Shown here piece after piece: positions 1 through 64,000 of a stretch of DNA of 64,000 nucleotides (position 1 is its first letter; each line of letters opens with the position of its first letter). Made by a program: the position numbers and the translations under genes. Source of the DNA: Gryganskiella cystojenkinii (Eukaryota > Mortierellomycota > Mortierellomycetes > Mortierellales > Mortierellaceae); contig JAAAIG010000061.1 in assembly GCA_015852425.1 (NCBI GenBank), positions 8,671 through 72,670 on the forward strand, in the 5' to 3' direction. The notes beneath the pieces are model-generated. The model saw nothing but the letters and a program-made list of their open reading frames with translations. It had not been told where the DNA came from and did not search any database.

Positions 1-2171
1 AGAGGTGGGACTTGTTAGTCCAGGTGTTTTAAAATTTTTGAGATGACATAGGATGTCACTAGACGATCGGCTCCATCGCTCTTACTCTTCTCCTTCTGTC
101 TTGTACGGATCTGCGATCTTGGGGTCATATGAGTGTTTCTGCAACCAGCTATAGCTGTAGTGACTCTTGTGATCGTTGTGGTCCCCTAACAATTTGTCGT
201 TTGCCATCGCAAACGGAGGTCAGTCAAGAAAAGTCTTTCCAGGAGTTACTCAAGCAATCATTGAAAACAGGTCCACACGCAACTTACAAACAATATCGAC
301 TCCCGTCGGCGTCAACGAGACTGACTTTGGGGCAATGTCGCGAGGGAGCTAATTATAAAGTTATAAAGAAAGAAAGTGAGAGTCGATCACTTTTAGTTTG
401 CTGAAGCAAAAAAAATCATGAATCTTAACACATGGCTGATCGATCAGAAGACGGTGGTGTTGGCTGTTGTCCCTTTCCTGGTTATCTTTCTTCTTTTGTT
501 CCTTCATACCTTGAAAGTGTTGACGAGCCGCTGTTTCGTGACGGAGTGATAGCACTCTGGACAATGACAATGATCTCTAAGCCAGAAGTTGTGGCTATGG
601 ACAAAAAGCAAAGAAAAAGTGGGGTCAATGTCGCGTGCAAAAAAACGGTAAATGACATCAGAGAGAAAAAAAAGAGAACCTTCGGGTTTCCTTTTTTTGA
701 CGTTTTTTGTTTGATTGCAAAAAAAAATAACATACAAACGACTCGTGGTACCGTCGATCCATTGAAGATGGACCTTGTTTCCATGGACAGATGCACTGTT
801 CTTGTCCTTCGTATTTACTTTTGCTGGTGGTGTGGTCTTGTTGTTGCACCAAACTGCGCTCTAATTGGGGGTGTGGGATGAATATTGACACGTGGGAATG
901 TTGGTCGTTCTGGCTGTCCTTTTGATGCATGCCAAAAATCTCCAAAAGAAAAATGAATCCTAGGATTGATCTGCCACTGCTTGCTTACTGTGGTGAAGAG
1001 ACGCGGGGCGAGGAAGGCAGTGCGAGGGAGAATTGAAGTGGTCGCCACTGCCTGGGCAGGGATGGCTGTGGATCGGGCAGAAGCGAGTCTAAAATACATT
1101 CCAAGGAGTAAGAAGTGAGGGTGAGTTTGAGGGTGCTTATTTTACACCTTCAGGTATTCACGCGAGCAGTGAAAGAGCTATGGACGGGTCATGGTGGCAG
1201 GAGGTCGGTTACCTCAAGGCAGCCCTTGTGGGGGCGAGGAAGCGAAGCATGAGGAGGACGGCGAAGAAAAGGGAGGGGAGGAACGGAATGTGACGTGGAT
1301 GAGGTGCAAGTGAATGAGACGTAGACTCCAAATAGGTGATGAAGAAAGAAGAAACCAAAAAAAAGGAATGTCAGTTCTCCGTTTGGTGAAACGAAAAAAA
1401 AGTGACCCAAAACGGTTGCGAGTTGCGACGGTCTGAAATGGGAATCAGGAACGGGGGAGAAGGAACAACGGGCAAGTCGTCAAGGTTACACCCTTAAATT
1501 AATTCATATCTGATGGAGATCTGATTTCAACAATGTGGGACAATCGACGCCCAGGGACGCCCAGGGGCCTGAAACTAAAAGGCTGTTGTCGGAGGAAGGA
1601 GACCTTCCTTTTTCTGTAGAGATCGAACGGAGGAAAAGAGGAGGGGAACGAGAAAGCCACACAGATACATCCAACAACAGCCAGAACAGAGACTGACAAC
1701 GACAAGTGAACCACACACTCTGCGTCATTGCGAAGCGCGTGGTCTCATCTTGGGGATCGACTGGCACCAACTCTCCATTCGTCCGTTGTTCCTCCTACAT
1801 TCTGCGTCCGCGTTTCCCCTCCCTCTTGTCGTCACCCACCGTTTTCTTTTGTTCTTTTTTTTTTTGAACTGGGCACTGAGGAAAAACTCTTTATTGTATT
1901 CTTGGCCAGGCTCTTTTTATGTTCTCCCTTTTGTTTCGTATACGTTTACTCCACCTTTCTTTTCTGCTTCTCATCATTCTTTTTACTCCCTCCATTCCCT
2001 TTGCTCACGTTGTCTTTCTTTTCTTTTCTTGACTCCTTTTTGTTTGCCGCTGTCTATCCACCCCTATAAAGAGCAGTCGACAAAAAAGACACGACCTCTT
2101 CTTGTTCCTCTCTTCTTCTCCCTCTCTTCTTCTCCCTCCAAACTCATTCTCTCTTCCTATTTTTACCCCAC
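1..2171. other. Gene-free 5' flank and leader of the F-box-like gene
   Basis: I see no convincing gene in the first ~1.7 kb; the short open frames have no recognisable domains and overlap on both strands. From about 1780 to 2165 the + strand is strongly pyrimidine-rich, with T runs and repeated CTTCTTCTCC blocks. A TATA-like CTATAAAG lies at 2064-2071, about 100 bases before the first ATG of the next gene. The stretch from 1780 is best read as promoter and 5' leader of that gene. Confidence 0.5.
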
Positions 2172-3986
2172 ATGATGGCCATGTCTGTCAATTACTCTCA
2201 GGACACGTTTTCGTCCCCGCGCGACCACACCGGCCTGGACCGAAGGTCCTACAGCGCCTCATCCGCAGAACAGATGCATCGTCGTGTCAAATCCTATGAC
2301 CCAAAGTCTATGCCCGTCGACGAAGCCCATGAACTCAACTCGATTCCCCTCACTACGACTCATTATGCCGACGGACAGTCTTCAAACCACCCATACTCAC
2401 AACAGGAGCACCAATATCAAACCACCAGCACTGGAAGCGGCAACCGAGTCGGTCGGTCTCTGTCGCTCTTCCGTCGTCAGTCAAGGCATTTGCCTGGACA
2501 GGTTGTTCACCAGGGAATTGTCCCTCCTGTTCCTCAAGTGCCCATCCTTCAACATTCAGGCAAAGCCGCGTCTCGTCTCCTGCGTTTGGACGACCATATC
2601 CTGATTCGCATCGCCCGCAATTTTGACCTGGCGCAGCTCATGGCCTTTGCTCATCTCTCCAAGCGTTGCCGCGCCATCACCGCCAAGACACTCACCCTCG
2701 TCCTTCAACGTACAGTTCTCAAGGCAACTTTGTGTCAGGAACGGAAGGCTGTCTTCTCACTCGAGTTTATCTTTCAGCATCTTGACCCCGCCTCTCTTCA
2801 GGCTGTTTTCAGGGCTTCCCAGCTGAAGTCCCGACGTTACTTTGAAAACTCTGCCTTGGCTCGCCCTGTTGTCCATGCTCTGACTTTGGTGACTCCTTAT
2901 GGCGCACACCATCCCATCTTCCGTCTCGCAGGCTTTGATACTCCTTCTGAAGAAAATATCAACAACTACAACAACAACAATGGATCCGAGCCCATGACTG
3001 AGCGTGACCTCGAGCGCGCCACGACTCTGTTGAACCGTCCCTTCCAACTCGACATCAATCATAAGGGTTATTACCGAGTGTCACCCACGACCTCGTGCAT
3101 GGTCGATACACCGTTTTTCCCATCTCAACCTCTGTTGGACCCCCTTGTCCCCGTGGTCATGGAGGGGTTGACTCATGGCCCCCCTTCCTGGGAGATGATG
3201 TACAAGATTGACCTCTTGCCCCCCAACTACCCTCAACGTGTCCAACAACAGCAGGAAAAAATTCACCAGGATCGTGTCCGTCAAGCCAACCTCAATGGAG
3301 AAACCCCTCCACCTCCACCTGCGTCCTTGGGTGCCAAGGTTCAGGGACCAATTACTTCAGGAGCCACAGGATTTGTACCTCTGCCGGCTATCAAATCAGG
3401 ACCGAATCTGCGCTCGATTTTGCCTGAGCCCTCTCCACTCTCGGGTGACAACAACGCCAACACAAATACTAAAGGCGCAAGTGGGCTGAGACGTAAACCT
3501 ACAGTTGTTCGACCTCCTCCAGAAGGCTGGGGTCCACTTCCTCCCATGGCCCCTCCACCAGCCGTGCCAGCCTCGCTCGCTTACCAACTTGGCACGCGCA
3601 CGGTGAATCCTGCTACTGAAGGAAACAGCAACGGACATCCAGCTGTTCAAACACAAACAGGAGTTTCTGCAGGAGGTCTGGCTTCAGGAGGGGTCCCTAA
3701 ATCACCAACGGCTCTTCCCTCAGAGCCTTCGTGTCTAGAACCTGAACTTGCGGAGGAGACAGAACGGTTCCTGACATTGTTGTTTATCCAGTTCCCGATC
3801 CAGACCTTGTTCCCCTATACAGCTGAGGCGGCCAAGAAGAGCAGTGGAGGGGGTATCTCGAATTGGATGTCCAAGAGTAAAATCGGTCGGACGTTAACAT
3901 TGAAGAAGACGCACAATAGCACTGGTAGCCACGGTAACGGATCAGAATTCAGTAAGAAGACGAGTTATGCCCCATTAGGGCAATAA
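2172..3986 (+). CDS. F-box-like protein, otherwise uncharacterised
   Basis: This is a single-exon frame of 604 residues starting with clustered methionines (MMAMSVNYS), so the exact start could be any of three. At roughly residues 135-175 lies a leucine-rich segment beginning LRLDDHILIRIARNFDL and ending in LSKRCRAITAKTL, which resembles an F-box (the Skp1-binding module of SCF ubiquitin ligases). The rest is low-complexity: Ser/Gln-rich at the N terminus, an Asn run (NNYNNNNGS) and long Pro-rich stretches around residues 370-470. A hydrophobic, conserved-looking patch (FLTLLFIQFPIQTLFPY) lies near residue 540, followed by a basic tail. Substrate recruitment for ubiquitination is the family expectation; no LRR or WD40 substrate domain is visible. 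Codon usage and length support a real gene. The F-box call is moderate. Confidence 0.7.
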   Translation: MMAMSVNYSQDTFSSPRDHTGLDRRSYSASSAEQMHRRVKSYDPKSMPVDEAHELNSIPLTTTHYADGQSSNHPYSQQEHQYQTTSTGSGNRVGRSLSLFRRQSRHLPGQVVHQGIVPPVPQVPILQHSGKAASRLLRLDDHILIRIARNFDLAQLMAFAHLSKRCRAITAKTLTLVLQRTVLKATLCQERKAVFSLEFIFQHLDPASLQAVFRASQLKSRRYFENSALARPVVHALTLVTPYGAHHPIFRLAGFDTPSEENINNYNNNNGSEPMTERDLERATTLLNRPFQLDINHKGYYRVSPTTSCMVDTPFFPSQPLLDPLVPVVMEGLTHGPPSWEMMYKIDLLPPNYPQRVQQQQEKIHQDRVRQANLNGETPPPPPASLGAKVQGPITSGATGFVPLPAIKSGPNLRSILPEPSPLSGDNNANTNTKGASGLRRKPTVVRPPPEGWGPLPPMAPPPAVPASLAYQLGTRTVNPATEGNSNGHPAVQTQTGVSAGGLASGGVPKSPTALPSEPSCLEPELAEETERFLTLLFIQFPIQTLFPYTAEAAKKSSGGGISNWMSKSKIGRTLTLKKTHNSTGSHGNGSEFSKKTSYAPLGQ

Positions 3987-4364
3987 GATGGGCAGCCGAT
4001 GACCCAGTCTTTGCCTTCCTTGGCCTTTACCGATTTTCTATAATTATACACTTCTTTTTTTGGTGCTCTCATTATTGCATGGTTCAAAATATACCATTTT
4101 TTTTTTCGTTTGTCGCTCTGTGCTTCCGGGAAGGTTGAAATTTTTCAAGGGGGAGAGGCCGAAGACCACGAGCGGCTGGAATTGATCACATGACCGCTGG
4201 GCTAAGCCACCAGAGAATTTAAAGAGAAAAAAAAAGTCCAAAAAAACCTTTCTGCACCCCCACGCGCCCCACTCTGTCAGACAGAGAGACGGAGAACAGA
4301 ACGCAAATGACATTTCGCGAATGAAAGTAAAAGTTGCATCAATCACATCTCTTCTTCTTCTTTA

Positions 4365-7300
4365 ATGGCCTCCGCAATCCCCATCATGGCCCCGCCAGGA
4401 ACAGCAGCCGCCGAGGGGTCCCCATCCACCCCTGCTGCCGCTACAACATCCTCTACGACAAATGCATGGACGGCAAAAGCATCTGCCGCCGCCGCTGTTG
4501 CTGCCTCTCCGACTGTAGCCTCAGCACTAAAGTCATCCCAACCCGCCAAACGTAATTGAACCCCCCAAATGCTCTTTTATTGTTATTTTGCTCAATTTGC
4601 GTGGCATTGTGCCCTGCAGAAGGAACTAGAGATCGGTGAATAGGCCCATGCGCAAAAGAAAACTTTTTGTCCATCTTGTTCTTGCATTCCTATGAAATGC
4701 ATGCCTGTCGACACAATCATTCCCTCTTTTTTCTGTCCTACGTTCCTTTTCATTGACCCTTCCCTCGTTTTTGTCCACTCGTCTGGATCATTTTTCGATC
4801 TCTTAGCTGTATCGTTGACCAACAGCAACAAGAACCGTACCTGCCGTAACATTGTGATCCATGGGTTCTGCAAATACGAGGGAAAGGGCTGCGAGTTCAA
4901 CCATGATGTCGTAAGTCGAAGGATTTTCTTTCAAAAATGGGCTAACGATATCTTGACGATCAGATCAGTTTTCTATTTGTTTTGTGTTTACTCTCTCACA
5001 GTCAGTGGTACCAACCTAATCGCCTCATGCCTTTTCTCTTTTCCCATTTCTCTTCTCGCTTTTTAGAACAAACCAGCAGCCGTCGCTAGTCCAGAGATGT
5101 AAGGATTCATTTTTTTTGCTTCACGATACTCTGGACAGATCGAGCCATACTTGCAGGAAGAATCTCAAGCTAATCAGCGCATTACGTGGAAGAATAAGAC
5201 ATGGATCACCTCTCGCCCTTGATAACTGACTTACAACTCTTCTTTTTTCTTCCATTCTTGTCTTTTATTTTTTTATACAGTGCCAAAGCGAAACTCCACG
5301 TGAACTCGCCCATATTTAAACCAGCCAACATCAGCTCAGGATCTGTCAAGGCAGAGTCAATCAATGCACCCGAGTTCGTCCCCAAGAGCAGCCAAGGACT
5401 AGCGGATCAGCAAGGGTAAAATGACCAACCGATAGGAGATAATTTTGGTCGTTAAATAGTCGACAGGCGGCCGACGGACCGGCTCACTACTCGCGATTTA
5501 ACACCTCTCTCATCTTTTGTATGGACGAAAACAAATGACCATAGTGTTCAGTCTTTTGCTGCTCCTCTGCAAAACAACCTAGTCAGCAGCATGAGCAGCC
5601 TTCCAGCAGCACCCTATGCTCAGTTCCAGGACGTAAGTGAGATCTCGTCCATTTGCTATCAATCTCTATCGCTTCTGTCATTTTTTGATTTGATGCACTG
5701 GATCCAGTCGACCGGCCTGTTTTTTTAACGAACGAACCATTTTTTTCCTAAAAGTTGTCGCTTCAAGGATCGGCGCCTTATTTTGACGGATCTACGAGTG
5801 GATACTATTACCAAGGATCAGGAGCCATGATGCACCAACCGGTAACTATACCTGGAGCTGGAAAGAGCTACGTTCTTGCATTGCAACCAAATAATTTCAT
5901 ACATTTGTCTAACAGTTCATACCGACTTTTTTCTGCTTCCTCGTTTAGCTCCAGTACCATTTGTACAACACACCTCTGCCTCACGTCTCGAACTTGCTTC
6001 CACATCAAAAGACTATCCATGGGTTTTTTATCGCGGACACCTTGCGAGAGGAACTCCATCGCAAAAACGAGATGATCCTCCAGACTGTCAATGCTCAGGA
6101 ATACGGTTTGCCCGAGGAACTGCACGAGTACCATTCCTTGTACCCTCTGGATCAAACCCAGGAAAAGTCGACAGAAGTCTTTGGATACCAATCCAGCGTC
6201 TACAAGTGTATGTGCAGTGTTGACGGCCGGACCTATGCCCTGCGAAGGATTGAAGGGTTCCGGTTGACGAACGAGGTGGCCATGCAGATGATTGAGTCTT
6301 GGCGTCGGATCCGTCATGCCAATATTGTCTCGATCCGGGAAGCGTTTACGAGCAAGGCGTTTGGGGATCATTCCTTGATCTTTGTCTATGATTACCATCC
6401 TTGTTCCAAGACGCTGTATGATGTTCATTTCGGACCCCAGGCTCAGCTGGCATCCCAGGTGCTTGTCGGAGCACCCAAGACGACTGAACCGGTGATTCAT
6501 GAGCGGATTCTGTGGTCGTATTTAATCCAGTTGGCATCGGCATTGAAAAAGATTCACTCTGCAGGATTGGCGGCTAGGTTGATTGATCCTACGAAAATCC
6601 TTGTTACCGGAAAGAACAGGTAAGTCATTACACCCTGTTTTCGAAATGGCTGTTGTGATCAGACAAAGAATCGCTTGCTTATTATATTTTCTCTTTGTTT
6701 CTGGTTTACGTTTCAATTTAGAATCCGCATGAATTGTTGTGGAATCATGGATATGTTGACCTTCGACTCTGCGCCGAATCTGGCTCATTTACAACAGGAT
6801 GATATCTTGAACCTAGGCCAACTGTTGATGACGTTGGCGTGCAAGTCTTTGACGGCGACCCACAACATTACGAAATCAATCGATTATATCACCCGCCATT
6901 ACTCTCAGGAGATGAAGAACATGATTCTTTTCTTGATGTCTCAACCGACACCTATGAAAACCGTCGACCAGATCATCACCATGCTGGGCTCCCGTGTCTT
7001 GCAGGAGATCAATGACGTTCAGAACGCGAATGATGTTCTGGAATCGGATCTGAGTCGCGAGTTGGAGAACGGTCGGTTGGTGAGACTGATGATGAAGTTT
7101 GGGTTTATCAATGAACGACCCGAGTTTGATATGGACCCGGCTTGGTCCGAAACGGGCGATCGGTACATTATCAAGTTGTTTAGAGATTACGTCTTTCATC
7201 AAGTGGACGAGGCAGGGTTACCCGTCCTAGATGTCGCTCACGTCCTTACTTGTCTTAACAAGGTAAGCAAAGGAAGAAAAATTGAAGGCGTAATGTGCTG

Positions 7301-7513
7301 TTTTGTGTTTATTTTTATTTCCTCCGTTTTTTTCGCACCTCTAATGCGAATACCTGAACTCCTCAACCTTGAACCTGTCGGCAGTTGGATGCAGGCGTAG
7401 AAGAAAAGATTGTGCTCATGTCCAGGGACGAGCTCTCGTGCTTGATTGTCAGTTACCGAGAGATCAAGGCCTGTATCGAGTCTGCATTCCGCGACCTGTC
7501 CAAGTCCAAGTAG
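4365..7513 (+). CDS. PAN3: PAN3, regulatory subunit of the PAN2-PAN3 poly(A) nuclease
   Basis: PAN3 recruits and activates PAN2 for mRNA poly(A) tail shortening in the cytoplasm. Nine exons fit cleanly: 4365-4551, 4807-4910, 5067-5098, 5281-5415, 5545-5632, 5755-5841, 5949-6619, 6722-7262 and 7385-7513, giving 657 residues. Exon 1 is an Ala/Pro/Ser-rich disordered start. Exon 2 encodes the N-terminal CCCH zinc finger (CRNIVIHGFC...GCEFNH). The linker of exons 4-6 is where PAN3 proteins bind poly(A)-binding protein. Exons 7-8 hold the pseudokinase (VFGYQSSVYKCMC, TYALRRIEGFRL, RIRHANIVSIREAF), which lacks a normal HRD/DFG catalytic set. The C-terminal coiled-coil and knob region follows (exons 8-9, ending FRDLSKSK). 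Length is normal for the family. The gene converges on the next one with about 250 bases between stop codons. Confidence 0.93.
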
Positions 7514-7766
7514 CGTTTTTTTTTTTTAAAAAAAAAAAGGAAAAAGGACGAGGAGAAGTTATTTTTTTTCATGAAAAAAAGAAGAAAGATCCATCAAAAC
7601 ATCAGAAAACAAATTCAAAAAGAACAATAAAAAAAGAATATTATTATTATCTACAGCGGTATTGTTTATTTGGCTTGGTTGCAAAAATCCAGCTTGCAAC
7701 GTGGTCGTGGAAAGGAAAGGAATGGGCGTCTATACTCGAGCGGCAATAGAGAGAGGTCTAAAAATT

Positions 7767-9227
7767 CTAAATGGAATCGCCATATTGATTCCTCTGACGG
7801 GACGGTCTCGATTCGAGATCTTCTCTTGTCCTTGGGAAAGCGCTGGGACCATCGACACCACTGGAACCGAAACCGTCTACATCACTATGTTGTCGGACAC
7901 GATCCCATCCTGCGACTGTTGGCAGTGGCTTCTTTGTCGCCTTCTTGCCCAAGCCGTCTTGGTGTTCTTCCTCTGCATCTTCTTCTGTTTCGACGTTCGA
8001 TGATTTGTCCCTGGGCGATCGACCGTCGCGAACTTCGTTCCAGGCAGATCTTGGCATGTTCTTTTGACGAACCTCGTTCCAGTGATGCGAGCTGTTCTGG
8101 ATCTCTTTTGCTTTTTGTTCCGCATTTGCCCAAGCTGCCACAACAAGGAAAGAAAGAAAAAAGGAAGGGTGGGGGAAAGGATTATAAATTCGTCAGCGAT
8201 TATCAATGATAAAGACATGCTTCTCAAAAATCATTGAAACAGTAGGCCAAGTCCTTTCTTTTACCACTGCTGCTGCCCTGTCCACGCTTCACGGCACTGT
8301 TGGGATCCTGTCCTCCATGATAGCCATCGGAATCATGTTGAAACTGCTGCAGAACCAGTTCATCCGACAACAGCTCCGTGGTTCCCTGTCGACGTTGTTG
8401 CGCATACGATTGTGATGATGGAAGTTGAGGAGGGTACTGTCCATGATCTTGTACAGGGAACCGTTGATGACCCGCAGAGGGCATGGTCGATGCATGATCC
8501 TGTCGATGAGCGACACCTCCAGGCCTTGCCGTCTCATCTCTATAAGTTGATAACACGATAGAGGAAAGCAGAAGGTTATTTTGATAGTACACGTACAAGT
8601 TGCTACAATCAATTTTCACAGTTGGTAGTCTTTATCGCCTTCTTCTTCTTCTTGTTGTTATTACCTGACTTCCTGCACAATGGACATGACACGCTTAAAG
8701 TTGGGGATGGATTGGATTGTCCGGACACTGGCCATGGCACCCATAACAAGACCGAGTTGAGAACCGATCAAGAGACCACCCATCGCGACTCCCATGGACG
8801 GAATACCCTTGAGGTTCTTTGCTCTTGCTGAGAAAAACAAAATGGAAGAAGAAAAATCGAGGGTTCGCGCACACGTTAGCCGGACAGTATTAAAGTTGAT
8901 TGCACATAAGCCTCAGTTGTTGAGGCTCTCCTTACCGAGCAATACGCCTCCTGCGCCACCAAGAAGAGATCCAGAGGTCGCTAGAGGAAGAAGTCATATC
9001 ATTACCCGACCAAAAAAAGAGTATGTTTGAGTCCCCTTTTGTCGTTGACAGTGTGTAGTTCGGGAAGAGAAAACGAGTCATGATACAGTTGACGAGGAGT
9101 CCTTGTTACCATAAGAGGAGAGTTGAGTCTTTGCCCTTTCTACAGTCTTGATCTCCTCCTCTGTGAAGCGCTCATTCCTCATCTTTTCCGATATCCTCGA
9201 GTACACGTCCATGCTGTTGCCCGACAT
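7767..9227 (-). CDS. Small membrane protein with glycine-rich hydrophobic segments (OCIA/HIG-like architecture), function unknown
   Basis: Five exons join in frame: 9227-9110, 8980-8936, 8827-8665, 8539-8265 and 8134-7767, for 322 residues. The N-terminal ~40 residues (MSGNSMDVYSRISEKMRNER, then a Glu/Lys helix) lead into two glycine-rich hydrophobic segments, TSGSLLGGAGGVLL and MGVAMGGLLIGSQLGLVMGA. These look like a membrane hairpin with GxxxG packing. The C-terminal ~170 residues are polar, Gln/Pro/Ser-rich and presumably disordered. The layout recalls small OCIA-domain or HIG1-type mitochondrial membrane proteins, but I cannot see a diagnostic motif. A mitochondrial location is therefore only a guess. 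All introns have GT-AG borders and the reading frame is preserved across every join, so the gene itself is well supported. Confidence 0.65.
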
Positions 9228-9620
9228 TTGCTGTTTGTTGGTTGGTGTTGGCGGTGTTAATGTTTAGTTTTGCTTCAAGTGTAAAATACGGCGTGCTGTT
9301 CCTTCTCCGTGTCTTGTGTTGTGGGAAGAAAATGAAAATGTGTCTTTTGGAATGCCAGAAATGCAAAGTTACGTGAGTGTGTGCAGGGGAGGAGATCAGC
9401 TTCAAATACTTCCTTTTTCGATGATGTCATGTGACTGTCCCCCAAAATGGCCATCTGAAATGGGTCAGGGTCGAACACTGAACTCCAAAAAGAGGCGCGT
9501 GTCCTGCACGAATGCTCCTTGAGATCTCCCTTCTTTTCATTCTTCAATTCGACTTTTCTCTTCTCTTCATCCTTTCAATTGATCCTCCCGTTCTCTTTTT
9601 CAATTCATCACCGAAACGAA

Positions 9621-10959
9621 ATGCATCCCTTCCAGGAAGGACCGTTGTCGACGGCACCGATCACTACAACTGCAACGGACGATACCACACTTCATACACT
9701 CGACACCCCAAAGGAACAAGAAACGACCACAGAACAAGCTGATGCTGGCTCGAGTGTAAGCGCAGTAGTTTCCTCAAACTCGACGACCGACCTCCAAATC
9801 AATGGCACGCAGAAGCAGCAAGAGCAACAGGAGCAAGAACAGGAACAGAGACCAAAACATCCAGTTTACGATGGTGATGGCACTGACCCTTACCATACAC
9901 AGATTCCTGAGCAGTCACCAATGGATTGGGTTGCCTACACGGTCTCACTCAACTACAACCGCGTAAGTTTCCCTGGTTGCTTTCTGCCTCTGAACTGTGG
10001 ATGTTCTTTCGAAAGTGAACCTTCGCTGACAATTTTTTTTCTCTTTTCTTTTTGATATGTTGCCCACTTGTCATGTGTTTTCTGTCCCTGCCCCCCTTTC
10101 ACTCACAACAACAACAATGAATAGCTCGCCACCTCACTCTTTCAGTCAATCACTCGTTGGCACTGGTACGATCGAATTCCGAATACGCCCTTGATCCTTG
10201 GCGCTGTCCCCTCGGAGCAGCTATTGGTTCAATTGCAGAAAGAAGAACATGTCCAGGATATCATCAACATGTGTGCTGAATTCTCGGGTCATCTTGACAA
10301 AATGCAAGAACTCGAGCTTCGACAATGTTGGATCCCGACCAAGGATTTTCACACGCCCACTCTGGAGAGTATCTGGACCGGGGTCCGGTATATCGAGAAA
10401 TGGGAACGTCGCTGTGGGTCCAAAGAAGTGGAGGACGAGAGCCTTGGCACGACGGCGACCGTGAACGATAGAGATAGGAGCGTCATGTACTTGCACTGCA
10501 AAGGTATAAACAAACAAAAAACAAAACAAAAAAAAGGCTGCGCCCAGTGATTGTTTTGTACCTTTCGCCCCTTGCCTTGCTGTTGCACGAAAAAATTAAC
10601 TCTTACCTTTTTTTTTCAAACCTTCGCTACAGCTGGCAGAGGCCGGAGCGCGACCGTGGCCCTTAGTTGGTTGGTATTCGCCTACAAATTGACAAGGCTT
10701 GAAGCCCAGGCGATTTTGTTGAAGGCTCGAGGTCAGGTATGCACGCGACCGCTATTCGTTGAGACCCGATGAGGTTACTACGATTATTCCAAAACGAATT
10801 CGGGTGAATTGATTTTTTGTTTTCTAAAATCTATCCTAGGTCGACAAGAACGTGCACTTGCACCCAGAGGTGATTGCATTTGAGCAAGAGGTCCAAGAAC
10901 AGGAGAAGCAAGGTTCCATTGTTCGAAAGGACTGGCCTGGAACACTTCGTCATTATTAG
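9621..10959 (+). CDS. PTPMT1-like dual-specificity phosphatase
   Basis: Four exons (9621-9962, 10125-10503, 10633-10736, 10840-10959) encode 314 residues. The core reads WYDRIPNTLILGAVP, then a long helix-rich stretch, then the P-loop HCKAGRGRSAT. This gives the CX5R signature with catalytic Cys and Arg, followed by SWLVFAYKLTRLEAQ. The WYDRI...LGA block before an HCKAGR(G/S)RSAT loop is characteristic of PTPMT1-type phosphatases. In animals and plants PTPMT1 dephosphorylates phosphatidylglycerophosphate on the path to cardiolipin. Related plant-type DSPs act on other substrates, so the substrate here is inferred. The first ~95 residues are a Thr/Gln/Glu-rich disordered extension with a Q-E run (QQEQQEQEQEQ) and no clear mitochondrial presequence, which is unusual for PTPMT1. 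A pyrimidine-rich leader precedes the ATG. The general acid is likely the Asp in WIPTKDFHTPT. Confidence 0.82.
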
Positions 10960-11210
10960 CAGTATGACCATAATCCCATGCCCCGTCTCAAAAATAAAAA
11001 AAAAATGGAAAGAAGTCATTGACGGCATCCTAGGTTTGTGCAATGCAAACTCAAAGACGCAGGTCTGAGTTGTTTGACACAAAAAGTGTACGTGTTCAAC
11101 GGAGATGCGCTGATTATGAGGGGAGGAGGATCAAATGCCACCACCATCATAGGCAGATGCTATCCAAGTGGACGCGTTTGGTCTCATACGTGATTTTTCT
11201 CTTTTTGGCG

Positions 11211-11218
11211 TATAAAAG
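11211..11218 (+). promoter_or_regulatory. TATA box of the LEA-like gene
   Basis: TATAAAAG lies 80 bases upstream of the ATG at 11298. It is followed by a CA-rich leader (CACACTCACACTACTC). This is the clearest TATA element seen in the window and fits a strongly inducible gene. Confidence 0.65.
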
Positions 11219-11297
11219 CCGACCCTCCATTTGATTTTTCCCACAACACAAACCCCCACTTAAACACACACTCACACTACTCTGAAAACTTAACGAT

Positions 11298-11555
11298 ATG
11301 GATCGATCCAACAAAACCGCAGAAAACGTCTCGGAGGCCACCGGCCGTGTCGCTGATCAAGCCCAGGGCGCTGCCCGCGGCGCTGCCCAGGCCACTGGTC
11401 AACGTCAGCAAGACCAGCAAGGCCAGCAGGGCCAGCAAGGTCAGCAAGGTCAGCTGAACAAGGAGAACCGCTCAGCCGAGTATGTCGGTTCTAACAAGCA
11501 CGGTTCTAACCTGCAATCGGACAAGAACAACGATATCAACAATAACCGTCAGTAA
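11298..11555 (+). CDS. Small hydrophilic LEA/stress-type protein
   Basis: This single exon encodes 85 residues with no hydrophobic segment. The N-terminal half (NKTAENVSEATGRVADQAQG) has the Ala/Gln/Lys/Thr pattern of group-3 LEA and CsbD-like stress proteins. The middle is a GQQ repeat (QQGQQGQQGQQGQ) encoded by a 9-bp tandem repeat of CAGCAAGGT type at about 11414-11454. The C terminus is Asn-rich (NKHGSNLQSDKNND). It is probably a desiccation/stress protectant or another intrinsically disordered protein; this is inferred from composition. The TATA box upstream and the polyadenylation-like AATAAA at 11617-11622 support an expressed gene. Confidence 0.65.
   Translation: MDRSNKTAENVSEATGRVADQAQGAARGAAQATGQRQQDQQGQQGQQGQQGQLNKENRSAEYVGSNKHGSNLQSDKNNDINNNRQ
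11414..11454 (+). repeat. 9-bp tandem repeat encoding Gln-Gln-Gly
   Basis: Consecutive imperfect copies of CAGCAAGGT/CAGCAGGGC sit inside the LEA-like gene. They encode a GQQ repeat. The copy number is likely to vary between strains by slippage. Confidence 0.75.
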
Positions 11556-11700
11556 ACAAAGCATTTTTTTGCAAATAACTGAACCAAAACATTGTTGTTG
11601 GTCTCTACAAGTGTAAATAAACAAAACACTGTACATAAACAATCATTTAATGCTGAACTGTTGAACTGTTGATATATCTCTTTGTTTTTCTGTGAAGATG

Positions 11701-11730
11701 NNNNNNNNNNGGGGGGGGGGGGGGGGGGGG
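11701..11730. other. Assembly gap (10 N) next to a 20-base poly-G run
   Basis: Ten N bases are followed directly by twenty G bases. This is a scaffold gap or an unresolved homopolymer rather than biology. It falls in the 3' flank shared by the LEA-like gene and the convergent secreted-protein gene, so the distance between them is uncertain. Confidence 0.95.
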
Positions 11731-11776
11731 AGAGGTTCTTTTGGACTTGCCCGGCGGCGCTGCTGTTTTTGTTCTA

Positions 11777-12199
11777 CTATTGATTGATATCAAACTCTGT
11801 CCCGAAGCTCTCGAGTCTCCAGACTGAGAAGGTGTACCCAGTTCCGGCGACCTTGGGTGTGAATTTGCAAAAACCAACGGAAAGATCCTCGACTTCACAG
11901 GCAAGTATATCGTCAACGTCCGGGCTAGCGTTCTCGTCTTTTCGAAGTCGAATCTCTCCTCGGCCAAAACAATGCGCAAAATGAATGGTGTATTCTTGGT
12001 CTTTGTGGGGTGAACTTTTCGAGGTGACGATCGCACAATCTGCGTTGATATCGGGAGGCGGAAGAGGTTCATCTTCACGCGGAGCGAGGTTGATCGGACT
12101 CGCATCAGTGGTGAGGCTCTTGGTTGATAACGATGCTGTCATCAACAAGACAAAAAGAGTGTAAATCGGAAGGAGATGTGGCTTAAACAAAGACTTCAT
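11777..12199 (-). CDS. Small secreted protein, hypothetical
   Basis: This single-exon frame of 140 residues begins MKSLFKPHLLPIYTLFVLLM. That is a basic N terminus plus a long hydrophobic core, with likely signal-peptidase cleavage after about residue 30 (near SLSTKSLTTDAS). The mature part is acidic, has four Cys (CAIV, HCFG, LACEV, GFCKF) that could form two disulfides, and looks like a compact beta-rich domain (EYTIHFAHCFGRGEIRL, GTGYTFSVWRLESFG). I do not recognise the family. The pattern resembles small fungal secreted proteins of unknown role. The N gap lies just beyond the stop codon but does not break the frame. Confidence 0.6.
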   Translation of the reverse strand: MKSLFKPHLLPIYTLFVLLMTASLSTKSLTTDASPINLAPREDEPLPPPDINADCAIVTSKSSPHKDQEYTIHFAHCFGRGEIRLRKDENASPDVDDILACEVEDLSVGFCKFTPKVAGTGYTFSVWRLESFGTEFDINQ

Positions 12200-12967
12200 G
12201 GTAGGCGTTTTTTTTGGTTCTTATGGTGTGTGAGTTGATGATAACGGTGGTGGTGTTGCAGATGTAGCAAGTGGACAGGAAGCGTAAAGAAACTAAAAGG
12301 GAAAGAGAAAAAAAGAATGAGCGATTAACGAATTGCCAAGGCGGAAAGAAGTGAGGAGTACTGAGAGGGGAGAGAGAAAGGGGTAAGCCGGCTGGTTCAC
12401 CCCTTCCTCTTTTTCGATGTTGGGTCAACGTCCTAACTCCTCGATCTTCCTACACTTTTCAACAAAAACACTGGAGGCTTTTACTGCTAAATACTGAATA
12501 TGGCATATAACCTCGAGGAAGGGGAGGGGGTTTCGGTCTCCAACCTTGACAGTAACGAGACCGAGGCCAAAGAGAAGTCCGAGGAGTTCCAGTACAAAGT
12601 CGTGACCGAAACGTCTGTTGCCAATATCAACATAGCTGTCGGGAAGGCCCAAATTGAGTGTGCTACTGAATATGAAGTTTAGGGCTGGTAAATCCACGAT
12701 ATCTCTCAGTTTCGCACTTTTTTTTTTCATCATATCTTGTCTTGTTACTGATGATCGATAACGTATACTACTTCAATCTTGTGGTTCATACAACAGAAAA
12801 ATGTCATAGGAGATTCAAAAAGAACTTTATGGTGTAGAGGGGATATTGCGGAAGGGGGTTATTAATCCAGGACCATTAGTCTTTCATGGGGAGAAGTAAT
12901 TGAAAGTTATCTTGGACATGTTGCGTGCTCCCAAGTCTTGATATGTGGGAGAGGGATATCAGCGATG

Positions 12968-13153
12968 TCAGTGTGGACGTTCACTGTCGATTGCAGGATC
13001 ACGTCGACCAAGGACTTGGATGTTCTTGGGATCATTGCCGATGGGGGTCTTCGCGGTGTTATCAGCGCGACTGGTGTCGCGTAAGCTAGGGACAGCTTGC
13101 ACACTCGCAAGTGCTACAAGAGTGAGAGTGATGGTGATTGAGTTGCACTTCAT
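12968..13153 (-). CDS. Very small secreted peptide precursor candidate
   Basis: The frame encodes 61 residues starting MKCNSITITLTLVALASVQA, a textbook signal peptide with cleavage expected after SVQA. The mature ~41 residues are polar (VPSLRDTSRADNTAKTPIG) and contain a dibasic LGRRDPA site that could be cut by a Kex2-type protease. No cysteines remain in the mature part. Introns could extend the gene. It is supported mainly by the signal peptide and by lying beside another secreted-protein gene on the same strand. Confidence 0.4.
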   Translation of the reverse strand: MKCNSITITLTLVALASVQAVPSLRDTSRADNTAKTPIGNDPKNIQVLGRRDPAIDSERPH

Positions 13154-13159
13154 TTTGGT

Positions 13160-14019
13160 GATTTTTGGGAGAGGCTTGTGCTTTCATGTGAGCGTGGATA
13201 GTTCGAGGAAAGAGAAAGTGGAAGTGCAGGTTGAGAAATGAAACTGTATCTTTTATTGCGAGCCGAAGATACTCCATCAAGGCCTTTAGTGTGTCCATTT
13301 GGCATCACCGTCTTTGCTCCCGTTTGTACCTTATTTTCCGTCATAGCAACAAACAGACAGCATCAAGCGGCAACATCATGAGGCGGCATCAAGGGCAAGA
13401 GATTGACAAAACAAAGCAAGGAACGGGAAAAACAAGAGGGGGGCAGGAACAAAAAGAATTTGGAGGGGAGGGGAGGGACAGAAAGGACTGAGAAAAAGTA
13501 AAATCTGCAAAAAGTAAAGGGACCCCCGGGACCCCTGGACCCGCGCAGGAGAAAAAACTAGATGAAGTCAAGCAATATTCAGGTTAAGCAGTTTGTTACT
13601 CACTAAAGGTTCGCTAGTGCAACTGACACATCGTCGTTCCGTGGTCTACTTTTCGCTTGACAAATGTACGACTGATTACTTTATTTTAGATCTAGAGAGA
13701 CAACACCGGTGGAAAGCGCCAGTGGAGAGCAGCCAGTTATGTGGAAGTCAAGGGAAGGGAATAGCAAGGGCGGGGAAAAGCAAGGGCAGGAAAAAAAAGG
13801 GCACGTCCTTGCCAAGATCGCTCACTCTTTTTTTTTTTTTCGCAATTTTTATTATCATGTTCAAAAGTAGTGTTGCGCGTGCATGCGAGGTCAAAGAGGA
13901 CAAAGTTTATACAAGAAGGGAGAGAAAAAAGGCTAGAAGAGAATCGGAAAAAAATACACAAAAAAACAGCTGCAAATGAACGAAAAAATAACTAATAAAA
14001 AAAAACTGATTCGTTCTAA
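13160..14019. other. Intergenic stretch, no gene seen
   Basis: This stretch contains purine-rich and poly-A/T tracts, which form the 3' flank of the next (minus-strand) gene and the upstream side of the small secreted peptide. Open frames here are low-complexity and unsupported. Confidence 0.5.
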
Positions 14020-17000
14020 TTATACAATAACGGTCAATTGCTGCAACTCCAACAACTGATCACCCAACCGTCTCTGAAGTCCCTTCAGATGGCCCAAGAG
14101 TCCTGGGATGACCTCGACCGAGAACCGGACATGATCTTGTTCGCCCTGTTTAAACATGTACTGACGTGCCACATCTGATCCCAGCCCTTCCATCAAAATG
14201 TCCTTCAAGACTTGCATATGACGGTCCGAGGGAATCGGTGTGATCACGCCGACAGATGGACCACCACCCCCGGATGAAGTGTTTGAAGACGATAACGGTC
14301 GTCCATAGCTCTCGTACCCGTCATCATCACCGGCTGTATCTTCGTCTGCCTCAAGCGCACGTTGTTTCTGGTAGAGTCTTGACGGCGATGGCATGGACGA
14401 CGAATGGACAACCCCATTACCAGCAGCGGTCGGCGCATAGTTGTAAGTATGGCGATGTTGTTGCTGATGACAGCTCTTTTGGTACCGACGGAACGAGGCC
14501 TCCATCTCCTCCGGTGATCCATGACCGTTTCCGAACCCGCCAGACAACGATAGACCATCCGGCAAAGGCGTCAACGGACTACTAATGTCCTTGGGGGTCA
14601 CTGTAGAAGTCGTCGAGGTCTCGGACGATTTCCGTCTCCAGGACTTCGGGGATAGGATGCGGTGTCTAGAGGAAATTGCTGTACCCTCAACCGCGGCTTC
14701 AGTATCGACCGTCAGTGGTCGATATTGGCGATCCTTGAACTCTTCTTCCTCATCGACTGCTGTACATGTATCTTCATCCAGGGACCCGGCCAACGTCGTG
14801 CCCGTTAGACTAGAAGATTGAGAAAGTGTCCTGGATTGGGCCGTCAGGGACGTTGTCCGGATTGGGATCCCGGCTGGTGGTGTCGGCTCTCGAGGGGGTT
14901 GGTGTTGTTGCTGAAGGTAAAAAGGCTGTGGTTTCGGTAATGGTGGCGGTGAGGACGAGGTTCCAGTGACAGACGCTAGAGCTGATCTCCGGGACCAACT
15001 GGCTTTACTCCTGCTATTGAAGTGGTTACTCTTCTTGGTCGTCAGTCTTGGGGGTGATAGTGGGTAGTGTACTCCTTTGCCGGAAACGAGTGAAAGCGGT
15101 CCAGCCGCGAGTTGTTGTTGTTGTGGTTGTTGAAATGGGCCTGTGCTAGTAGCGCTGGTCGCCGATGTCGTCATGGAGGTACTCGTTTGAGCAATCTCTC
15201 CGAGGTCGATGATCACCTCTGCTTGCTCCCAATCCCGTTGGAAGAGCATGGACAGGTCCTGGTGTTTCTTTGGGTTCCTCGCCTTCGCGGACGACGATGC
15301 CAGACGAAGAGATGCTCGGAGATTCTTGAGGTCTAAATATAGTGAGAAATCAAGTTCGAGGTTTCGAGTCAGTTTTTGACATGTCCGTGGAGGAAAAAGC
15401 GCATAGGAGCCACGCGCGCATCATATTATCGAATATCATTCGCTCTTTTACCTTCGATCTGTGACGCAAAGTCCTTGATGTTATAAATGTCCATCTGGAG
15501 TGAGATTTGACTCTCGACCACCTGGGTGGGCACGTTGATATCCGAGGATCCAATATCGAAATCCTCATCCCAGTTCTCACTCGGTGTCGACGGCATCTTG
15601 AAAAACCCTGGCGGGAGAGCGTTATCCGCTGGCAAAGAAAGACACCGTTGACGACTCCTGAGACTGTTCAACGCTGCATTGGAAGGCTTCTTTTTCGAGG
15701 ACGCAGAAAGACCTATGGGAGCGGACATGGGCAAGGTCACGGTCGAGTACGATGTGGGTTTTTGAGCCTCGGCAGAGTACATGGGACTGGACGAAGGAGC
15801 ACCCGAATCCGACTGAATGTCCCAGTCCTCTTCATCGTCATCTTCCTCTTCGCTGTGGTGGTGGTGGTGATGGTGATGGTGATCATCGTCCTCATCGTAG
15901 TCGTCTTCATCATCCGTCTGGATAAACGCCTGGGCCTGAGGTCGAGTCATCTGGAGATCCGACGGTATCACTATAGCCTGTTGTTGTTGCTGTCGATTGA
16001 TCCGAAGGGCTTGGTTACCAGTCTTAAAGGCTTCATAATCCTTGTAGCCCTCCAAACTCGCCTCGGCCTGTTGTCGTGCGATGGCTCTCATATCCTCCTT
16101 TGCACGACGGGAGCCCTGACTATGATCCTTGAACGAAACTCGTTGATGTAGTATCCGTCGATCTTCCAACAGATCGTCATCAATATCGGAATAGGACAGA
16201 TTCCCATCGGACGTGTCCGTGCCACTGAGACTCATGCGCATGGGAACCCCACCCATCTGATGTTCTGCGGGTGAGGGCTGACGAGTGTGCTCCATGGAAG
16301 TATCGCTGGTGCTCGTAGCGGACAAGCTCAACTGCGGTTCGACTGCCGCTTGCGGAGACGATGTCAGAGTTATGTCATGTGGTTGTGGTTGTTGCTGTGA
16401 CAGTTGATCTTCCTCTTGGCCCTGTTGCCTCATACTAGACGGTTTAGACCAGTGGAAAATCGTTGAGTCATTCCACATCCGCCTGAGCCGACTGGCCTCT
16501 TTGTTGTTATTATGTTGGTGTTTTTGGGGATGCCACAATGAGGGTGAAGACTGAAGTGATTGTTGTTGGGATAGATAGATTGATCCCGTTGTCTGTTGTG
16601 TCCCTGATGGCCCTGACTCTTGTGTAGAGGAATTGAGATAGCACAGACATCGAAGCTGGTGTTTTGACGTTTCCTTGTTCTTTTTCTTTTTGGAAGACCG
16701 AAAGAGGTTCCCGTTGTTATAGCTTTCGCTATCAGACCCTTGGTTATAAGAGCCAGTCGACGGAGAGAGGGACGTGGTCGAGTAAGACGAGAGTCTGGAC
16801 GAGGTCGATTCAGACGTTGTAAGCGCCGTTGCTCGCCAAGATTCGTAGATAGAGGACGATGCAACGGATGATGGCCCTCCGAAATGTTCCAACAGGATCT
16901 TTTCCGGTCGGACCACCAAAGGGTGCACGGTCGTAGGCGGGAAGATATAATTCGGTCCTTTTGTCGCGGATGTGTTGTGTACCTGACAGCGCCGGGGTCG

Positions 17001-17882
17001 TTGCCGAAAGAGTCGAAACCGTTTATGGACCTGACATTGTTGTTGAAAGATGTGAGAGGGGCACTGTGCCTGTTGATGGAGAAGAGGGTGGTGAGGATCG
17101 TTCCGGAGTTGAGCACAGTTCAGAGGTGTACAGGGCGTAGTTTCCTTGTTCTGAAGAGGGCGACCAAAGACATGACCCAGGGCCGAGGCGGTCCCAACGG
17201 CTCCAGAAGTAAAGACGAGCTTTTGGTTTTGAGGTTGTTGTTGTTGTTGTCGAGATTGAGTTTGATTTTGTCGTTGTTGTTGTGAAAGTAGTGGTGAGGG
17301 TTGGAGTATTGTTGAGAAGAGTGGTATATGTCGAGTCATGAGGGGTGTGCAAGGTGCAGAGACGGAGAATTTTCGAGGTTCGTTTTGTTGTTGTTGATGT
17401 TGACGAGGACGAGTCAGTGCAGAAAATGAAGGTATGGGTGGGTCATTTAATTTTGTTGTCGTTGTGTGTGTTTGTGTTTGTGTTGTGATCGAAGAAGAAG
17501 AGGGAATGGGAGAAAGTAAGGGACAGGGAGTGGCGGGAACGGGAGAAACAGGCGGTGGTGTGGTTGTGGTGTTCAAAGTCGTCGTGGAAGTGGACAGGGA
17601 TACGGTCGTTGATGGTATTGTTGAAGTTATGGGATGGGTCCATTGGGTTGGGAGGAGGGGTCGACGGAGTGGTACAGGGGAAGGGCGCCCAAGGAAGAAT
17701 CGGGTCCGTGGGGTGATTGGCGAAGTAGAGGAATTCGACCATGGCGAAGACGACGAAGAGGAGGACGCAGAGGAAATCGAAGAATAAGGAGATGTATAGG
17801 ACGAGGTCGAGGGGGACGAGGTCGAAGACACAGGCGAGGATCGATCAGGACGGGGATGAGGAGGAGTAAAGAAGAAGGACAT
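14020..17882 (-). CDS. Large Ser/Gln-rich protein with WDEDFD motif; possible Bfa1/Byr4-like regulator
   Basis: Two exons (17882-15452 and 15332-14020) give 1247 residues from MSFFFTPPHP; an in-frame ATG at 17987 would add 35. The first ~600 residues are low-complexity Ser/Thr/Pro/Gln with repeated Thr and Gln runs. An acidic block with a nine-histidine run (DDHHHHHHHHHSEEEDDDEE) follows, then a conserved-looking island spanning the exon join: ENWDEDFDIGSSDINVPTQ, then QMDIYNIKDFASQIEDLKNL. After that comes a helix (LFQRDWEQAEVIIDLGEIAQ), more disorder and a structured C-terminal end (VLKDILMEGLGSDVARQYMF...LGDQLLELQQLTVIV). A W-D-(D/E)-D-F-D motif followed by a helical segment recalls Byr4/Bfa1, the GAP-scaffold component that restrains the SIN/mitotic-exit GTPase. 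I cannot confirm this. Its upstream region (minus-strand leader at 18000-18520) is pyrimidine-rich. Confidence 0.6.
15860..15890 (-). repeat. Trinucleotide tract encoding a nine-residue poly-His run
   Basis: On the + strand this reads as repeated GTGGTG/ATGGTG units; on the coding strand these are CAC and CAT codons. Mixed codons suggest the run is kept at protein level rather than being a fresh microsatellite. Confidence 0.6.
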
Positions 17883-17999
17883 GGTCAGTGGCGTGTTCGA
17901 GTAGTAGGCGCGGACGCTGCGGTGTGCCCCGACAGAGAGGCAACAGGCGCATGTAAGCGACGCGCGGGGCGTGCAGAGGAACGACAAGGAAAAAAGAAC

Positions 18000-20894
18000 A
18001 GAGTAGTCTGGTTGCTAATGTGTTGGATAAAAGCCCTCGCTTCTCACGAGGAGTGATAAAGTGACTGGGGAGTGGGAACAGAAGAAGAAGAAGAGGGGAG
18101 AAAAGGGGGGTGGAGGGCAAGATGAGAGCAAGCGCGTTTCGGGGGTGTTGAGAGTGAAAGGAGTGGAATAGAAAGAAAGATAGCCAAGAGGGAGAGTCAA
18201 GAAAAACGAGAGAGTAGAGAAATATTATGTGGAGAGTGATGATCAGAGTGAAGAAGAAAGTAGTTCCAAACGATGTTTCTTTGTGTCTCAATGGTCGATA
18301 TTGTTTGGATGGTCAAAACGTGCGGAAGGAAGGACAGGGAGAGAGTCTGAATTGGAGGGAAAAGAAAGGAAAACAAAAAGAAAGGGAAAGAGAAGGACAA
18401 AAGGAGAACAAAGATGTACTGAGGACCAGGCAGCAAAGACCATAGAGATGCATGAAAAACATGTACAGAAAAAAGGGGACTATAATAATAAAAAAAATAA
18501 AATAAAATAAAGTCACCCATCTCTTTCCATTCAGCTCATTCGGAACGTGGCATCCTTCCAATTTCGCAGGTTGTCTGCCAATTGTTTTCGTTCAATTGGG
18601 GGGTGACCAAAGACAGAAAGAAGGTGGTTGCTCTTGGGCTCTGTAGGGATAGAAAAGCAGCGGGGTAGATCAGAACAGCACGCGTTGTGGGTAGTTGGTC
18701 CTTTTTATTCCTTTTGCTTTGTCACCATCAACCTCCTCCCCCTCTTAGGTCAGGCCTGGTTTTGTTGGTTCATACAACTCTCTGTCTCTCTCTCTCTTTC
18801 CCCCCTTTGCTCACGAATTGGGAAGAGAAAACAATAAGAAAAGGGGACGAAAGCAAGTAAATGAAAAAAGAGTGTTCCGGTTTTGTTTTCCCAGTTGGTT
18901 GATTGGACTTGGGGGAGGGGAAAAGAGGAGACACAAATAGGGACAGAGGTAGGACAAAGTGGAGCGCGAGAGAGAAAATCAATGGCCAATCCATGATCAT
19001 GGGCAGGGGGGAAGAAAGGGTAGCGCAACAAGAAAGGGGGAGAACAAGAGGTTGGTTGCCAAAGAGCAAGAAGAGAAATCTTAGTGACTGAATGAGTGAT
19101 AAGAAGAGAGAAAAGGGATCAAGTCAGACAGGTGAACAGGGACAGGGCAGGCACACATAGAAAGCAAAAAAAATAAGGAGGTATAAAAAAATAGGAACGA
19201 ACGATGATGATGATGACGATACTGTTCATAAGTTTGGAACGGGCACTTAGATCCGGTGTCTATTATATATTTGTATCCGTGTATCCGTCTATCTGTCAAT
19301 TGTCTGTTCTGCCCTGGAAAACATGTTCGATGGGATCGCCTACTGCAAGGGCAATTGGCCTTAGCAAATCGACTCGAGTGAAGAATCGAGAGCACACACG
19401 ATTACAGCTCTCTCGGGAAAAAATGCAGGGTGTTCGTTGGTGGGGACAGAAAAAAAAGGGACATGAAGAAGATATGATCTGCTAAAACTTACAGAACTGA
19501 TCGCGCCCGAGGTCGACGGCATTGTTGGGCGGGAAGAGTGAAGGGAAAGGCGATTATGCTGGTGTGATTGCAGAATAAAGTGAGAGGAGAGGCGGAGAAA
19601 GGGGGAGCAGGCGGTCGAGCGTAGAAAGTATTAGTGGTAGGGCTGGCAAGTGAACAATGGTTGAAGTGTGGAGCGTGCAGCAGCAGGACTGGGTTTCGTT
19701 GAGAGCATGAGACGCGGGAAAACGCAAGAAATGGGAGCAGCGGAATATAACGAGTTGTAGGGATGAATGTGTTGTTGGGCGAGTGCGATTAGAGCGACAA
19801 TGAAGGTGAAGAAGAAAGGGAGACATAAAAAAACACCCGCAATGAACCCAATGACTCAATTGGTTATGACCTCAATCGCCTCACCCCTCCCTCAGGGGTC
19901 TTTCAATCGCACAGTCTTTTTCTTGCTGCAGATCTGATCAGTGTCGAAGAACAGGTCGAAACCATATGACCTTTAAACTGACTGCTTGAGTTCGAGCTTC
20001 TGAACTTTGAGAAAACCCCCGCCCCTTTTCTCTTTCCCTGCTTTACTTTGCCCACAGCCGACATGCATTCTCATTCGCATTCCAATTTCCACCTCCTCGG
20101 GGGTTTCCATGCTCTTATGCATTTTCTCTTCTTTTTGGACTGTTTGGACCATGTTTTTTGAATGCACATGCCACATGGCGCTGCATAACAAAAGGAAAAA
20201 AAAAGGAACCGTGATGACATACTCCTCCACAGCAACAACAAAACACGCAATGGTTCTCCACCTGCTGCTCTCTTTTGAGCGCTGCGGGAATGACACAAAC
20301 GTCGTATTTTCTTTCCTGTATGTGGCCGTGCATGGCTCATGTCTCTTACTGCGTCCACACATACAAAAATAAAAAACTAAAAAAAAAAAGGGGCGATCTG
20401 CGCTGGCACAGGGTCAACTCTCTACTCGATTGCAAAGTGGCGGCAGCAGCACGTTGTTTCCTTTTTTTTTTTTTTTTTTTTGGGTGTCGCTTCTTACCTT
20501 GCAACAGGTACCTCATGACCATTGACTCTTCTGAGATTGAACCCTACCCAGGGGTTTATGGGCTTATGGGTTTGCATTTCCTACCAGCGGATCAAATATT
20601 ACAAGACTGGTCGTTGTCATCATCGCTATACTGACCCTCCTCTCTCTCACGACGGTCTTGTCTTTTGTTCGTTGTTTCACCCCTCCCTATTTTAAAGTCA
20701 TGTCCGTTGACGTCCTCAACAACCTCATGATGATTCATGATTTCATTACAGGTTTTTTAATGATTGTTCGATAATATTTTTCATTCTCTTCTTCAAAAAA
20801 CAAGGGTCTAGTGTAATTGTGCTCGTTGTTTTCCTCCGTTTTTCCTTCGAACCAAATCTTCCAAGGACCGATTCTTTCCTTCAATCTCTGCTTT
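18000..20894. other. About 3 kb without a recognisable gene
   Basis: From 18000 to 18520 the + strand is almost pure purine (AGAAAG-type blocks), which corresponds to a pyrimidine-rich leader of the minus-strand gene ending at 17882. The rest holds homopolymers, including a T run of about 20 at 20461-20481, CT/GA-rich patches and short open frames on both strands without domains. A long 5' leader, an upstream regulatory region or an undetected noncoding RNA are all possible. I see no tRNA or rRNA signature. Confidence 0.5.
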
Positions 20895-23665
20895 TTACAA
20901 AGGAATGTTGCCGTGCTTACGGGCAGGGTTCTCCTGCTTCTTTGAACGCAACATCTCCAAATCCTCAATGATACGGCGACGTGTCGTCGAGGGTTCAATC
21001 ACATCATCAACATATCCACGCTGGGCCGCTGGCAAAGGGTTAGCAAACTTGCTAATGTAGTCCTTCTCAGCAGTGGCACGGTCAGAGCTCGATCGGAAAA
21101 TAATCTCGACAGCACCCTTAGCACTATTTGTTTTTTTTTTCAAAAGATAAAGACATGAGGAGAAAATTCTCCGTGGTTAGCTTGTTGTTGTCTTGGTGTT
21201 CTCTTGTTTTTTTTGAGGGATTTCTCCTGTCAAGAGATGGCGTCCACTCCATGTGCCTGGCATATAGAATCAAGGAAGGATCCATTCCTGTTTGGGCGAA
21301 CAAAGAAACAAGGAAGAAGAACAAAAGGGGCAAAATCAAGGTCCCTGGTCCGTCGCACAAGTCTGTGAACGCGTCAACACGACAGGCGTGACAACAGAAC
21401 ACAAAAGGCTCTCCTGCGGATGATAGCAAGGAAAATGAAGAAAAAAAGAGTAGGAGCGAGATAAAGAAAAAGGAAAATGGACGTCTAGCGCGTGAAAATA
21501 GAACAAGGGTGAAGGACATATGTGACACCATGATTACAAAAGCCAAGACACATAACCCATAGTCTTACCCCATGACAGCAATCTCGGCCGTGGGCCAAGC
21601 GTAGTTAAGATCTCCGCGGAGATGCTTAGAGCTCATGACATCGTAGGCACCTCCATAGGCCTTGCGGGTAATGACGGTGACCTTGGGAACCGTCGCCTCA
21701 GCATAAGCATACAACAACTTGGCACCATGACGAATAATTCCGTTATGTTCCTGAGCGGTACCGGGCAAGAAACCGGGGACATCGACCAAGGTCAAAATAG
21801 GGATGTTGAACGCATCTGCGAACCGGACAAAGCGAGCGGCCTTGACAGAGGAGTTGATATCCAAGACACCCGAGGAAACGAGAGGTTGGTTGGCAATGAT
21901 GGAAACAGTGCGTCCACCCATACGACCGAAACCAATGACAATGTTCTTGGCGTAATCGGGCATAATCTCAAAGAACTGAGAATCATCGACCAAACGGGTA
22001 ATCACATCCTTGATATCATAGGCCTTGGTCGAATCAACTGGGACGATCTGGTTCAAGGAAGCATCCTCACGATCCGAGGGATCATCCGTGTAGCGAACGG
22101 GGGACTGTTCCTTGTTCGACAAGGGCAAGAAATCGATAAAGTCGCGAAGACGCTGAAGTGCCTCCACATCGTTCTCGAACGCGTTATGGGCGACACCAGA
22201 CTTGACAGTGTGAGCCTTGGCTCCACCGAGTTCCTCCTGGGTGACTTCCTCCTTAGTGACGGTCTTGACGACTTCGGGTCCAGTGACGAAAAGGTAAGAA
22301 GTATCACGGACCATGAAGGTGAAATCGGTCAAGGCGGGTGAGTAGACAGCACCACCAGCGCAGGGTCCCATGATAAGAGAGATCTGAGGAACGACGCCAG
22401 AGGACATGACGTTTTTCTAACGGATTTGCAGCCAAATTGAGAGTTCATCATGTTAGCCTCGCTTCGCAGTAAAAGAATCCGTTTGAGGTACACCATCTGA
22501 GGTGTTTTTTTTCCTTCGGGGATCTTTGTGCATAAGCAGATTCTCTTTCTTTGAGAGATCAACAGGCTAAAGAGACACTTGTGTAATTGCACGTTGTCTC
22601 ATGGGAAAGGATTCCTGCTTGTCCAAGTTTGTTTTCGATGATTGTCGATCCAGCGTAAGTGTCAGTGTTTTCCATGTTGCCAAACATAGAAATCAAGGTT
22701 ATTGTCAAACATACCAAGAAAATATCAGCATATCCGGCAAGGGACTCGACACCCTCCTGGATACGGGCTCCGCCAGAGTCGTTCAAGCCGATGACGGGGG
22801 CACCGACCAAGAGGGCCTTATCCATGATCTTGCAGATCTTTTGGGCATGGGTCTTGGAGAGAGAACCACCAAAGGCGGTGAAATCCTGCGAGAACAGGAA
22901 GATGCGACGACCGTTGACAGTACCGTGGCCAGTGACGACACCATCACCGGTGATCTGTATTTTTTATGTCGAAGCGGGAATTGGTGGCAAGAGTGATGGT
23001 TAGCAAAGGCAATTGGAAATCGCATCGAAGAGGAGAGTGTAATAAGAACGTCCTTGATCTCAGTCAAAAAATATCCAGACGCAAACACATTACCTTTTGC
23101 TTCTCCATGCCGAAGTCCACGCAGTTGTGCTCGACAAAGGCATCGTATTCACGGAACGAACCAGGGTCGACCAAGAGCTCGATACGCTCACGGGCAGTGA
23201 GCTTACCCTATTTTGACAGAGATCAGGATGAGATGAAGAAATAAAGCGCGAGATGGTTAGTGATCCAGATCTCCACGCCTGATTAGAGTCTAGGACATTA
23301 ATTATGAATCGATGGAGAGTGCGTTCAATCCTCTCATGCTGAACATGCCTTCTTGTGCTGAGTCTCGATTCTCTTCAATCCACCGCCCAAGAGAGATTCC
23401 TGACGCTTGCCATCGATCTTGGCGACAACATCCTATTAGAATGAATAATTGCAGGAAACAAGTCAGCAGTGGATTGAGTAACAGGGTCTTTACATCCAAA
23501 GAAACAAAAGGAACCAAAGCAGTCCAAGAAACGCACATTCTCAGCTGAGAGCGCGGTCTTGCCGATGGCATAGTGGCGGGCGCTGGTGGCAAAGGCAGGG
23601 AGGGCACGACGGGTGGCCGAGGCCATGGCGGCCCTGGAGGCGACGACGGTCGAAAGGCGGAACAT
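20895..23665 (-). CDS. PCCB: Propionyl-CoA carboxylase beta subunit, mitochondrial
   Basis: This is the carboxyltransferase subunit of propionyl-CoA carboxylase (EC 6.4.1.3). It moves CO2 from biotin on the alpha subunit to propionyl-CoA, making D-methylmalonyl-CoA in mitochondria. Six exons (23665-23537, 23432-23349, 23207-23094, 22954-22715, 22416-21569, 21123-20895) give 547 residues. The first ~35 residues are an Arg/Ala/Ser presequence ([20 protein letters not shown]). Family blocks in order are [97 protein letters not shown], then [20 protein letters not shown] and a C-terminal RKHGNIPL. The acetyl-CoA carboxylase and methylcrotonyl-CoA carboxylase beta subunits are related, but the gene's length, these blocks and the adjacent alpha subunit favour PCCB. 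Intron 2 begins with GC rather than GT. Confidence 0.95.
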
Positions 23666-25256
23666 TGTGATGGGGTGACAATGAAATAAAGGGAGGAGAG
23701 GAGAGGATGAGGAGATGAAGAAAAAAAGGAATTAAAAAAAAGAGGGAAATGGAAATAAAAAAAAGGAAAGAAAGGGAGCGGGATCAATCGAAAGCGAGGA
23801 GGACGAGGAGCAGGCGGGTGATCCAAATCAATCAAATCGCGACTGTTTCCACTCAGGAACAACATTCACCATTAGAAACTGCCTTGTTGCTGAAGGTGAT
23901 CCGATCCATTCATCAATCTGTTCATTCATTTCATCGGGTCGACCATCTTTATAGGAATGGCCCTCTTGCACAAGCACTCTGTGCTGGCCCCTTCTTTCTA
24001 CCCTGGGCACGATTATTGGTCCTCCACATAAAACGACCGTGGACCGTTCCTTTTTTTGTGTCTGTTCCCCCGCACTCCGCAAAAAAAAACAGAAAATCGG
24101 CTCGGTCGCGCGCCTGCTGAACAAATCCAAGATTTTCTTTCATGGTCCGAACCATGGGTTGTCCTTCACTCGAGCTAACTATTATCCCTATTCCCATATC
24201 GATTCTCTTATCCCATCGGTAGTACTGGTGTCCGTGGGCATCATTTCGATTTCAATCTCTTCTGTGGGGAACTCCCGATTTCCCCGTGAGGCTGGAATTA
24301 TTATGATTTCCAACATTTGTTTTCTTTTCTTTTGAAGAGCTCCAAAATTTTCCCACGGGGTCCCAATTAGGGTGCCTGATCACTTCCTTTCGTTTCTCGC
24401 GCTGGGTTTGAACAGGATCGAATATTTTGGCGAAACCTGCCCCTCCCCCGTCTATTCTTCGATGACCGAGCTTGTCGACAACGCTGGAGTAAAAGAGAGG
24501 ACTACGATTAACGAGAAGAGGAAGCCAATGCCCGAAGAGAAAGAACGACGGTATCTCATCCGTCCCTTTCGTCAAGCACGCGTTGTTGATGGTTCATTGT
24601 GTATTGTTTTTTCAGGGCATGGCTCGGCTTGGCTCAAAACTGTTTAGGATGACAACATAATAAAAAAAACTCTTTTTTTTCTCCAGATCCCAAGCCTGTT
24701 ATAAACAAACAAATAAAAGGTCGCCGATCCGGATGTTGAAGCGATGCGGATGGCATTGAGAGAGAAAGTCATCATGAACCGCAAGCATACAGCTGCTGAG
24801 AAGAAAGAATGTGGAGAGGTCTTTTGTGGGACGTAGAAACGTTTCTACGATTCAAGACGCTACTATACGTCTATTCAAGTGCTCGTGTGTGTGTATGTTG
24901 GGTGGGGGTTTGGGAGTGTCTCTTTGCACACGGACTCACGTACAAAGTTGCAAGGGAGGGGATGAATGAAGATGTAACCAAATTCTGAATTGTCAAAGAG
25001 GAATGACATTGTGCGATCATCCTACGTGTGTGCCGACAACAGCAGTTTTTGATTGCTGTAGTCGTTCCTGCGTCTTACTTCGTTTCTTCTCCATCTTTTT
25101 CATTTCCGCTTCGTTCCAATCTTTTTTCTTTTCAGTGTCCCTTTTTTTTTGTTTTTTCCTCCTTTCTTTTCTTACTTTCCATCACTCTCTTTCTCTCTCC
25201 ACTCCATCTCCTCCATCTCCATCTCCTCCGTCTCCTCCCACATCATAAATTCCGCA
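23666..25256. promoter_or_regulatory. Shared divergent upstream region of PCCB and PCCA
   Basis: The two PCC subunit genes start 1.6 kb apart and point away from each other, with no convincing gene between them. The PCCB side (23668-23800) is purine-rich on + (pyrimidine-rich on the coding strand), and the PCCA side (25060-25250) is pyrimidine-rich on +. Together these look like two leaders flanking a central control region. I could not identify a specific transcription-factor site. Confidence 0.5.
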
Positions 25257-28134
25257 ATGTCGCTTTCGCTCGCCGCGGCCATCCCTCGTACTTCCGGTCG
25301 CTGGGTCTGCTCCTTGACCGCGACCCGCCAGCGCCTCTTCCATGCCTCGGCTCTTTCCCGCGCTCAATCTGCTGCTGTCGCCACACCTAACCAGGCTCAG
25401 GATTACTCCAGATTCGGCAAGGTAAAAAAAAAAAATACATCACTACCTCAACAATCAGGATGGACAACAAACTTTGGGTCAAATTACAGGATCGGTTTTC
25501 TAGAGGAAGCAACGATTCACTCTAGCTTGATCTGTTGAAGACAATCACCACTCCCTTTTTGGGTGCAAAGATCCGTCCAAGAAAGAGTCGATTGTACTTT
25601 TCTCCGGGTGAAATCATCTAACCACTCTGTGTATTCTATTCAATTGAAATGAATTTGTAGACCTTTGACAAGATTTTGATCGCCAACAGAGGAGAGATTG
25701 CTTGCCGTGTGATCAGGACTGCCAAGAAGATGGGAATCAAGACGGTCGCTATTCACTCGGATGCTGATGTCAACAGTTTGCACGTCCAGCTCGCTGACGA
25801 GGCCGTCAACGTGGTATGTTACTTCTTTTATTTTTTTTGACCATGTCGATTCAATGTGATGATCGTGATTGTAGTCTTCTGTTCCACAACGATATGATCA
25901 GGAACAAGAGTCCCACTCGTTCAGACTTATAGGAACACGAGGGGATGAAAAGCATAACCTGGACATTGCACCAAAACGCCTACCGTCAGAGTTCCCTGCT
26001 TGGTCGATGTTTCCTTTAAAGTGTCATCATAGCGCTAAACACACAAGGGAATAAGGTCCAGATCTCTGACTCTCCGCTATTCCGATCTTGTTCTTTTTTC
26101 AATGTAGGGGCCTGCTCCTACCTCCCAGAGTTACCTTAACGTCCCCAACATCCTTAAGGCCATCAAGGACACCGGTGCTCAGGCTGTTCACCCCGGTACG
26201 TTTTGGACAAAAAAACCAGGTCGATCATAGGTGATTCGTTTCGTGACAGTGAATACTCAACTGTAATTCTGGATTCTCCATCATCATATATAGGTTACGG
26301 TTTCTTGTCCGAGAACGCGTCGTTCGTCAAGGCTTTGGATGCCGCTGGTGTGACTTTCATCGGACCCTCGGAGGATGCCATGGCCGCCATGGGTGACAAG
26401 ATTCAGTCCAAGATCATCGCCAAGGAGTCCAAGGTCAACATTATCCCGGGATTCAACGGTGTTGTTCGTGATGTCGACCATGCGCTCGAAATCTCGCGCG
26501 AGATTGGATACCCCGTCATGTTGAAGGCCTCGGCCGGAGGTGGAGGAAAGGGTATGCGTATCGCCTGGAACGATGAGGAGGTCAAGGAGGGTTTCAAGAT
26601 TGCCAAGACCGAGTCCATGGCCTCGTTCGGTGACGACCGTCTCTTGATCGAGAAGTTTATCGATAACCCCCGTCACATTGAGATCCAGATCATCTCGGAC
26701 AAGCATGGCAACACCCTTTACTTGCCTGAGCGTGAGTGCTCGATCCAGCGCAGAAACCAAAAGGTCATTGAGGAGGCCCCCTCGACTCATATCGATGAGG
26801 CGACCCGCAAGGCCATGGGTGAGCAGGCCGTCATGTTGGCCAAGCACGTCAAGTACTCTTCTGCCGGTACCGTCGAGTTCTTGGTTGATTCTCAGCGCAA
26901 CTTTTACTTTTTGGAGATGAACACCCGTCTTCAGGTCGAGCACCCCATCACAGAATATATCACGGGCATGGATCTTGTCGAGCAGATGATCCGTGTCGCC
27001 GCTAACCAAAAGTTGATCCCCAAGCAGAAGGACATCAAGATCAACGGATGGGCCATCGAATCCCGTGTCTATGCCGAGGACCCCGAAAAGTACTTGCCCT
27101 CTATCGGTCGTCTCTCCAAGTACATTGAGCCTACCTCGACCAAGGGCCAGAACGAGGTCCGTTGCGATTCCGGTATTGTCGAGGGATCTGAGATTTCCAT
27201 CTACTACGATCCTATGATCTGCAAGCTCTGCACCCATGGTGCTTCCCGTGAGGAAGCCATCGAGAACATGAAGCGTGCCTTGGATTCTTATGTCATCAAG
27301 GGTGTTACTCACAACATTCCCCTTTTGCGTGAGGTTGTTTCCCATGACCGTTTTGCTTCTGGCAAGTACTCGACCAAGTTCTTGGCCGAGGAGTACCCTA
27401 CCGGTTTCAAGGGTCACTCTCCCACCCCTACTTCGCTCGCTCAGTTGGCTTCCATGGCTGGTATCATGCATGCCAAGCGTGAGCTCCGTAACTGGGCTTG
27501 GGGTAAGGGACGTGAGGCTCTCTTGAAGGAGGACCTTCAGGGCAAGGCCCCCCACAGCTGGGAGATCTTTATCGGTGTTCAGGGAGTTGATGAGAAGGTC
27601 CCCGTTAAGGTTGAGAGAATCGGACGTGCCGCCAACGGTGAGGATGAATTCGAGGTTTCTACTCCCGGTATGTCGCCCTTCAAGACTGCTGCTCACTGGC
27701 CTCTCGAGTCACCCTTGATCACCAACACTTTCGACAACGGTGAGGAAGTCACTCTGCAATACTTGGATACTTTGCCCTTGGGATTCCGTGTTCAGCATTT
27801 GGGTACCAAGTTTGACATCACGATCAACAACCCTGCTCAGCATGCGCTTTCAAAATACATGCCAATCAAGGAGAAGGCTTCAACGACCAACATGATCCTT
27901 TCGCCCATGCCCGGTTCCGTGGTCTCGGTCGATGTCAAGGTTGGTGATGTTGTTGCTGAGGGTACCGCGGTCGCAACAATCGAGGCCATGAAGATGGCGA
28001 ACGTGTTGCGCTCTGTCCGTGCTGGTGTTGTCAAGTCGGTCAAGGTCAAGGCTGGTGATTCTGTCGCTGGTGATGAGCTCTTGATCGAGTTTGAGGATGA
28101 GGCCAAGGAGGCCGTCAAGGAGGAGAAGAAGTAA
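25257..28134 (+). CDS. PCCA: Propionyl-CoA carboxylase alpha subunit, biotin-containing, mitochondrial
   Basis: This subunit holds biotin carboxylase and biotin carrier activities of propionyl-CoA carboxylase. Four exons (25257-25421, 25661-25813, 26108-26195, 26294-28134) give 748 residues, close to the human protein. Residues 1-45 are a mitochondrial presequence ([20 protein letters not shown]). The biotin carboxylase domain begins [20 protein letters not shown] and includes the ATP-grasp Gly-rich loop [15 protein letters not shown], the RHIEIQI strand and [14 protein letters not shown]. The BT linker domain follows. The biotin carrier domain ends the protein, with [14 protein letters not shown] (biotinylated Lys in AMKM) and a C-terminal [13 protein letters not shown]. 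The gene is divergent from PCCB, which suits co-expression of the subunits. Its last ~160 coding bases and 3' flank are duplicated at 38110. Confidence 0.96.
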
Positions 28135-28371
28135 ATTGATTGAATCGATTTTTTTTAGAAGTTAGTAGAAGACACGCAGCATTAAGATGGTTAGTTTGAA
28201 AAAGTTATCACACGCGAACACAATATATATAGTACAACGATTCTTTTTATTCGTCTTGTTGATACATTTGCTTAGAAATTGAGAGGTTGTTTCTTTTTGA
28301 GCTAGAGTCGTTTCCATTTCACAGTCAAGGGAATGGCACTACCGCCATCACAACATTAGGAATTACCCGCG
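27973..28371. repeat. Left copy of the ~400-bp direct repeat flanking the accessory island
   Basis: The repeat starts at GCAACAATCGAGGCC inside the PCCA biotin domain, runs through the PCCA stop and 3' flank, and continues into sequence homologous to the reverse complement of the UBE2T 3' end. By eye about nine in ten positions match the right copy, apart from small indels. The UBE2T-homologous part here (about 28270-28371) has a premature TAG five codons after the valine of the VERKR block, and a ~40-base deletion near 28340. The PCCA part is intact and functional. Confidence 0.9.
28270..28371 (-). pseudogene. Fragment of the UBE2T-like gene 3' end (dead copy)
   Basis: On the minus strand this reads LKKKQPLNF and stop, matching the C terminus of the intact gene ending at 38412. 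Upstream of that the frame carries Glu-to-Lys and Arg-to-Trp changes and an in-frame TAG where the intact copy has Leu. It ends abruptly at 28371, where the island begins. It is too short to be a gene and is a relict of the ancestral PCCA/UBE2T junction. Confidence 0.85.
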
Positions 28372-28453
28372 ACGTGTGAGGATTTTTGTGATTGTTTCCT
28401 CTCTGTCTAAGGGCAGGTTATCTCAAAAGAAACTCTCATTTGGACGAGTGAGA

Positions 28454-29785
28454 TCACATCGAAATGAAGGAAACGATTGAGAACACGAATAGAAAATAGA
28501 AGATTCCGTGACCCGCAGAGAGCTGAGCTTGTACGAAATTCTTTAACCAAGCCTCAGAAGTCTTTGAAAGTTGAAATCTCTTGAAAGCAAGGCTCTCGGC
28601 GGTTATGTCATGGAGTTGGTCCAAAGAGTATCCGGGATCTTGAAGGGTTTCCTGGAGAATTGTCGAATGGCTGACCATATACTCCTGATCAACGTCGAGT
28701 ACCTGGGGCAACAAACCGAAGTTGCACAAACACTGGTCTAGTCATCTAAGCCAGGAGCCCCAGGGAATATTTTTGTGGTTGTTGGAACCGTTGAACGTTG
28801 TTGGATGTCGAAGGCGGTAGAATAATCCGGAAATGACCGTGACAGAGACTACGTCCTTATACTCAGATACTAAGGAGAGGACTGACAATTGAGGTGACTG
28901 CTCGAGAAAGATCTTCACGTTTTCTTGATCCGACCTGGGATTGAAATGCGAACTAATATGGACCTCTCGAAGTCGTGTCAGCTTCATCCGAAATGCAGAA
29001 GAGCGCAAAATAGAAACCGTCGAGTCTGGTGATCTTGGCACAGACCAGCTTGGTATTCATCATGATGCGAACCAGATGATCACATCGTTTCCTACCGTTG
29101 AAGGTGTCTGTCGCAGGGCCTGTGTAGTTCCACAATCCAGACTGAGCTTTGACACGTTCACGGCTTGGAGTGCGTCCCTGAGCTGCTTGAGATCGCCATA
29201 GGTCCCAGTCCAGAGTCAAATCTATCTGCCATCCCGTTGTAGTTCTCGCGGTAGTGATCAAAGCAGACCCACTTTACGTGACCATCGTTGTGATCCTGTG
29301 AAGCTTGCCGGAACCTTAGCTGTGTCTCTGACTCTGAGGAACCGTGCCATTCGTTGCAACTCGGATCCTTCTAGTGCCTTTGCTTGGTTGATGGGCTTGA
29401 GATTTTCAGATGAGCAACTGCCATCTCGCCGAATCCTCTCCAGGGACTTGATTGCAGTATCCACTTGTGGTCCCAGGGGGCCAGTCGATGTTGACCAGGT
29501 CATCTTGTATTCTACCAACTCGATCCGTCAATTGGAGGTGCTCCAAAGGAGGAACAACATATCTGGTGACCGAAACTCCTAGTTTGAACATGCGCAGCAT
29601 TCCCAAGATATAGGGTCCGTAATTTTGAAAGATCTCAGTAGACTGTTCAAGCTCGTATCCTTCGTACTTGGCCATGTGGATATGATGCGGAATCCTGTTG
29701 CTACTTCTGGAAAAGTTTGTCTTTGTGTGCTCGCCAAGCTCGCATAGAAAGTAAAGTCGAAACTTTCTGTGAATAGGCTCAACAC
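28454..29785 (-). pseudogene. Decayed LRR/F-box-family-like gene
   Basis: Fragments on the minus strand switch frame repeatedly and contain several stops: LGVSVTRYVVPPLEHLQLTD, KSLERIRRDGSCSSENLKP, MMNTKLVCAKITRLDGFYFA and a C-terminal segment YMVSHSTILQETLQDPGYSL. Leu-rich spacing and the overall flavour resemble the large LRR/F-box families of Mortierella-like fungi, but no fragment is diagnostic. Splicing cannot rescue one continuous frame. It lies directly inside the left end of the island. Confidence 0.45.
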
Positions 29786-29879
29786 ATCCAGTCGTGAGCT
29801 TTCTTTGGGTAGGACGATTGAACAGCCTCGGAATCGTATACTCGAGTGACTCGAACGTCTAGATCAGAATGGAGCGGAT

Positions 29880-31974
29880 CCCATACTAAATGGCTATCAG
29901 GCTCTCGTCCGCTTGTCGTTGAAGACAATGTGTCAACATTTGCGTCATCTCTTGCTGCAAGTCTCGATTCTCGCCAATCTCGCTTCGCATGATGGTAAAG
30001 TGTTCACGGAAATCGACCTTAATTGAATCCGCTTGAGTCGCCTACCCATTATTGACAAACGCTAGAAAGGACTCGTAGAGAGTTCAGCTGAGAAAATGAG
30101 CGAGGACCTGGCAATGGAAAAAATTCGAAAATTAAAATAACGGTTTCATTCTTTGATCAATAATTAAATGGACTACATGAGGCCATCTGGGTATCATCGG
30201 ATAGCCCTGAAGTTTCTCAATCACCATGCAAACTTTGGGACGGATCCGACAAAAGCTGGAGGTGCAAATATTTGAAAACCACTACCGTATGAAAGACGCA
30301 AAAAGCATTTTTAATGCTTACAGAAGGAAAAGTAAAGGAATAAAGATCATATTTCAGAGATTAAAGGGTTTAATTAGGAGTGAAAGTTGGTGTACGTAAG
30401 GAAGGTAACGATTACGCAGCAGCGGGCTTTAGTGGCGTTGCTTGTTGATGATATCCGTTTGCAGGTGGCCAATGGGCGATTGTTACGGGGTGTTTATGGC
30501 GCATGCGTCAACACAGCCCGATACAATTGCGCCAGGTGGTGACACCAGAAAACAATAGCAGACAACTTCAAGGGACAGCCAGAAACAATACGAATGGACC
30601 ACATCAAGGACAACTTCAAGGGATCACATTCAAGGGATCACATTGAAGGGATCCTCATGTTTGGGAGGTCAGGGAGATCATCAAGATAAAAACAATTGTT
30701 TAAGTGCATTGCGGCAGTGCCGCTTTTGATTCTTTGGCCACAAACGTGATTCTGTCGGATTCGGGGACCAACGAACGAACGGCAAGCAGAAGCTGAGTGT
30801 GTCAGTGAGGAGCAAACTTCAAAGTGGGAATGAAGGAAGAACATGGAGACGCGTCCCATGGTTTAGTGATTCGTCCCTTGGGGTTTCTGTCCGGTTGGAT
30901 GCCTTAAAAATACCCTATTCTCTGAGCCTTGTATCACTCAAGGACCGACCATGATTCTCCTTCTCAAGGAAGAACCACCTCATGTAAGCTTTTATCCTCC
31001 ATACTGGCAGTGCCCACGCTCAAAACCGTGCTACGGGCGAGTGTTCTGTTCAAGGTCTCCAGGGTGATCGAGGATGGATCCGAATTCAAGTCGCTCCATA
31101 GCTTCGATCTTTACATCTCACTGTACTGTACAAGTAAATGGTTGAGTTATATACAGTCCCACGCTTGGTTGTAGTGTGTTGGGCTACAGAGATGTTTTTA
31201 AAGTGTGTTATGCTAGAAATAGGTGAGTTGTTGAGAATTGATGCTAATGTTGATTGTGGATATGCAAGGTTGTGTTATACAAGTGTATTATTAATGAATG
31301 GAGAATGTTGGCTTTTTTCACCGGCCCAGGGACAAGAGGGCCGGGACTAACCACAAGAGGTCTTTGATGGTAGTCGAAAGGACGTGGGAGGAAAATTACT
31401 CCATGATTTCCTCGCCGACGAATTCCAAGAACCGGTTCATGAATAGTTCCAGCTTGGCAACACGTTGTGGTGTAGTAAATCAGATCGATCGCTTTGTAAA
31501 GACAGTGCCTCTTATAATCGATCATATTAAAAGAGCGAGAGCAAAGGCAACGTTGCTGTTGGAACGTTTTCTTCCCTTCTATCCTTTGCATGAACCTTTG
31601 ATCTTGTTGAACAATACCTTCGTTTTGCCGACCATTTCTTACCTACGGTCCTCTTTGACAGCTGTCTCCTACCCACAGTCTTGTCCTCGACGATAATTTC
31701 CCGGTGCCATCCTCCTTTGTTCCCCGATCAAGTTTGAGCTTCCTCTCTGATAAATTGTCCCTTTTTCCTTTCAACCCTCTCCAATGCAAGGAGTCCCTTT
31801 TCGCTTGATAATACCTTACATCTGCCCTCGTTCCCTTTTGAGTAAGGATATCCCCAACCTCTGTTAGTTACACTACAACGTTCCTCGAGATGTTCAGGAG
31901 AGTCGGACGGACCTATCACAGATGAAAGTAGGTGCAAAGAAACAATAGAATGTATTAACTTCAAAATTACTCAC
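29880..31974. other. Intergenic island sequence with short tandem repeats, no supported gene
   Basis: No convincing coding frame is visible. At 30608-30652 there are near-perfect tandem copies of a CAAGGGATCACATT-type unit, and the related GACAACTTCAAGGGA occurs at about 30563 and 30609. Small frames near 30638, 31244 and 31728 have no recognisable domain, although the last might belong to the gene whose exon lies at 31975-32379. Confidence 0.4.
30608..30652. repeat. Short tandem repeat (about 14-16 bp unit)
   Basis: Two to three imperfect copies of CAAGGGATCACATT sit in a row, with a degenerate third copy (GAAGGGATCCTCAT). The preceding GACAACTTCAAGGGA is also repeated about 45 bases upstream. 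Confidence 0.65.
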
Positions 31975-32379
31975 GAGCGTTGGAAGCACAGTCTTTGGGA
32001 ATGTCAATAACATTTCGTTCATGCTTACCTGAAGATCGCTCACCATCTTCCGGACCGCTATTGGTGGAACCATTGTGGTGATTCCCTCGTCTTGTTCCTC
32101 GACGCCGTTAGTGGGTACCTCAGCTTGTCCCTCGACCCCGTTGGTGGATGCCTCAACATCTTCCTCGTCGCCGCTTTCCGAGCTTTCTTCTAAGAGACTG
32201 TTTGCATGATTGCGGCACTCTCCTGTCAGAATGATTTCGATTCGGTTGTTTTTGAGATCTTTGATATGTTCAAAACAATCTTTCACCGCGATTCTGATGA
32301 GTGGGCAAGTAGAAGCATGTCGGATGATCGAGGATATGCCGAGGGAGGTCTTTTCACAAATACAAATGGAGTCGAGACT
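31975..32379 (-). CDS. Exon of an uncharacterised protein with NGVE repeats (partial model)
   Basis: A 135-codon open exon is bounded by a good acceptor (GTCTTAG) and a good donor (GTGAGT). It encodes a helical-looking start (IRHASTCPLIRIAVKDCFEH then IKDLKNNRIEIILTGECRN). An acidic segment with two NGVE repeats (EASTNGVEGQAEVPTNGVEE) and a hydrophobic end (MVSDLQVSMNEMLLTFP) follow. Upstream exons near 32530-32750 and downstream coding at 31728-31912 are possible but the phase does not fix one model. I do not recognise the family. Confidence 0.35.
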
Positions 32380-32749
32380 CTAAGACTCTTATCGGAAAAA
32401 TGAGATCCTGTAGAATTTCCTCGTCGACTTGGCAGTGAGTTCTTTGTGACAGTCTCGGTGGTGGACAGCAACCCGCTTTTTGTCAAACTCTTCTGAGGTG
32501 GCTGAGGTGGTTGCCAGGCACAGACTGTACTTACACTGACGAGGCGTCGTCGTCGCTGGGTCGGTGGAAATATATGGAAGGTGGTGTGAGATGAATGGGA
32601 CTGAGAGAAAAGAGAAAATGAACGCAATTCCTCAGTGTAAACCCATAAAATAGTCTAACTTGCCTCGTAAAATAGTCTTTTCGCTGATTGTGAAAATTAG
32701 CCACTTTTGTGACTGTCCCAAAACCCGCGACCTTGCGCGCTGACACCTT

Positions 32750-33295
32750 ATGGTTGTATCCTCATAAGTATCTTTTGTTCACACAGTATCTGATCCCCAG
32801 GTCCCTAAATCTATGGCATCCCATGGCATGCGGAAACTGTCACGAACACAACCACAAGATCTGATGTCCGCATCCACCTCCAATAGTCCTTGCAACATCA
32901 GACTATAAGTTACATCAAATTCGTGAGGACGTCTGTTTGAGGTCCGGGTTCTCTCTGTCACAACGGAGACTATGTATGGTGATTGCAAAAAGGCCAATTC
33001 ACCTGACTTCCCAAGATCCCTCTTATCAGTGGCAACAACAATAAGTCACCAGTGAAGTTCTGCTGAAGTCAAATACATCTTTCATTACCCATAGAGTTTC
33101 ATTCCTAGGCGAAACTTGAGAGCTGAAAACAAAGATTCATTGCAAAAGTAACTCAAGTATTAAAAGTTGCCTCGGCAGAGAGCCGAATCCTTCCTGTCTC
33201 CCCCAGACTCAGCCTCGCCACATAATATATGACCGATTGATATTGCCGCCAACCTGCTACCCATTGCGCTGGACAAAAAATATCCTTTTGGCATA
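32750..33295. other. Intergenic island sequence, nothing recognised
   Basis: No frame longer than about 70 codons and no repeat was noticed. This is the 3' flank of the CaiB/BaiF gene. Confidence 0.5.
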
Positions 33296-34913
33296 CTAAG
33301 TAGTACGAGGAAGCCATTCAGGTTTTGAGGAACCTATGGGGGAGATGATCGGATCCGCCCAGTGTTCTGGTGTTTCAGACATCTCAACCTGAGAGCCAAG
33401 ACGGGTGAATTCTCCGAACGCCGTCTGTCCTGTCTGGAGATTGGGCTGTACTGGCTTATGTTCAGGTCCCAACTTATCCATATCGAGAAGCACGTTGTTG
33501 TCGACCAGCCCGAGTGCTTGCTCAAACATGATCGTTTGCGACAAGGTAACTGTCACTAGATAACTACCACCTTCGGTAGCGCGTCGCAGCAATGCAGCTT
33601 GGGCCCCGATCGATCCCAAGTAGCCGGTTAAGAAGTCGCATACCACGTTCACGCCATGCGGTAACTGAGGTTGATCCGCCGACCCTATATCGCACAACAT
33701 TCCGCTGAGGCCAGCTGCCGTAAAGTCATATCCCATCCAGTCAGCCCATGGCCCAGATGGCGTGTTTAGCTTTACCCTCACGTAAATGATGCCCGGTCGA
33801 TATTTTGCTAAGTTTCCTGCGGAAAACCCTTGCTGATCTGCCAAATGTGGGCGCAGATTCTCGACAAAGACGTCCGCGTCCTTGACGAGTTCGTAGATTG
33901 CTTTCTTGTTCCCATCAACACGTGCGTCTAGATAGGCCTGGCGAATTCCAGCTTGACACTGCCAAAACATGGTAGGTTCTTCAACCCAGTTCAAGGTATT
34001 GAGGTTGAGGCAATCCGCACCTTGCGCGGACAGCTGTCGCAAGACTGTCGGCCCAGCGACCACATGCACCATACCGAGAACTCGGACCCCCGAGAGCGGC
34101 CGAGAGCCAGGAAGGAATGGCTCGGGTTTGCTGTCACCGATCTTCTCGATATGGATGAGCGGCGTTGCGGCATGGCGCTGATACTGTTCGCTGGCTTGAA
34201 ATTCCTGTCGGGTCCGGCATACAACTAACGGCACGCATGCGTCTTGCGCTGCATTCTCCAGGTCGAACGCGTCCCACTTTCGCGTTGCCCGCTCAAGCTG
34301 TTTTGGCAACGTGCCACTATCAAGCAAGTGCATGATTCTTTCGGTATTGGAGCTGTAAAGTGAGGTCAAAATGACGAAGCGCCCGTCCCTCGTCGGCAAG
34401 ATGTGGCTACCCAGCTCACCAACGTTTCCGCCCATCATTTGCGGCGTGCCCTAGTTAATGTTAATGTGTAGAAATGTTAGCCTCATGGTCAATAATTGGC
34501 CGATTAAGGTTGTTTGGGAGATTCGAGATGTTGTCTCGGGAGAACAACTGCAGAGTTAAGACTGTTCAGGATCGGAAACGGATTGTGCCTCCAATACCTA
34601 CATTGACCAACGTGTTGTGAGTGAGAATATCTTGCCATGGACTCTGGATAACATAGGCCTTTCGAAGATCAATGTGTATATCCTGGCCTTTGCCTGATCG
34701 CTTCTTCCAAATGATTGCAGAGGCAATCGCGTTTGCGCCGCTCACAGCCGCCGAAGCGCAACCGACCTTGATGTGGGTTGGACGGATGGGATCCATTCCT
34801 GCGAACGTTATATCCCCGCCGAGATCATTGCGGGTTAAACCAGCCTCTCGTAGCAGGCCATCCACCACGGCCAGCAGGTCTTCGTGGTTATTCACCGGCG
34901 CGTAAGAGAACAT
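33296..34913 (-). CDS. CaiB/BaiF-type (class III) CoA-transferase or acyl-CoA racemase
   Basis: Two exons (34913-34602 and 34450-33296) join as NTLVN-GTPQMMGGNVG, for 488 residues from MFSYAPVNNHEDLL; an upstream in-frame ATG at 35000 is less likely. The protein has two halves. The first resembles the C-terminal part of family III CoA-transferases (SAIIWKKRSGKGQDIHIDL, HILPTRDGRFVILTSLYSS). The second carries the usual N-terminal Rossmann-like block (RPLSGVRVLGMVHVVAGPTV, DADVFVENLRPH, GIIYVRVKLN, WMGYDFTAAGLSGML). The Asp of the GYDFTAAGLSG motif aligns with the catalytic Asp of this family. It is probably cytosolic or peroxisomal; substrate unknown (carnitine/bile-acid-type CoA transfer, formyl-CoA transfer or 2-methylacyl-CoA racemisation). 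It is the only intact metabolic gene in the island, and the family is common in bacteria. Confidence 0.85.
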
Positions 34914-35000
34914 TGCAATACTCCTTTTTCGTATCGTGAGGTTACAGTATGAAAAGTGATCAGCTTTCTGAAGGTGAAGAACGGAGGCAGAGAAGGACAA

Positions 35001-36043
35001 GGTTTCCTTTTCGGGTTGTGTGTGTGCGTTGATTAATGGGGGTGAGGAAAGGAAAGAAAAAAAGTCGGGGCTGATAAGATTGGGGGGACGAATATGTGTT
35101 ATGGAATAATTCCATGGTTATTGTCTTGCTTTCAGTATTGCATGAGCAGTTTTATTCCCAATTCCATGCAACAAAGTGAAATCCTTCGCCACCAATTTGA
35201 GAGTCGTGCCCTCGAATTTTTGGGCGAAGTCACGAGAAACATTTCACTCCTGTTGGCAATTATGGGATGGCGAAAGTCCTTTGGTTTGAGTCGACATCGT
35301 GCCGAAACAGGTGGATCTCAGATATTTCATCTCTTCCCTTCAATACCTCTATCACACGTCCTTCTCGTTTCACTTGCCCGCACAGCACTGCGCGTAAATT
35401 ATCTATTATAGATAAACTCACTTTCCACCGTCTTACCTTGTCTTGCCTCACACTTGGGATACTCACCAAAGCTGGTCAACGTCTTCACAGCATTCTTCCC
35501 TTTCACAATTACTTTCCCTCCCCAGCCTCAAACCTCATCCGCCCACCTGGCCATAATGATCCGCGTCGCTCCTAATCAAGCAACTTGACGTTGAACGATT
35601 CAGGTGATATATTTCTGCAAGTCGTACCGTGATGGCGTCCAGAAATATGTTGTTGCTGTCCCGTTTGGCCCTTTCAGTACTGTTTCAGAGACTCTAGCTT
35701 GAAAATAATAGAATAGAATCCAACGGATTTCTTAGAGAACGGCTGTGAGGAGCGCGTTGGGGTATACTCCTTTGAACACACTCACGTATAAATACGTCTT
35801 TTTTATCCTCTGACCTTCTAGGAGCCATTACAGGGGCAGTGGGCAGCTTTAAACACAACCCAAAAAACACATAAGTCCATCTTGAAATAAAAAACGAATT
35901 CGGCAATCGGGAAGTAGTTGAGACTAATGAGCGTAAACGCACGGATCATTTTGAGCGACCTTACTGTTTTAGAGAGTCTTATTGACGCGTCACCTTACCG
36001 CGCCGCACTTCCAGCTCATTCAACAGTCGGCCTAGCCTTCCAT
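35001..36043. other. Intergenic island sequence, no gene seen
   Basis: This stretch holds the upstream region of the CaiB/BaiF gene and about 0.7 kb of AT-rich sequence with short unsupported frames. No repeat or RNA signature was noted. Confidence 0.5.
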
Positions 36044-36238
36044 ATGAAGCATTCCATCCCCTTTTTGGTTTTGATACCGCTTATTGTAGTCACAAGTGCC
36101 CGTTCCAACTCGAGTCGTTGGAGTTGGCATACAGGAGATAAGCATCAATTTGCGACCATCCAAGGTTTCCGAAGTGGTCAACAATGCTTTGACATTGGTT
36201 TGCACTTCGCTGTGGCGGTTGTAGTCTCCTTCTCCTAA
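36044..36238 (+). CDS. Very small secreted-protein candidate
   Basis: From the ATG at 36044 the frame encodes 64 residues starting MKHSIPFLVLIPLIVVTSAR, which looks like a signal peptide. A short polar mature part (NSSRWSWHTGDKHQFATIQG, one Cys) follows, then a hydrophobic tail (IGLHFAVAVVVSFS). The start is not forced, since the open frame extends upstream to 35918. It lies about 0.9 kb before another secreted-protein gene on the same strand. Confidence 0.35.
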   Translation: MKHSIPFLVLIPLIVVTSARSNSSRWSWHTGDKHQFATIQGFRSGQQCFDIGLHFAVAVVVSFS

Positions 36239-36464
36239 TGAACAATATCAAGAGTGCTATTCTCAAACTGGGTCGACGTCCCCCTGTATGATCTTTATAG
36301 AACAAAATCTTTGAAACATAGTGCTTAATATCACACCGCTCAGAAACACTATATCTGACAACCCATCTGCAACAGATATATAATTTACAAACCCTTACGA
36401 AAATAAAAAAAATCGTTCCAGGTTAACAACCTAGAAGAGTTTACTTGAATGATACGCGTAAGAT

Positions 36465-36540
36465 GTAGGTGGGAGAACGAACATAAAGGCATCAAAAAGC
36501 AACGTGACTATAACAGCTTGGCTGCCACAAGCAAGCAAAC
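36465..36540. repeat. Dispersed repeat, copy A
   Basis: The segment around ATCAAAAAGCAACGTGACTA and TTGGCTGCCACAAGC resembles 37740-37815. Both copies lie 250-300 bases after the stop of a small secreted-protein candidate. Confidence 0.5.
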
Positions 36541-36589
36541 ATCTCTATTTTTATCATTTTTCGGCTAGCTCCTTGATCTTTCCAGGTAC

Positions 36590-37109
36590 CACATCCCCTT
36601 AGTTCTTCCAGTGCTTACTCAGTTCTTCCAGTGTCCCCGTAGCTTTTCCAACGCCCTCCTTGGATTTTCCAGCATCCCTTAAAGTTGTCCTCCCCTACCG
36701 TCCCTTCATGTTAACTTTTGATGATGTCTCCCCTCTGTGTTGTCCTTCAATGTTAATTGTTCTTGTCCTTCACTGCTACCCTTCGTGTTGTCCCTTGATG
36801 GTGTCCATAGATTTCTCGCAAGCTGCAAGTACGGAGATATATCCACATTTGCCTTGTTTCAGAGGCCACAATCTTGTTTCCCAGAACGCTCTTTGGGACT
36901 TCGGTCTACTTCCCTTCTCAGCATACCCTTGATCTTTTCAACGTCTCGTCTATTCTCAAGATACTCCATTGCTCTTGTTCCGGCGAAGCCTAAAAAAGAG
37001 TCATACGACGAAGTCCCTTCGATATCCTTCTTCTCCCTTAATTCCCAACTACATTCCAGTTTCCTCGCCCTCAAGTCCCCACTACATTCTGGTTCCTTCT
37101 CCCTCAAAT
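36590..37109 (+). promoter_or_regulatory. Repeat-rich leader of the FERP secreted-protein gene
   Basis: This pyrimidine-rich region contains imperfect tandem repeats. AGTTCTTCCAGTG/TTTTCCA-type units lie at about 36600-36670, and CCCTCAAGTCCCCACTACATTC-like units lie at about 37030-37105, directly before the ATG. Open frames here are low-complexity and probably noncoding. Confidence 0.45.
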
Positions 37110-37472
37110 ATGTTGCCGCAAAACCTGTTTCTTCTTCTCACTATTGGGACCTTCGCCGCTGCATTACCTCTGCCCCAGGAAGTAGAGGTTAGGGAAATAG
37201 AGGAGATCGAAAGATTTGAACGGCCCAGAGAAGTGTTCTTGGAGGAACCATTCGAAAGGCCCAAAGAACTTCTGGAGGAGATATTCGAAAGGCCCAGGGG
37301 AGTGCTTGTAGGTGATGAAGCATTCGAACGCGAGAATATCAGAGCTGACGACCTTTTAAACCATGCCGAAGTCGATCGACTTCGATTCGACGGCGACCAC
37401 TGGCATCCAAAACACGATTCAGTTGAAGAGTACGGACCCGTTGTAATCACGCAGAACAGTTTCATTAACTGA
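37110..37472 (+). CDS. Small secreted acidic protein with FERP repeats
   Basis: The frame encodes 120 residues starting MLPQNLFLLLTIGTFAAALP, a strong signal peptide with cleavage expected around AAALP. The mature protein carries at least three tandem units of about 15 residues built on FERPREVFLEE, FERPKELLEE and FERPRGVL, with a fourth degenerate FEREN. A charged C terminus follows (DRLRFDGDHWHPKHDSVEEY). There are no cysteines. Repeats with Glu-Arg-Pro turns suggest an extended or helical repeat protein. The family is not known to me. It lies in the island, consistent with an accessory or effector-like gene, but that is inference. Confidence 0.55.
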   Translation: MLPQNLFLLLTIGTFAAALPLPQEVEVREIEEIERFERPREVFLEEPFERPKELLEEIFERPRGVLVGDEAFERENIRADDLLNHAEVDRLRFDGDHWHPKHDSVEEYGPVVITQNSFIN

Positions 37473-37511
37473 GAGAATTATCTATCTGATTCTGATATGG
37501 CTATCATATTA

Positions 37512-37539
37512 GCCAGGCACACCGATATGGTGTGCTGGC
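37512..37539. terminator. Near-perfect inverted repeat just after the FERP gene
   Basis: GCCAGGCACACC, a GATAT loop and GGTGTGCTGGC form a stem with one bulged G, 40 bases past the stop codon. It could be a 3'-UTR hairpin. Eukaryotic terminators are not hairpin-driven, so a function in termination is not claimed. Confidence 0.4.
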
Positions 37540-37739
37540 ATTCCCCAATAAAACGCCACTCTTTTCCTTATTCAGCCTTGCAATCAAAATATTCACATTC
37601 TGCTATAGAAAATGGGAAATGTTGAAATGAGTGCAGCTATTGACGCACTGTCTAGATCACGACGCGAGAAATTGAATCAATAATCAAGTCCCTAACGTGT
37701 TTTCAAATCTACAACCCGCCCTCTCATTCTCCGACAGGG

Positions 37740-37815
37740 AGGAGAGAATGAGCCGACATTGAAGGATCAAAAATAACGTAGCTATGAACGTTTGGCTACC
37801 ACAAGCCAGTTAGAG
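37740..37815. repeat. Dispersed repeat, copy B
   Basis: ATCAAAAATAACGTAGCTAT and TTGGCTACCACAAGC match copy A at 36465-36540 with substitutions. The two copies are in direct orientation. Confidence 0.5.
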
Positions 37816-38109
37816 GCTCTTCCGTGCCGCTAGCAGCAGTGACGTTTTGAGCAAGCACTTGAACAAGGGGCGAAGTGAACCATGAGTTATTTTTTTAGTC
37901 AAACAGGCAAATAAATGTTTAGAAATTCTTGCAAGAGAGTGATAAGGCTGTCTTTTTTGCTCTTGGGAGGAGTGGGTAATAACGTTTGTCTTTAATGCTC
38001 CTGGGAGAGGGTAAAAGCGCACGAGTGTCGATGTTACGTTCCTCCTTGGGCGTGAACGTCATTTTTCTCAGTGTGAGCACAAGTCACAGAAGCGATTTTG
38101 GTTTTTGGT

Positions 38110-38269
38110 GCAACAATCGAGGCCAAGAAGATGGCGACGTGTTGCGCTCTGTCCGTGCTGGTGTTGTCAAGTCGTTCATGGTCAAAGCTGGTGATTCTGT
38201 CGCTGGTAATGAGCTCTTGACCGAGTTTGAGGATGAGGTCAAGGAGGCCGTCAAGGAGGAGAAGAAGTG
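38110..38269 (+). pseudogene. Fragment of PCCA (biotin-carrier domain), dead copy
   Basis: This copies the last ~160 coding bases of PCCA. The biotin-attachment motif AMKM has become AKKM by an ATG-to-AAG change, and one base is missing just after it (GCGAACGTG to GCGACGTG). Downstream the old frame survives ([20 protein letters not shown] to [11 protein letters not shown] and stop) with several amino-acid changes. It has no promoter or N-terminal domains and so cannot make a working subunit. Confidence 0.9.
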
Positions 38270-38545
38270 AATTGATCTAATCGAATTTTTTTAGAAGTTA
38301 ATAGAAGACACGCAGCATAAGGCGATTAGTTCGAAAATGTCGCCACACGCGAACAAAATATATATAATATTATACAACGACTCTTATTTATTCGTTTGTT
38401 AATACATTTGCTTAGAAATTGAGAGGTTGTTTCTTCTTGAGCAAGAGCCGTTTCCGTTCCACGGTCAAGGGAATGGCACTACCGCCACCGCTAATCGTTG
38501 AGATGGAGGTGTGTTCTACAGGGGCAACATTGGGAATGACCCGCG
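38110..38545. repeat. Right copy of the ~400-bp direct repeat flanking the accessory island
   Basis: This copy begins with the same GCAACAATCGAGGCC as the left copy, includes a dead PCCA 3' end and its 3' flank, and runs into the intact 3' end of the UBE2T-like gene. It keeps about 40 bases (near 38488-38527) that the left copy has lost. Confidence 0.9.
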
Positions 38546-40803
38546 TCCTTTCGGATAAGGGGGCCACGAATGCCTTTCCATCACCGTTTCCGACTTTGGC
38601 GTGGATGTTATTGGGCTTTGTAATAATCTCTGTCGCAGCTGTTCGTGTAGATCCTGATGAAAAAAGAGAGTTCATGGCTTCCACAGCTCGTCCTTTACCC
38701 TTGTCGAGTCGAGGCCCGGGAGGCTCCTCGTCCTCGGCTTTATCTTCTTGATTTTCTTTCCCAGGTGATTCTGTTTTGAGTCGGTCATGAGCTGTTTCGA
38801 CCGAACAAGCATGCGGAGACTCCAAGACAGCCGGGTCCTGTGCTCTCCTGGGGACGTACTCAAAAACAGGTGTTTCAGCTGTACGACCAAATGTTGGTTC
38901 CAGAACAGACTCGGGGGTAGCTGTGTTGGTACGCTCTTCAGCATCAGGGATCACCATGCCAATTGTTGCACGTTCAACGGTGTCTTGAACAATGAGAGCC
39001 ACCGTCCTCGTCATATCTCGTGGATTAGCAGGAGCCAACAATGGACTCGACAATGTGTCCTCGGGTTGCACGAGATCATTATCGTCGTCGATCACGATTG
39101 CTGTGTTGGTTGCAGTCATCAAAGGTGACTCTGGATCTGTCCTAGGCTTCTTTTTCGAGCGTTTTTTGACGGGCGATACCGATGCCATTGTGCTCGCGGC
39201 GTCAAAGTCTCGTTTCTTCTTTGAGGAAGAAGAAAAAGATGGTTTCACACAAGAAGATCCTTTGGGTGAGGATGACGATGAAGTGGATGGGGAGGAGTGT
39301 AATGGCAATGCTTTCGCAGTTGTCGCAGTTGTCGTCGTTGTTGTCGTTGTCAGAGAGTTCCTTTGTGTCGGTTCCGGATCCTGTTTAACCTCATTCAAAA
39401 CGGTATCATTCGCCATCGGCTCAGCATTTGGTGCGAATAATACGCTTGCCGGTGTATCAGCAGTAGAACCTGGCGTCGAAGTAGTTGTTGCTGTAATGAT
39501 GTCTGGCGACGGTGAAGGCGATCTCTGTGCATGTGGCTTTCGAGTGCTCAAATTGGGTTTCTTAAGCGTGAGTAGCCCCTTCTTGAGCGACAACCGTCCA
39601 AGACTCGAGATTGGACCAAGATCTGATCCCAATGATCCTAGGAATGAGTTTGGTATTGATGAAATAGTTGAAGACCCCGTAGTGCCTTGTGAAGATGACG
39701 ACGATGGAAACCTTGAAGACGAAGATGAAGATACTGATAGCGGTAGTGTCGGCACTGATGATTCTAATGTATCTGAAGGTTTCAGCCCGGCAGTGTCAGC
39801 AGGAATCGTGGATGTGAAATCCTATGAGGGCAAAAAAAACATGTGGGCTTTGGTTAATAAGAAGCGTCCCGTACCGTCAACAAAGGATAAGTCTGTTACT
39901 CAACAAAAATTAAAAAGCTTTAGAAAGAATAACAATTACCTCCGCATGCGTCAAAAGCTTGGGATTCTCAGTCTTTCCAGTTGCGTGTCGTTCTGTGTAT
40001 TCCTTTGCTTTGTGTGTGAAGACTGCGTGGTTCTCTTTGAATTCGTTGGCCTGCGATAAGAAGGAGGGAAAAAGACTGTCAAAATCAGACAAGTTGAATA
40101 TTACAAACATCAACACCCAGGTACCACAGAATATTGTGTCAAGATTTCTTTACCACATCCACAAGGAGAGGGTCGTCTGGGTTGGGATAGGCGAGCAGGA
40201 CTCTTAGAGATGTCAACACGGTTTGAATGCTCAAGGACGGTTTCCATGTTCCTTTGGATCCTGTTTTCAAGATATCCAGACAAATTCGCCCTTGATCGTC
40301 AATGTTTGGGTGGTATACCCTTGTGATAAACTGACATCTTGGTGGCTCCATCGGATAGCTAATAGGACGTTGACAATGGAGGTCATTTGTTAATCCTTGA
40401 GTTTGTGTTGCCGTGCCCCCTTTTCTTCTTTTCTTTTCTTCTGGATAGTACGGCGCCACTAAAGACAAGCGGTTCGTGTCTGTACCGGTCCGGGATATTG
40501 ATATCAACTTGAAACTTGCCGCCCGCGTAAGGCGTGTCCAGGGGTCCTTCAAGTTCTATACGAAATAATCAGCAAAGGGTAGACAAGTCAGCGTTAGTTC
40601 CAGCTTTGACCGTTACGAGAAATAAAGTGGAGAGAAGAGATTTAGGTGGTCTCAAGCAATCGTCGTGCCTGACTTTTGTTTTTACCTGCGTGGAGATGGA
40701 CCATGCTGTCGTTGACAGGGTAACAAATCACACCCTCGGGCGGTTTGCATTCCAGGTCCTTGAGCTCCTTCCTCATTCTCATCAGACCCATGGTTCCTGA
40801 CAT
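38412..40803 (-). CDS. UBE2T: UBE2T-like ubiquitin-conjugating enzyme with a long disordered C-terminal tail
   Basis: Five exons (40803-40686, 40555-40486, 40358-40154, 40050-39940, 39821-38412) give 637 residues. The first ~165 form a complete E2 fold: MRMRKELKDLECKPPEGV, DTPYAGGKFQVDINIPDRYP, then TRVYHPNIDDQGRICLDILK with the catalytic Cys and HPN motif. KGTWKPSLSIQTVLTSLRVL, NPDDPLLVDVVANEFKEN and KAKEYTERHA follow. These blocks match UBE2T, the E2 of the Fanconi anaemia pathway that monoubiquitinates FANCD2/FANCI in DNA crosslink repair. Animal UBE2T has about 200 residues, while here ~470 Ser/Thr/Pro-rich residues follow. That tail includes basic nuclear-signal-like patches (PVKKRSKKKPR, ERKRLLLKKK). 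It is divergent from TIM22 (476 bases apart). Confidence 0.88.
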
Positions 40804-41279
40804 GGTGATGGTCTTGTTGTTCGTACGAGTGTTTGAATGTGCTGTGGGACCGTTTACTGTCGAAGTGTGGATGAAGGAGTGAAATGGGTGTCAAACAAAG
40901 TGAAGAATGCACGGCAAAACTCAAAAAAAAGGGACCGCATCGAAATGGTGGCGTTTCCTTTTAAGGGTCTGCAGCGACAGATCTCATCTCACGTGCAATT
41001 CATTTTCGACGGTCACAATTTCCAGATTTGTTTCCTTTGGTATCGAACTCTTTTTTTTTTTTTTTTTTTTCCTCTCCATCAACACCCGAAACGAACAAAG
41101 CGGACAAACGGATTACCTCAACGGCTCCATTCTCTTTTCAGGAACCACCGGATAACCGACATCAAACGATCACCTCCTTTCCTTCATTGGAACCTCACAT
41201 TCATCACTCTTCCTCCACCTCGAGTAAATACCCTCAGCACCTCCACTCGCTCCTTATCAACCACTTTTAATACTTCAAG
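40804..41279. promoter_or_regulatory. Divergent promoter region, UBE2T-like and TIM22
   Basis: The 476 bases between the two start codons contain a T run of about 20 near 41050-41070 and a pyrimidine-rich leader on the TIM22 side. No specific site was identified. Confidence 0.4.
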
Positions 41280-42085
41280 ATGAACATGAACCCCATGCCA
41301 CAACAACCAGGTCAACCTGGTGGAGCCTCTCCCGACCAAGTCGCTCTCTTCAACTCTGTCTTCCGTGAGAACTGTCCTTTCAAGTTTGTCTTTGGTGGTG
41401 TCACAGGTACGAGCTATAGCTCTCTTTTTCTTTAACATGGAGAGAATCCAGATCAGCCCTTATCTTACCAGCGATCTGACTGAAGGGGAGCGGACCGATC
41501 TATAACGAGAACTTTGACAGATTGCTGACATGTGTGTTTCTTGGCGTATTTGATTGTATAATCTTATAGGTTTCGCCTTGGGAGGAGTCTTTGGTATCGT
41601 CATGTCCTCGTTCGAGTTTGCTGGACCCCAGTTGACGCCGCAGCTTCAGGAGTTGTCGACCAGGGAACAGATGAAGATCATGCTGAAGGATATGGGATCC
41701 AGATCATATTCGTCCGCAAAGAACTTTGCCGTCGTCGCCGCCATCTTTTCTTCAAGTGAATGTTTTATTGAAGGCGTAAGTTCTACCGCTTTTTTCTATT
41801 GATTGAAGAGCCAGGAACATGCTATTACACTTTTATGATGTTATACAGGATCGAATGAAAGAAGACCCGGAAACGAAGTTCTGACTTTCTCCTTTTATTC
41901 TTTTGCCTGTATGTCTCCAATAGTACCGCGCCAAGAACGACATCTACAACGGAGCTGCTGCTGGATGCTTTACTGGAGGTGTCTTGGCCGCAAAGGGTGG
42001 TGCCAAGGCCTCCGCCTTTGGATGCGCTGGTTTCGCTGCCTTCTCAACAGCTATTGATTACTGGATGAGACATTCAGCGGAGTAG
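41280..42085 (+). CDS. TIM22: Tim22, channel subunit of the TIM22 carrier translocase
   Basis: Tim22 inserts carrier-type proteins into the mitochondrial inner membrane. Three exons (41280-41406, 41570-41775, 41924-42085) give 164 residues. A Pro/Gln-rich N terminus ([15 protein letters not shown]) precedes [20 protein letters not shown], the first glycine-rich membrane segment. An intermembrane loop containing the conserved [20 protein letters not shown] follows. The last exon has [20 protein letters not shown] and [20 protein letters not shown], the Tim17/22/23-type segments. Length and motifs are typical. Confidence 0.94.
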
Positions 42086-43780
42086 CTTGTCCCTCGCTTG
42101 TTCACTTTGTATTATTATTATCTCTCTTTTGCTTCATCAACATCCACTTTCCAACCTTCATCAAACCCTTCGCATCGTCTTGCATTTTTCGTCATTTTCT
42201 TCGTATTCTCGTAAGTGAGATTTTATTTTTTTGCGCGAACATCTCTCATTACCCGTTTTCTTTTACAATTGTAATTTTATTATCAGCCCATATAGACGTG
42301 AGAAGAGGTCAACAAACCACTCTTTCCGAAATGAAAATGAAAAACGAAAAGAAAATAAAAAGGAACAATTGCGGGCGATATAATAATAATGCGACTTGTT
42401 TGTTCGGCACAGTCAACCTCCGATTTAGTGAACAGCTTTCTTTTTTGTTTTTGTCACCATAGACCGAGTTCATTGTTTGCGACGGGGTTTGCACAGCTCT
42501 GCAGCAATCAATTTTTTGAAGTCACTATATCCGGAATTCCTTTTAACGACAGTTGATCGAACATTACTTTCTCAAGTGTTGTCGTGCAAACGAGAAGAGG
42601 ATATAGGCTCACTGGTAATCCACGAGTAAAAAAAACGCACACAAAAGGAACGCGGTCTTGCAGAAGGACGGTAGCTTGTTATTGCCATCTTAAAAGGTCC
42701 CTCTCTAGATTCGATCCATTCCTCGGAAGTCAGAAATCAATATACAAAGAAATAAAAAAGACCTCCTGGGCGATTTCATATTGCAGTTTGAGGAGCGAAT
42801 GTGTTATGCTAGTTACCACTCGAAACTACTGCTAAAGCGCAAGTGGGCCAGTCGCACAGTTCAGGACTTGTAGGCTGTTCAACACCTGGAGGTCCGGGTC
42901 AGGTGACTTAAAGACAGTGGTACTATACAGTATATAGTGGGGGGTTCTAATCTGCTAACCTATTTCGCTGGTGGTGGTTGTTTGATTTGGTGTTGTTGTG
43001 GTCGTTACTGTGATGGGTCGGGTTGTGGCGGTTTGCTGGGAAGGGTTTCTTTCTTCTGTTCTGCTGTTATGCTGCCGATGTGTTTCCTGCTACGCTGGCT
43101 CGGATTTGATACCGCAGCCGATCTCTCTAAACGTAGCTCTGGTTCTTTAACTTTGCTCTTGTTTCCGATCTGGTTCTCGCCTGTCCAAAACCTGCACAGA
43201 GGAATTGTTCGCAAAAGGGAGGCGAGTTTCATCCAAGTGCAATCTTTATGGTGGAGAGTTTGGGACTTAAGGGGTGGCAACCCAAACCACGACAAGACTG
43301 CGCCCAGTGATTAGTTGTATCAGCAAAGGTCAGCTATCCGTGGCTCTGATGTCGAGTAAAAAGAATAGGCGTCACCATGCACTTTGAACCGAGATATGTC
43401 AGTTTCCTTTCTTTCAAAAAAGAGATTCCTCCATCTTCCTTTTCGCCCATCCCGCAAGCACCACAAGAAGTAGCAGTCCAAGGTGGGTTAATGTCGACAT
43501 TTCAGAATGCATCACCGACATTACCGCCACCATCACTGTCTACATCACCAATTCGACACTACCCTTAACCTTGCTTCCCCTCGTCAACAACTCTTTAAGC
43601 TCTGACAAACTCATTGCTCCACATTCTCACTCACTCACGAATAGTTGCGTTTTTTTGAGGGAGATTTTTTTTTGAGACCCTCAGTTCCACACTGATCTCT
43701 CTTTCTTTTTGGATTATCAACTTTTTTTTCTACCCATTCTCCGAACATAAGGACGCCTGTGTTATTACGTCTGATGTTTA
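42086..43780. other. Intergenic region, no supported gene
   Basis: This region holds the TIM22 3' flank followed by AT-rich sequence. A pair of overlapping frames at 42937-43314 (+) and 43005-43295 (-) is the only sizeable coding candidate, and neither shows a domain or splice support. Confidence 0.45.
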
Positions 43781-43789
43781 GGAAACCGG

Positions 43790-44964
43790 AAAGGGCAATT
43801 TTCTCAGATTCATGACCCCAAGCATCCTCCTCATGGATCCACTCAGACGGATCCTTTTCGAACGGGGTTGGTTAATCGACTTGGCGACAAAATGGAACTC
43901 TCACCATCAATTACCATCTCGGACGCACCGATCAAGACAACTCTCGAGACTCTAGCAGTTGCTAGACTATTGCAAATTGGTGTTCGTCACCAATATGTCA
44001 TAATGCTTGGTCACCAGGATTCAACATCCTAAAGAGATTCCAAGAGCCAAAGAGAAAAGAAGCTTTGGTGGCGAGTTCCAACCTCCGTAAAGCTCTCGCA
44101 TTCAATACATCATCGCTTCTGGGCAACCTTTTGCTTCCTTCTCCATCCCGACCAACGAATCCAAGAGCAATAGCCTACATTCAACAGCGTTTGCGAGACC
44201 AGTTTCCAGGGATACAGCTCTTATGATTCGATTCGAGAGAAAATCCGAGGGCTGCTGTGCAAGGATCCAATTGTGGGTTTAGCCAACGACTTTAATGGTG
44301 CTTAGCATTCGACACCAAAGTCCCTCGAGAGTTGAACGAACGAGAAGTATGGAGGGTTGCTTGGACGGTGATTCAGAGCGCGATAACTTTGCGGTGTGAG
44401 AAAGCCAGATGTTATGAATAGTAGTTGATTGTTGAGAGAGATCTTATGGCCTAGACTCTCCGTAGAGGTTTGATGGCTGACAGAGTAGAAGTTGGCGGCT
44501 GGAATCGAGTTTTTCTGGCCGAATCCGCCTGGATATTCAGCCCCAAAGCCAAGAAGAGCCAAGAGGACATGCGGACTCATATATCTCGGGATTATTGGAT
44601 CTAGCAGTTAAAGGCTCTTTGCGACTGGGGCTCTGTGTTTGCCTCATCTTCGTTTGAAGACAAGACCGAGTTCCACAAGTTTGACTACGCTGGCGTATCT
44701 AGACTGTACACCATTAACAATATGGTCATCCCCCTCCACAAGGCGAACTTTGGCCACAAAATGAGACAATGCATGGAGTGCTGCCTCGACTTTGCTCTTG
44801 TAGTGCGGGAACAATTGGACATTCGTGAACAAGCCGTGGCTGTACCCGTGATTTTTCGTGAGCGACAACTTTTACTGGATCTCAGTGGCCGAATTCCACC
44901 CACAGTCATCCCCGCTACTCGCTCAAAACGCAAGGCGTTCGATGACAATCGCCAACAACATTGA
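43790..44964 (+). pseudogene. Decayed gene of an unidentified repeated family
   Basis: Blocks of plausible coding sequence appear in changing frames with stops between them: DAPIKTTLETLAVARLLQIG, then IAYIQQRLRDQFPGIQLL, then REVWRVAWTVIQSAITL. A final open 109-codon stretch starts at 44635 (FHKFDYAGVSRLYTINNMVI, FGHKMRQCMECCLDFALVVR) and ends with a basic RSKRKAFDDN. The mixture of good protein-like sequence and broken frames indicates a relict of a formerly intact gene. I associate it with multicopy families of Mucoromycota genomes but cannot name the domain. Confidence 0.5.
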
Positions 44965-45246
44965 GGGCTGAGCTCCAACAACCTAACAACCGTGTACTAT
45001 AAAACGATCTGTTTTTAATGTTGGCTGGTCACCAACAGTTTTCACAAACATTTTTGACAACAGCAGTTTCCAAATGTCGGTTGTACCCCATCTCTTTCAA
45101 GACTTTAAAGGTCGTGCTTGATCCTATGGTTAATGACATTGCCTTCTAATGACCTTCAAGGAATAAAGAACCTCGTGGTTTTTGTTTCTGTGTATAACTA
45201 ATATTTTTTTCCTCTCTCTGTATCTCTGACTAACTTTCCCTCGCAT

Positions 45247-48243
45247 TCACAAACGAGCACGACCCGCATGGATAGTTGCCAATTCTTTGACCCCAAAGGG
45301 TTTATAACATCCCTGTGGTGCCCACCAATAAAGTCGTTCCTGAACCTTTTGGAGATCAAACGCTTCCTTCTTGAGCTCAATTTTTTTGTTCTTGAACGTG
45401 CCCGTGATCTCGAGTTCTTGTTCACATATCCGAACAAAGCGTGGAATCGCATAGGACGGGAGACGCTTGCTCGCGAACTTACCCAGACGGTCCACAAACT
45501 CTTCCAGTATCTTTTCATTGATCTTTCGAGCTGGAACAACTGTAACATTTGAGGGTACATCGTCATCGTTAGTTGGCGCAACCTCGACACAGGCCGCGCT
45601 GTTGCTCTCAATCTCCCAGAAGTTGTCCTTCAAGACCACAGCGACCATTCCAGCACGGCCATCTTGACCAGGGACGGTGACACCATAGACCGTACACGAC
45701 GCGATCCCGTCCACATGACCTAATGTATCCGCGACCTCGGCTGTCGAGACGTTTTCACCCTTCCAGCGGAACGTGTCCCCGGCTCGGTCTGCAAAATACC
45801 AAAAATTATCCTTTGTCCTGTAGAGTAAATCGCCAGTTCGCATGTACTGATCACCCTTTTCGAACGCGTCCTGGATCAGTTTCGCATTGGAGAGTTTCGG
45901 TTGGTTATAGTAACCAATGTATCGGGTCTGACTGGTCTTGTTATCGGCAAGTGTAATCAACTCTCCTGTTTCACCATAGTCGCACTGAACCAAGAGTGGG
46001 ATGATGAAACTACGTCTTAGATAAACAGTTTTTTTTCGGTCGTTATTTCAAAAAAAAAAAAAGAATCGAGCGATTCCTTCCTTACCTCAATACAATATCC
46101 GTCCTTATCCTTGAGTAATTCCTCGGTGTCGAGATCAACGCGAACGATCCTCAGTCCAGCTTGGAACTTTCTATTAAAAATTGGAACCAAAACAGGAGCA
46201 AGATCAGAATCCCAGTTGCATATGAAGAAACACGATTATATCTTTTCGTTGATCAAAAGACACTTACCGAAGAATAGGTCCACGGTATCTACATCCGCCA
46301 AAAAAGGATAAAAATGAAAAAAGGCGTTTAGGACGCATCTTAAGCTTAAGACAGGACCAACTTTGTCACAAACAAAACAAAAAACGGTGGAAAAGTTATG
46401 CCTTACCCTACAGCTCCAGCACCATCCTCGCCACTCGAGATATTGAACAACGCGCTAGTAGCTTTGTATCCAATTTTACATATAAAGCAGGTCATTAGCC
46501 TTTCCAATCCACTTTTGCATCTCCGAGTTAGAAATGCTGTACGAGCAAAAAATGGGCGACAGTAATGATTGAATCCGCTTCTTTTCTTGTCATTTCTCTA
46601 TTACCTTCACTCATGGTGTAGGACTCGAAAACGGACTCGACACCAAAGCGTTCTTGGAACTTTCTCCAGATATCCGGTCGTAACCCATTTCCAAACATCA
46701 ACCGGACTTTGTTCTCCTTGTCCAGGGGGTCTTCGGGTGCGTTGACGAGGTATCGACAGAGTTCTCCAATGTACTGGATTAAAGTGACTTCTTGTTCTCG
46801 GACTATATTTTGAAAAAAAAAAAGGAAAGAATGAGGGCATGAGTAGCGGATCAAATAGACTACCGCTTCTTGACAGTCTTTAAAAGAGAGGTGTAGCATT
46901 ATAGCACAAAAAAGGCTTCATAAATGTGTACTAGTTACCGTCTTTCCAAAACATCGTGGTGGAGAACTTTTTGGCGAGGACAACCGTGCAACCGGAAACC
47001 CAGCTCTGACCAATACCAATGATAGCTATAATAACCCGTTCACAGGTAAACAAAAATTGAAAGATAAAGTGACAATACGCCAACCCGTGCATCCACATGA
47101 GAAGGTTCCGTCAATTCCTATCATTCATCGGTCCATCTGAGGATGTTATTTACCTCCGGCGGAATGATACAACGGCAAACAGTCGTACGATCGATCTTTC
47201 TCTGTAATCTTGCAGATGCCCGACCAAATACTGACGGCCACTTGTGACGCCATATTAAAAAAATATGAATCAGAAGTTAGGATTTTTCAACAGTTGATAT
47301 GATGTCCTTCTCATATAGGACGTCATGTGTAGACATTGAGTGTTTCTGCCTTACAGGTACATCGCCCGTGATCCATGACGGCCGCCTTGGGGAATCCAGT
47401 TGTTCCACTCGTATAAATCAACGCGACTGCATCTCCAATCACGACATCCTGTCTCGACTCTCTTGAAAACCCCACTGCAGAGCAGGCTCTCCAGTCCATA
47501 AACCCGAACCATCGCTCAGTTTCATCTTTGCCATGTTCATCCCACCTTGACAGGACCTGCTCCCTGGGTGTGACCGTGAACAATCTGAATCCAAGACCGC
47601 CCTTTTCAGGGTCCTCGCCTCGAATTTGATCAATCGATTCCTCAAGTGCGCCTGCGAGCTCGTAATCAAAGACCAAGAGTTTCGAATTTGCAGTCTTTAA
47701 AGAATGCAAGAGCACCGGCCCAACAATCTGGTTATTGATAAATGCCGCCACAGCCTTGATCTTTAACAGCGCCAGCCAGGAAATTACGAACAGAGGGGAA
47801 TTGGTCATGAACATGGCGACTCGGTCTTTGGGACCAATCCCCTGAGAAAGATACCAATGTGACATTCGGTTCGATGCAAGCTCGAGATCTCGCCAGGTAT
47901 AAGAACAACTGTCAAAGATCAGAGCTATCGCGTGAGGGCGAAGACGACATTGGTCCTCGAATCGGTTGTACAGACTGACGTCGTTATTGGGGATCAACTG
48001 GCGTTCAAACCTAGATTAAGAAAAGAGACTGGACGTTAAAGGAAAGAAAATAACGCTAAAGAGCCTGATAGAGAGTATCCAAAGTCTTGCTTGAATCCTG
48101 CCTCTGTAACAACAGTTTTATCCATACCACAGCCTTGTCCGTAGACCTGGAATAGCAAAATTGAGGTCACGAGAGAAACGGGACCAGCCATCGAGGTAGA
48201 GGCCAGCGGAGACGAGAGCCAGGGCGGTAGTGAAAGAGACCAT
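45247..48243 (-). CDS. FAT1: FAT1/FATP-type very-long-chain fatty acid transporter and acyl-CoA synthetase
   Basis: Proteins of this family activate very-long-chain fatty acids to CoA esters and help import fatty acids; they reside in ER, peroxisome or plasma membrane. The gene has several exons. Exon 1 (48243-48128) encodes MVSFTTALALVSAGLYLDGW, a hydrophobic membrane anchor. It joins in phase to exon 2 from 48010 as RTRLWFERQLIPNNDVSLYN. The AMP-binding loop is ALIYTSGTTGFPKAAV. Later exons encode SYDCLPLYHSAG, VRLMFGNGLRPDIWRKFQER and ESYTMSEG. The last exon has the FATP/VLACS motif (YMRTGDLLYRTKDNFWYFAD then RAGDTFRWKGENVSTAEVAD) and ends ATIHAGRARL. The middle splice sites (46600-47260) were placed only approximately. 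Confidence 0.9.
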
Positions 48244-48249
48244 CCCAAT

Positions 48250-49328
48250 GTTGATTAACTATGATGTATATCGATGGGAGGGGGATGAAAAGAGAAGAAA
48301 ATAAAATGACAATAGGAGCGAATTCGTGGGTCAGGGAGCAATAGAAAAGAAGAAGCGAAAAAAAGAAAGGGAAAGAAGAGATGAAAGTGATTGTTGATCG
48401 TCCAAAGAGACACTCTGCCGGAGGGGAATCTATGCGCATTGTTCGGTTGGGTCTATGGATCTGTTGTTTGTTTGTTTATTGCGTAGATTCGAAATATGCT
48501 AGGGGGACTGGTTCGTGTCGGCCGAGGGAAGGGGCCCGAAAAAATGTCTGTTGTGCTTTGTTGAGGTGGGTCGGATTCGTAGGCTGAGAGTAGGCAAAGC
48601 AAGGTGAGCGAATGAATGAATGTCGCGTTGAGCCGATGAAGCGATGACTTTAGGTAATGTAAGGGTGGCATGCGGAGAAAAAAATAAGAGATTTAAGCGA
48701 ACCGTCAACAAAAAAAAAAAATTGTGGAGGGGAAAGACTGCGAGAGCACCAAGGCTCCCTCGCTGCCAACCGAAGCAAAGGAAATAGGAACCAAAATAAA
48801 TTTGTGGGGGGAAGGGTACGAACATGGAACGCGCACCTACGCACACCGCCAACGCGTCTTTTTTTTCGGCTTGATTGGTGGCGCTCCGAATCTAACTTTT
48901 CTTCATCTTCACGCTTAAACCCACAGGGCGTTTTTTTTCTTGAATGATCCTAAAGAGGACCCAAAGGATGACAAAAGAGACAGACGATGAGAATAGAACA
49001 AACACTGTGCGTGTGAGTGTGTGTGTCCGTGTGGTTGCACCCCTGCTGACAACTTTTGTCTGCAGTGCTTTTAAATGCGAATGACGATTAGGAAAGAAAA
49101 AGGGGTGTCAGGAACAGCACGAGGGCCGTTTTATGTTTGTCTTCTCTTTTTCTTCGCTTTGCATTCATCACTCTTTTTTTCCCTTTCCATTCAGCATTCA
49201 TTCACATTCACATTCACATTCCCTTTCACTTTTTTTACTTGCATTTTCATTCATTCAATCTCTAAACAGATTCCACTAACTGGACATACGACCATCCTGC
49301 TACTAGTAGACGATAAAAATACAAAACT
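48250..49328. other. Divergent intergenic region between FAT1-like gene and the kinase
   Basis: No gene was seen. Poly-A/T tracts occur at 48710-48720 and 48860. A TG-rich patch (GTGCGTGTGAGTGTGTGTGT) lies at 49006-49025. A pyrimidine-rich leader with a CATTCACATTCACATTC tandem repeat at 49196-49220 lies before the kinase ATG. Confidence 0.5.
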
Positions 49329-52300
49329 ATGCGCATACAGTGGGAAGATCTCAAGGTCTACGATACCATCGGCTCTGGTTCCTTTGGTAAAGTCTTTCAC
49401 GGGGATCTTCTCGGGACTGAGGTGGCCATCAAGGAGTGTGTCCGATCCGAGTCCAAGGCCTTTGACGACAAGTACTATAAACGCGAAGTCGATATCCTTC
49501 GACAGGCTCGACATCCCAACATTGTTCAAGTAAACCACGAATATTATTTTTTCTGTGTTTGCTCTCGATCTGTTGAATATTTAACTTTTTTTTTTTGGGA
49601 CCCATGTTCTGTGCTAACTCGTCCTTTCTGGCTTTTTATTGATAGTTCATGGGGATCTGCAAACGCAAGAAACGATTCTACATCATCACAGAGTTTCTCC
49701 CTCTGGGCAACCTGCGTCGAGTAAAGAACACAGACCGACATGATCGAATCAAACGCTCTGAAAGGCAAACACTCATCGACGCCACGGTCCCACTAACAGG
49801 GGGTTATGACCTGCTCACTCTTTCTTGATACATATTGTTCTATAGTGGATCCAAGACGAAACAAAGGAGTTTGGCTGGGATACCCGTATTAGTTTCGCCA
49901 TCGACATTTCCTTGGCCCTGGCTTATCTTCATCATAAGAATATCATTCACAGGTAAAGAGCGGAAAAGAGACAGCGTGGGCCTTTTTTATGCAGGGGTGA
50001 GAAAGGGGCGTAGAAAGAGAGACCGTTGGAAGAAATCGACACCACTGCCAGCACCCACCACCTCCTGTTGCCCCTTCATCCCCCCTATTTTTCATATCCA
50101 TGTATTATATTTGCGCTGGATAATTAACTGACACATTCAACCATTACCTTTTTGGAAATGTTATGAAAATCTAGGGATTTGAAGGGCGAGAATTTGCTCA
50201 TTTCAGATAATATGCGGATCAAGGTAAAACTCGAGAACATAGGAAACTTCTCTCCCCCCCTCCAGGAGACGAATTTTCAAATGACAATTCTACCAGCCAA
50301 AAAGATTGAGGGAGAACCCCGTTTCAGTTTAATAACGCAATTCATCCCAAAACGACTCATGTTTTTTTTATTAGGTCTGCGATTTTGGTTTCAGTAGAGT
50401 TGCTGCCAAGGATGAGGACGAGATGCGTCGGATCAGTTACTGTGGGACAGACGGATACATGGTAAATAGCAAAGCATTGAGAGGATGGAAACCATTTCCG
50501 CTTCCTTTTTGTACTACATATCAGCTATGGCGGTATCTGGATTGGTACGGGGGCTCCCTTAACACCCTTGCCTCCTCCCGTTTTTTTTTTTTTGTGCTTT
50601 CTTTTCTTTCGTGGCAAATAGGCACCCGAAATTCTATTAGGTGAAGATTTCGATTGCTCCGTCGACGTCTTCTCATTCGGGATCGTTCTTGCAGAGATGA
50701 TGGCCCGTCATGTCGTCGACCCGAATCACTTCCAACGCCACCCACCAGACATGACCGTCTCCCCAGACGAAATCCTGTACAGGTCCCAGCCGGGCTGCCC
50801 ACTGGAACTGAGCGAGTTGGCGATTCATTGTGTCCAGGGTCTTCCCGAGGATCGACCGAAACTGAGACAGGTGGTCGAGCGTTTGACCGCGATCGAAAAC
50901 GTGGACATTCATGTCGGTACAACCCTTGTCGTCGCGCCGTCCGTCGCCCGAGCGGCCAGGAATATGATGCGGAAAAAAGAAACTTCTGGGAAAACAACGA
51001 AGGCGGATGGGTACCCAACCGACCTACAACCTCATCGACAACAACAACAACAAAATCAACAACGGTATCCTGAAGATTACGAGAACAATTCGAGTCTCCA
51101 AGGGGTAGCGAATACCTGGCGTATGACCGATGAGGAGAACCGGTACTCGACCTCGCGAATGACCGAATCTCGGGTGATTGGATCTCAGAGCACGTTCAAG
51201 GGGATCAAACGCCGTGTCGACAATAATAATTCCACAATTCCTCTCGTCCTCGGGAACGGCGTTCAACAGCTACAGTTTCTAAACGATCATCAGACACTGG
51301 GTGGAGGATCTTCCTCTCAAGGATCCCAGGAATCTTCCGAGGACGGTATGGCGTTCCGAATGCCGCTGTGGGACAGCATCAACTCTCCAGAGAACCAGAA
51401 CCGGCTGCAGCGATGGCATGAGTCCGAGTCGGTCCATGTCTCAACGGTCAAGGGCACGACCCAAGAAAGTATCATGTCTTCCTGGGACAAAGACTCTGTC
51501 ATCCTACCGATTCGCAAAGCCTCAGCAACAGCAAGAGCAACAGCAACCACGGGAACTGATAATGGTGGTCATCATCCTCGTCGGTCACATACCCGATACG
51601 GGTACAGGGGCGACATTGATTTCGAAAGCGGGAGTGAATCAGATCCGGACAGTCTCTCGGAGGAAGATGACGACGGTGTCGACTCTTTACTCTATGAGGA
51701 TGACGAGGACGAAGACGACGATGCTCTTTTCAGTGGCGGCACTCCAGGCGCAAAGGGAACGTACCAACTCAGCAGTGACAGTGATGTTTCCATGTCCTCG
51801 GCAGAGTCCCTTACGGATTCTGTTGTGATGGCTCTGGATATGCTCGAGATCCCAGATCTTTTGATGGCTTCTTTGCCACAGCCAAATCAAGGTGCAACAC
51901 TCCAAGATAAGGAACAAGAGCCGAGCATGCGAGAGCTCGTCAGTGGATCAGCTCTCAGGAAAGGAAAAGGGATCCGTTCTTCAGACGACATTGTCAAGGA
52001 CCAGTCCACCGTTCGAGGAGAACCAGTCACTGGGCCTATTTCCAGACTTTTGCCTCCAATCCCAACCTCGGAGAACCCTTGGACAGTCGATTTCGGTCAA
52101 GGTGGTCCCGCGGAGGACCCTACAACAGCAGGGTCCGATCATTCCTCCATCGGCACCACAAAGACTGCAAAAACAACACCGCCCACACCACCGGCAAAGA
52201 CCAGCAGTTTACTCGTCCGTGTCAACACTTGGCGATCGACTCGACAAGAAAAAGAACCTCTGGGACTGATACTTGCCGACCCTGACCCTGAACAAGTTGT

Positions 52301-53566
52301 AATCCAGTCAGAGGACGAATCACCACAATCGAAAAACTCCCTGCCTGTCCCGGAGCCAGTAACAAGCTCGGCACCATTGTCGCAATCATCGGCCGTCTCC
52401 TCTTCTCTCTCCTCCTCTCCCACATCATCCAATACCTCTTCGACCAATGGATCAATTCAATCGCCCGAAAAGACCACCACAACTGCCGCGACCTCCTTAG
52501 CGACAAGTCCCAAGAGCGCCGCCAATACCTCTACTACTGGAGGTGGTGGTCGAGGTTTGGGTTTGGTCCGCGGCATGTCCGATAGCTTTTGGAGTCTCCG
52601 ATCGACCTCTCCACCGCCTGCGACCACTGAATTCACCACTGTCGGTGTCATAGGATCCTCCGCCTCGCCCTTGGCGCTGACTCCAGAAGGGACGATCAGT
52701 GGTGTTGGCACACTCCTTGAGAGGAGCGGCACTGTCATCTCGGATACGATCGCTGCTGCAGTTGCGACAACGACAATGACAATCGGTGGCAAAACCTGGA
52801 ACAACGGGACAGGCACAACAACGGGATTCGCGCAATGGATCGGACAATACACCAACGCGCCTCCAGTAGAAGAACCGACGTCGTCTTTATCGGACCCAAA
52901 GACCGATACGATCTTCAGTGCCGCCGCCGCCGCTGCCGTCACTACGAACGGTGCTACAACATTGCCTGCACTCACGCCCGCGCTTGCTGTCCCAATTTCA
53001 AATCGATCGCCCTCTCCCTTGGCCGCCAATCGTGTCAAGACCTCGCTGTTGAAACGCCATCTCTCCCTCAAGGACAAGAAGAGCCCTGAGCAACAACAAC
53101 CTGCCGAAGACGGAACCTTGGGTGAAGCACGCGAACACCCACAGCCATTATTGATCCGAAGGAGGAATACCACTTCTACCGCCAACAAGCGATCAGCTTT
53201 TGGACTAGGATCTTCTGATGCTGGAGTGTTGAATACAGGGTTCCCTCATCGGTTCTCGTTGGTCGTGTTTTCGACTCAGTTGTTGCCGAAATGTGATGTC
53301 TGTGAGAAACGACTCGGAGTCCTGCCGGGATGGTCTTCGAAGCATTTGGAATGTGATGGTAAAAAAAAGGGAATTTTCTTACAGAGGCTTTGACACCATT
53401 GGTTTGAAAACAAGACTCTTGATATGCGTTTACTAACAGAGAGGCTACCTATTTATCTCCTTTCTACTTAGATTGTGGATACCGGACTCATCCGAAATGT
53501 GCTGCCAACGTCGCAAAGTGTTGTACCTCTGCCAGAAAATCTAGTCTTTGGGACATTGACGTTTGA
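49329..53566 (+). CDS. TKL-type protein kinase with C-terminal C1 zinc-binding domain
   Basis: The protein is about 1,200 residues from eight or so exons. The kinase domain is at the very N terminus: glycine loop GSGSFGKVFHG, ATP-binding Lys in VAIKECV, HRDLKGENLL catalytic loop, VCDFGFSRVA, then GTDGYMAPEILLG and DVFSFGIVLAEMMARH. All catalytic residues are present. Sequence style is tyrosine-kinase-like (TKL; LIMK/TESK/Raf-related in spirit) rather than AGC or CMGC. About 700 disordered Ser/Thr/acidic residues follow. The final two exons encode HRFSLVVFSTQLLPKCDVCE through ECDDCGYRTHPKCAANVAKC. That is the His/Cys pattern of a C1 domain, known for diacylglycerol/phorbol ester or membrane binding. 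Signalling at membranes is inferred. It converges on PEX1 with about 170 bases between stop codons. Confidence 0.86.
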
Positions 53567-53734
53567 AAAGAAACAAACTCATAGTAATGCCGTCCCCCCT
53601 TTTTCCATAGATAACAAGAAACGAGTGATGCCCCTCTGTTTTCCGATATAATGACCTCGATTTGGCCTTTTTTTAACTAGTTTTTTCTAAAGATAAAAAA
53701 AAAAAAAAATGCTGTACAATTCTTTGTTTGCTAT

Positions 53735-56700
53735 TTAAGCAAGCGTAGTTCTCTGTCCAAGCTCATGGCTTCCAGTTCCGTTCGACATCTCGCCGGTCCT
53801 ATCACCCAAAAACTCTTTGTAACTATTTGACGCAAAAAGCGGAGGGGAAAAAAAACGAAGGTCATTAATACGTCATTTTCAAAAATCGTACGAATCGCAA
53901 CGAAAAAAGTTTCAATGAATGGTACAACTTACATAAGATCAAGACGTTGACTCTCCTCGGGGGTAATAGATGATCGAGTGTTGGTCAGAGAAACCTCCAG
54001 ATGCTCCAACGTAATCACAGGTCGAGATCCCTTGGGGGCCTTGACAACACCGTCCTCTCCGCCATCCATAGCATCACCGTTGGCTCCAGCAGTTGCTTCT
54101 CTCGCGGCGCCGATACCCTTGGCAATCAGCTCGAGCTATTTTGAGGATAACAGTATATTTGTCAATATAATTATCTTTGACTATCCAACGTCTTCTGTCG
54201 ACATTCATTAGCAAAAATTTTAAAAAAAAAACTTACGCGTTGAGAGATCTGACCACGCTCGGCCAAGGTCAAATTGGCCCTCTTGTTACCCTTGCCGGCG
54301 GCGAATCCTTTGCCGCCGAGACTCACGAACCGCATCACCTTGCCGTCATCACGTCCATTGCTGGAAGATGAAGACCCTGGCACGGGCGAGGACGATCCTG
54401 AGTTCTGGTTACTATTACTGTTCTGTTGACGTTCTTTCTTGATCGCCTCCTCCTTCTCGATCGCGATACGGATCGCTTCCAAATGAGCGTTGTACAGCAC
54501 AGCCTGCAGATCGGCTCCTGTGAGACCCTCTGTCCGTCGAGCCGTGTCCATCAAGTCGACATCTTCCGCGACTTCCATCTTGCGTGCGAGACAGTTCAAG
54601 ATCTCGAAACGTTCCTCGAGGGTGGGCATACCGCAAAGAAGAGACTTGTCCAATCGACCAGGACGCAACAACGCAGGATCGATCAGATCGGGACGAGAGG
54701 TTGCAGCAAGGACGTAGACGCCATCCAGACCCTCGGCACCGTCCATCTGAGTCAACATTTGGTTCACAACACGGTCCGTAACTCCTGTGCTATCATGTCC
54801 TCTAGATGACATCAACATAAAAAAGTATTAAAAAGAAGCAGTTAGTGGACCATTACTCATACCCCTCCCTCTTGGCAAAAAAGTCATTAATGTGCGTTTT
54901 TTTTTCTCTTACCTCTTGGGTGCAATACTGTCAAACTCATCAAAGAACAAAACACAGGGCTTAGCGGCCTGAGCGCGTTCAAAAAGATCACGGACCGACT
55001 TTTCAGACGCACCAATATACTTGTTCAACAGTTCAGGTCCCTTGACAGAAATAAAATTCAGTCCGCACTCCTTCGCAACCGCCGACGCCAACAGGGTCTT
55101 GCCACAACCCGGGTGACCAAACAACAGCAGACCCGAACGCAATCGTAAGGGACATTGCGAAAAGATGGAAGCATACTTGGTAGGCCATTCCAACGTCTCG
55201 AGAAGAATCTTGCGGGTCTCGTTCAAACCACCAATATCAAGCCAAGAGGTTGCAGAACTCTGGAGCTTGACACCGCGCAAACTACTGGGCACGAATCCTT
55301 CTTGAGCCTTCAAGAAATCCGCCTGGGTCAAAGAGAACTCTTGTTCGCCAGAGACAGCGACCGTAACCTCTTGTCCGTCAGCGACCTCGCTGCCGGTTCC
55401 AGCTCCGGTTCCAGTGATAGCAGCGTGGTTCTCAACCTGTGCAGCAATGTTCCGTACAGCACCCTCATGAACAGTCCTCTCCAAGAACGCCTTCAGATCC
55501 GCGGCGAGGTAACCCTCCGTCTTGGACGCCACCGAGACTAAGTCAATCTTGGGCAACGATCTCTGCAAGATCGCAGGACCGGTCTCCATCAAGCTCTGGA
55601 GCATCTCCTTTCTCTCAGTCTTCCCAGGAGGAGTCAGACGAATAATCTCACTCAACAGATGAGAAGTGATCAAGGACGGGTGAACTGAGACCTGTTGCTG
55701 TGCCGTAGCCACGATCGCAATTCGATCGAAGCGCTTACACATTTTGGTAGCAATCTGTAGGAAAACCTCTGCGATTTGACGGGACCGGAAGGAATCCGCG
55801 TGTTCGACCTCGGCAGGAATCAAACGATCGAGATCCTCGAGAAACAAGATACTAGGCGAGTGGAAGGCTGCGGTATCGAACCATTGTTGGAATTTCGTCA
55901 TCAAGACCGGTAGCCTGTCCTCAGCATATTCGGCACAGTTAATCTCCAGGCAGTCTAAATAAAGAACAAAGTACCTAACACTGTTAATTTCTGCGTATTG
56001 ATATCACGAAAGATAGGTAATTGTGGGAAGTTTGGTTCCTTACAAGCAAGAGTCTCCTTGTTTTGAGCCAGCTTGCGGATGAGCGAGCGAGCAACGACAG
56101 TCTTTCCTGCGCCATGAGGTCCGCAAAGAAGGAATCCTCCAAGATGAGGGACCGCAAATGCATCGCGAAGCTCGAGCTTGGAGAGGCAGGTCAACAGGTA
56201 CTTTTCAGCTCTGGCCGTGACCTGAGTCACACCTCCCAGCTTTGCAGGAGTATCGGCAATATGGGTTACAGGTCTATTAAGTCGAACAAGGTAACTGAAT
56301 GTCAGCACTCCAGTAATAATGTCAAAATACATCGACTTTGCGTCTTATGTTTTCAAGATTGGGGTCTTACTTTTTGTACACGTAACGGACACTCTGAGAC
56401 TCTCCAATCTCAATTTTGAGTTGTGCCAATTGATTAGCATTTAGGACACTGTAAGCCTCGGGCTCGGGATGACTCTTGGATGTTTCCTCCTGCTGTGATG
56501 GCTTAGGTGTAGGCAGCGACTTTGCGGGGAAGACCACGGAGAAGGACTGAACAGCGTCGCCCTGAGGGATTGAAAGAAGAGATCCATGGCTGAGAATTAA
56601 GGATTCGTTTCCTGGTAAGACGCTGATCCACTCCTTAAAGATCAAGGTCAAGTTAGCAGCCTTGGCAGTCTTTTCGGCGTCATGGCTCGCTGATTTAGGT

Positions 56701-58303
56701 TGAAGCTTCAAAGGTGCAGGTGCAGAGGGTGTCGATCCGGCGGTGGCAATGGGGCGAAGGGTGATGTTGGGAAGTGGTACGGACTGGTGGTGTGTCTCTG
56801 AAAGTCTACATAGGTCGAACAAAAAAAAAACGTCAATACTATTGCACCAGATCTCCGTAGAAAGAGCAAGGCATCATATATTACCTGACGATTGAATAAT
56901 TTTCGGCGTCCAATGCATCTTGGACCTGCTTTGAGATGGCGACATGTCCGACCGGTACATTGTATGATGCCACAGCCTTGACATAGATAGCCGAGTTGCC
57001 AACCACAAGATCCTCGGGGTCTCGGGTCTCATCATCTGCGTTCTTTTCCGCATGAGGGGGTGTGACTTTGGTCAGACGTAATGTTGGCCGGCTCGTCAGA
57101 TCCGCTTCAATCCAGCTATCCGGATGCACCTGAACGACAAATGGTCCTTCCCCTGAAATCGAGTCGCGCAGTTCGTCCCAGAGTTCGTCCAGAGCCAAGA
57201 CACGAAGACATTGCGCCTGAGTGATCTTTGAAATATGCGTCGAGAGATCCTGATTATCTGTGGATTTGGCCATGCCTCCTCCGTTGGTTTTACGGACCAT
57301 GGGTGCGACAATGACCTCGGCATTCGCTCCGAGCATAACACATGGTGCCACTGGGTTGATATCAACTATCGAAAAGAGAAGAGAAAAAGACTGCCAGATT
57401 AAACATAGGTACAGGGTGGGCTCGTCATTAGGCGCATCGTCCACAGAAACAAAAAAAAAGCAAATCAAACCAACGAAACTTACGAACGCGAAGGCGGACT
57501 AGAGTACGGCCGTTGACCCACATGGTGACAATCTGATGAGGGTACAGTATCCTGATCTGGTTCAACATTTGATCTTCGACATAGCCAGCATGCAGTTCCT
57601 AATTGATATCGCAAGAGTAAAAAAAATAAAATTCAACAGAGTGAATATTATCCTGTTTGTTATGATCCAGTGATCATCAGTCCTCTGATCCGTTCTTCCT
57701 TACCAAGATTTCCCAGTCGTCCTCAGAGTATGGAGCCACGTTGACAGAGATACCATCCTGAACAGATTTAACAAACTCGATATTGACCTTTTTTAAGTTG
57801 ATATCGAAAAAGATTCACGTTAGTCTTTTAAGAAAAGAAAAATCCGAAGGGGGAACACATTCTACTCCCGGATCGGATAGCGGTTGCCAGATCGAAATTA
57901 CCTTTTGTCCAGCACGAAGACCCATGGCTTGTCCAAACTGTGGGTCCATCTCGATCGTATCTCCAGAGTGTTGTCCTGGTCTTGGAGGGGAAGGAACAGT
58001 CGAGGCACCGGGAGTCCCGCCTATGGAAGAAGCGCCCCCACTCCAGCCAACATACGACTTTTTTTCTGTTGATCCTTCTTGCCACGACAGTTCGAGAACG
58101 ACGTTTTGTGAGAGCTAAAAACAGACAAGGCGGAGTGAGTAAGTAAAACAAAGGCAGGGTGTCATTGCTGAAGGGTCAGCATGAGTCCTGCGAGGAGTGT
58201 TTTTTACCTTGCCCTGATCCAGCAGCGCGTTCGCCCAGGCACCAGGGAGGTTGATGAGACAGTGCCTCAGGGGAATGAATGCGACTGACACAGACTTTTG
58301 CAT
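53735..58303 (-). CDS. PEX1: PEX1, AAA+ ATPase of peroxisomal matrix protein import
   Basis: PEX1 forms a hexamer with PEX6 that extracts ubiquitinated PEX5 from the peroxisomal membrane. The gene has many exons. The N-terminal domain begins [20 protein letters not shown] and includes [40 protein letters not shown] and the DINPVAP block, as in PEX1 N-domains. D1 has Walker [19 protein letters not shown] and Walker [17 protein letters not shown]2 has [35 protein letters not shown], then [13 protein letters not shown] and [18 protein letters not shown] with the arginine fingers. After D2 comes an acidic/Gln insertion ([19 protein letters not shown]) and a last small exon ending [12 protein letters not shown]. 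Some exon borders were assigned only approximately. Confidence 0.93.
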
Positions 58304-59089
58304 GCTATTGTGTTGCTGAGGTGCTATGTGTGTTCTTGCTTGAGTGCTTGTCGCGATTCAGAGTGGAGAGAAGAGAAGAGAGGAGGATAAAGGGAATGAG
58401 AAAGAGGCAGGGGGAAAAGTGAAGAAATGACGATGAAGAGAGAAGAAAAAAGAGTGATGCAGTAAAGAGACACACCCTCTCCTCACCTTCTCCAGCAAAC
58501 CTTCTTTTTCTGACAGTCTCCACCTTCGGTCTCCTCCCCCACCCGCCCAATTGGACGGCGATCGTGCGAATCGAAAAGAGTGACCCGGAGAAATTCGATG
58601 CGGAACCGGCGGGGAGAAGGTTATTTGCACGTGAGTGATTCTCGCTATTCTTGAAATAAATGTAGAATATATTATCCCTTATTAATTAGACTAATTAAAT
58701 ATATCTGATAAATTTATTCTCGACATTGTGAAAAGACGGGTGCTTCGGTGCCAGTGAGATTCCGCGTCCCACTACACGACAACGCGTGAGGAGGAGATGG
58801 CGTCAGCCCTCGATGTAATCGAAGAGCGAATTGAGGATGAACGGGAGACGAGTCAGAGCTGCTGAACAACATGAACATGGTAGCCATGGGCAATTTGTGT
58901 ATTGGGGCTAGAACACGGGCACTGGCGAATTTAGAAAACCTGTCAGGCTGCAGAGTGCAGAGTTCGTTCTTGAGCTCCTCCTTTACTGAGCTGGAGAGTT
59001 ACAGCTTAAATTTTTCCGTTTTTCCTATCATTATTATCAAAAGAGCTCAGTTAGACCTACTGTATTTGTATTTAAGCGGCGGAATCAGC
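58304..59089. other. PEX1 upstream region and intergenic sequence
   Basis: Purine-rich on + from 58350 to 58480, which is a pyrimidine-rich leader on the PEX1 strand. AT-rich sequence lies at 58660-58730. No gene was seen. Confidence 0.5.
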
Positions 59090-59356
59090 TCAATCTGGGG
59101 TATCGTGTGAACAAGATCTTACCGAAACCAAGTTCATACACTTTTCTAAGCAATCTACTTGAGAAGACTGAATATTTGACAGAGAAATCTCAATGAAGAT
59201 TTTACTGCAGATGCTTTTACAATTGCTGTAATCTTGGTTTGTGAGGCTGTAATCTTGACAAGCTTGGCCTGTGGGAGTCAGGGGCATAGCAGTAACCGAG
59301 TTTATCATGGAAAAGGCCGCTGCTATGACAACATTGATGGGTATGATGGGCTGCAT
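59090..59356 (-). CDS. Small secreted protein with twin CX3C cysteine motif
   Basis: The frame encodes 88 residues starting MQPIIPINVVIAAAFSMINS, a signal-peptide-like start with cleavage expected after VTA or MPL. The mature part has C-x12-CKSIC, then an 18-residue spacer, then CLEKC, plus a final Cys. Paired CX3C motifs on helices often form a disulfide-locked hairpin. A splice donor-like GTAAGA lies in the last codons, so the true C terminus may differ. Role unknown; a secreted effector-like or antimicrobial-type protein is possible but not shown. Confidence 0.5.
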   Translation of the reverse strand: MQPIIPINVVIAAAFSMINSVTAMPLTPTGQACQDYSLTNQDYSNCKSICSKIFIEISLSNIQSSQVDCLEKCMNLVSVRSCSHDTPD

Positions 59357-59893
59357 GGTGATCTTGATTGGCAGGGTGGATTATATGGAGTGCGATTGAG
59401 AGGAAGAGAAGTGGAGAATACGGAAGAAACAAAGGACCAAAGTACCGTTATTAGAGCTGTCAAATAAAGAGGCATCCTCGAGTGATCAAGGGACATTGCA
59501 ATTAGACGGAGACTTGAGGAAAAGGAAGACTTCAAAGGAGCGGAGTGTGCAGAGGGAATTACCAGGATCAAGGGTAAAAAAGGAGGTTCAAAAGATAAAC
59601 GGACGTTGAACAAAAAACGGGAGAAGACAGGGTGAGGAATAATCGAGAAAGCAATGTCTACGAAAAAAATAGGACCCCTCTACTTTTTCTCTGATCTTGC
59701 GATCACTCTTTTTACAAAAGGAAGACACCAAAGTCGGTCTCCTCCACAGGTGCGTTCGTGGCCGCGCTAAGACCCCAATCCGTGGCTATGATGAGAAATC
59801 GAACACTTCTCCCAGCGATTTTTAATACCAACCTCTTCTTTCGTCGCTCCTACACCTATTTGTGATGATATATACGGGTGTGTCTACTACATT
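59357..59893. other. Intergenic, no gene seen
   Basis: This stretch spans from the 3' end of the WBP1/OST48 gene to the start of the small secreted-protein gene. Short frames on both strands have no support. Confidence 0.5.
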
Positions 59894-61262
59894 TTATGCC
59901 TTCTTGGTCGTCTTGACAGTCGAGTCCAAACCGCCCCAGAGATAGACAAACGAGAAGATCAACAAGCCAACGCCCATACTCGCCGCACTCGTGTAATACG
60001 GCTTGGCCTGAGAAATGAAACGAGGGTATTGATCATGTCTGAAAGGATGAATGCCGACCGTCGTCACAGACTCGATATACGACAAACCGGGACGCTTATA
60101 GTTCACAGTGAACTTGAACACTCCATACTGGTCGGGCAACTGCAACGTCGTCGTAAAGACACCGAGCGTGCTCACTTCTGTCAAAGGCTCTTGCTCCAAC
60201 GTCTTGCGCACATATGGGTCCAACATGATCAACTCCAACTGAACATCCTCCGCCGAGAACGTGTTCCATTCGCCATCAAAGAACTCTGCAATGTAGATCT
60301 TGTAGGTCTATTTTTTTTTTTGAAACATGGAGTGAATTATTAAACTTTAGTAAACAAGCAAGTACGTGTGAGTGCGTGCGTGCGTGCGCCCCTTTTTTTG
60401 AAAGCTTCTTCTCTTACCATGGTGTCCTTGATACGGTAATGAGCTGGGGCCTCGGTCTCGCCAACCTTGTGATGCTCAACCGAGATCACATCGATCACAC
60501 TCTTCTCCTGGAAGGTCCATTTGGTCAATTCCTCGATAAACTTGCGGTTTCCAGACTTGGACCTTTTTAAAACGGGCGCAATCATCAAAGAAATTTTCAT
60601 TACAGCAAAAAGACAAGGGTTAATCAACTGGCTGGGCATCATAGAAACAGTCCCTTGTAAAAGGAGGAAGAAAATGAAGAGAAAAAAAAATGGATCCTAA
60701 AAAAACTTACGACTTCTCGCCATGCTTCTGAGCCGTGGCACTGAAATAAGTATCGGTCAACATCTCGGTCGAACCCAAGAACGCAATCCTGGCATTGTTT
60801 CTGGCCTGCATCACCGAGACCAAAGAAATATCCTTGCCTGCGACCGAGGGGTCCGATCCTGCACTATCATTCTCGCCATTCACAGTCTCCCAAGAGTAAG
60901 CCTCCTGAGGCGCCCAAAGAACCTTGGTCAACAATGAGTTCTCAGGGTTGATTGTGTGTGCAATGCCCTTGAACAGGAGCGGGGTTCCCTCGACGGCCTT
61001 GGCAGGGATGATGGTGTCGATGTTGGACATGTGTTGAGAGGGGGACACAACGACCGTGTCGTGTTGTTCCTTGCCCAGGGCTTGGTCATAGTTGAAATGA
61101 TCATAGACGGTCGTGAATCGGTTATCGTACTCGACATCAAACTCTCGGGCTAGTTCACGGACCAAGTGACCCAATTCAGAGGAGGCACCGATCAGGACGT
61201 TACCACCCTCAGCGACGAATCCGACCACGGACTTGGCGTTCATACCATTAGGGTAGGCTATT

Positions 61263-61297
<35 letters not shown>

Positions 61298-61868
61298 AAG
61301 AGAGCGGGTTTGATCGCGATGGGAAGAAGAAAGAAGGGTATTAAAAAACGGGTCAATTGAAACAAAGAGAGACTGGTTTGCTCTCTTTGCTCGAGAACGA
61401 AAGAGGTCTTCAAACGGATATGAAGCATTTGACAAACGAGAAGAAGGCGGGGACATACTGGTCATCTTTGGCGCGAGGATAATAAGGTGATCAAATTGAC
61501 GTTCATCGTATTTGGTCAAAGAAACAGGAGTCTTGACGTCGTGAATCGTGAGATTGTACTGACGGCCTAAAAAATATTAATGCATGCATAAGAGATTAGC
61601 AGAAGAAGTAGAAAAAAAGATGATGAGTTTTGTCCATGATGAACGCGTTTTTTTTCCAGATGATGAGATGTGAGGTGGTGGTCATCACTAGTGTATCCAA
61701 GAAAGAGAGTTCTCGTCGTTCCTTACTCTGAAGATCCTCCCAGAGGTTCATGTAGGCATCAGTGTCGTCCAGGTTGTCGAGGAGAACGAGGGCGCGGGGT
61801 CCAGTCAGGGAACGGGCGCTGGCCACCAGGGCCATGGCCAGGGTTGAGAGAAGGATGGATGCTCTCAT
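59894..61868 (-). CDS. WBP1: WBP1/OST48, subunit of the oligosaccharyltransferase complex
   Basis: This subunit belongs to the ER complex that transfers the N-glycan to Asn-X-Ser/Thr sites. The protein is about 440 residues from five or six exons. It starts with a signal peptide (MRASILLSTLAMALVASARS). RALVLLDNLDDTDAYMNLWE, DERQFDHLIILAPK, then AYPNGMNAKSVVGFVAEGGN and VLIGASSELGHLVRELAREF follow. Later blocks include ARIAFLGSTEMLTDTYFSA, LTKWTFQEKSVIDVISVEHH and FKFTVNYKRPGLSYIE. The single C-terminal membrane helix (AASMGVGLLIFSFVYLWGGL) ends in the dilysine-type TVKTTKKA, an ER-retention signal known for OST48. The first large intron contains a GA microsatellite. A pyrimidine-rich leader lies upstream on the coding strand. 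Confidence 0.94.
61262..61305. repeat. GA microsatellite inside an intron of WBP1/OST48
   Basis: More than 20 GA dinucleotides with a few AAA interruptions lie within the intron that precedes the AYPNGMNAKS exon. On the coding strand this is a CT tract about 200 bases from the acceptor of the previous exon. Confidence 0.85.
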
Positions 61869-62174
61869 CTGAATGATGATACGTCTTTCCTGAGTTGATG
61901 GGAAATGAAGAGAAAAGAAGAAAACAAAGATGAAGAGGACTGATGAAGTAAATAAAAAGACGAAATGATGCAAATGTGATGAGGTGGCAGCCAGATGGAG
62001 GGAGGAGGGACCAATTTCTAAATTGATGGCGCATCTTTAATCGTGCCTTCCATTCTCCCACCCCCTCTGAGTGCTCTCTGCTTCGTGCACTCTCATTGTT
62101 CAGGGGGCCGAGAAAATCATTCAAAAACGCAGTCCCAATCGATGTTCTGGTATTATTTCGTTTCACTTGACAAG
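61869..62174. other. Upstream region of WBP1/OST48
   Basis: Purine-rich on + near 61890-61960 (a pyrimidine leader on the coding strand). No gene was seen. Confidence 0.45.
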
Positions 62175-63422
62175 CTAACTATCAGTTAACCGATATGGTG
62201 GTGGTGCTTCACTAGGAAGAATTGTATCTAGGTGGCTGTATGTCAACAAGATCTCTTGTTCTTGTTCTTGCTCTTTTGATGTAGCCGGTTCTTGATATTG
62301 TCTCGGACATTTGGAATCGCTGTCGTAAAACTCATACAGGGCGCTCAAGTTGTTCTGGGCCATGGCATGTCCTTGATTTGCGGCCTTCGAGTACCACTCC
62401 ATGGCTTTGCGATAGTCCTGTGGAACACCTTTGCCATTTTCATACAGTTCACCAATATAGGTTATATTGGGCGCTGGTTTGTTCTTGGTTGGCAGCTCGC
62501 AAATACCACTCCTTGGCTTTGCGATAGTCCTGTAGAATACCTCTGCCGCTCCCGTAGAGGTAACCAAGGGTATATTGGGCGTTAGCAAAACCTTGATTTG
62601 CGGCCGTTGAGTACCACTCCATGGCTTTGCGATAGTCCCGTGGAACACCTTTGCCGTGTTCATATATGACGCCTAAGAAATGGTCTGGGCTCTGGCATAT
62701 CCTTGATTGGCAGCCTTGGAGTACCACTTCACGGCTTTGCAATAATCTTGTGGAACAACTCTGCCTTTGTCGTACATGACGCCCAAGTTGTACTGGGCGA
62801 TAGCAAGACCTTGATTTGCGGCTTTCAAATACCACTCAAGAGCTTTGTAGTAGTCCTGTGGGACACCGTCACCATGTTGATATTGACATCCCAGGAGAAG
62901 CTGCGCTTGGGCGGTTTCTTGGTCGGCGACTCCAAAGGACTGTTCAATGGCACACGTGGATGTGTTGGCTTTTTCCTTAGTCGAAACCACACTTAACATT
63001 GCCACTGGAGAATCAATAGTAACATGGTCTGTGGCGACGGAAAGCACAACCTCTAGGACTTTGCCTGGGCTATACTTGATTCAGTAGGGCTTTATTCTAT
63101 AAAGAAAATCATGACACGATTAGAATGGCCTAACCGCTATTCTCATTGTCAGAGACTGCGCTCATTACGTACATATCCAAGGGATCTAACGCTACCTGTG
63201 TCGATTTGAATCTCTGAGTTGCTTGACTACAGAACCGTCATTGCGGATGTACTGGACTCTTGGAAAGACTTGCTCGATATCCTCCCAGAGGATCACTGAC
63301 TGCCCATTGACATCATCAACACCAATGCTTTCGATGTGAGTGGTCCCAGCTACGCGAAATGATTGCTTTCTCACCATCAGGTGTTCTAGACGATGTATTA
63401 TGGTTCTGGGTAGGAGTCTCAA
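62175..63422 (-). pseudogene. Sel1-repeat (HCP-like) gene with two frameshifts
   Basis: Exon 1 (63422-63196, possibly starting at 63377 with MVRKQS) encodes RVAGTTHIESIGVDDVNGQS and VILWEDIEQVFPRVQYI, an N-terminal module I associate with Mortierella-type Sel1 proteins. It joins in phase to exon 2 from 63069 as RDSNRHSPGKVLEVVLSVAT. Exon 2 encodes at least four Sel1 repeats of the form YxxGxGVPQDYxKAxEWYxKAANQG. After the second repeat a single base is missing (near 62680), and after the fourth a 4-base ATAT appears (near 62460). Each shifts frame, and coding resumes cleanly after each. Sel1 repeats are solenoid scaffolds, for example in ERAD. Two independent shifts favour a recent pseudogene over sequencing error, but error is not excluded. 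Confidence 0.7.
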
Positions 63423-63424
63423 GA

Positions 63425-64000
63425 AGCCAGTAGCTTTGTGTGATAGGCAGACAGAGATGAAGGTATATTTGAGGAGAAGTGGAACGTGGAAAAGAGAAAG
63501 AATCGAAAACCGAAATCACTGAGAATAAGTGAGTCTGAAAAAAGGTAGCCAACATGCTAATTTTAAATTTTCTCTTCAATTTGCACCCATTTTGTGCTCT
63601 GTTCAATTGCAAACAAACAAGAATCAATGAAAGCAGTAAGAAGACAACAAAAAGGAGAAGGAAGGGTTGAAGGAGGACGTTGGAAAATTGTAAAAAGGGG
63701 GAACTGAGACATAATATCGGAAAAGCCGAGATATCACTCGCCTCCAGAAAAAATAGGGTCGTACCTCATCGCGTGAGGGATAAAGCACGACGCGGATCAA
63801 CTATATCATGGGGAGGATTTTTTATTTTTTTTTATTTTTTGGGTGCTTGAAAGGCTGGATTTTGATCTTTTTTGTTCTTCGGTAGATTTTCGTCGACTTT
63901 TGTTCTTTGGTAGATTACACGTCTAGTTCAAAAGGGAGCTTAGAGAGATCCTGGATCTGTTGCCACCACAACCTTGCTGTCCCTGGCCTTGTCCTCCTTG
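63425..64000. other. Window edge, no gene identified
   Basis: This end is AT-rich with T-run blocks (63820-63840) and repeated TTTGTTCTT(C/T)GGTAGATT at about 63870-63915. The last 50 bases can be read on the minus strand as Gly/Gln-rich or Lys-rich peptide ending in a stop near 63930, so the 3' end of another gene may begin here. It cannot be judged from this fragment. Confidence 0.35.

Follow-up and report, generated by a model that had tools for sequence, protein, structure and literature searches.

Several described systems leave scars that resemble the locus reported here. The passages of PMC4965816 that we draw on describe duplications from staggered breaks that accompany inversions in Drosophila, range from a few hundred bp to 8 kb and leave a functional copy of the gene. 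Our locus likewise carries, at a presumed break, a duplication of at least a few hundred bp, although here the direct repeats bound an insertion rather than accompany an inversion, and the host is a fungus. In plants, patch-mediated tandem duplications (Vaughn and Bennetzen 2014, as relayed in PMC7971508) have a target duplication ascribed to the repair of nearby nicks, as we propose below, but most are shorter than 125–200 bp, and no captured insert of 9.7 kb is described in the portion of that source used here. The same portion reports that the share of tandem duplications in rice drops to 5% by 200 bp and that some exceed 1 kb. In the filamentous fungus Magnaporthe oryzae, the relevant sections of PMC9684475 describe the capture of genomic DNA at induced breaks. 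These large insertions, among them DNA from elsewhere in the genome and coding sequence, are like our locus, and small tandem duplications also arise at the breaks; however, the events are laboratory-induced, and the same sections describe no duplicated flanks of 400 bp. Finally, circle-mediated segmental duplications in human, as presented in the excerpted part of PMC7450558, also bring distant DNA to a new locus without transposon ends, but they show flipped order and only micro-changes at their borders, and in that part they appear without long direct repeats.

The scar that we describe is unusual in size and of a kind already known. A literature search on Mortierella and propionyl-CoA carboxylase returned nothing on this locus, judged by title, and what turned up for Mortierellaceae and segmental duplication concerns algae. 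The host, Gryganskiella cystojenkinii, is a soil-dwelling fungus that belongs to the Mortierella family. The window is the 64-kb stretch of its genome that was analysed, and all positions are given on window numbering (Table 1). The searches of the host's own assembly covered 34,989,676 bases in 1050 contigs.

Table 1. Positions of the island, its flanking genes and its contents on window numbering
Feature	Position	Strand	Basis and remarks
PCCA, propionyl-CoA carboxylase alpha subunit, intact	25257..28134	+	Pfam domains; start codon located, upstream exons joined by eye
Left copy of the junction (3' end of PCCA, intergenic DNA, broken 3' end of UBE2T)	27973..28371	+	BLASTN to 38110-38487; tail 28348-28371 by eye
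UBE2T 3' remnant with in-frame stop	28275..28371	-	Translation compared with right copy; weak protein match, E 2.7e-4
Island of 9,738 bp, flanked by the junction copies	28372..38109		Bounded by the repeats
Gene B, wrecked 3' fragment; Pfam gave no domain	28391..30125	-	84-87% to C258:41729-43654
MITE-like dispersed element, 420 bp, inverted ends	31462..31881		Matches six further loci at 73-78%, and shorter pieces
Family III CoA-transferase, 488 aa	33296..34913	-	Exons 34913-34602 and 34450-33296, one 151-bp intron; Pfam PF02515
Patches of gene B upstream region, colinear with C258	35254..35579	-	80-85% patches; without the 765-bp stretch of C258
Short dispersed repeat copy	36474..36541		DNA search
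119-aa frame, hydrophobic N-terminus, possible secreted protein	37113..37472	+	No Pfam match; signal peptide by eye only
Second copy of the 36474..36541 repeat	37707..37812		35/40 island-search matches fall here
Right copy of the junction (decayed 3' end of PCCA, intergenic DNA, 3' end of UBE2T)	38110..38545	+	BLASTN, edges by eye
UBE2T-like ubiquitin-conjugating enzyme, intact	38412..40803	-	Pfam UQ_con; start located, exons joined by eye

A duplicated PCCA-UBE2T junction

Two copies of one gene junction flank the island, and each fuses the 3' end of PCCA to the 3' end of the UBE2T-like gene. The first-pass annotation had described them as imperfect direct repeats of about 400 bp, and BLASTN recovered this relationship between 27973-28347 and 38110-38487, with 342 of 381 alignment columns identical and 9 gap columns (E 8e-144). 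Inspection of the edges by eye agreed with the coordinates that the annotation had given, the similarity extending past a gap of about 36 nt to approximately 28371 and 38545. The copies diverge by about 10%, and the longest exact run common to both is 38 bp. A DNA search of the host assembly with the left repeat returned two matches only, which are the two junction copies themselves, and no third copy. Self-BLAST of the window found the repeats and, besides them, a single set, a tandem cluster at 62.3-62.9 kb. For comparison, we searched eight other stretches of the host genome, a non-random sample of 68,068 bases near island paralogs or contig ends; direct repeats at E 1e-10 occurred in one of the eight, and that one is a tandem array.

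The two copies are joined to different whole genes, which agrees with the earlier claim that the island is associated with a duplicated junction, PCCA being intact on the left and UBE2T on the right. The left PCCA frame is open up to its stop, its last exon carries the Pfam domains CPSase_L_D2, Biotin_carb_C, PCC_BT and Biotin_lipoyl, and it is up to 93% identical to Mortierellaceae proteins. The UBE2T tail beside it contains a stop. On the right, the UBE2T tail is open and the E2 domain (UQ_con) lies in its own exon; UBE2T was the best of the solved-structure matches for the E2 gene (E 3.7e-51), and homologs in relatives carry the name E2 T. The right PCCA tail, by comparison with the left, has a 1-nt deletion and altered codons. 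Besides the remnants, the assembly contains a single full match to PCCA and a single one to the UBE2T tail exon; the further PCCA matches are other biotin carboxylases at 33-54%. Substitutions between the junction copies number 8/161 in the PCCA part, 16/137 in the intergenic part and 6/73 in the UBE2T part, and seven of the eight in the PCCA part fall at codon positions 1 or 2. These rates fit one-sided decay of the leftover gene halves; the slower decay of the PCCA part falls short of significance at the 5% level (Fisher p 0.057).

The first-pass annotation had also supposed that the linkage of PCCA and UBE2T predates the island. We compared the longest contig given for each protein cluster between the two genes, using the best 120 of 8000 PCCA matches and 65 UBE2T matches. 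Eight Mortierellaceae are named in both homolog lists, and in three of them, among the matches listed, the contig given for one gene is exactly as long as that given for the other (Mortierella sp. AD094, 9,120 bp; M. claussenii, 18,639 bp; NVP85, 35,392 bp). Contig sizes differ in the other five, again among the matches listed (L. gamsii, L. exigua, D. globulifera, A. wolfii and A. ambigua), which may reflect other strains, split contigs or real rearrangements. None of the six fungi outside the Mortierellaceae found in both lists had equal contig sizes among the matches listed, a count that leaves out Entrophospora candida, for which no contig size is given. The AD094 contig, which we take to carry both genes, is too short for a 9.7-kb island and is the only one to exclude it by size. 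Thus, the equal contig sizes and the short AD094 contig indicate that the genes were once linked and that the island is derived, as had been supposed; the size of the AD094 contig supports an island-free state in that one relative, and we infer that PCCA and UBE2T are direct neighbours in all three.

A composite island

The island is a mosaic of a fragment of a gene that we call gene B, a MITE-like element, a CoA-transferase gene and DNA without a match, and in sequence searches its pieces each have separate kin. A DNA search of the island for other copies, as suggested by the first-pass annotation, matched 2,549 of its 9,738 bases elsewhere in the assembly; most of the island, its right end included, is without a known donor there. 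The reported combination of wrecked genes with a CoA-transferase gene is borne out by the PF02515 match and by the state of the gene B fragment, which has many frameshifts and has lost its 5' part. Similarity to gene B starts 19 bp past the left repeat. On contig C258 the stop-to-stop frame of gene B is open over 739 aa, and the fragment also weakly matches contigs C572 and C517. The 765-bp stretch of C258 that the window copy lacks has no other match in the assembly and sits between direct repeats of approximately 41-68 bp. In shape this case resembles the island, although it has no polarity and may be a deletion in the window copy. Among the secreted-protein candidates of the annotation, the frame at 37113-37472 was inspected by eye, and its hydrophobic N-terminus would suit a secreted protein.

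The CoA-transferase gene is whole and of bacterial type. Its second exon matches PF02515 at 121.2 bits against a cut-off of 23.3, and its DNA aligns with a Granulicella gene at 73% identity in two blocks, one on either side of the intron. The protein of Granulicella sp. L60, which like the island gene belongs to family III (PF02515), is 82% identical to the Mortierella alpina counterpart. The island gene differs from the Granulicella gene in its intron of 151 bp and in its place on a fungal chromosome. The terms "CoA-transferase" and "CoA transferase" are absent from the main text of PMC11291939, which deals with transfers into 44 early diverging fungi. No family scored above cut-off in Pfam scans of gene B, its C258 neighbours, the possible secreted protein and other island frames; PIG-U (E 0.04) and DUF6924 (E 0.059) appeared in Pfam scans below the curated cut-offs and were rejected.

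Proposed break repair and its alternatives

The first-pass annotation had left the mechanism open among circle integration, break repair and segmental duplication. The best explanation, which we hold with moderate confidence, is the repair of a break staggered by about 400 bp, in which both ends were filled in and captured DNA closed the gap. PCCA and UBE2T would have started as convergent neighbours, and the 3' region common to both genes would have been opened by a double-strand break whose nicks lay about 400 bp from each other. Fill-in from both ends would have duplicated this stretch of about 400 bp. End joining would then have placed unrelated DNA between the ends, including the gene B fragment, the CoA-transferase block and other pieces. 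Because the stagger would have spanned both 3' ends, each gene would have retained one whole copy, and the leftover halves would then have decayed. The staggered break, the end joining and the joint arrival of the pieces are presumed steps, whereas the two junction copies with different whole genes, the mosaic insert and the decay of the remnants are observed. The scar alone would look the same after a staggered break, a prior tandem duplication or the integration of a circle. One point against the staggered break is that 400 bp is long beside the rice tandem duplications, as these are described in the portion of PMC7971508 used here. Others are the unequal contig sizes in five of the eight Mortierellaceae and the large share of the island that matches nothing else in the assembly.

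An alternative, which we consider unlikely, is that the junction was first duplicated in tandem over 400 bp and that the island pieces entered between the two copies afterwards, in a single step or several. This order of events yields an identical final structure, several insertions would explain the mosaic, and perfect tandem duplications longer than 1 kb exist in rice, according to the same portion of PMC7971508. However, the insertion must then have hit within about 20 bp of the copy boundary, out of about 800 bp, unless DNA was also deleted. In addition, the divergences of gene B and of the junction do not differ significantly: gene B differs at 80/565 third positions, compared with 16/137 intergenic positions of the junction (Fisher p 0.49) or 22/210 intergenic and UBE2T positions (Fisher p 0.19), both tests having low power. 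The two divergences being indistinguishable, a single date is not rejected.

Direct repeats of the common stretch would also follow if a chimeric circle, carrying a copy of the junction beside island DNA, had integrated at the junction by homologous recombination. Circle-mediated duplications are on record in the excerpted part of PMC7450558, but we regard this origin as improbable here, since the capture of the junction by the circle has to be assumed and no third junction copy is found in the assembly. Moreover, the flipped order that serves as a mark of such events in that part of the source is not seen, the gene B patches being colinear with C258, which is the one comparable donor. Still less probable is a tandem duplication of a larger block containing PCCA and UBE2T, each copy of which then lost one gene and most else. 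Such reciprocal loss would account for the single whole gene at either border, but self-BLAST shows no similarity of the island to the rest of the window and no trace of a duplicated flank, and beyond the remnants there is no second PCCA or UBE2T tail in the assembly. Thus, of the mechanisms that the annotation had listed, repair of a staggered break fits best and large segmental duplication is disfavoured.

It is very improbable that a transposable element, whether a large captain-led element or an array of MITEs, carried the island and made the duplication. The island does contain a MITE-like element and short dispersed repeats; however, no inverted repeats of at least 30 bp were found in 25000-42000, the six shorter inverted-repeat pairs found inside the island are not at its borders, and Pfam scans of 14 island pieces gave no transposase or tyrosine recombinase domain. 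Known transposon target duplications are far below 400 bp, which also counts against this origin. The annotation had seen no transposase, as in the pieces scanned here; it had also seen no terminal inverted repeats, and this we correct, since the MITE-like element has them, although it does not bound the island. Least probable of all is an assembly artefact: the assembly is in 1050 contigs, but the roughly 10% difference between the copies and the longest exact run of only 38 bp make a short-read misjoin unlikely, each remnant has decayed in its own way, and the assembly would need to contain two false joins made independently.

A possible wider process and the MITE-like element

Repair of a staggered break at this locus could be one instance of a broader process, which we put forward as a quite doubtful proposal. 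Mortierellaceae may recurrently take up multi-kb composite DNA, bacterial genes included, without transposons, by filling, from both ends, breaks staggered by tens to hundreds of bases and closing them with captured DNA, so that long direct repeats are left and the neighbouring genes are spared. This process would have produced both the island and the 765-bp stretch on C258, and the CoA-transferase cargo would have been moved or gained by it. If the staggered-break reading of this locus is right, break repair can put a composite of 10 kb, with a gene of bacterial type in it, into a fungal gene pair and harm neither gene, since the duplicated stretch leaves both gene ends whole. The combination of long direct repeats and decayed gene tails would then be a mark by which such events could be counted in genomes, and horizontally gained genes would have a transposon-free route for relocation.

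The MITE-like element at 31462-31881 had been overlooked by the first-pass annotation. It is short, has terminal inverted repeats and occurs in several copies, as a MITE should. At the window copy no target site duplication is evident by eye, and 12 of the 13 end bases are complementary. Among five aligned relatives of the element, two are without the start and three (L006, L007 and L009) keep both ends.

The duplicated PCCA/UBE2T junction

The island lies between two genuine copies of a single gene junction, and the two imperfect direct repeats described in the first-pass annotation were borne out. Self-BLAST of the window paired 27973-28347 with 38110-38487 (342 identical columns among 381; E 8e-144), and inspection by eye extends the match past a gap of ~36 nt to 28371 and 38545. 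A DNA search of the host assembly (34,989,676 bases, 1050 contigs) returned two matches to the junction repeat, both in the window. The only other repeats that self-BLAST detected in the window form a tandem cluster at 62332-62887, with 70–79% identity between copies. Among eight other stretches of the host genome, a non-random choice totaling 68,068 bases, one contained direct repeats at E 1e-10: a tandem array on contig C562 (L026:6234-7714) with a period of ~126 bp.

The claim that PCCA is intact and UBE2T broken on the left, with the reverse on the right, also held. The left PCCA gene (propionyl-CoA carboxylase alpha subunit) is open as far as its stop and has the expected Pfam domains; the UBE2T tail beside it contains an in-frame stop. 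Among the best 120 of 8000 PCCA homologs, identity rises to 93% for proteins from Mortierellaceae genera such as Podila, Linnemannia and Gamsiella, which makes the host most likely a member of this family. On the right, the PCCA tail has a 1-nt deletion, and the ubiquitin-conjugating enzyme gene has an E2 domain (Pfam), finds UBE2T as its top match among solved structures (E 3.7e-51) and has homologs in relatives named E2 T. Between the copies, the PCCA part has 8 substitutions over 161 aligned positions, 7 of which fall at the first or second codon position; the intergenic part has 16 over 137 and the UBE2T part 6 over 73. The lower rate in PCCA relative to the rest of the junction (Fisher p 0.057, not significant at the 5% level) would be expected if selection holds the left copy and the right copy drifts.

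Comparison with relatives supports linkage of PCCA and UBE2T before the island arrived. The homolog lists (best 120 of 8000 for PCCA, 65 for UBE2T) give the size of the longest contig per protein cluster, and from equal sizes within one species or strain we infer the same contig. Sizes agree for Mortierella sp. AD094 (9,120 bp), M. claussenii (18,639 bp) and Mortierella sp. NVP85 (35,392 bp); they differ in five further Mortierellaceae common to both lists and agree in none of six other fungi, so chance agreement is uncommon. The AD094 contig must carry ~2.1 kb of PCCA coding sequence (703 aa) and ~1.8 kb of UBE2T (600 aa), leaving no room for a 9,738-bp island, and thus, by size in this one relative, the island is supported as the derived state. 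The proposal that the two genes were once neighbors is therefore supported as regards linkage; that they directly adjoined each other is shown by the window's own pair of junction copies.

Composition of the island

Features of the island and its borders (window positions)
Feature	Position	Remarks
Left junction copy	27973-28371	
Gene B fragment	28391-30125	84–87% identical to part of contig C258
MITE-like element	31462-31881	ends complementary at 12 of 13 bases; 73–78% to six other assembly loci
Family III CoA-transferase gene, whole	34913-33296	one 151-bp intron
Patches of gene B upstream region	35254-35579	match C258, order preserved
Short dispersed repeat, copy 1	36474-36541	
Short dispersed repeat, copy 2	37707-37812	35 of 40 matches of an island search fall here
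Right junction copy	38110-38545	

Gene B has a matching open stop-to-stop frame of 739 aa on contig C258 and weaker matches on C572 and C517; its window copy lacks the 5' part and has many frameshifts. Between this fragment and the upstream patches lies a 5.1-kb block with no match to C258, which holds the MITE-like element and the CoA-transferase gene. Both ends of the MITE-like element are kept in three of five aligned relatives (copies up to ~440 bp). The two short dispersed repeats flank a candidate secreted-protein frame at 37113-37472.

The earlier description of a CoA-transferase gene among wrecked genes is thus accurate. Its statement that terminal inverted repeats are lacking applies to the island borders, but not to the MITE-like element inside. 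The DNA search it proposed for other copies of the island gave partial matches elsewhere in the host assembly, covering 2,549 of 9,738 bases.

Origin of the CoA-transferase gene

The CoA-transferase gene matches only itself in the host assembly. Among the best 120 of 1128 homologs, M. alpina supplies the closest named one (89%), Scytalidium lignicola follows at 81%, and identity to named bacteria peaks at 79% (Streptomyces griseoluteus). The M. alpina protein was also used to scan bacterial and archaeal genomes, in a search that detects close relatives only; its single hit was a Granulicella sp. L60 locus at 82% identity. At the DNA level the Granulicella gene matches the window exons at 73% as two blocks, which are contiguous in the bacterium and separated by the intron in the window. 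A tree was built from 77 rows: the window, Granulicella and 75 of the 120 homologs. There the window protein groups with the M. alpina one and a pair of unnamed proteins (support 96/84), nested in a 29-row clade that also contains Granulicella and, on a different branch, Scytalidium. These sequence comparisons make transfer from bacteria likely without proving its direction, and the gene is likely a bacterial one that gained its intron in the fungus.

Rows named Mortierellaceae number 1 of the best 120 of 1128 for the CoA-transferase versus 17 of the best 120 of 8000 for PCCA; because most rows are unnamed and 90%-identity clusters can conceal species, this is only a hint of a patchy distribution. 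In M. alpina, the contig listed for the CoA-transferase is 3,734,467 bp long and those of the three UBE2T rows measure 19,619, 127,967 and 1,677,841 bp, so these sizes, from assemblies that may differ, give no sign that the genes occur together. At the Granulicella locus (L036:3992-7461), the CoA-transferase comes after two reading frames, one putatively dehydrogenase-like and the other putatively SMP-30-like. The Scytalidium homolog (P0031, marked partial) lacks ~29 residues just after the window gene's intron position, perhaps because an intron at a comparable site affected the gene model.

Formation of the island

Any account has to provide one duplication of the junction, foreign pieces between the copies and retention of both genes. 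An insertion accompanied by extensive duplication of the target explains the structure well, and a break staggered by ~400 bp would produce all three in a single step; repair of such a break is, in our judgment, the somewhat probable mechanism. Published studies describe large insertions that close induced breaks in Magnaporthe and can include DNA from other genome places (PMC9684475), tandem duplications in rice attributed to nearby-nick repair, mostly short and some >1 kb (PMC7971508), and adjacent breakpoints in human genomes from replicated staggered ends (PMC12807874). Relative to the examples considered, the PCCA/UBE2T case has a longer duplication and a more composite insert. A literature search on the locus itself found no paper on it.

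Third positions of gene B diverge between the window and C258 at 80 of 565 sites, not significantly different from the 16 of 137 counted in the intergenic part of the junction (Fisher p 0.49) or from the 22 of 210 for that part plus UBE2T (p 0.19), so a single date is possible. The scar would also fit a tandem duplication of the junction followed by a later insertion between the copies, which is unlikely, since the insertion must then fall within ~20 bp of the seam unless DNA was also deleted. Integration of a DNA circle at the junction, which would fit the scar as well, is a doubtful alternative: the circle itself would need to include the junction, and the host assembly search gave just the two window copies. 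We consider a large tandem duplication quite improbable, as it should leave flank traces in the island and self-BLAST of the window found none. Transport of the island by a transposable element is very improbable, with no transposon ends found at its borders and no transposase domain among the 14 island pieces scanned.

A second hint for staggered-break insertion comes from C258, where a 765-bp stretch (L020:1698-2462; G+C 41.6%, 119-aa reading frame) with no other match in the host assembly is bounded by direct repeats of about 41–68 bp. The window copy is without this stretch, which may reflect a gain on C258 or a loss in the window copy. Each of these direct repeats precedes a small reading frame, so they are possibly a duplicated promoter.
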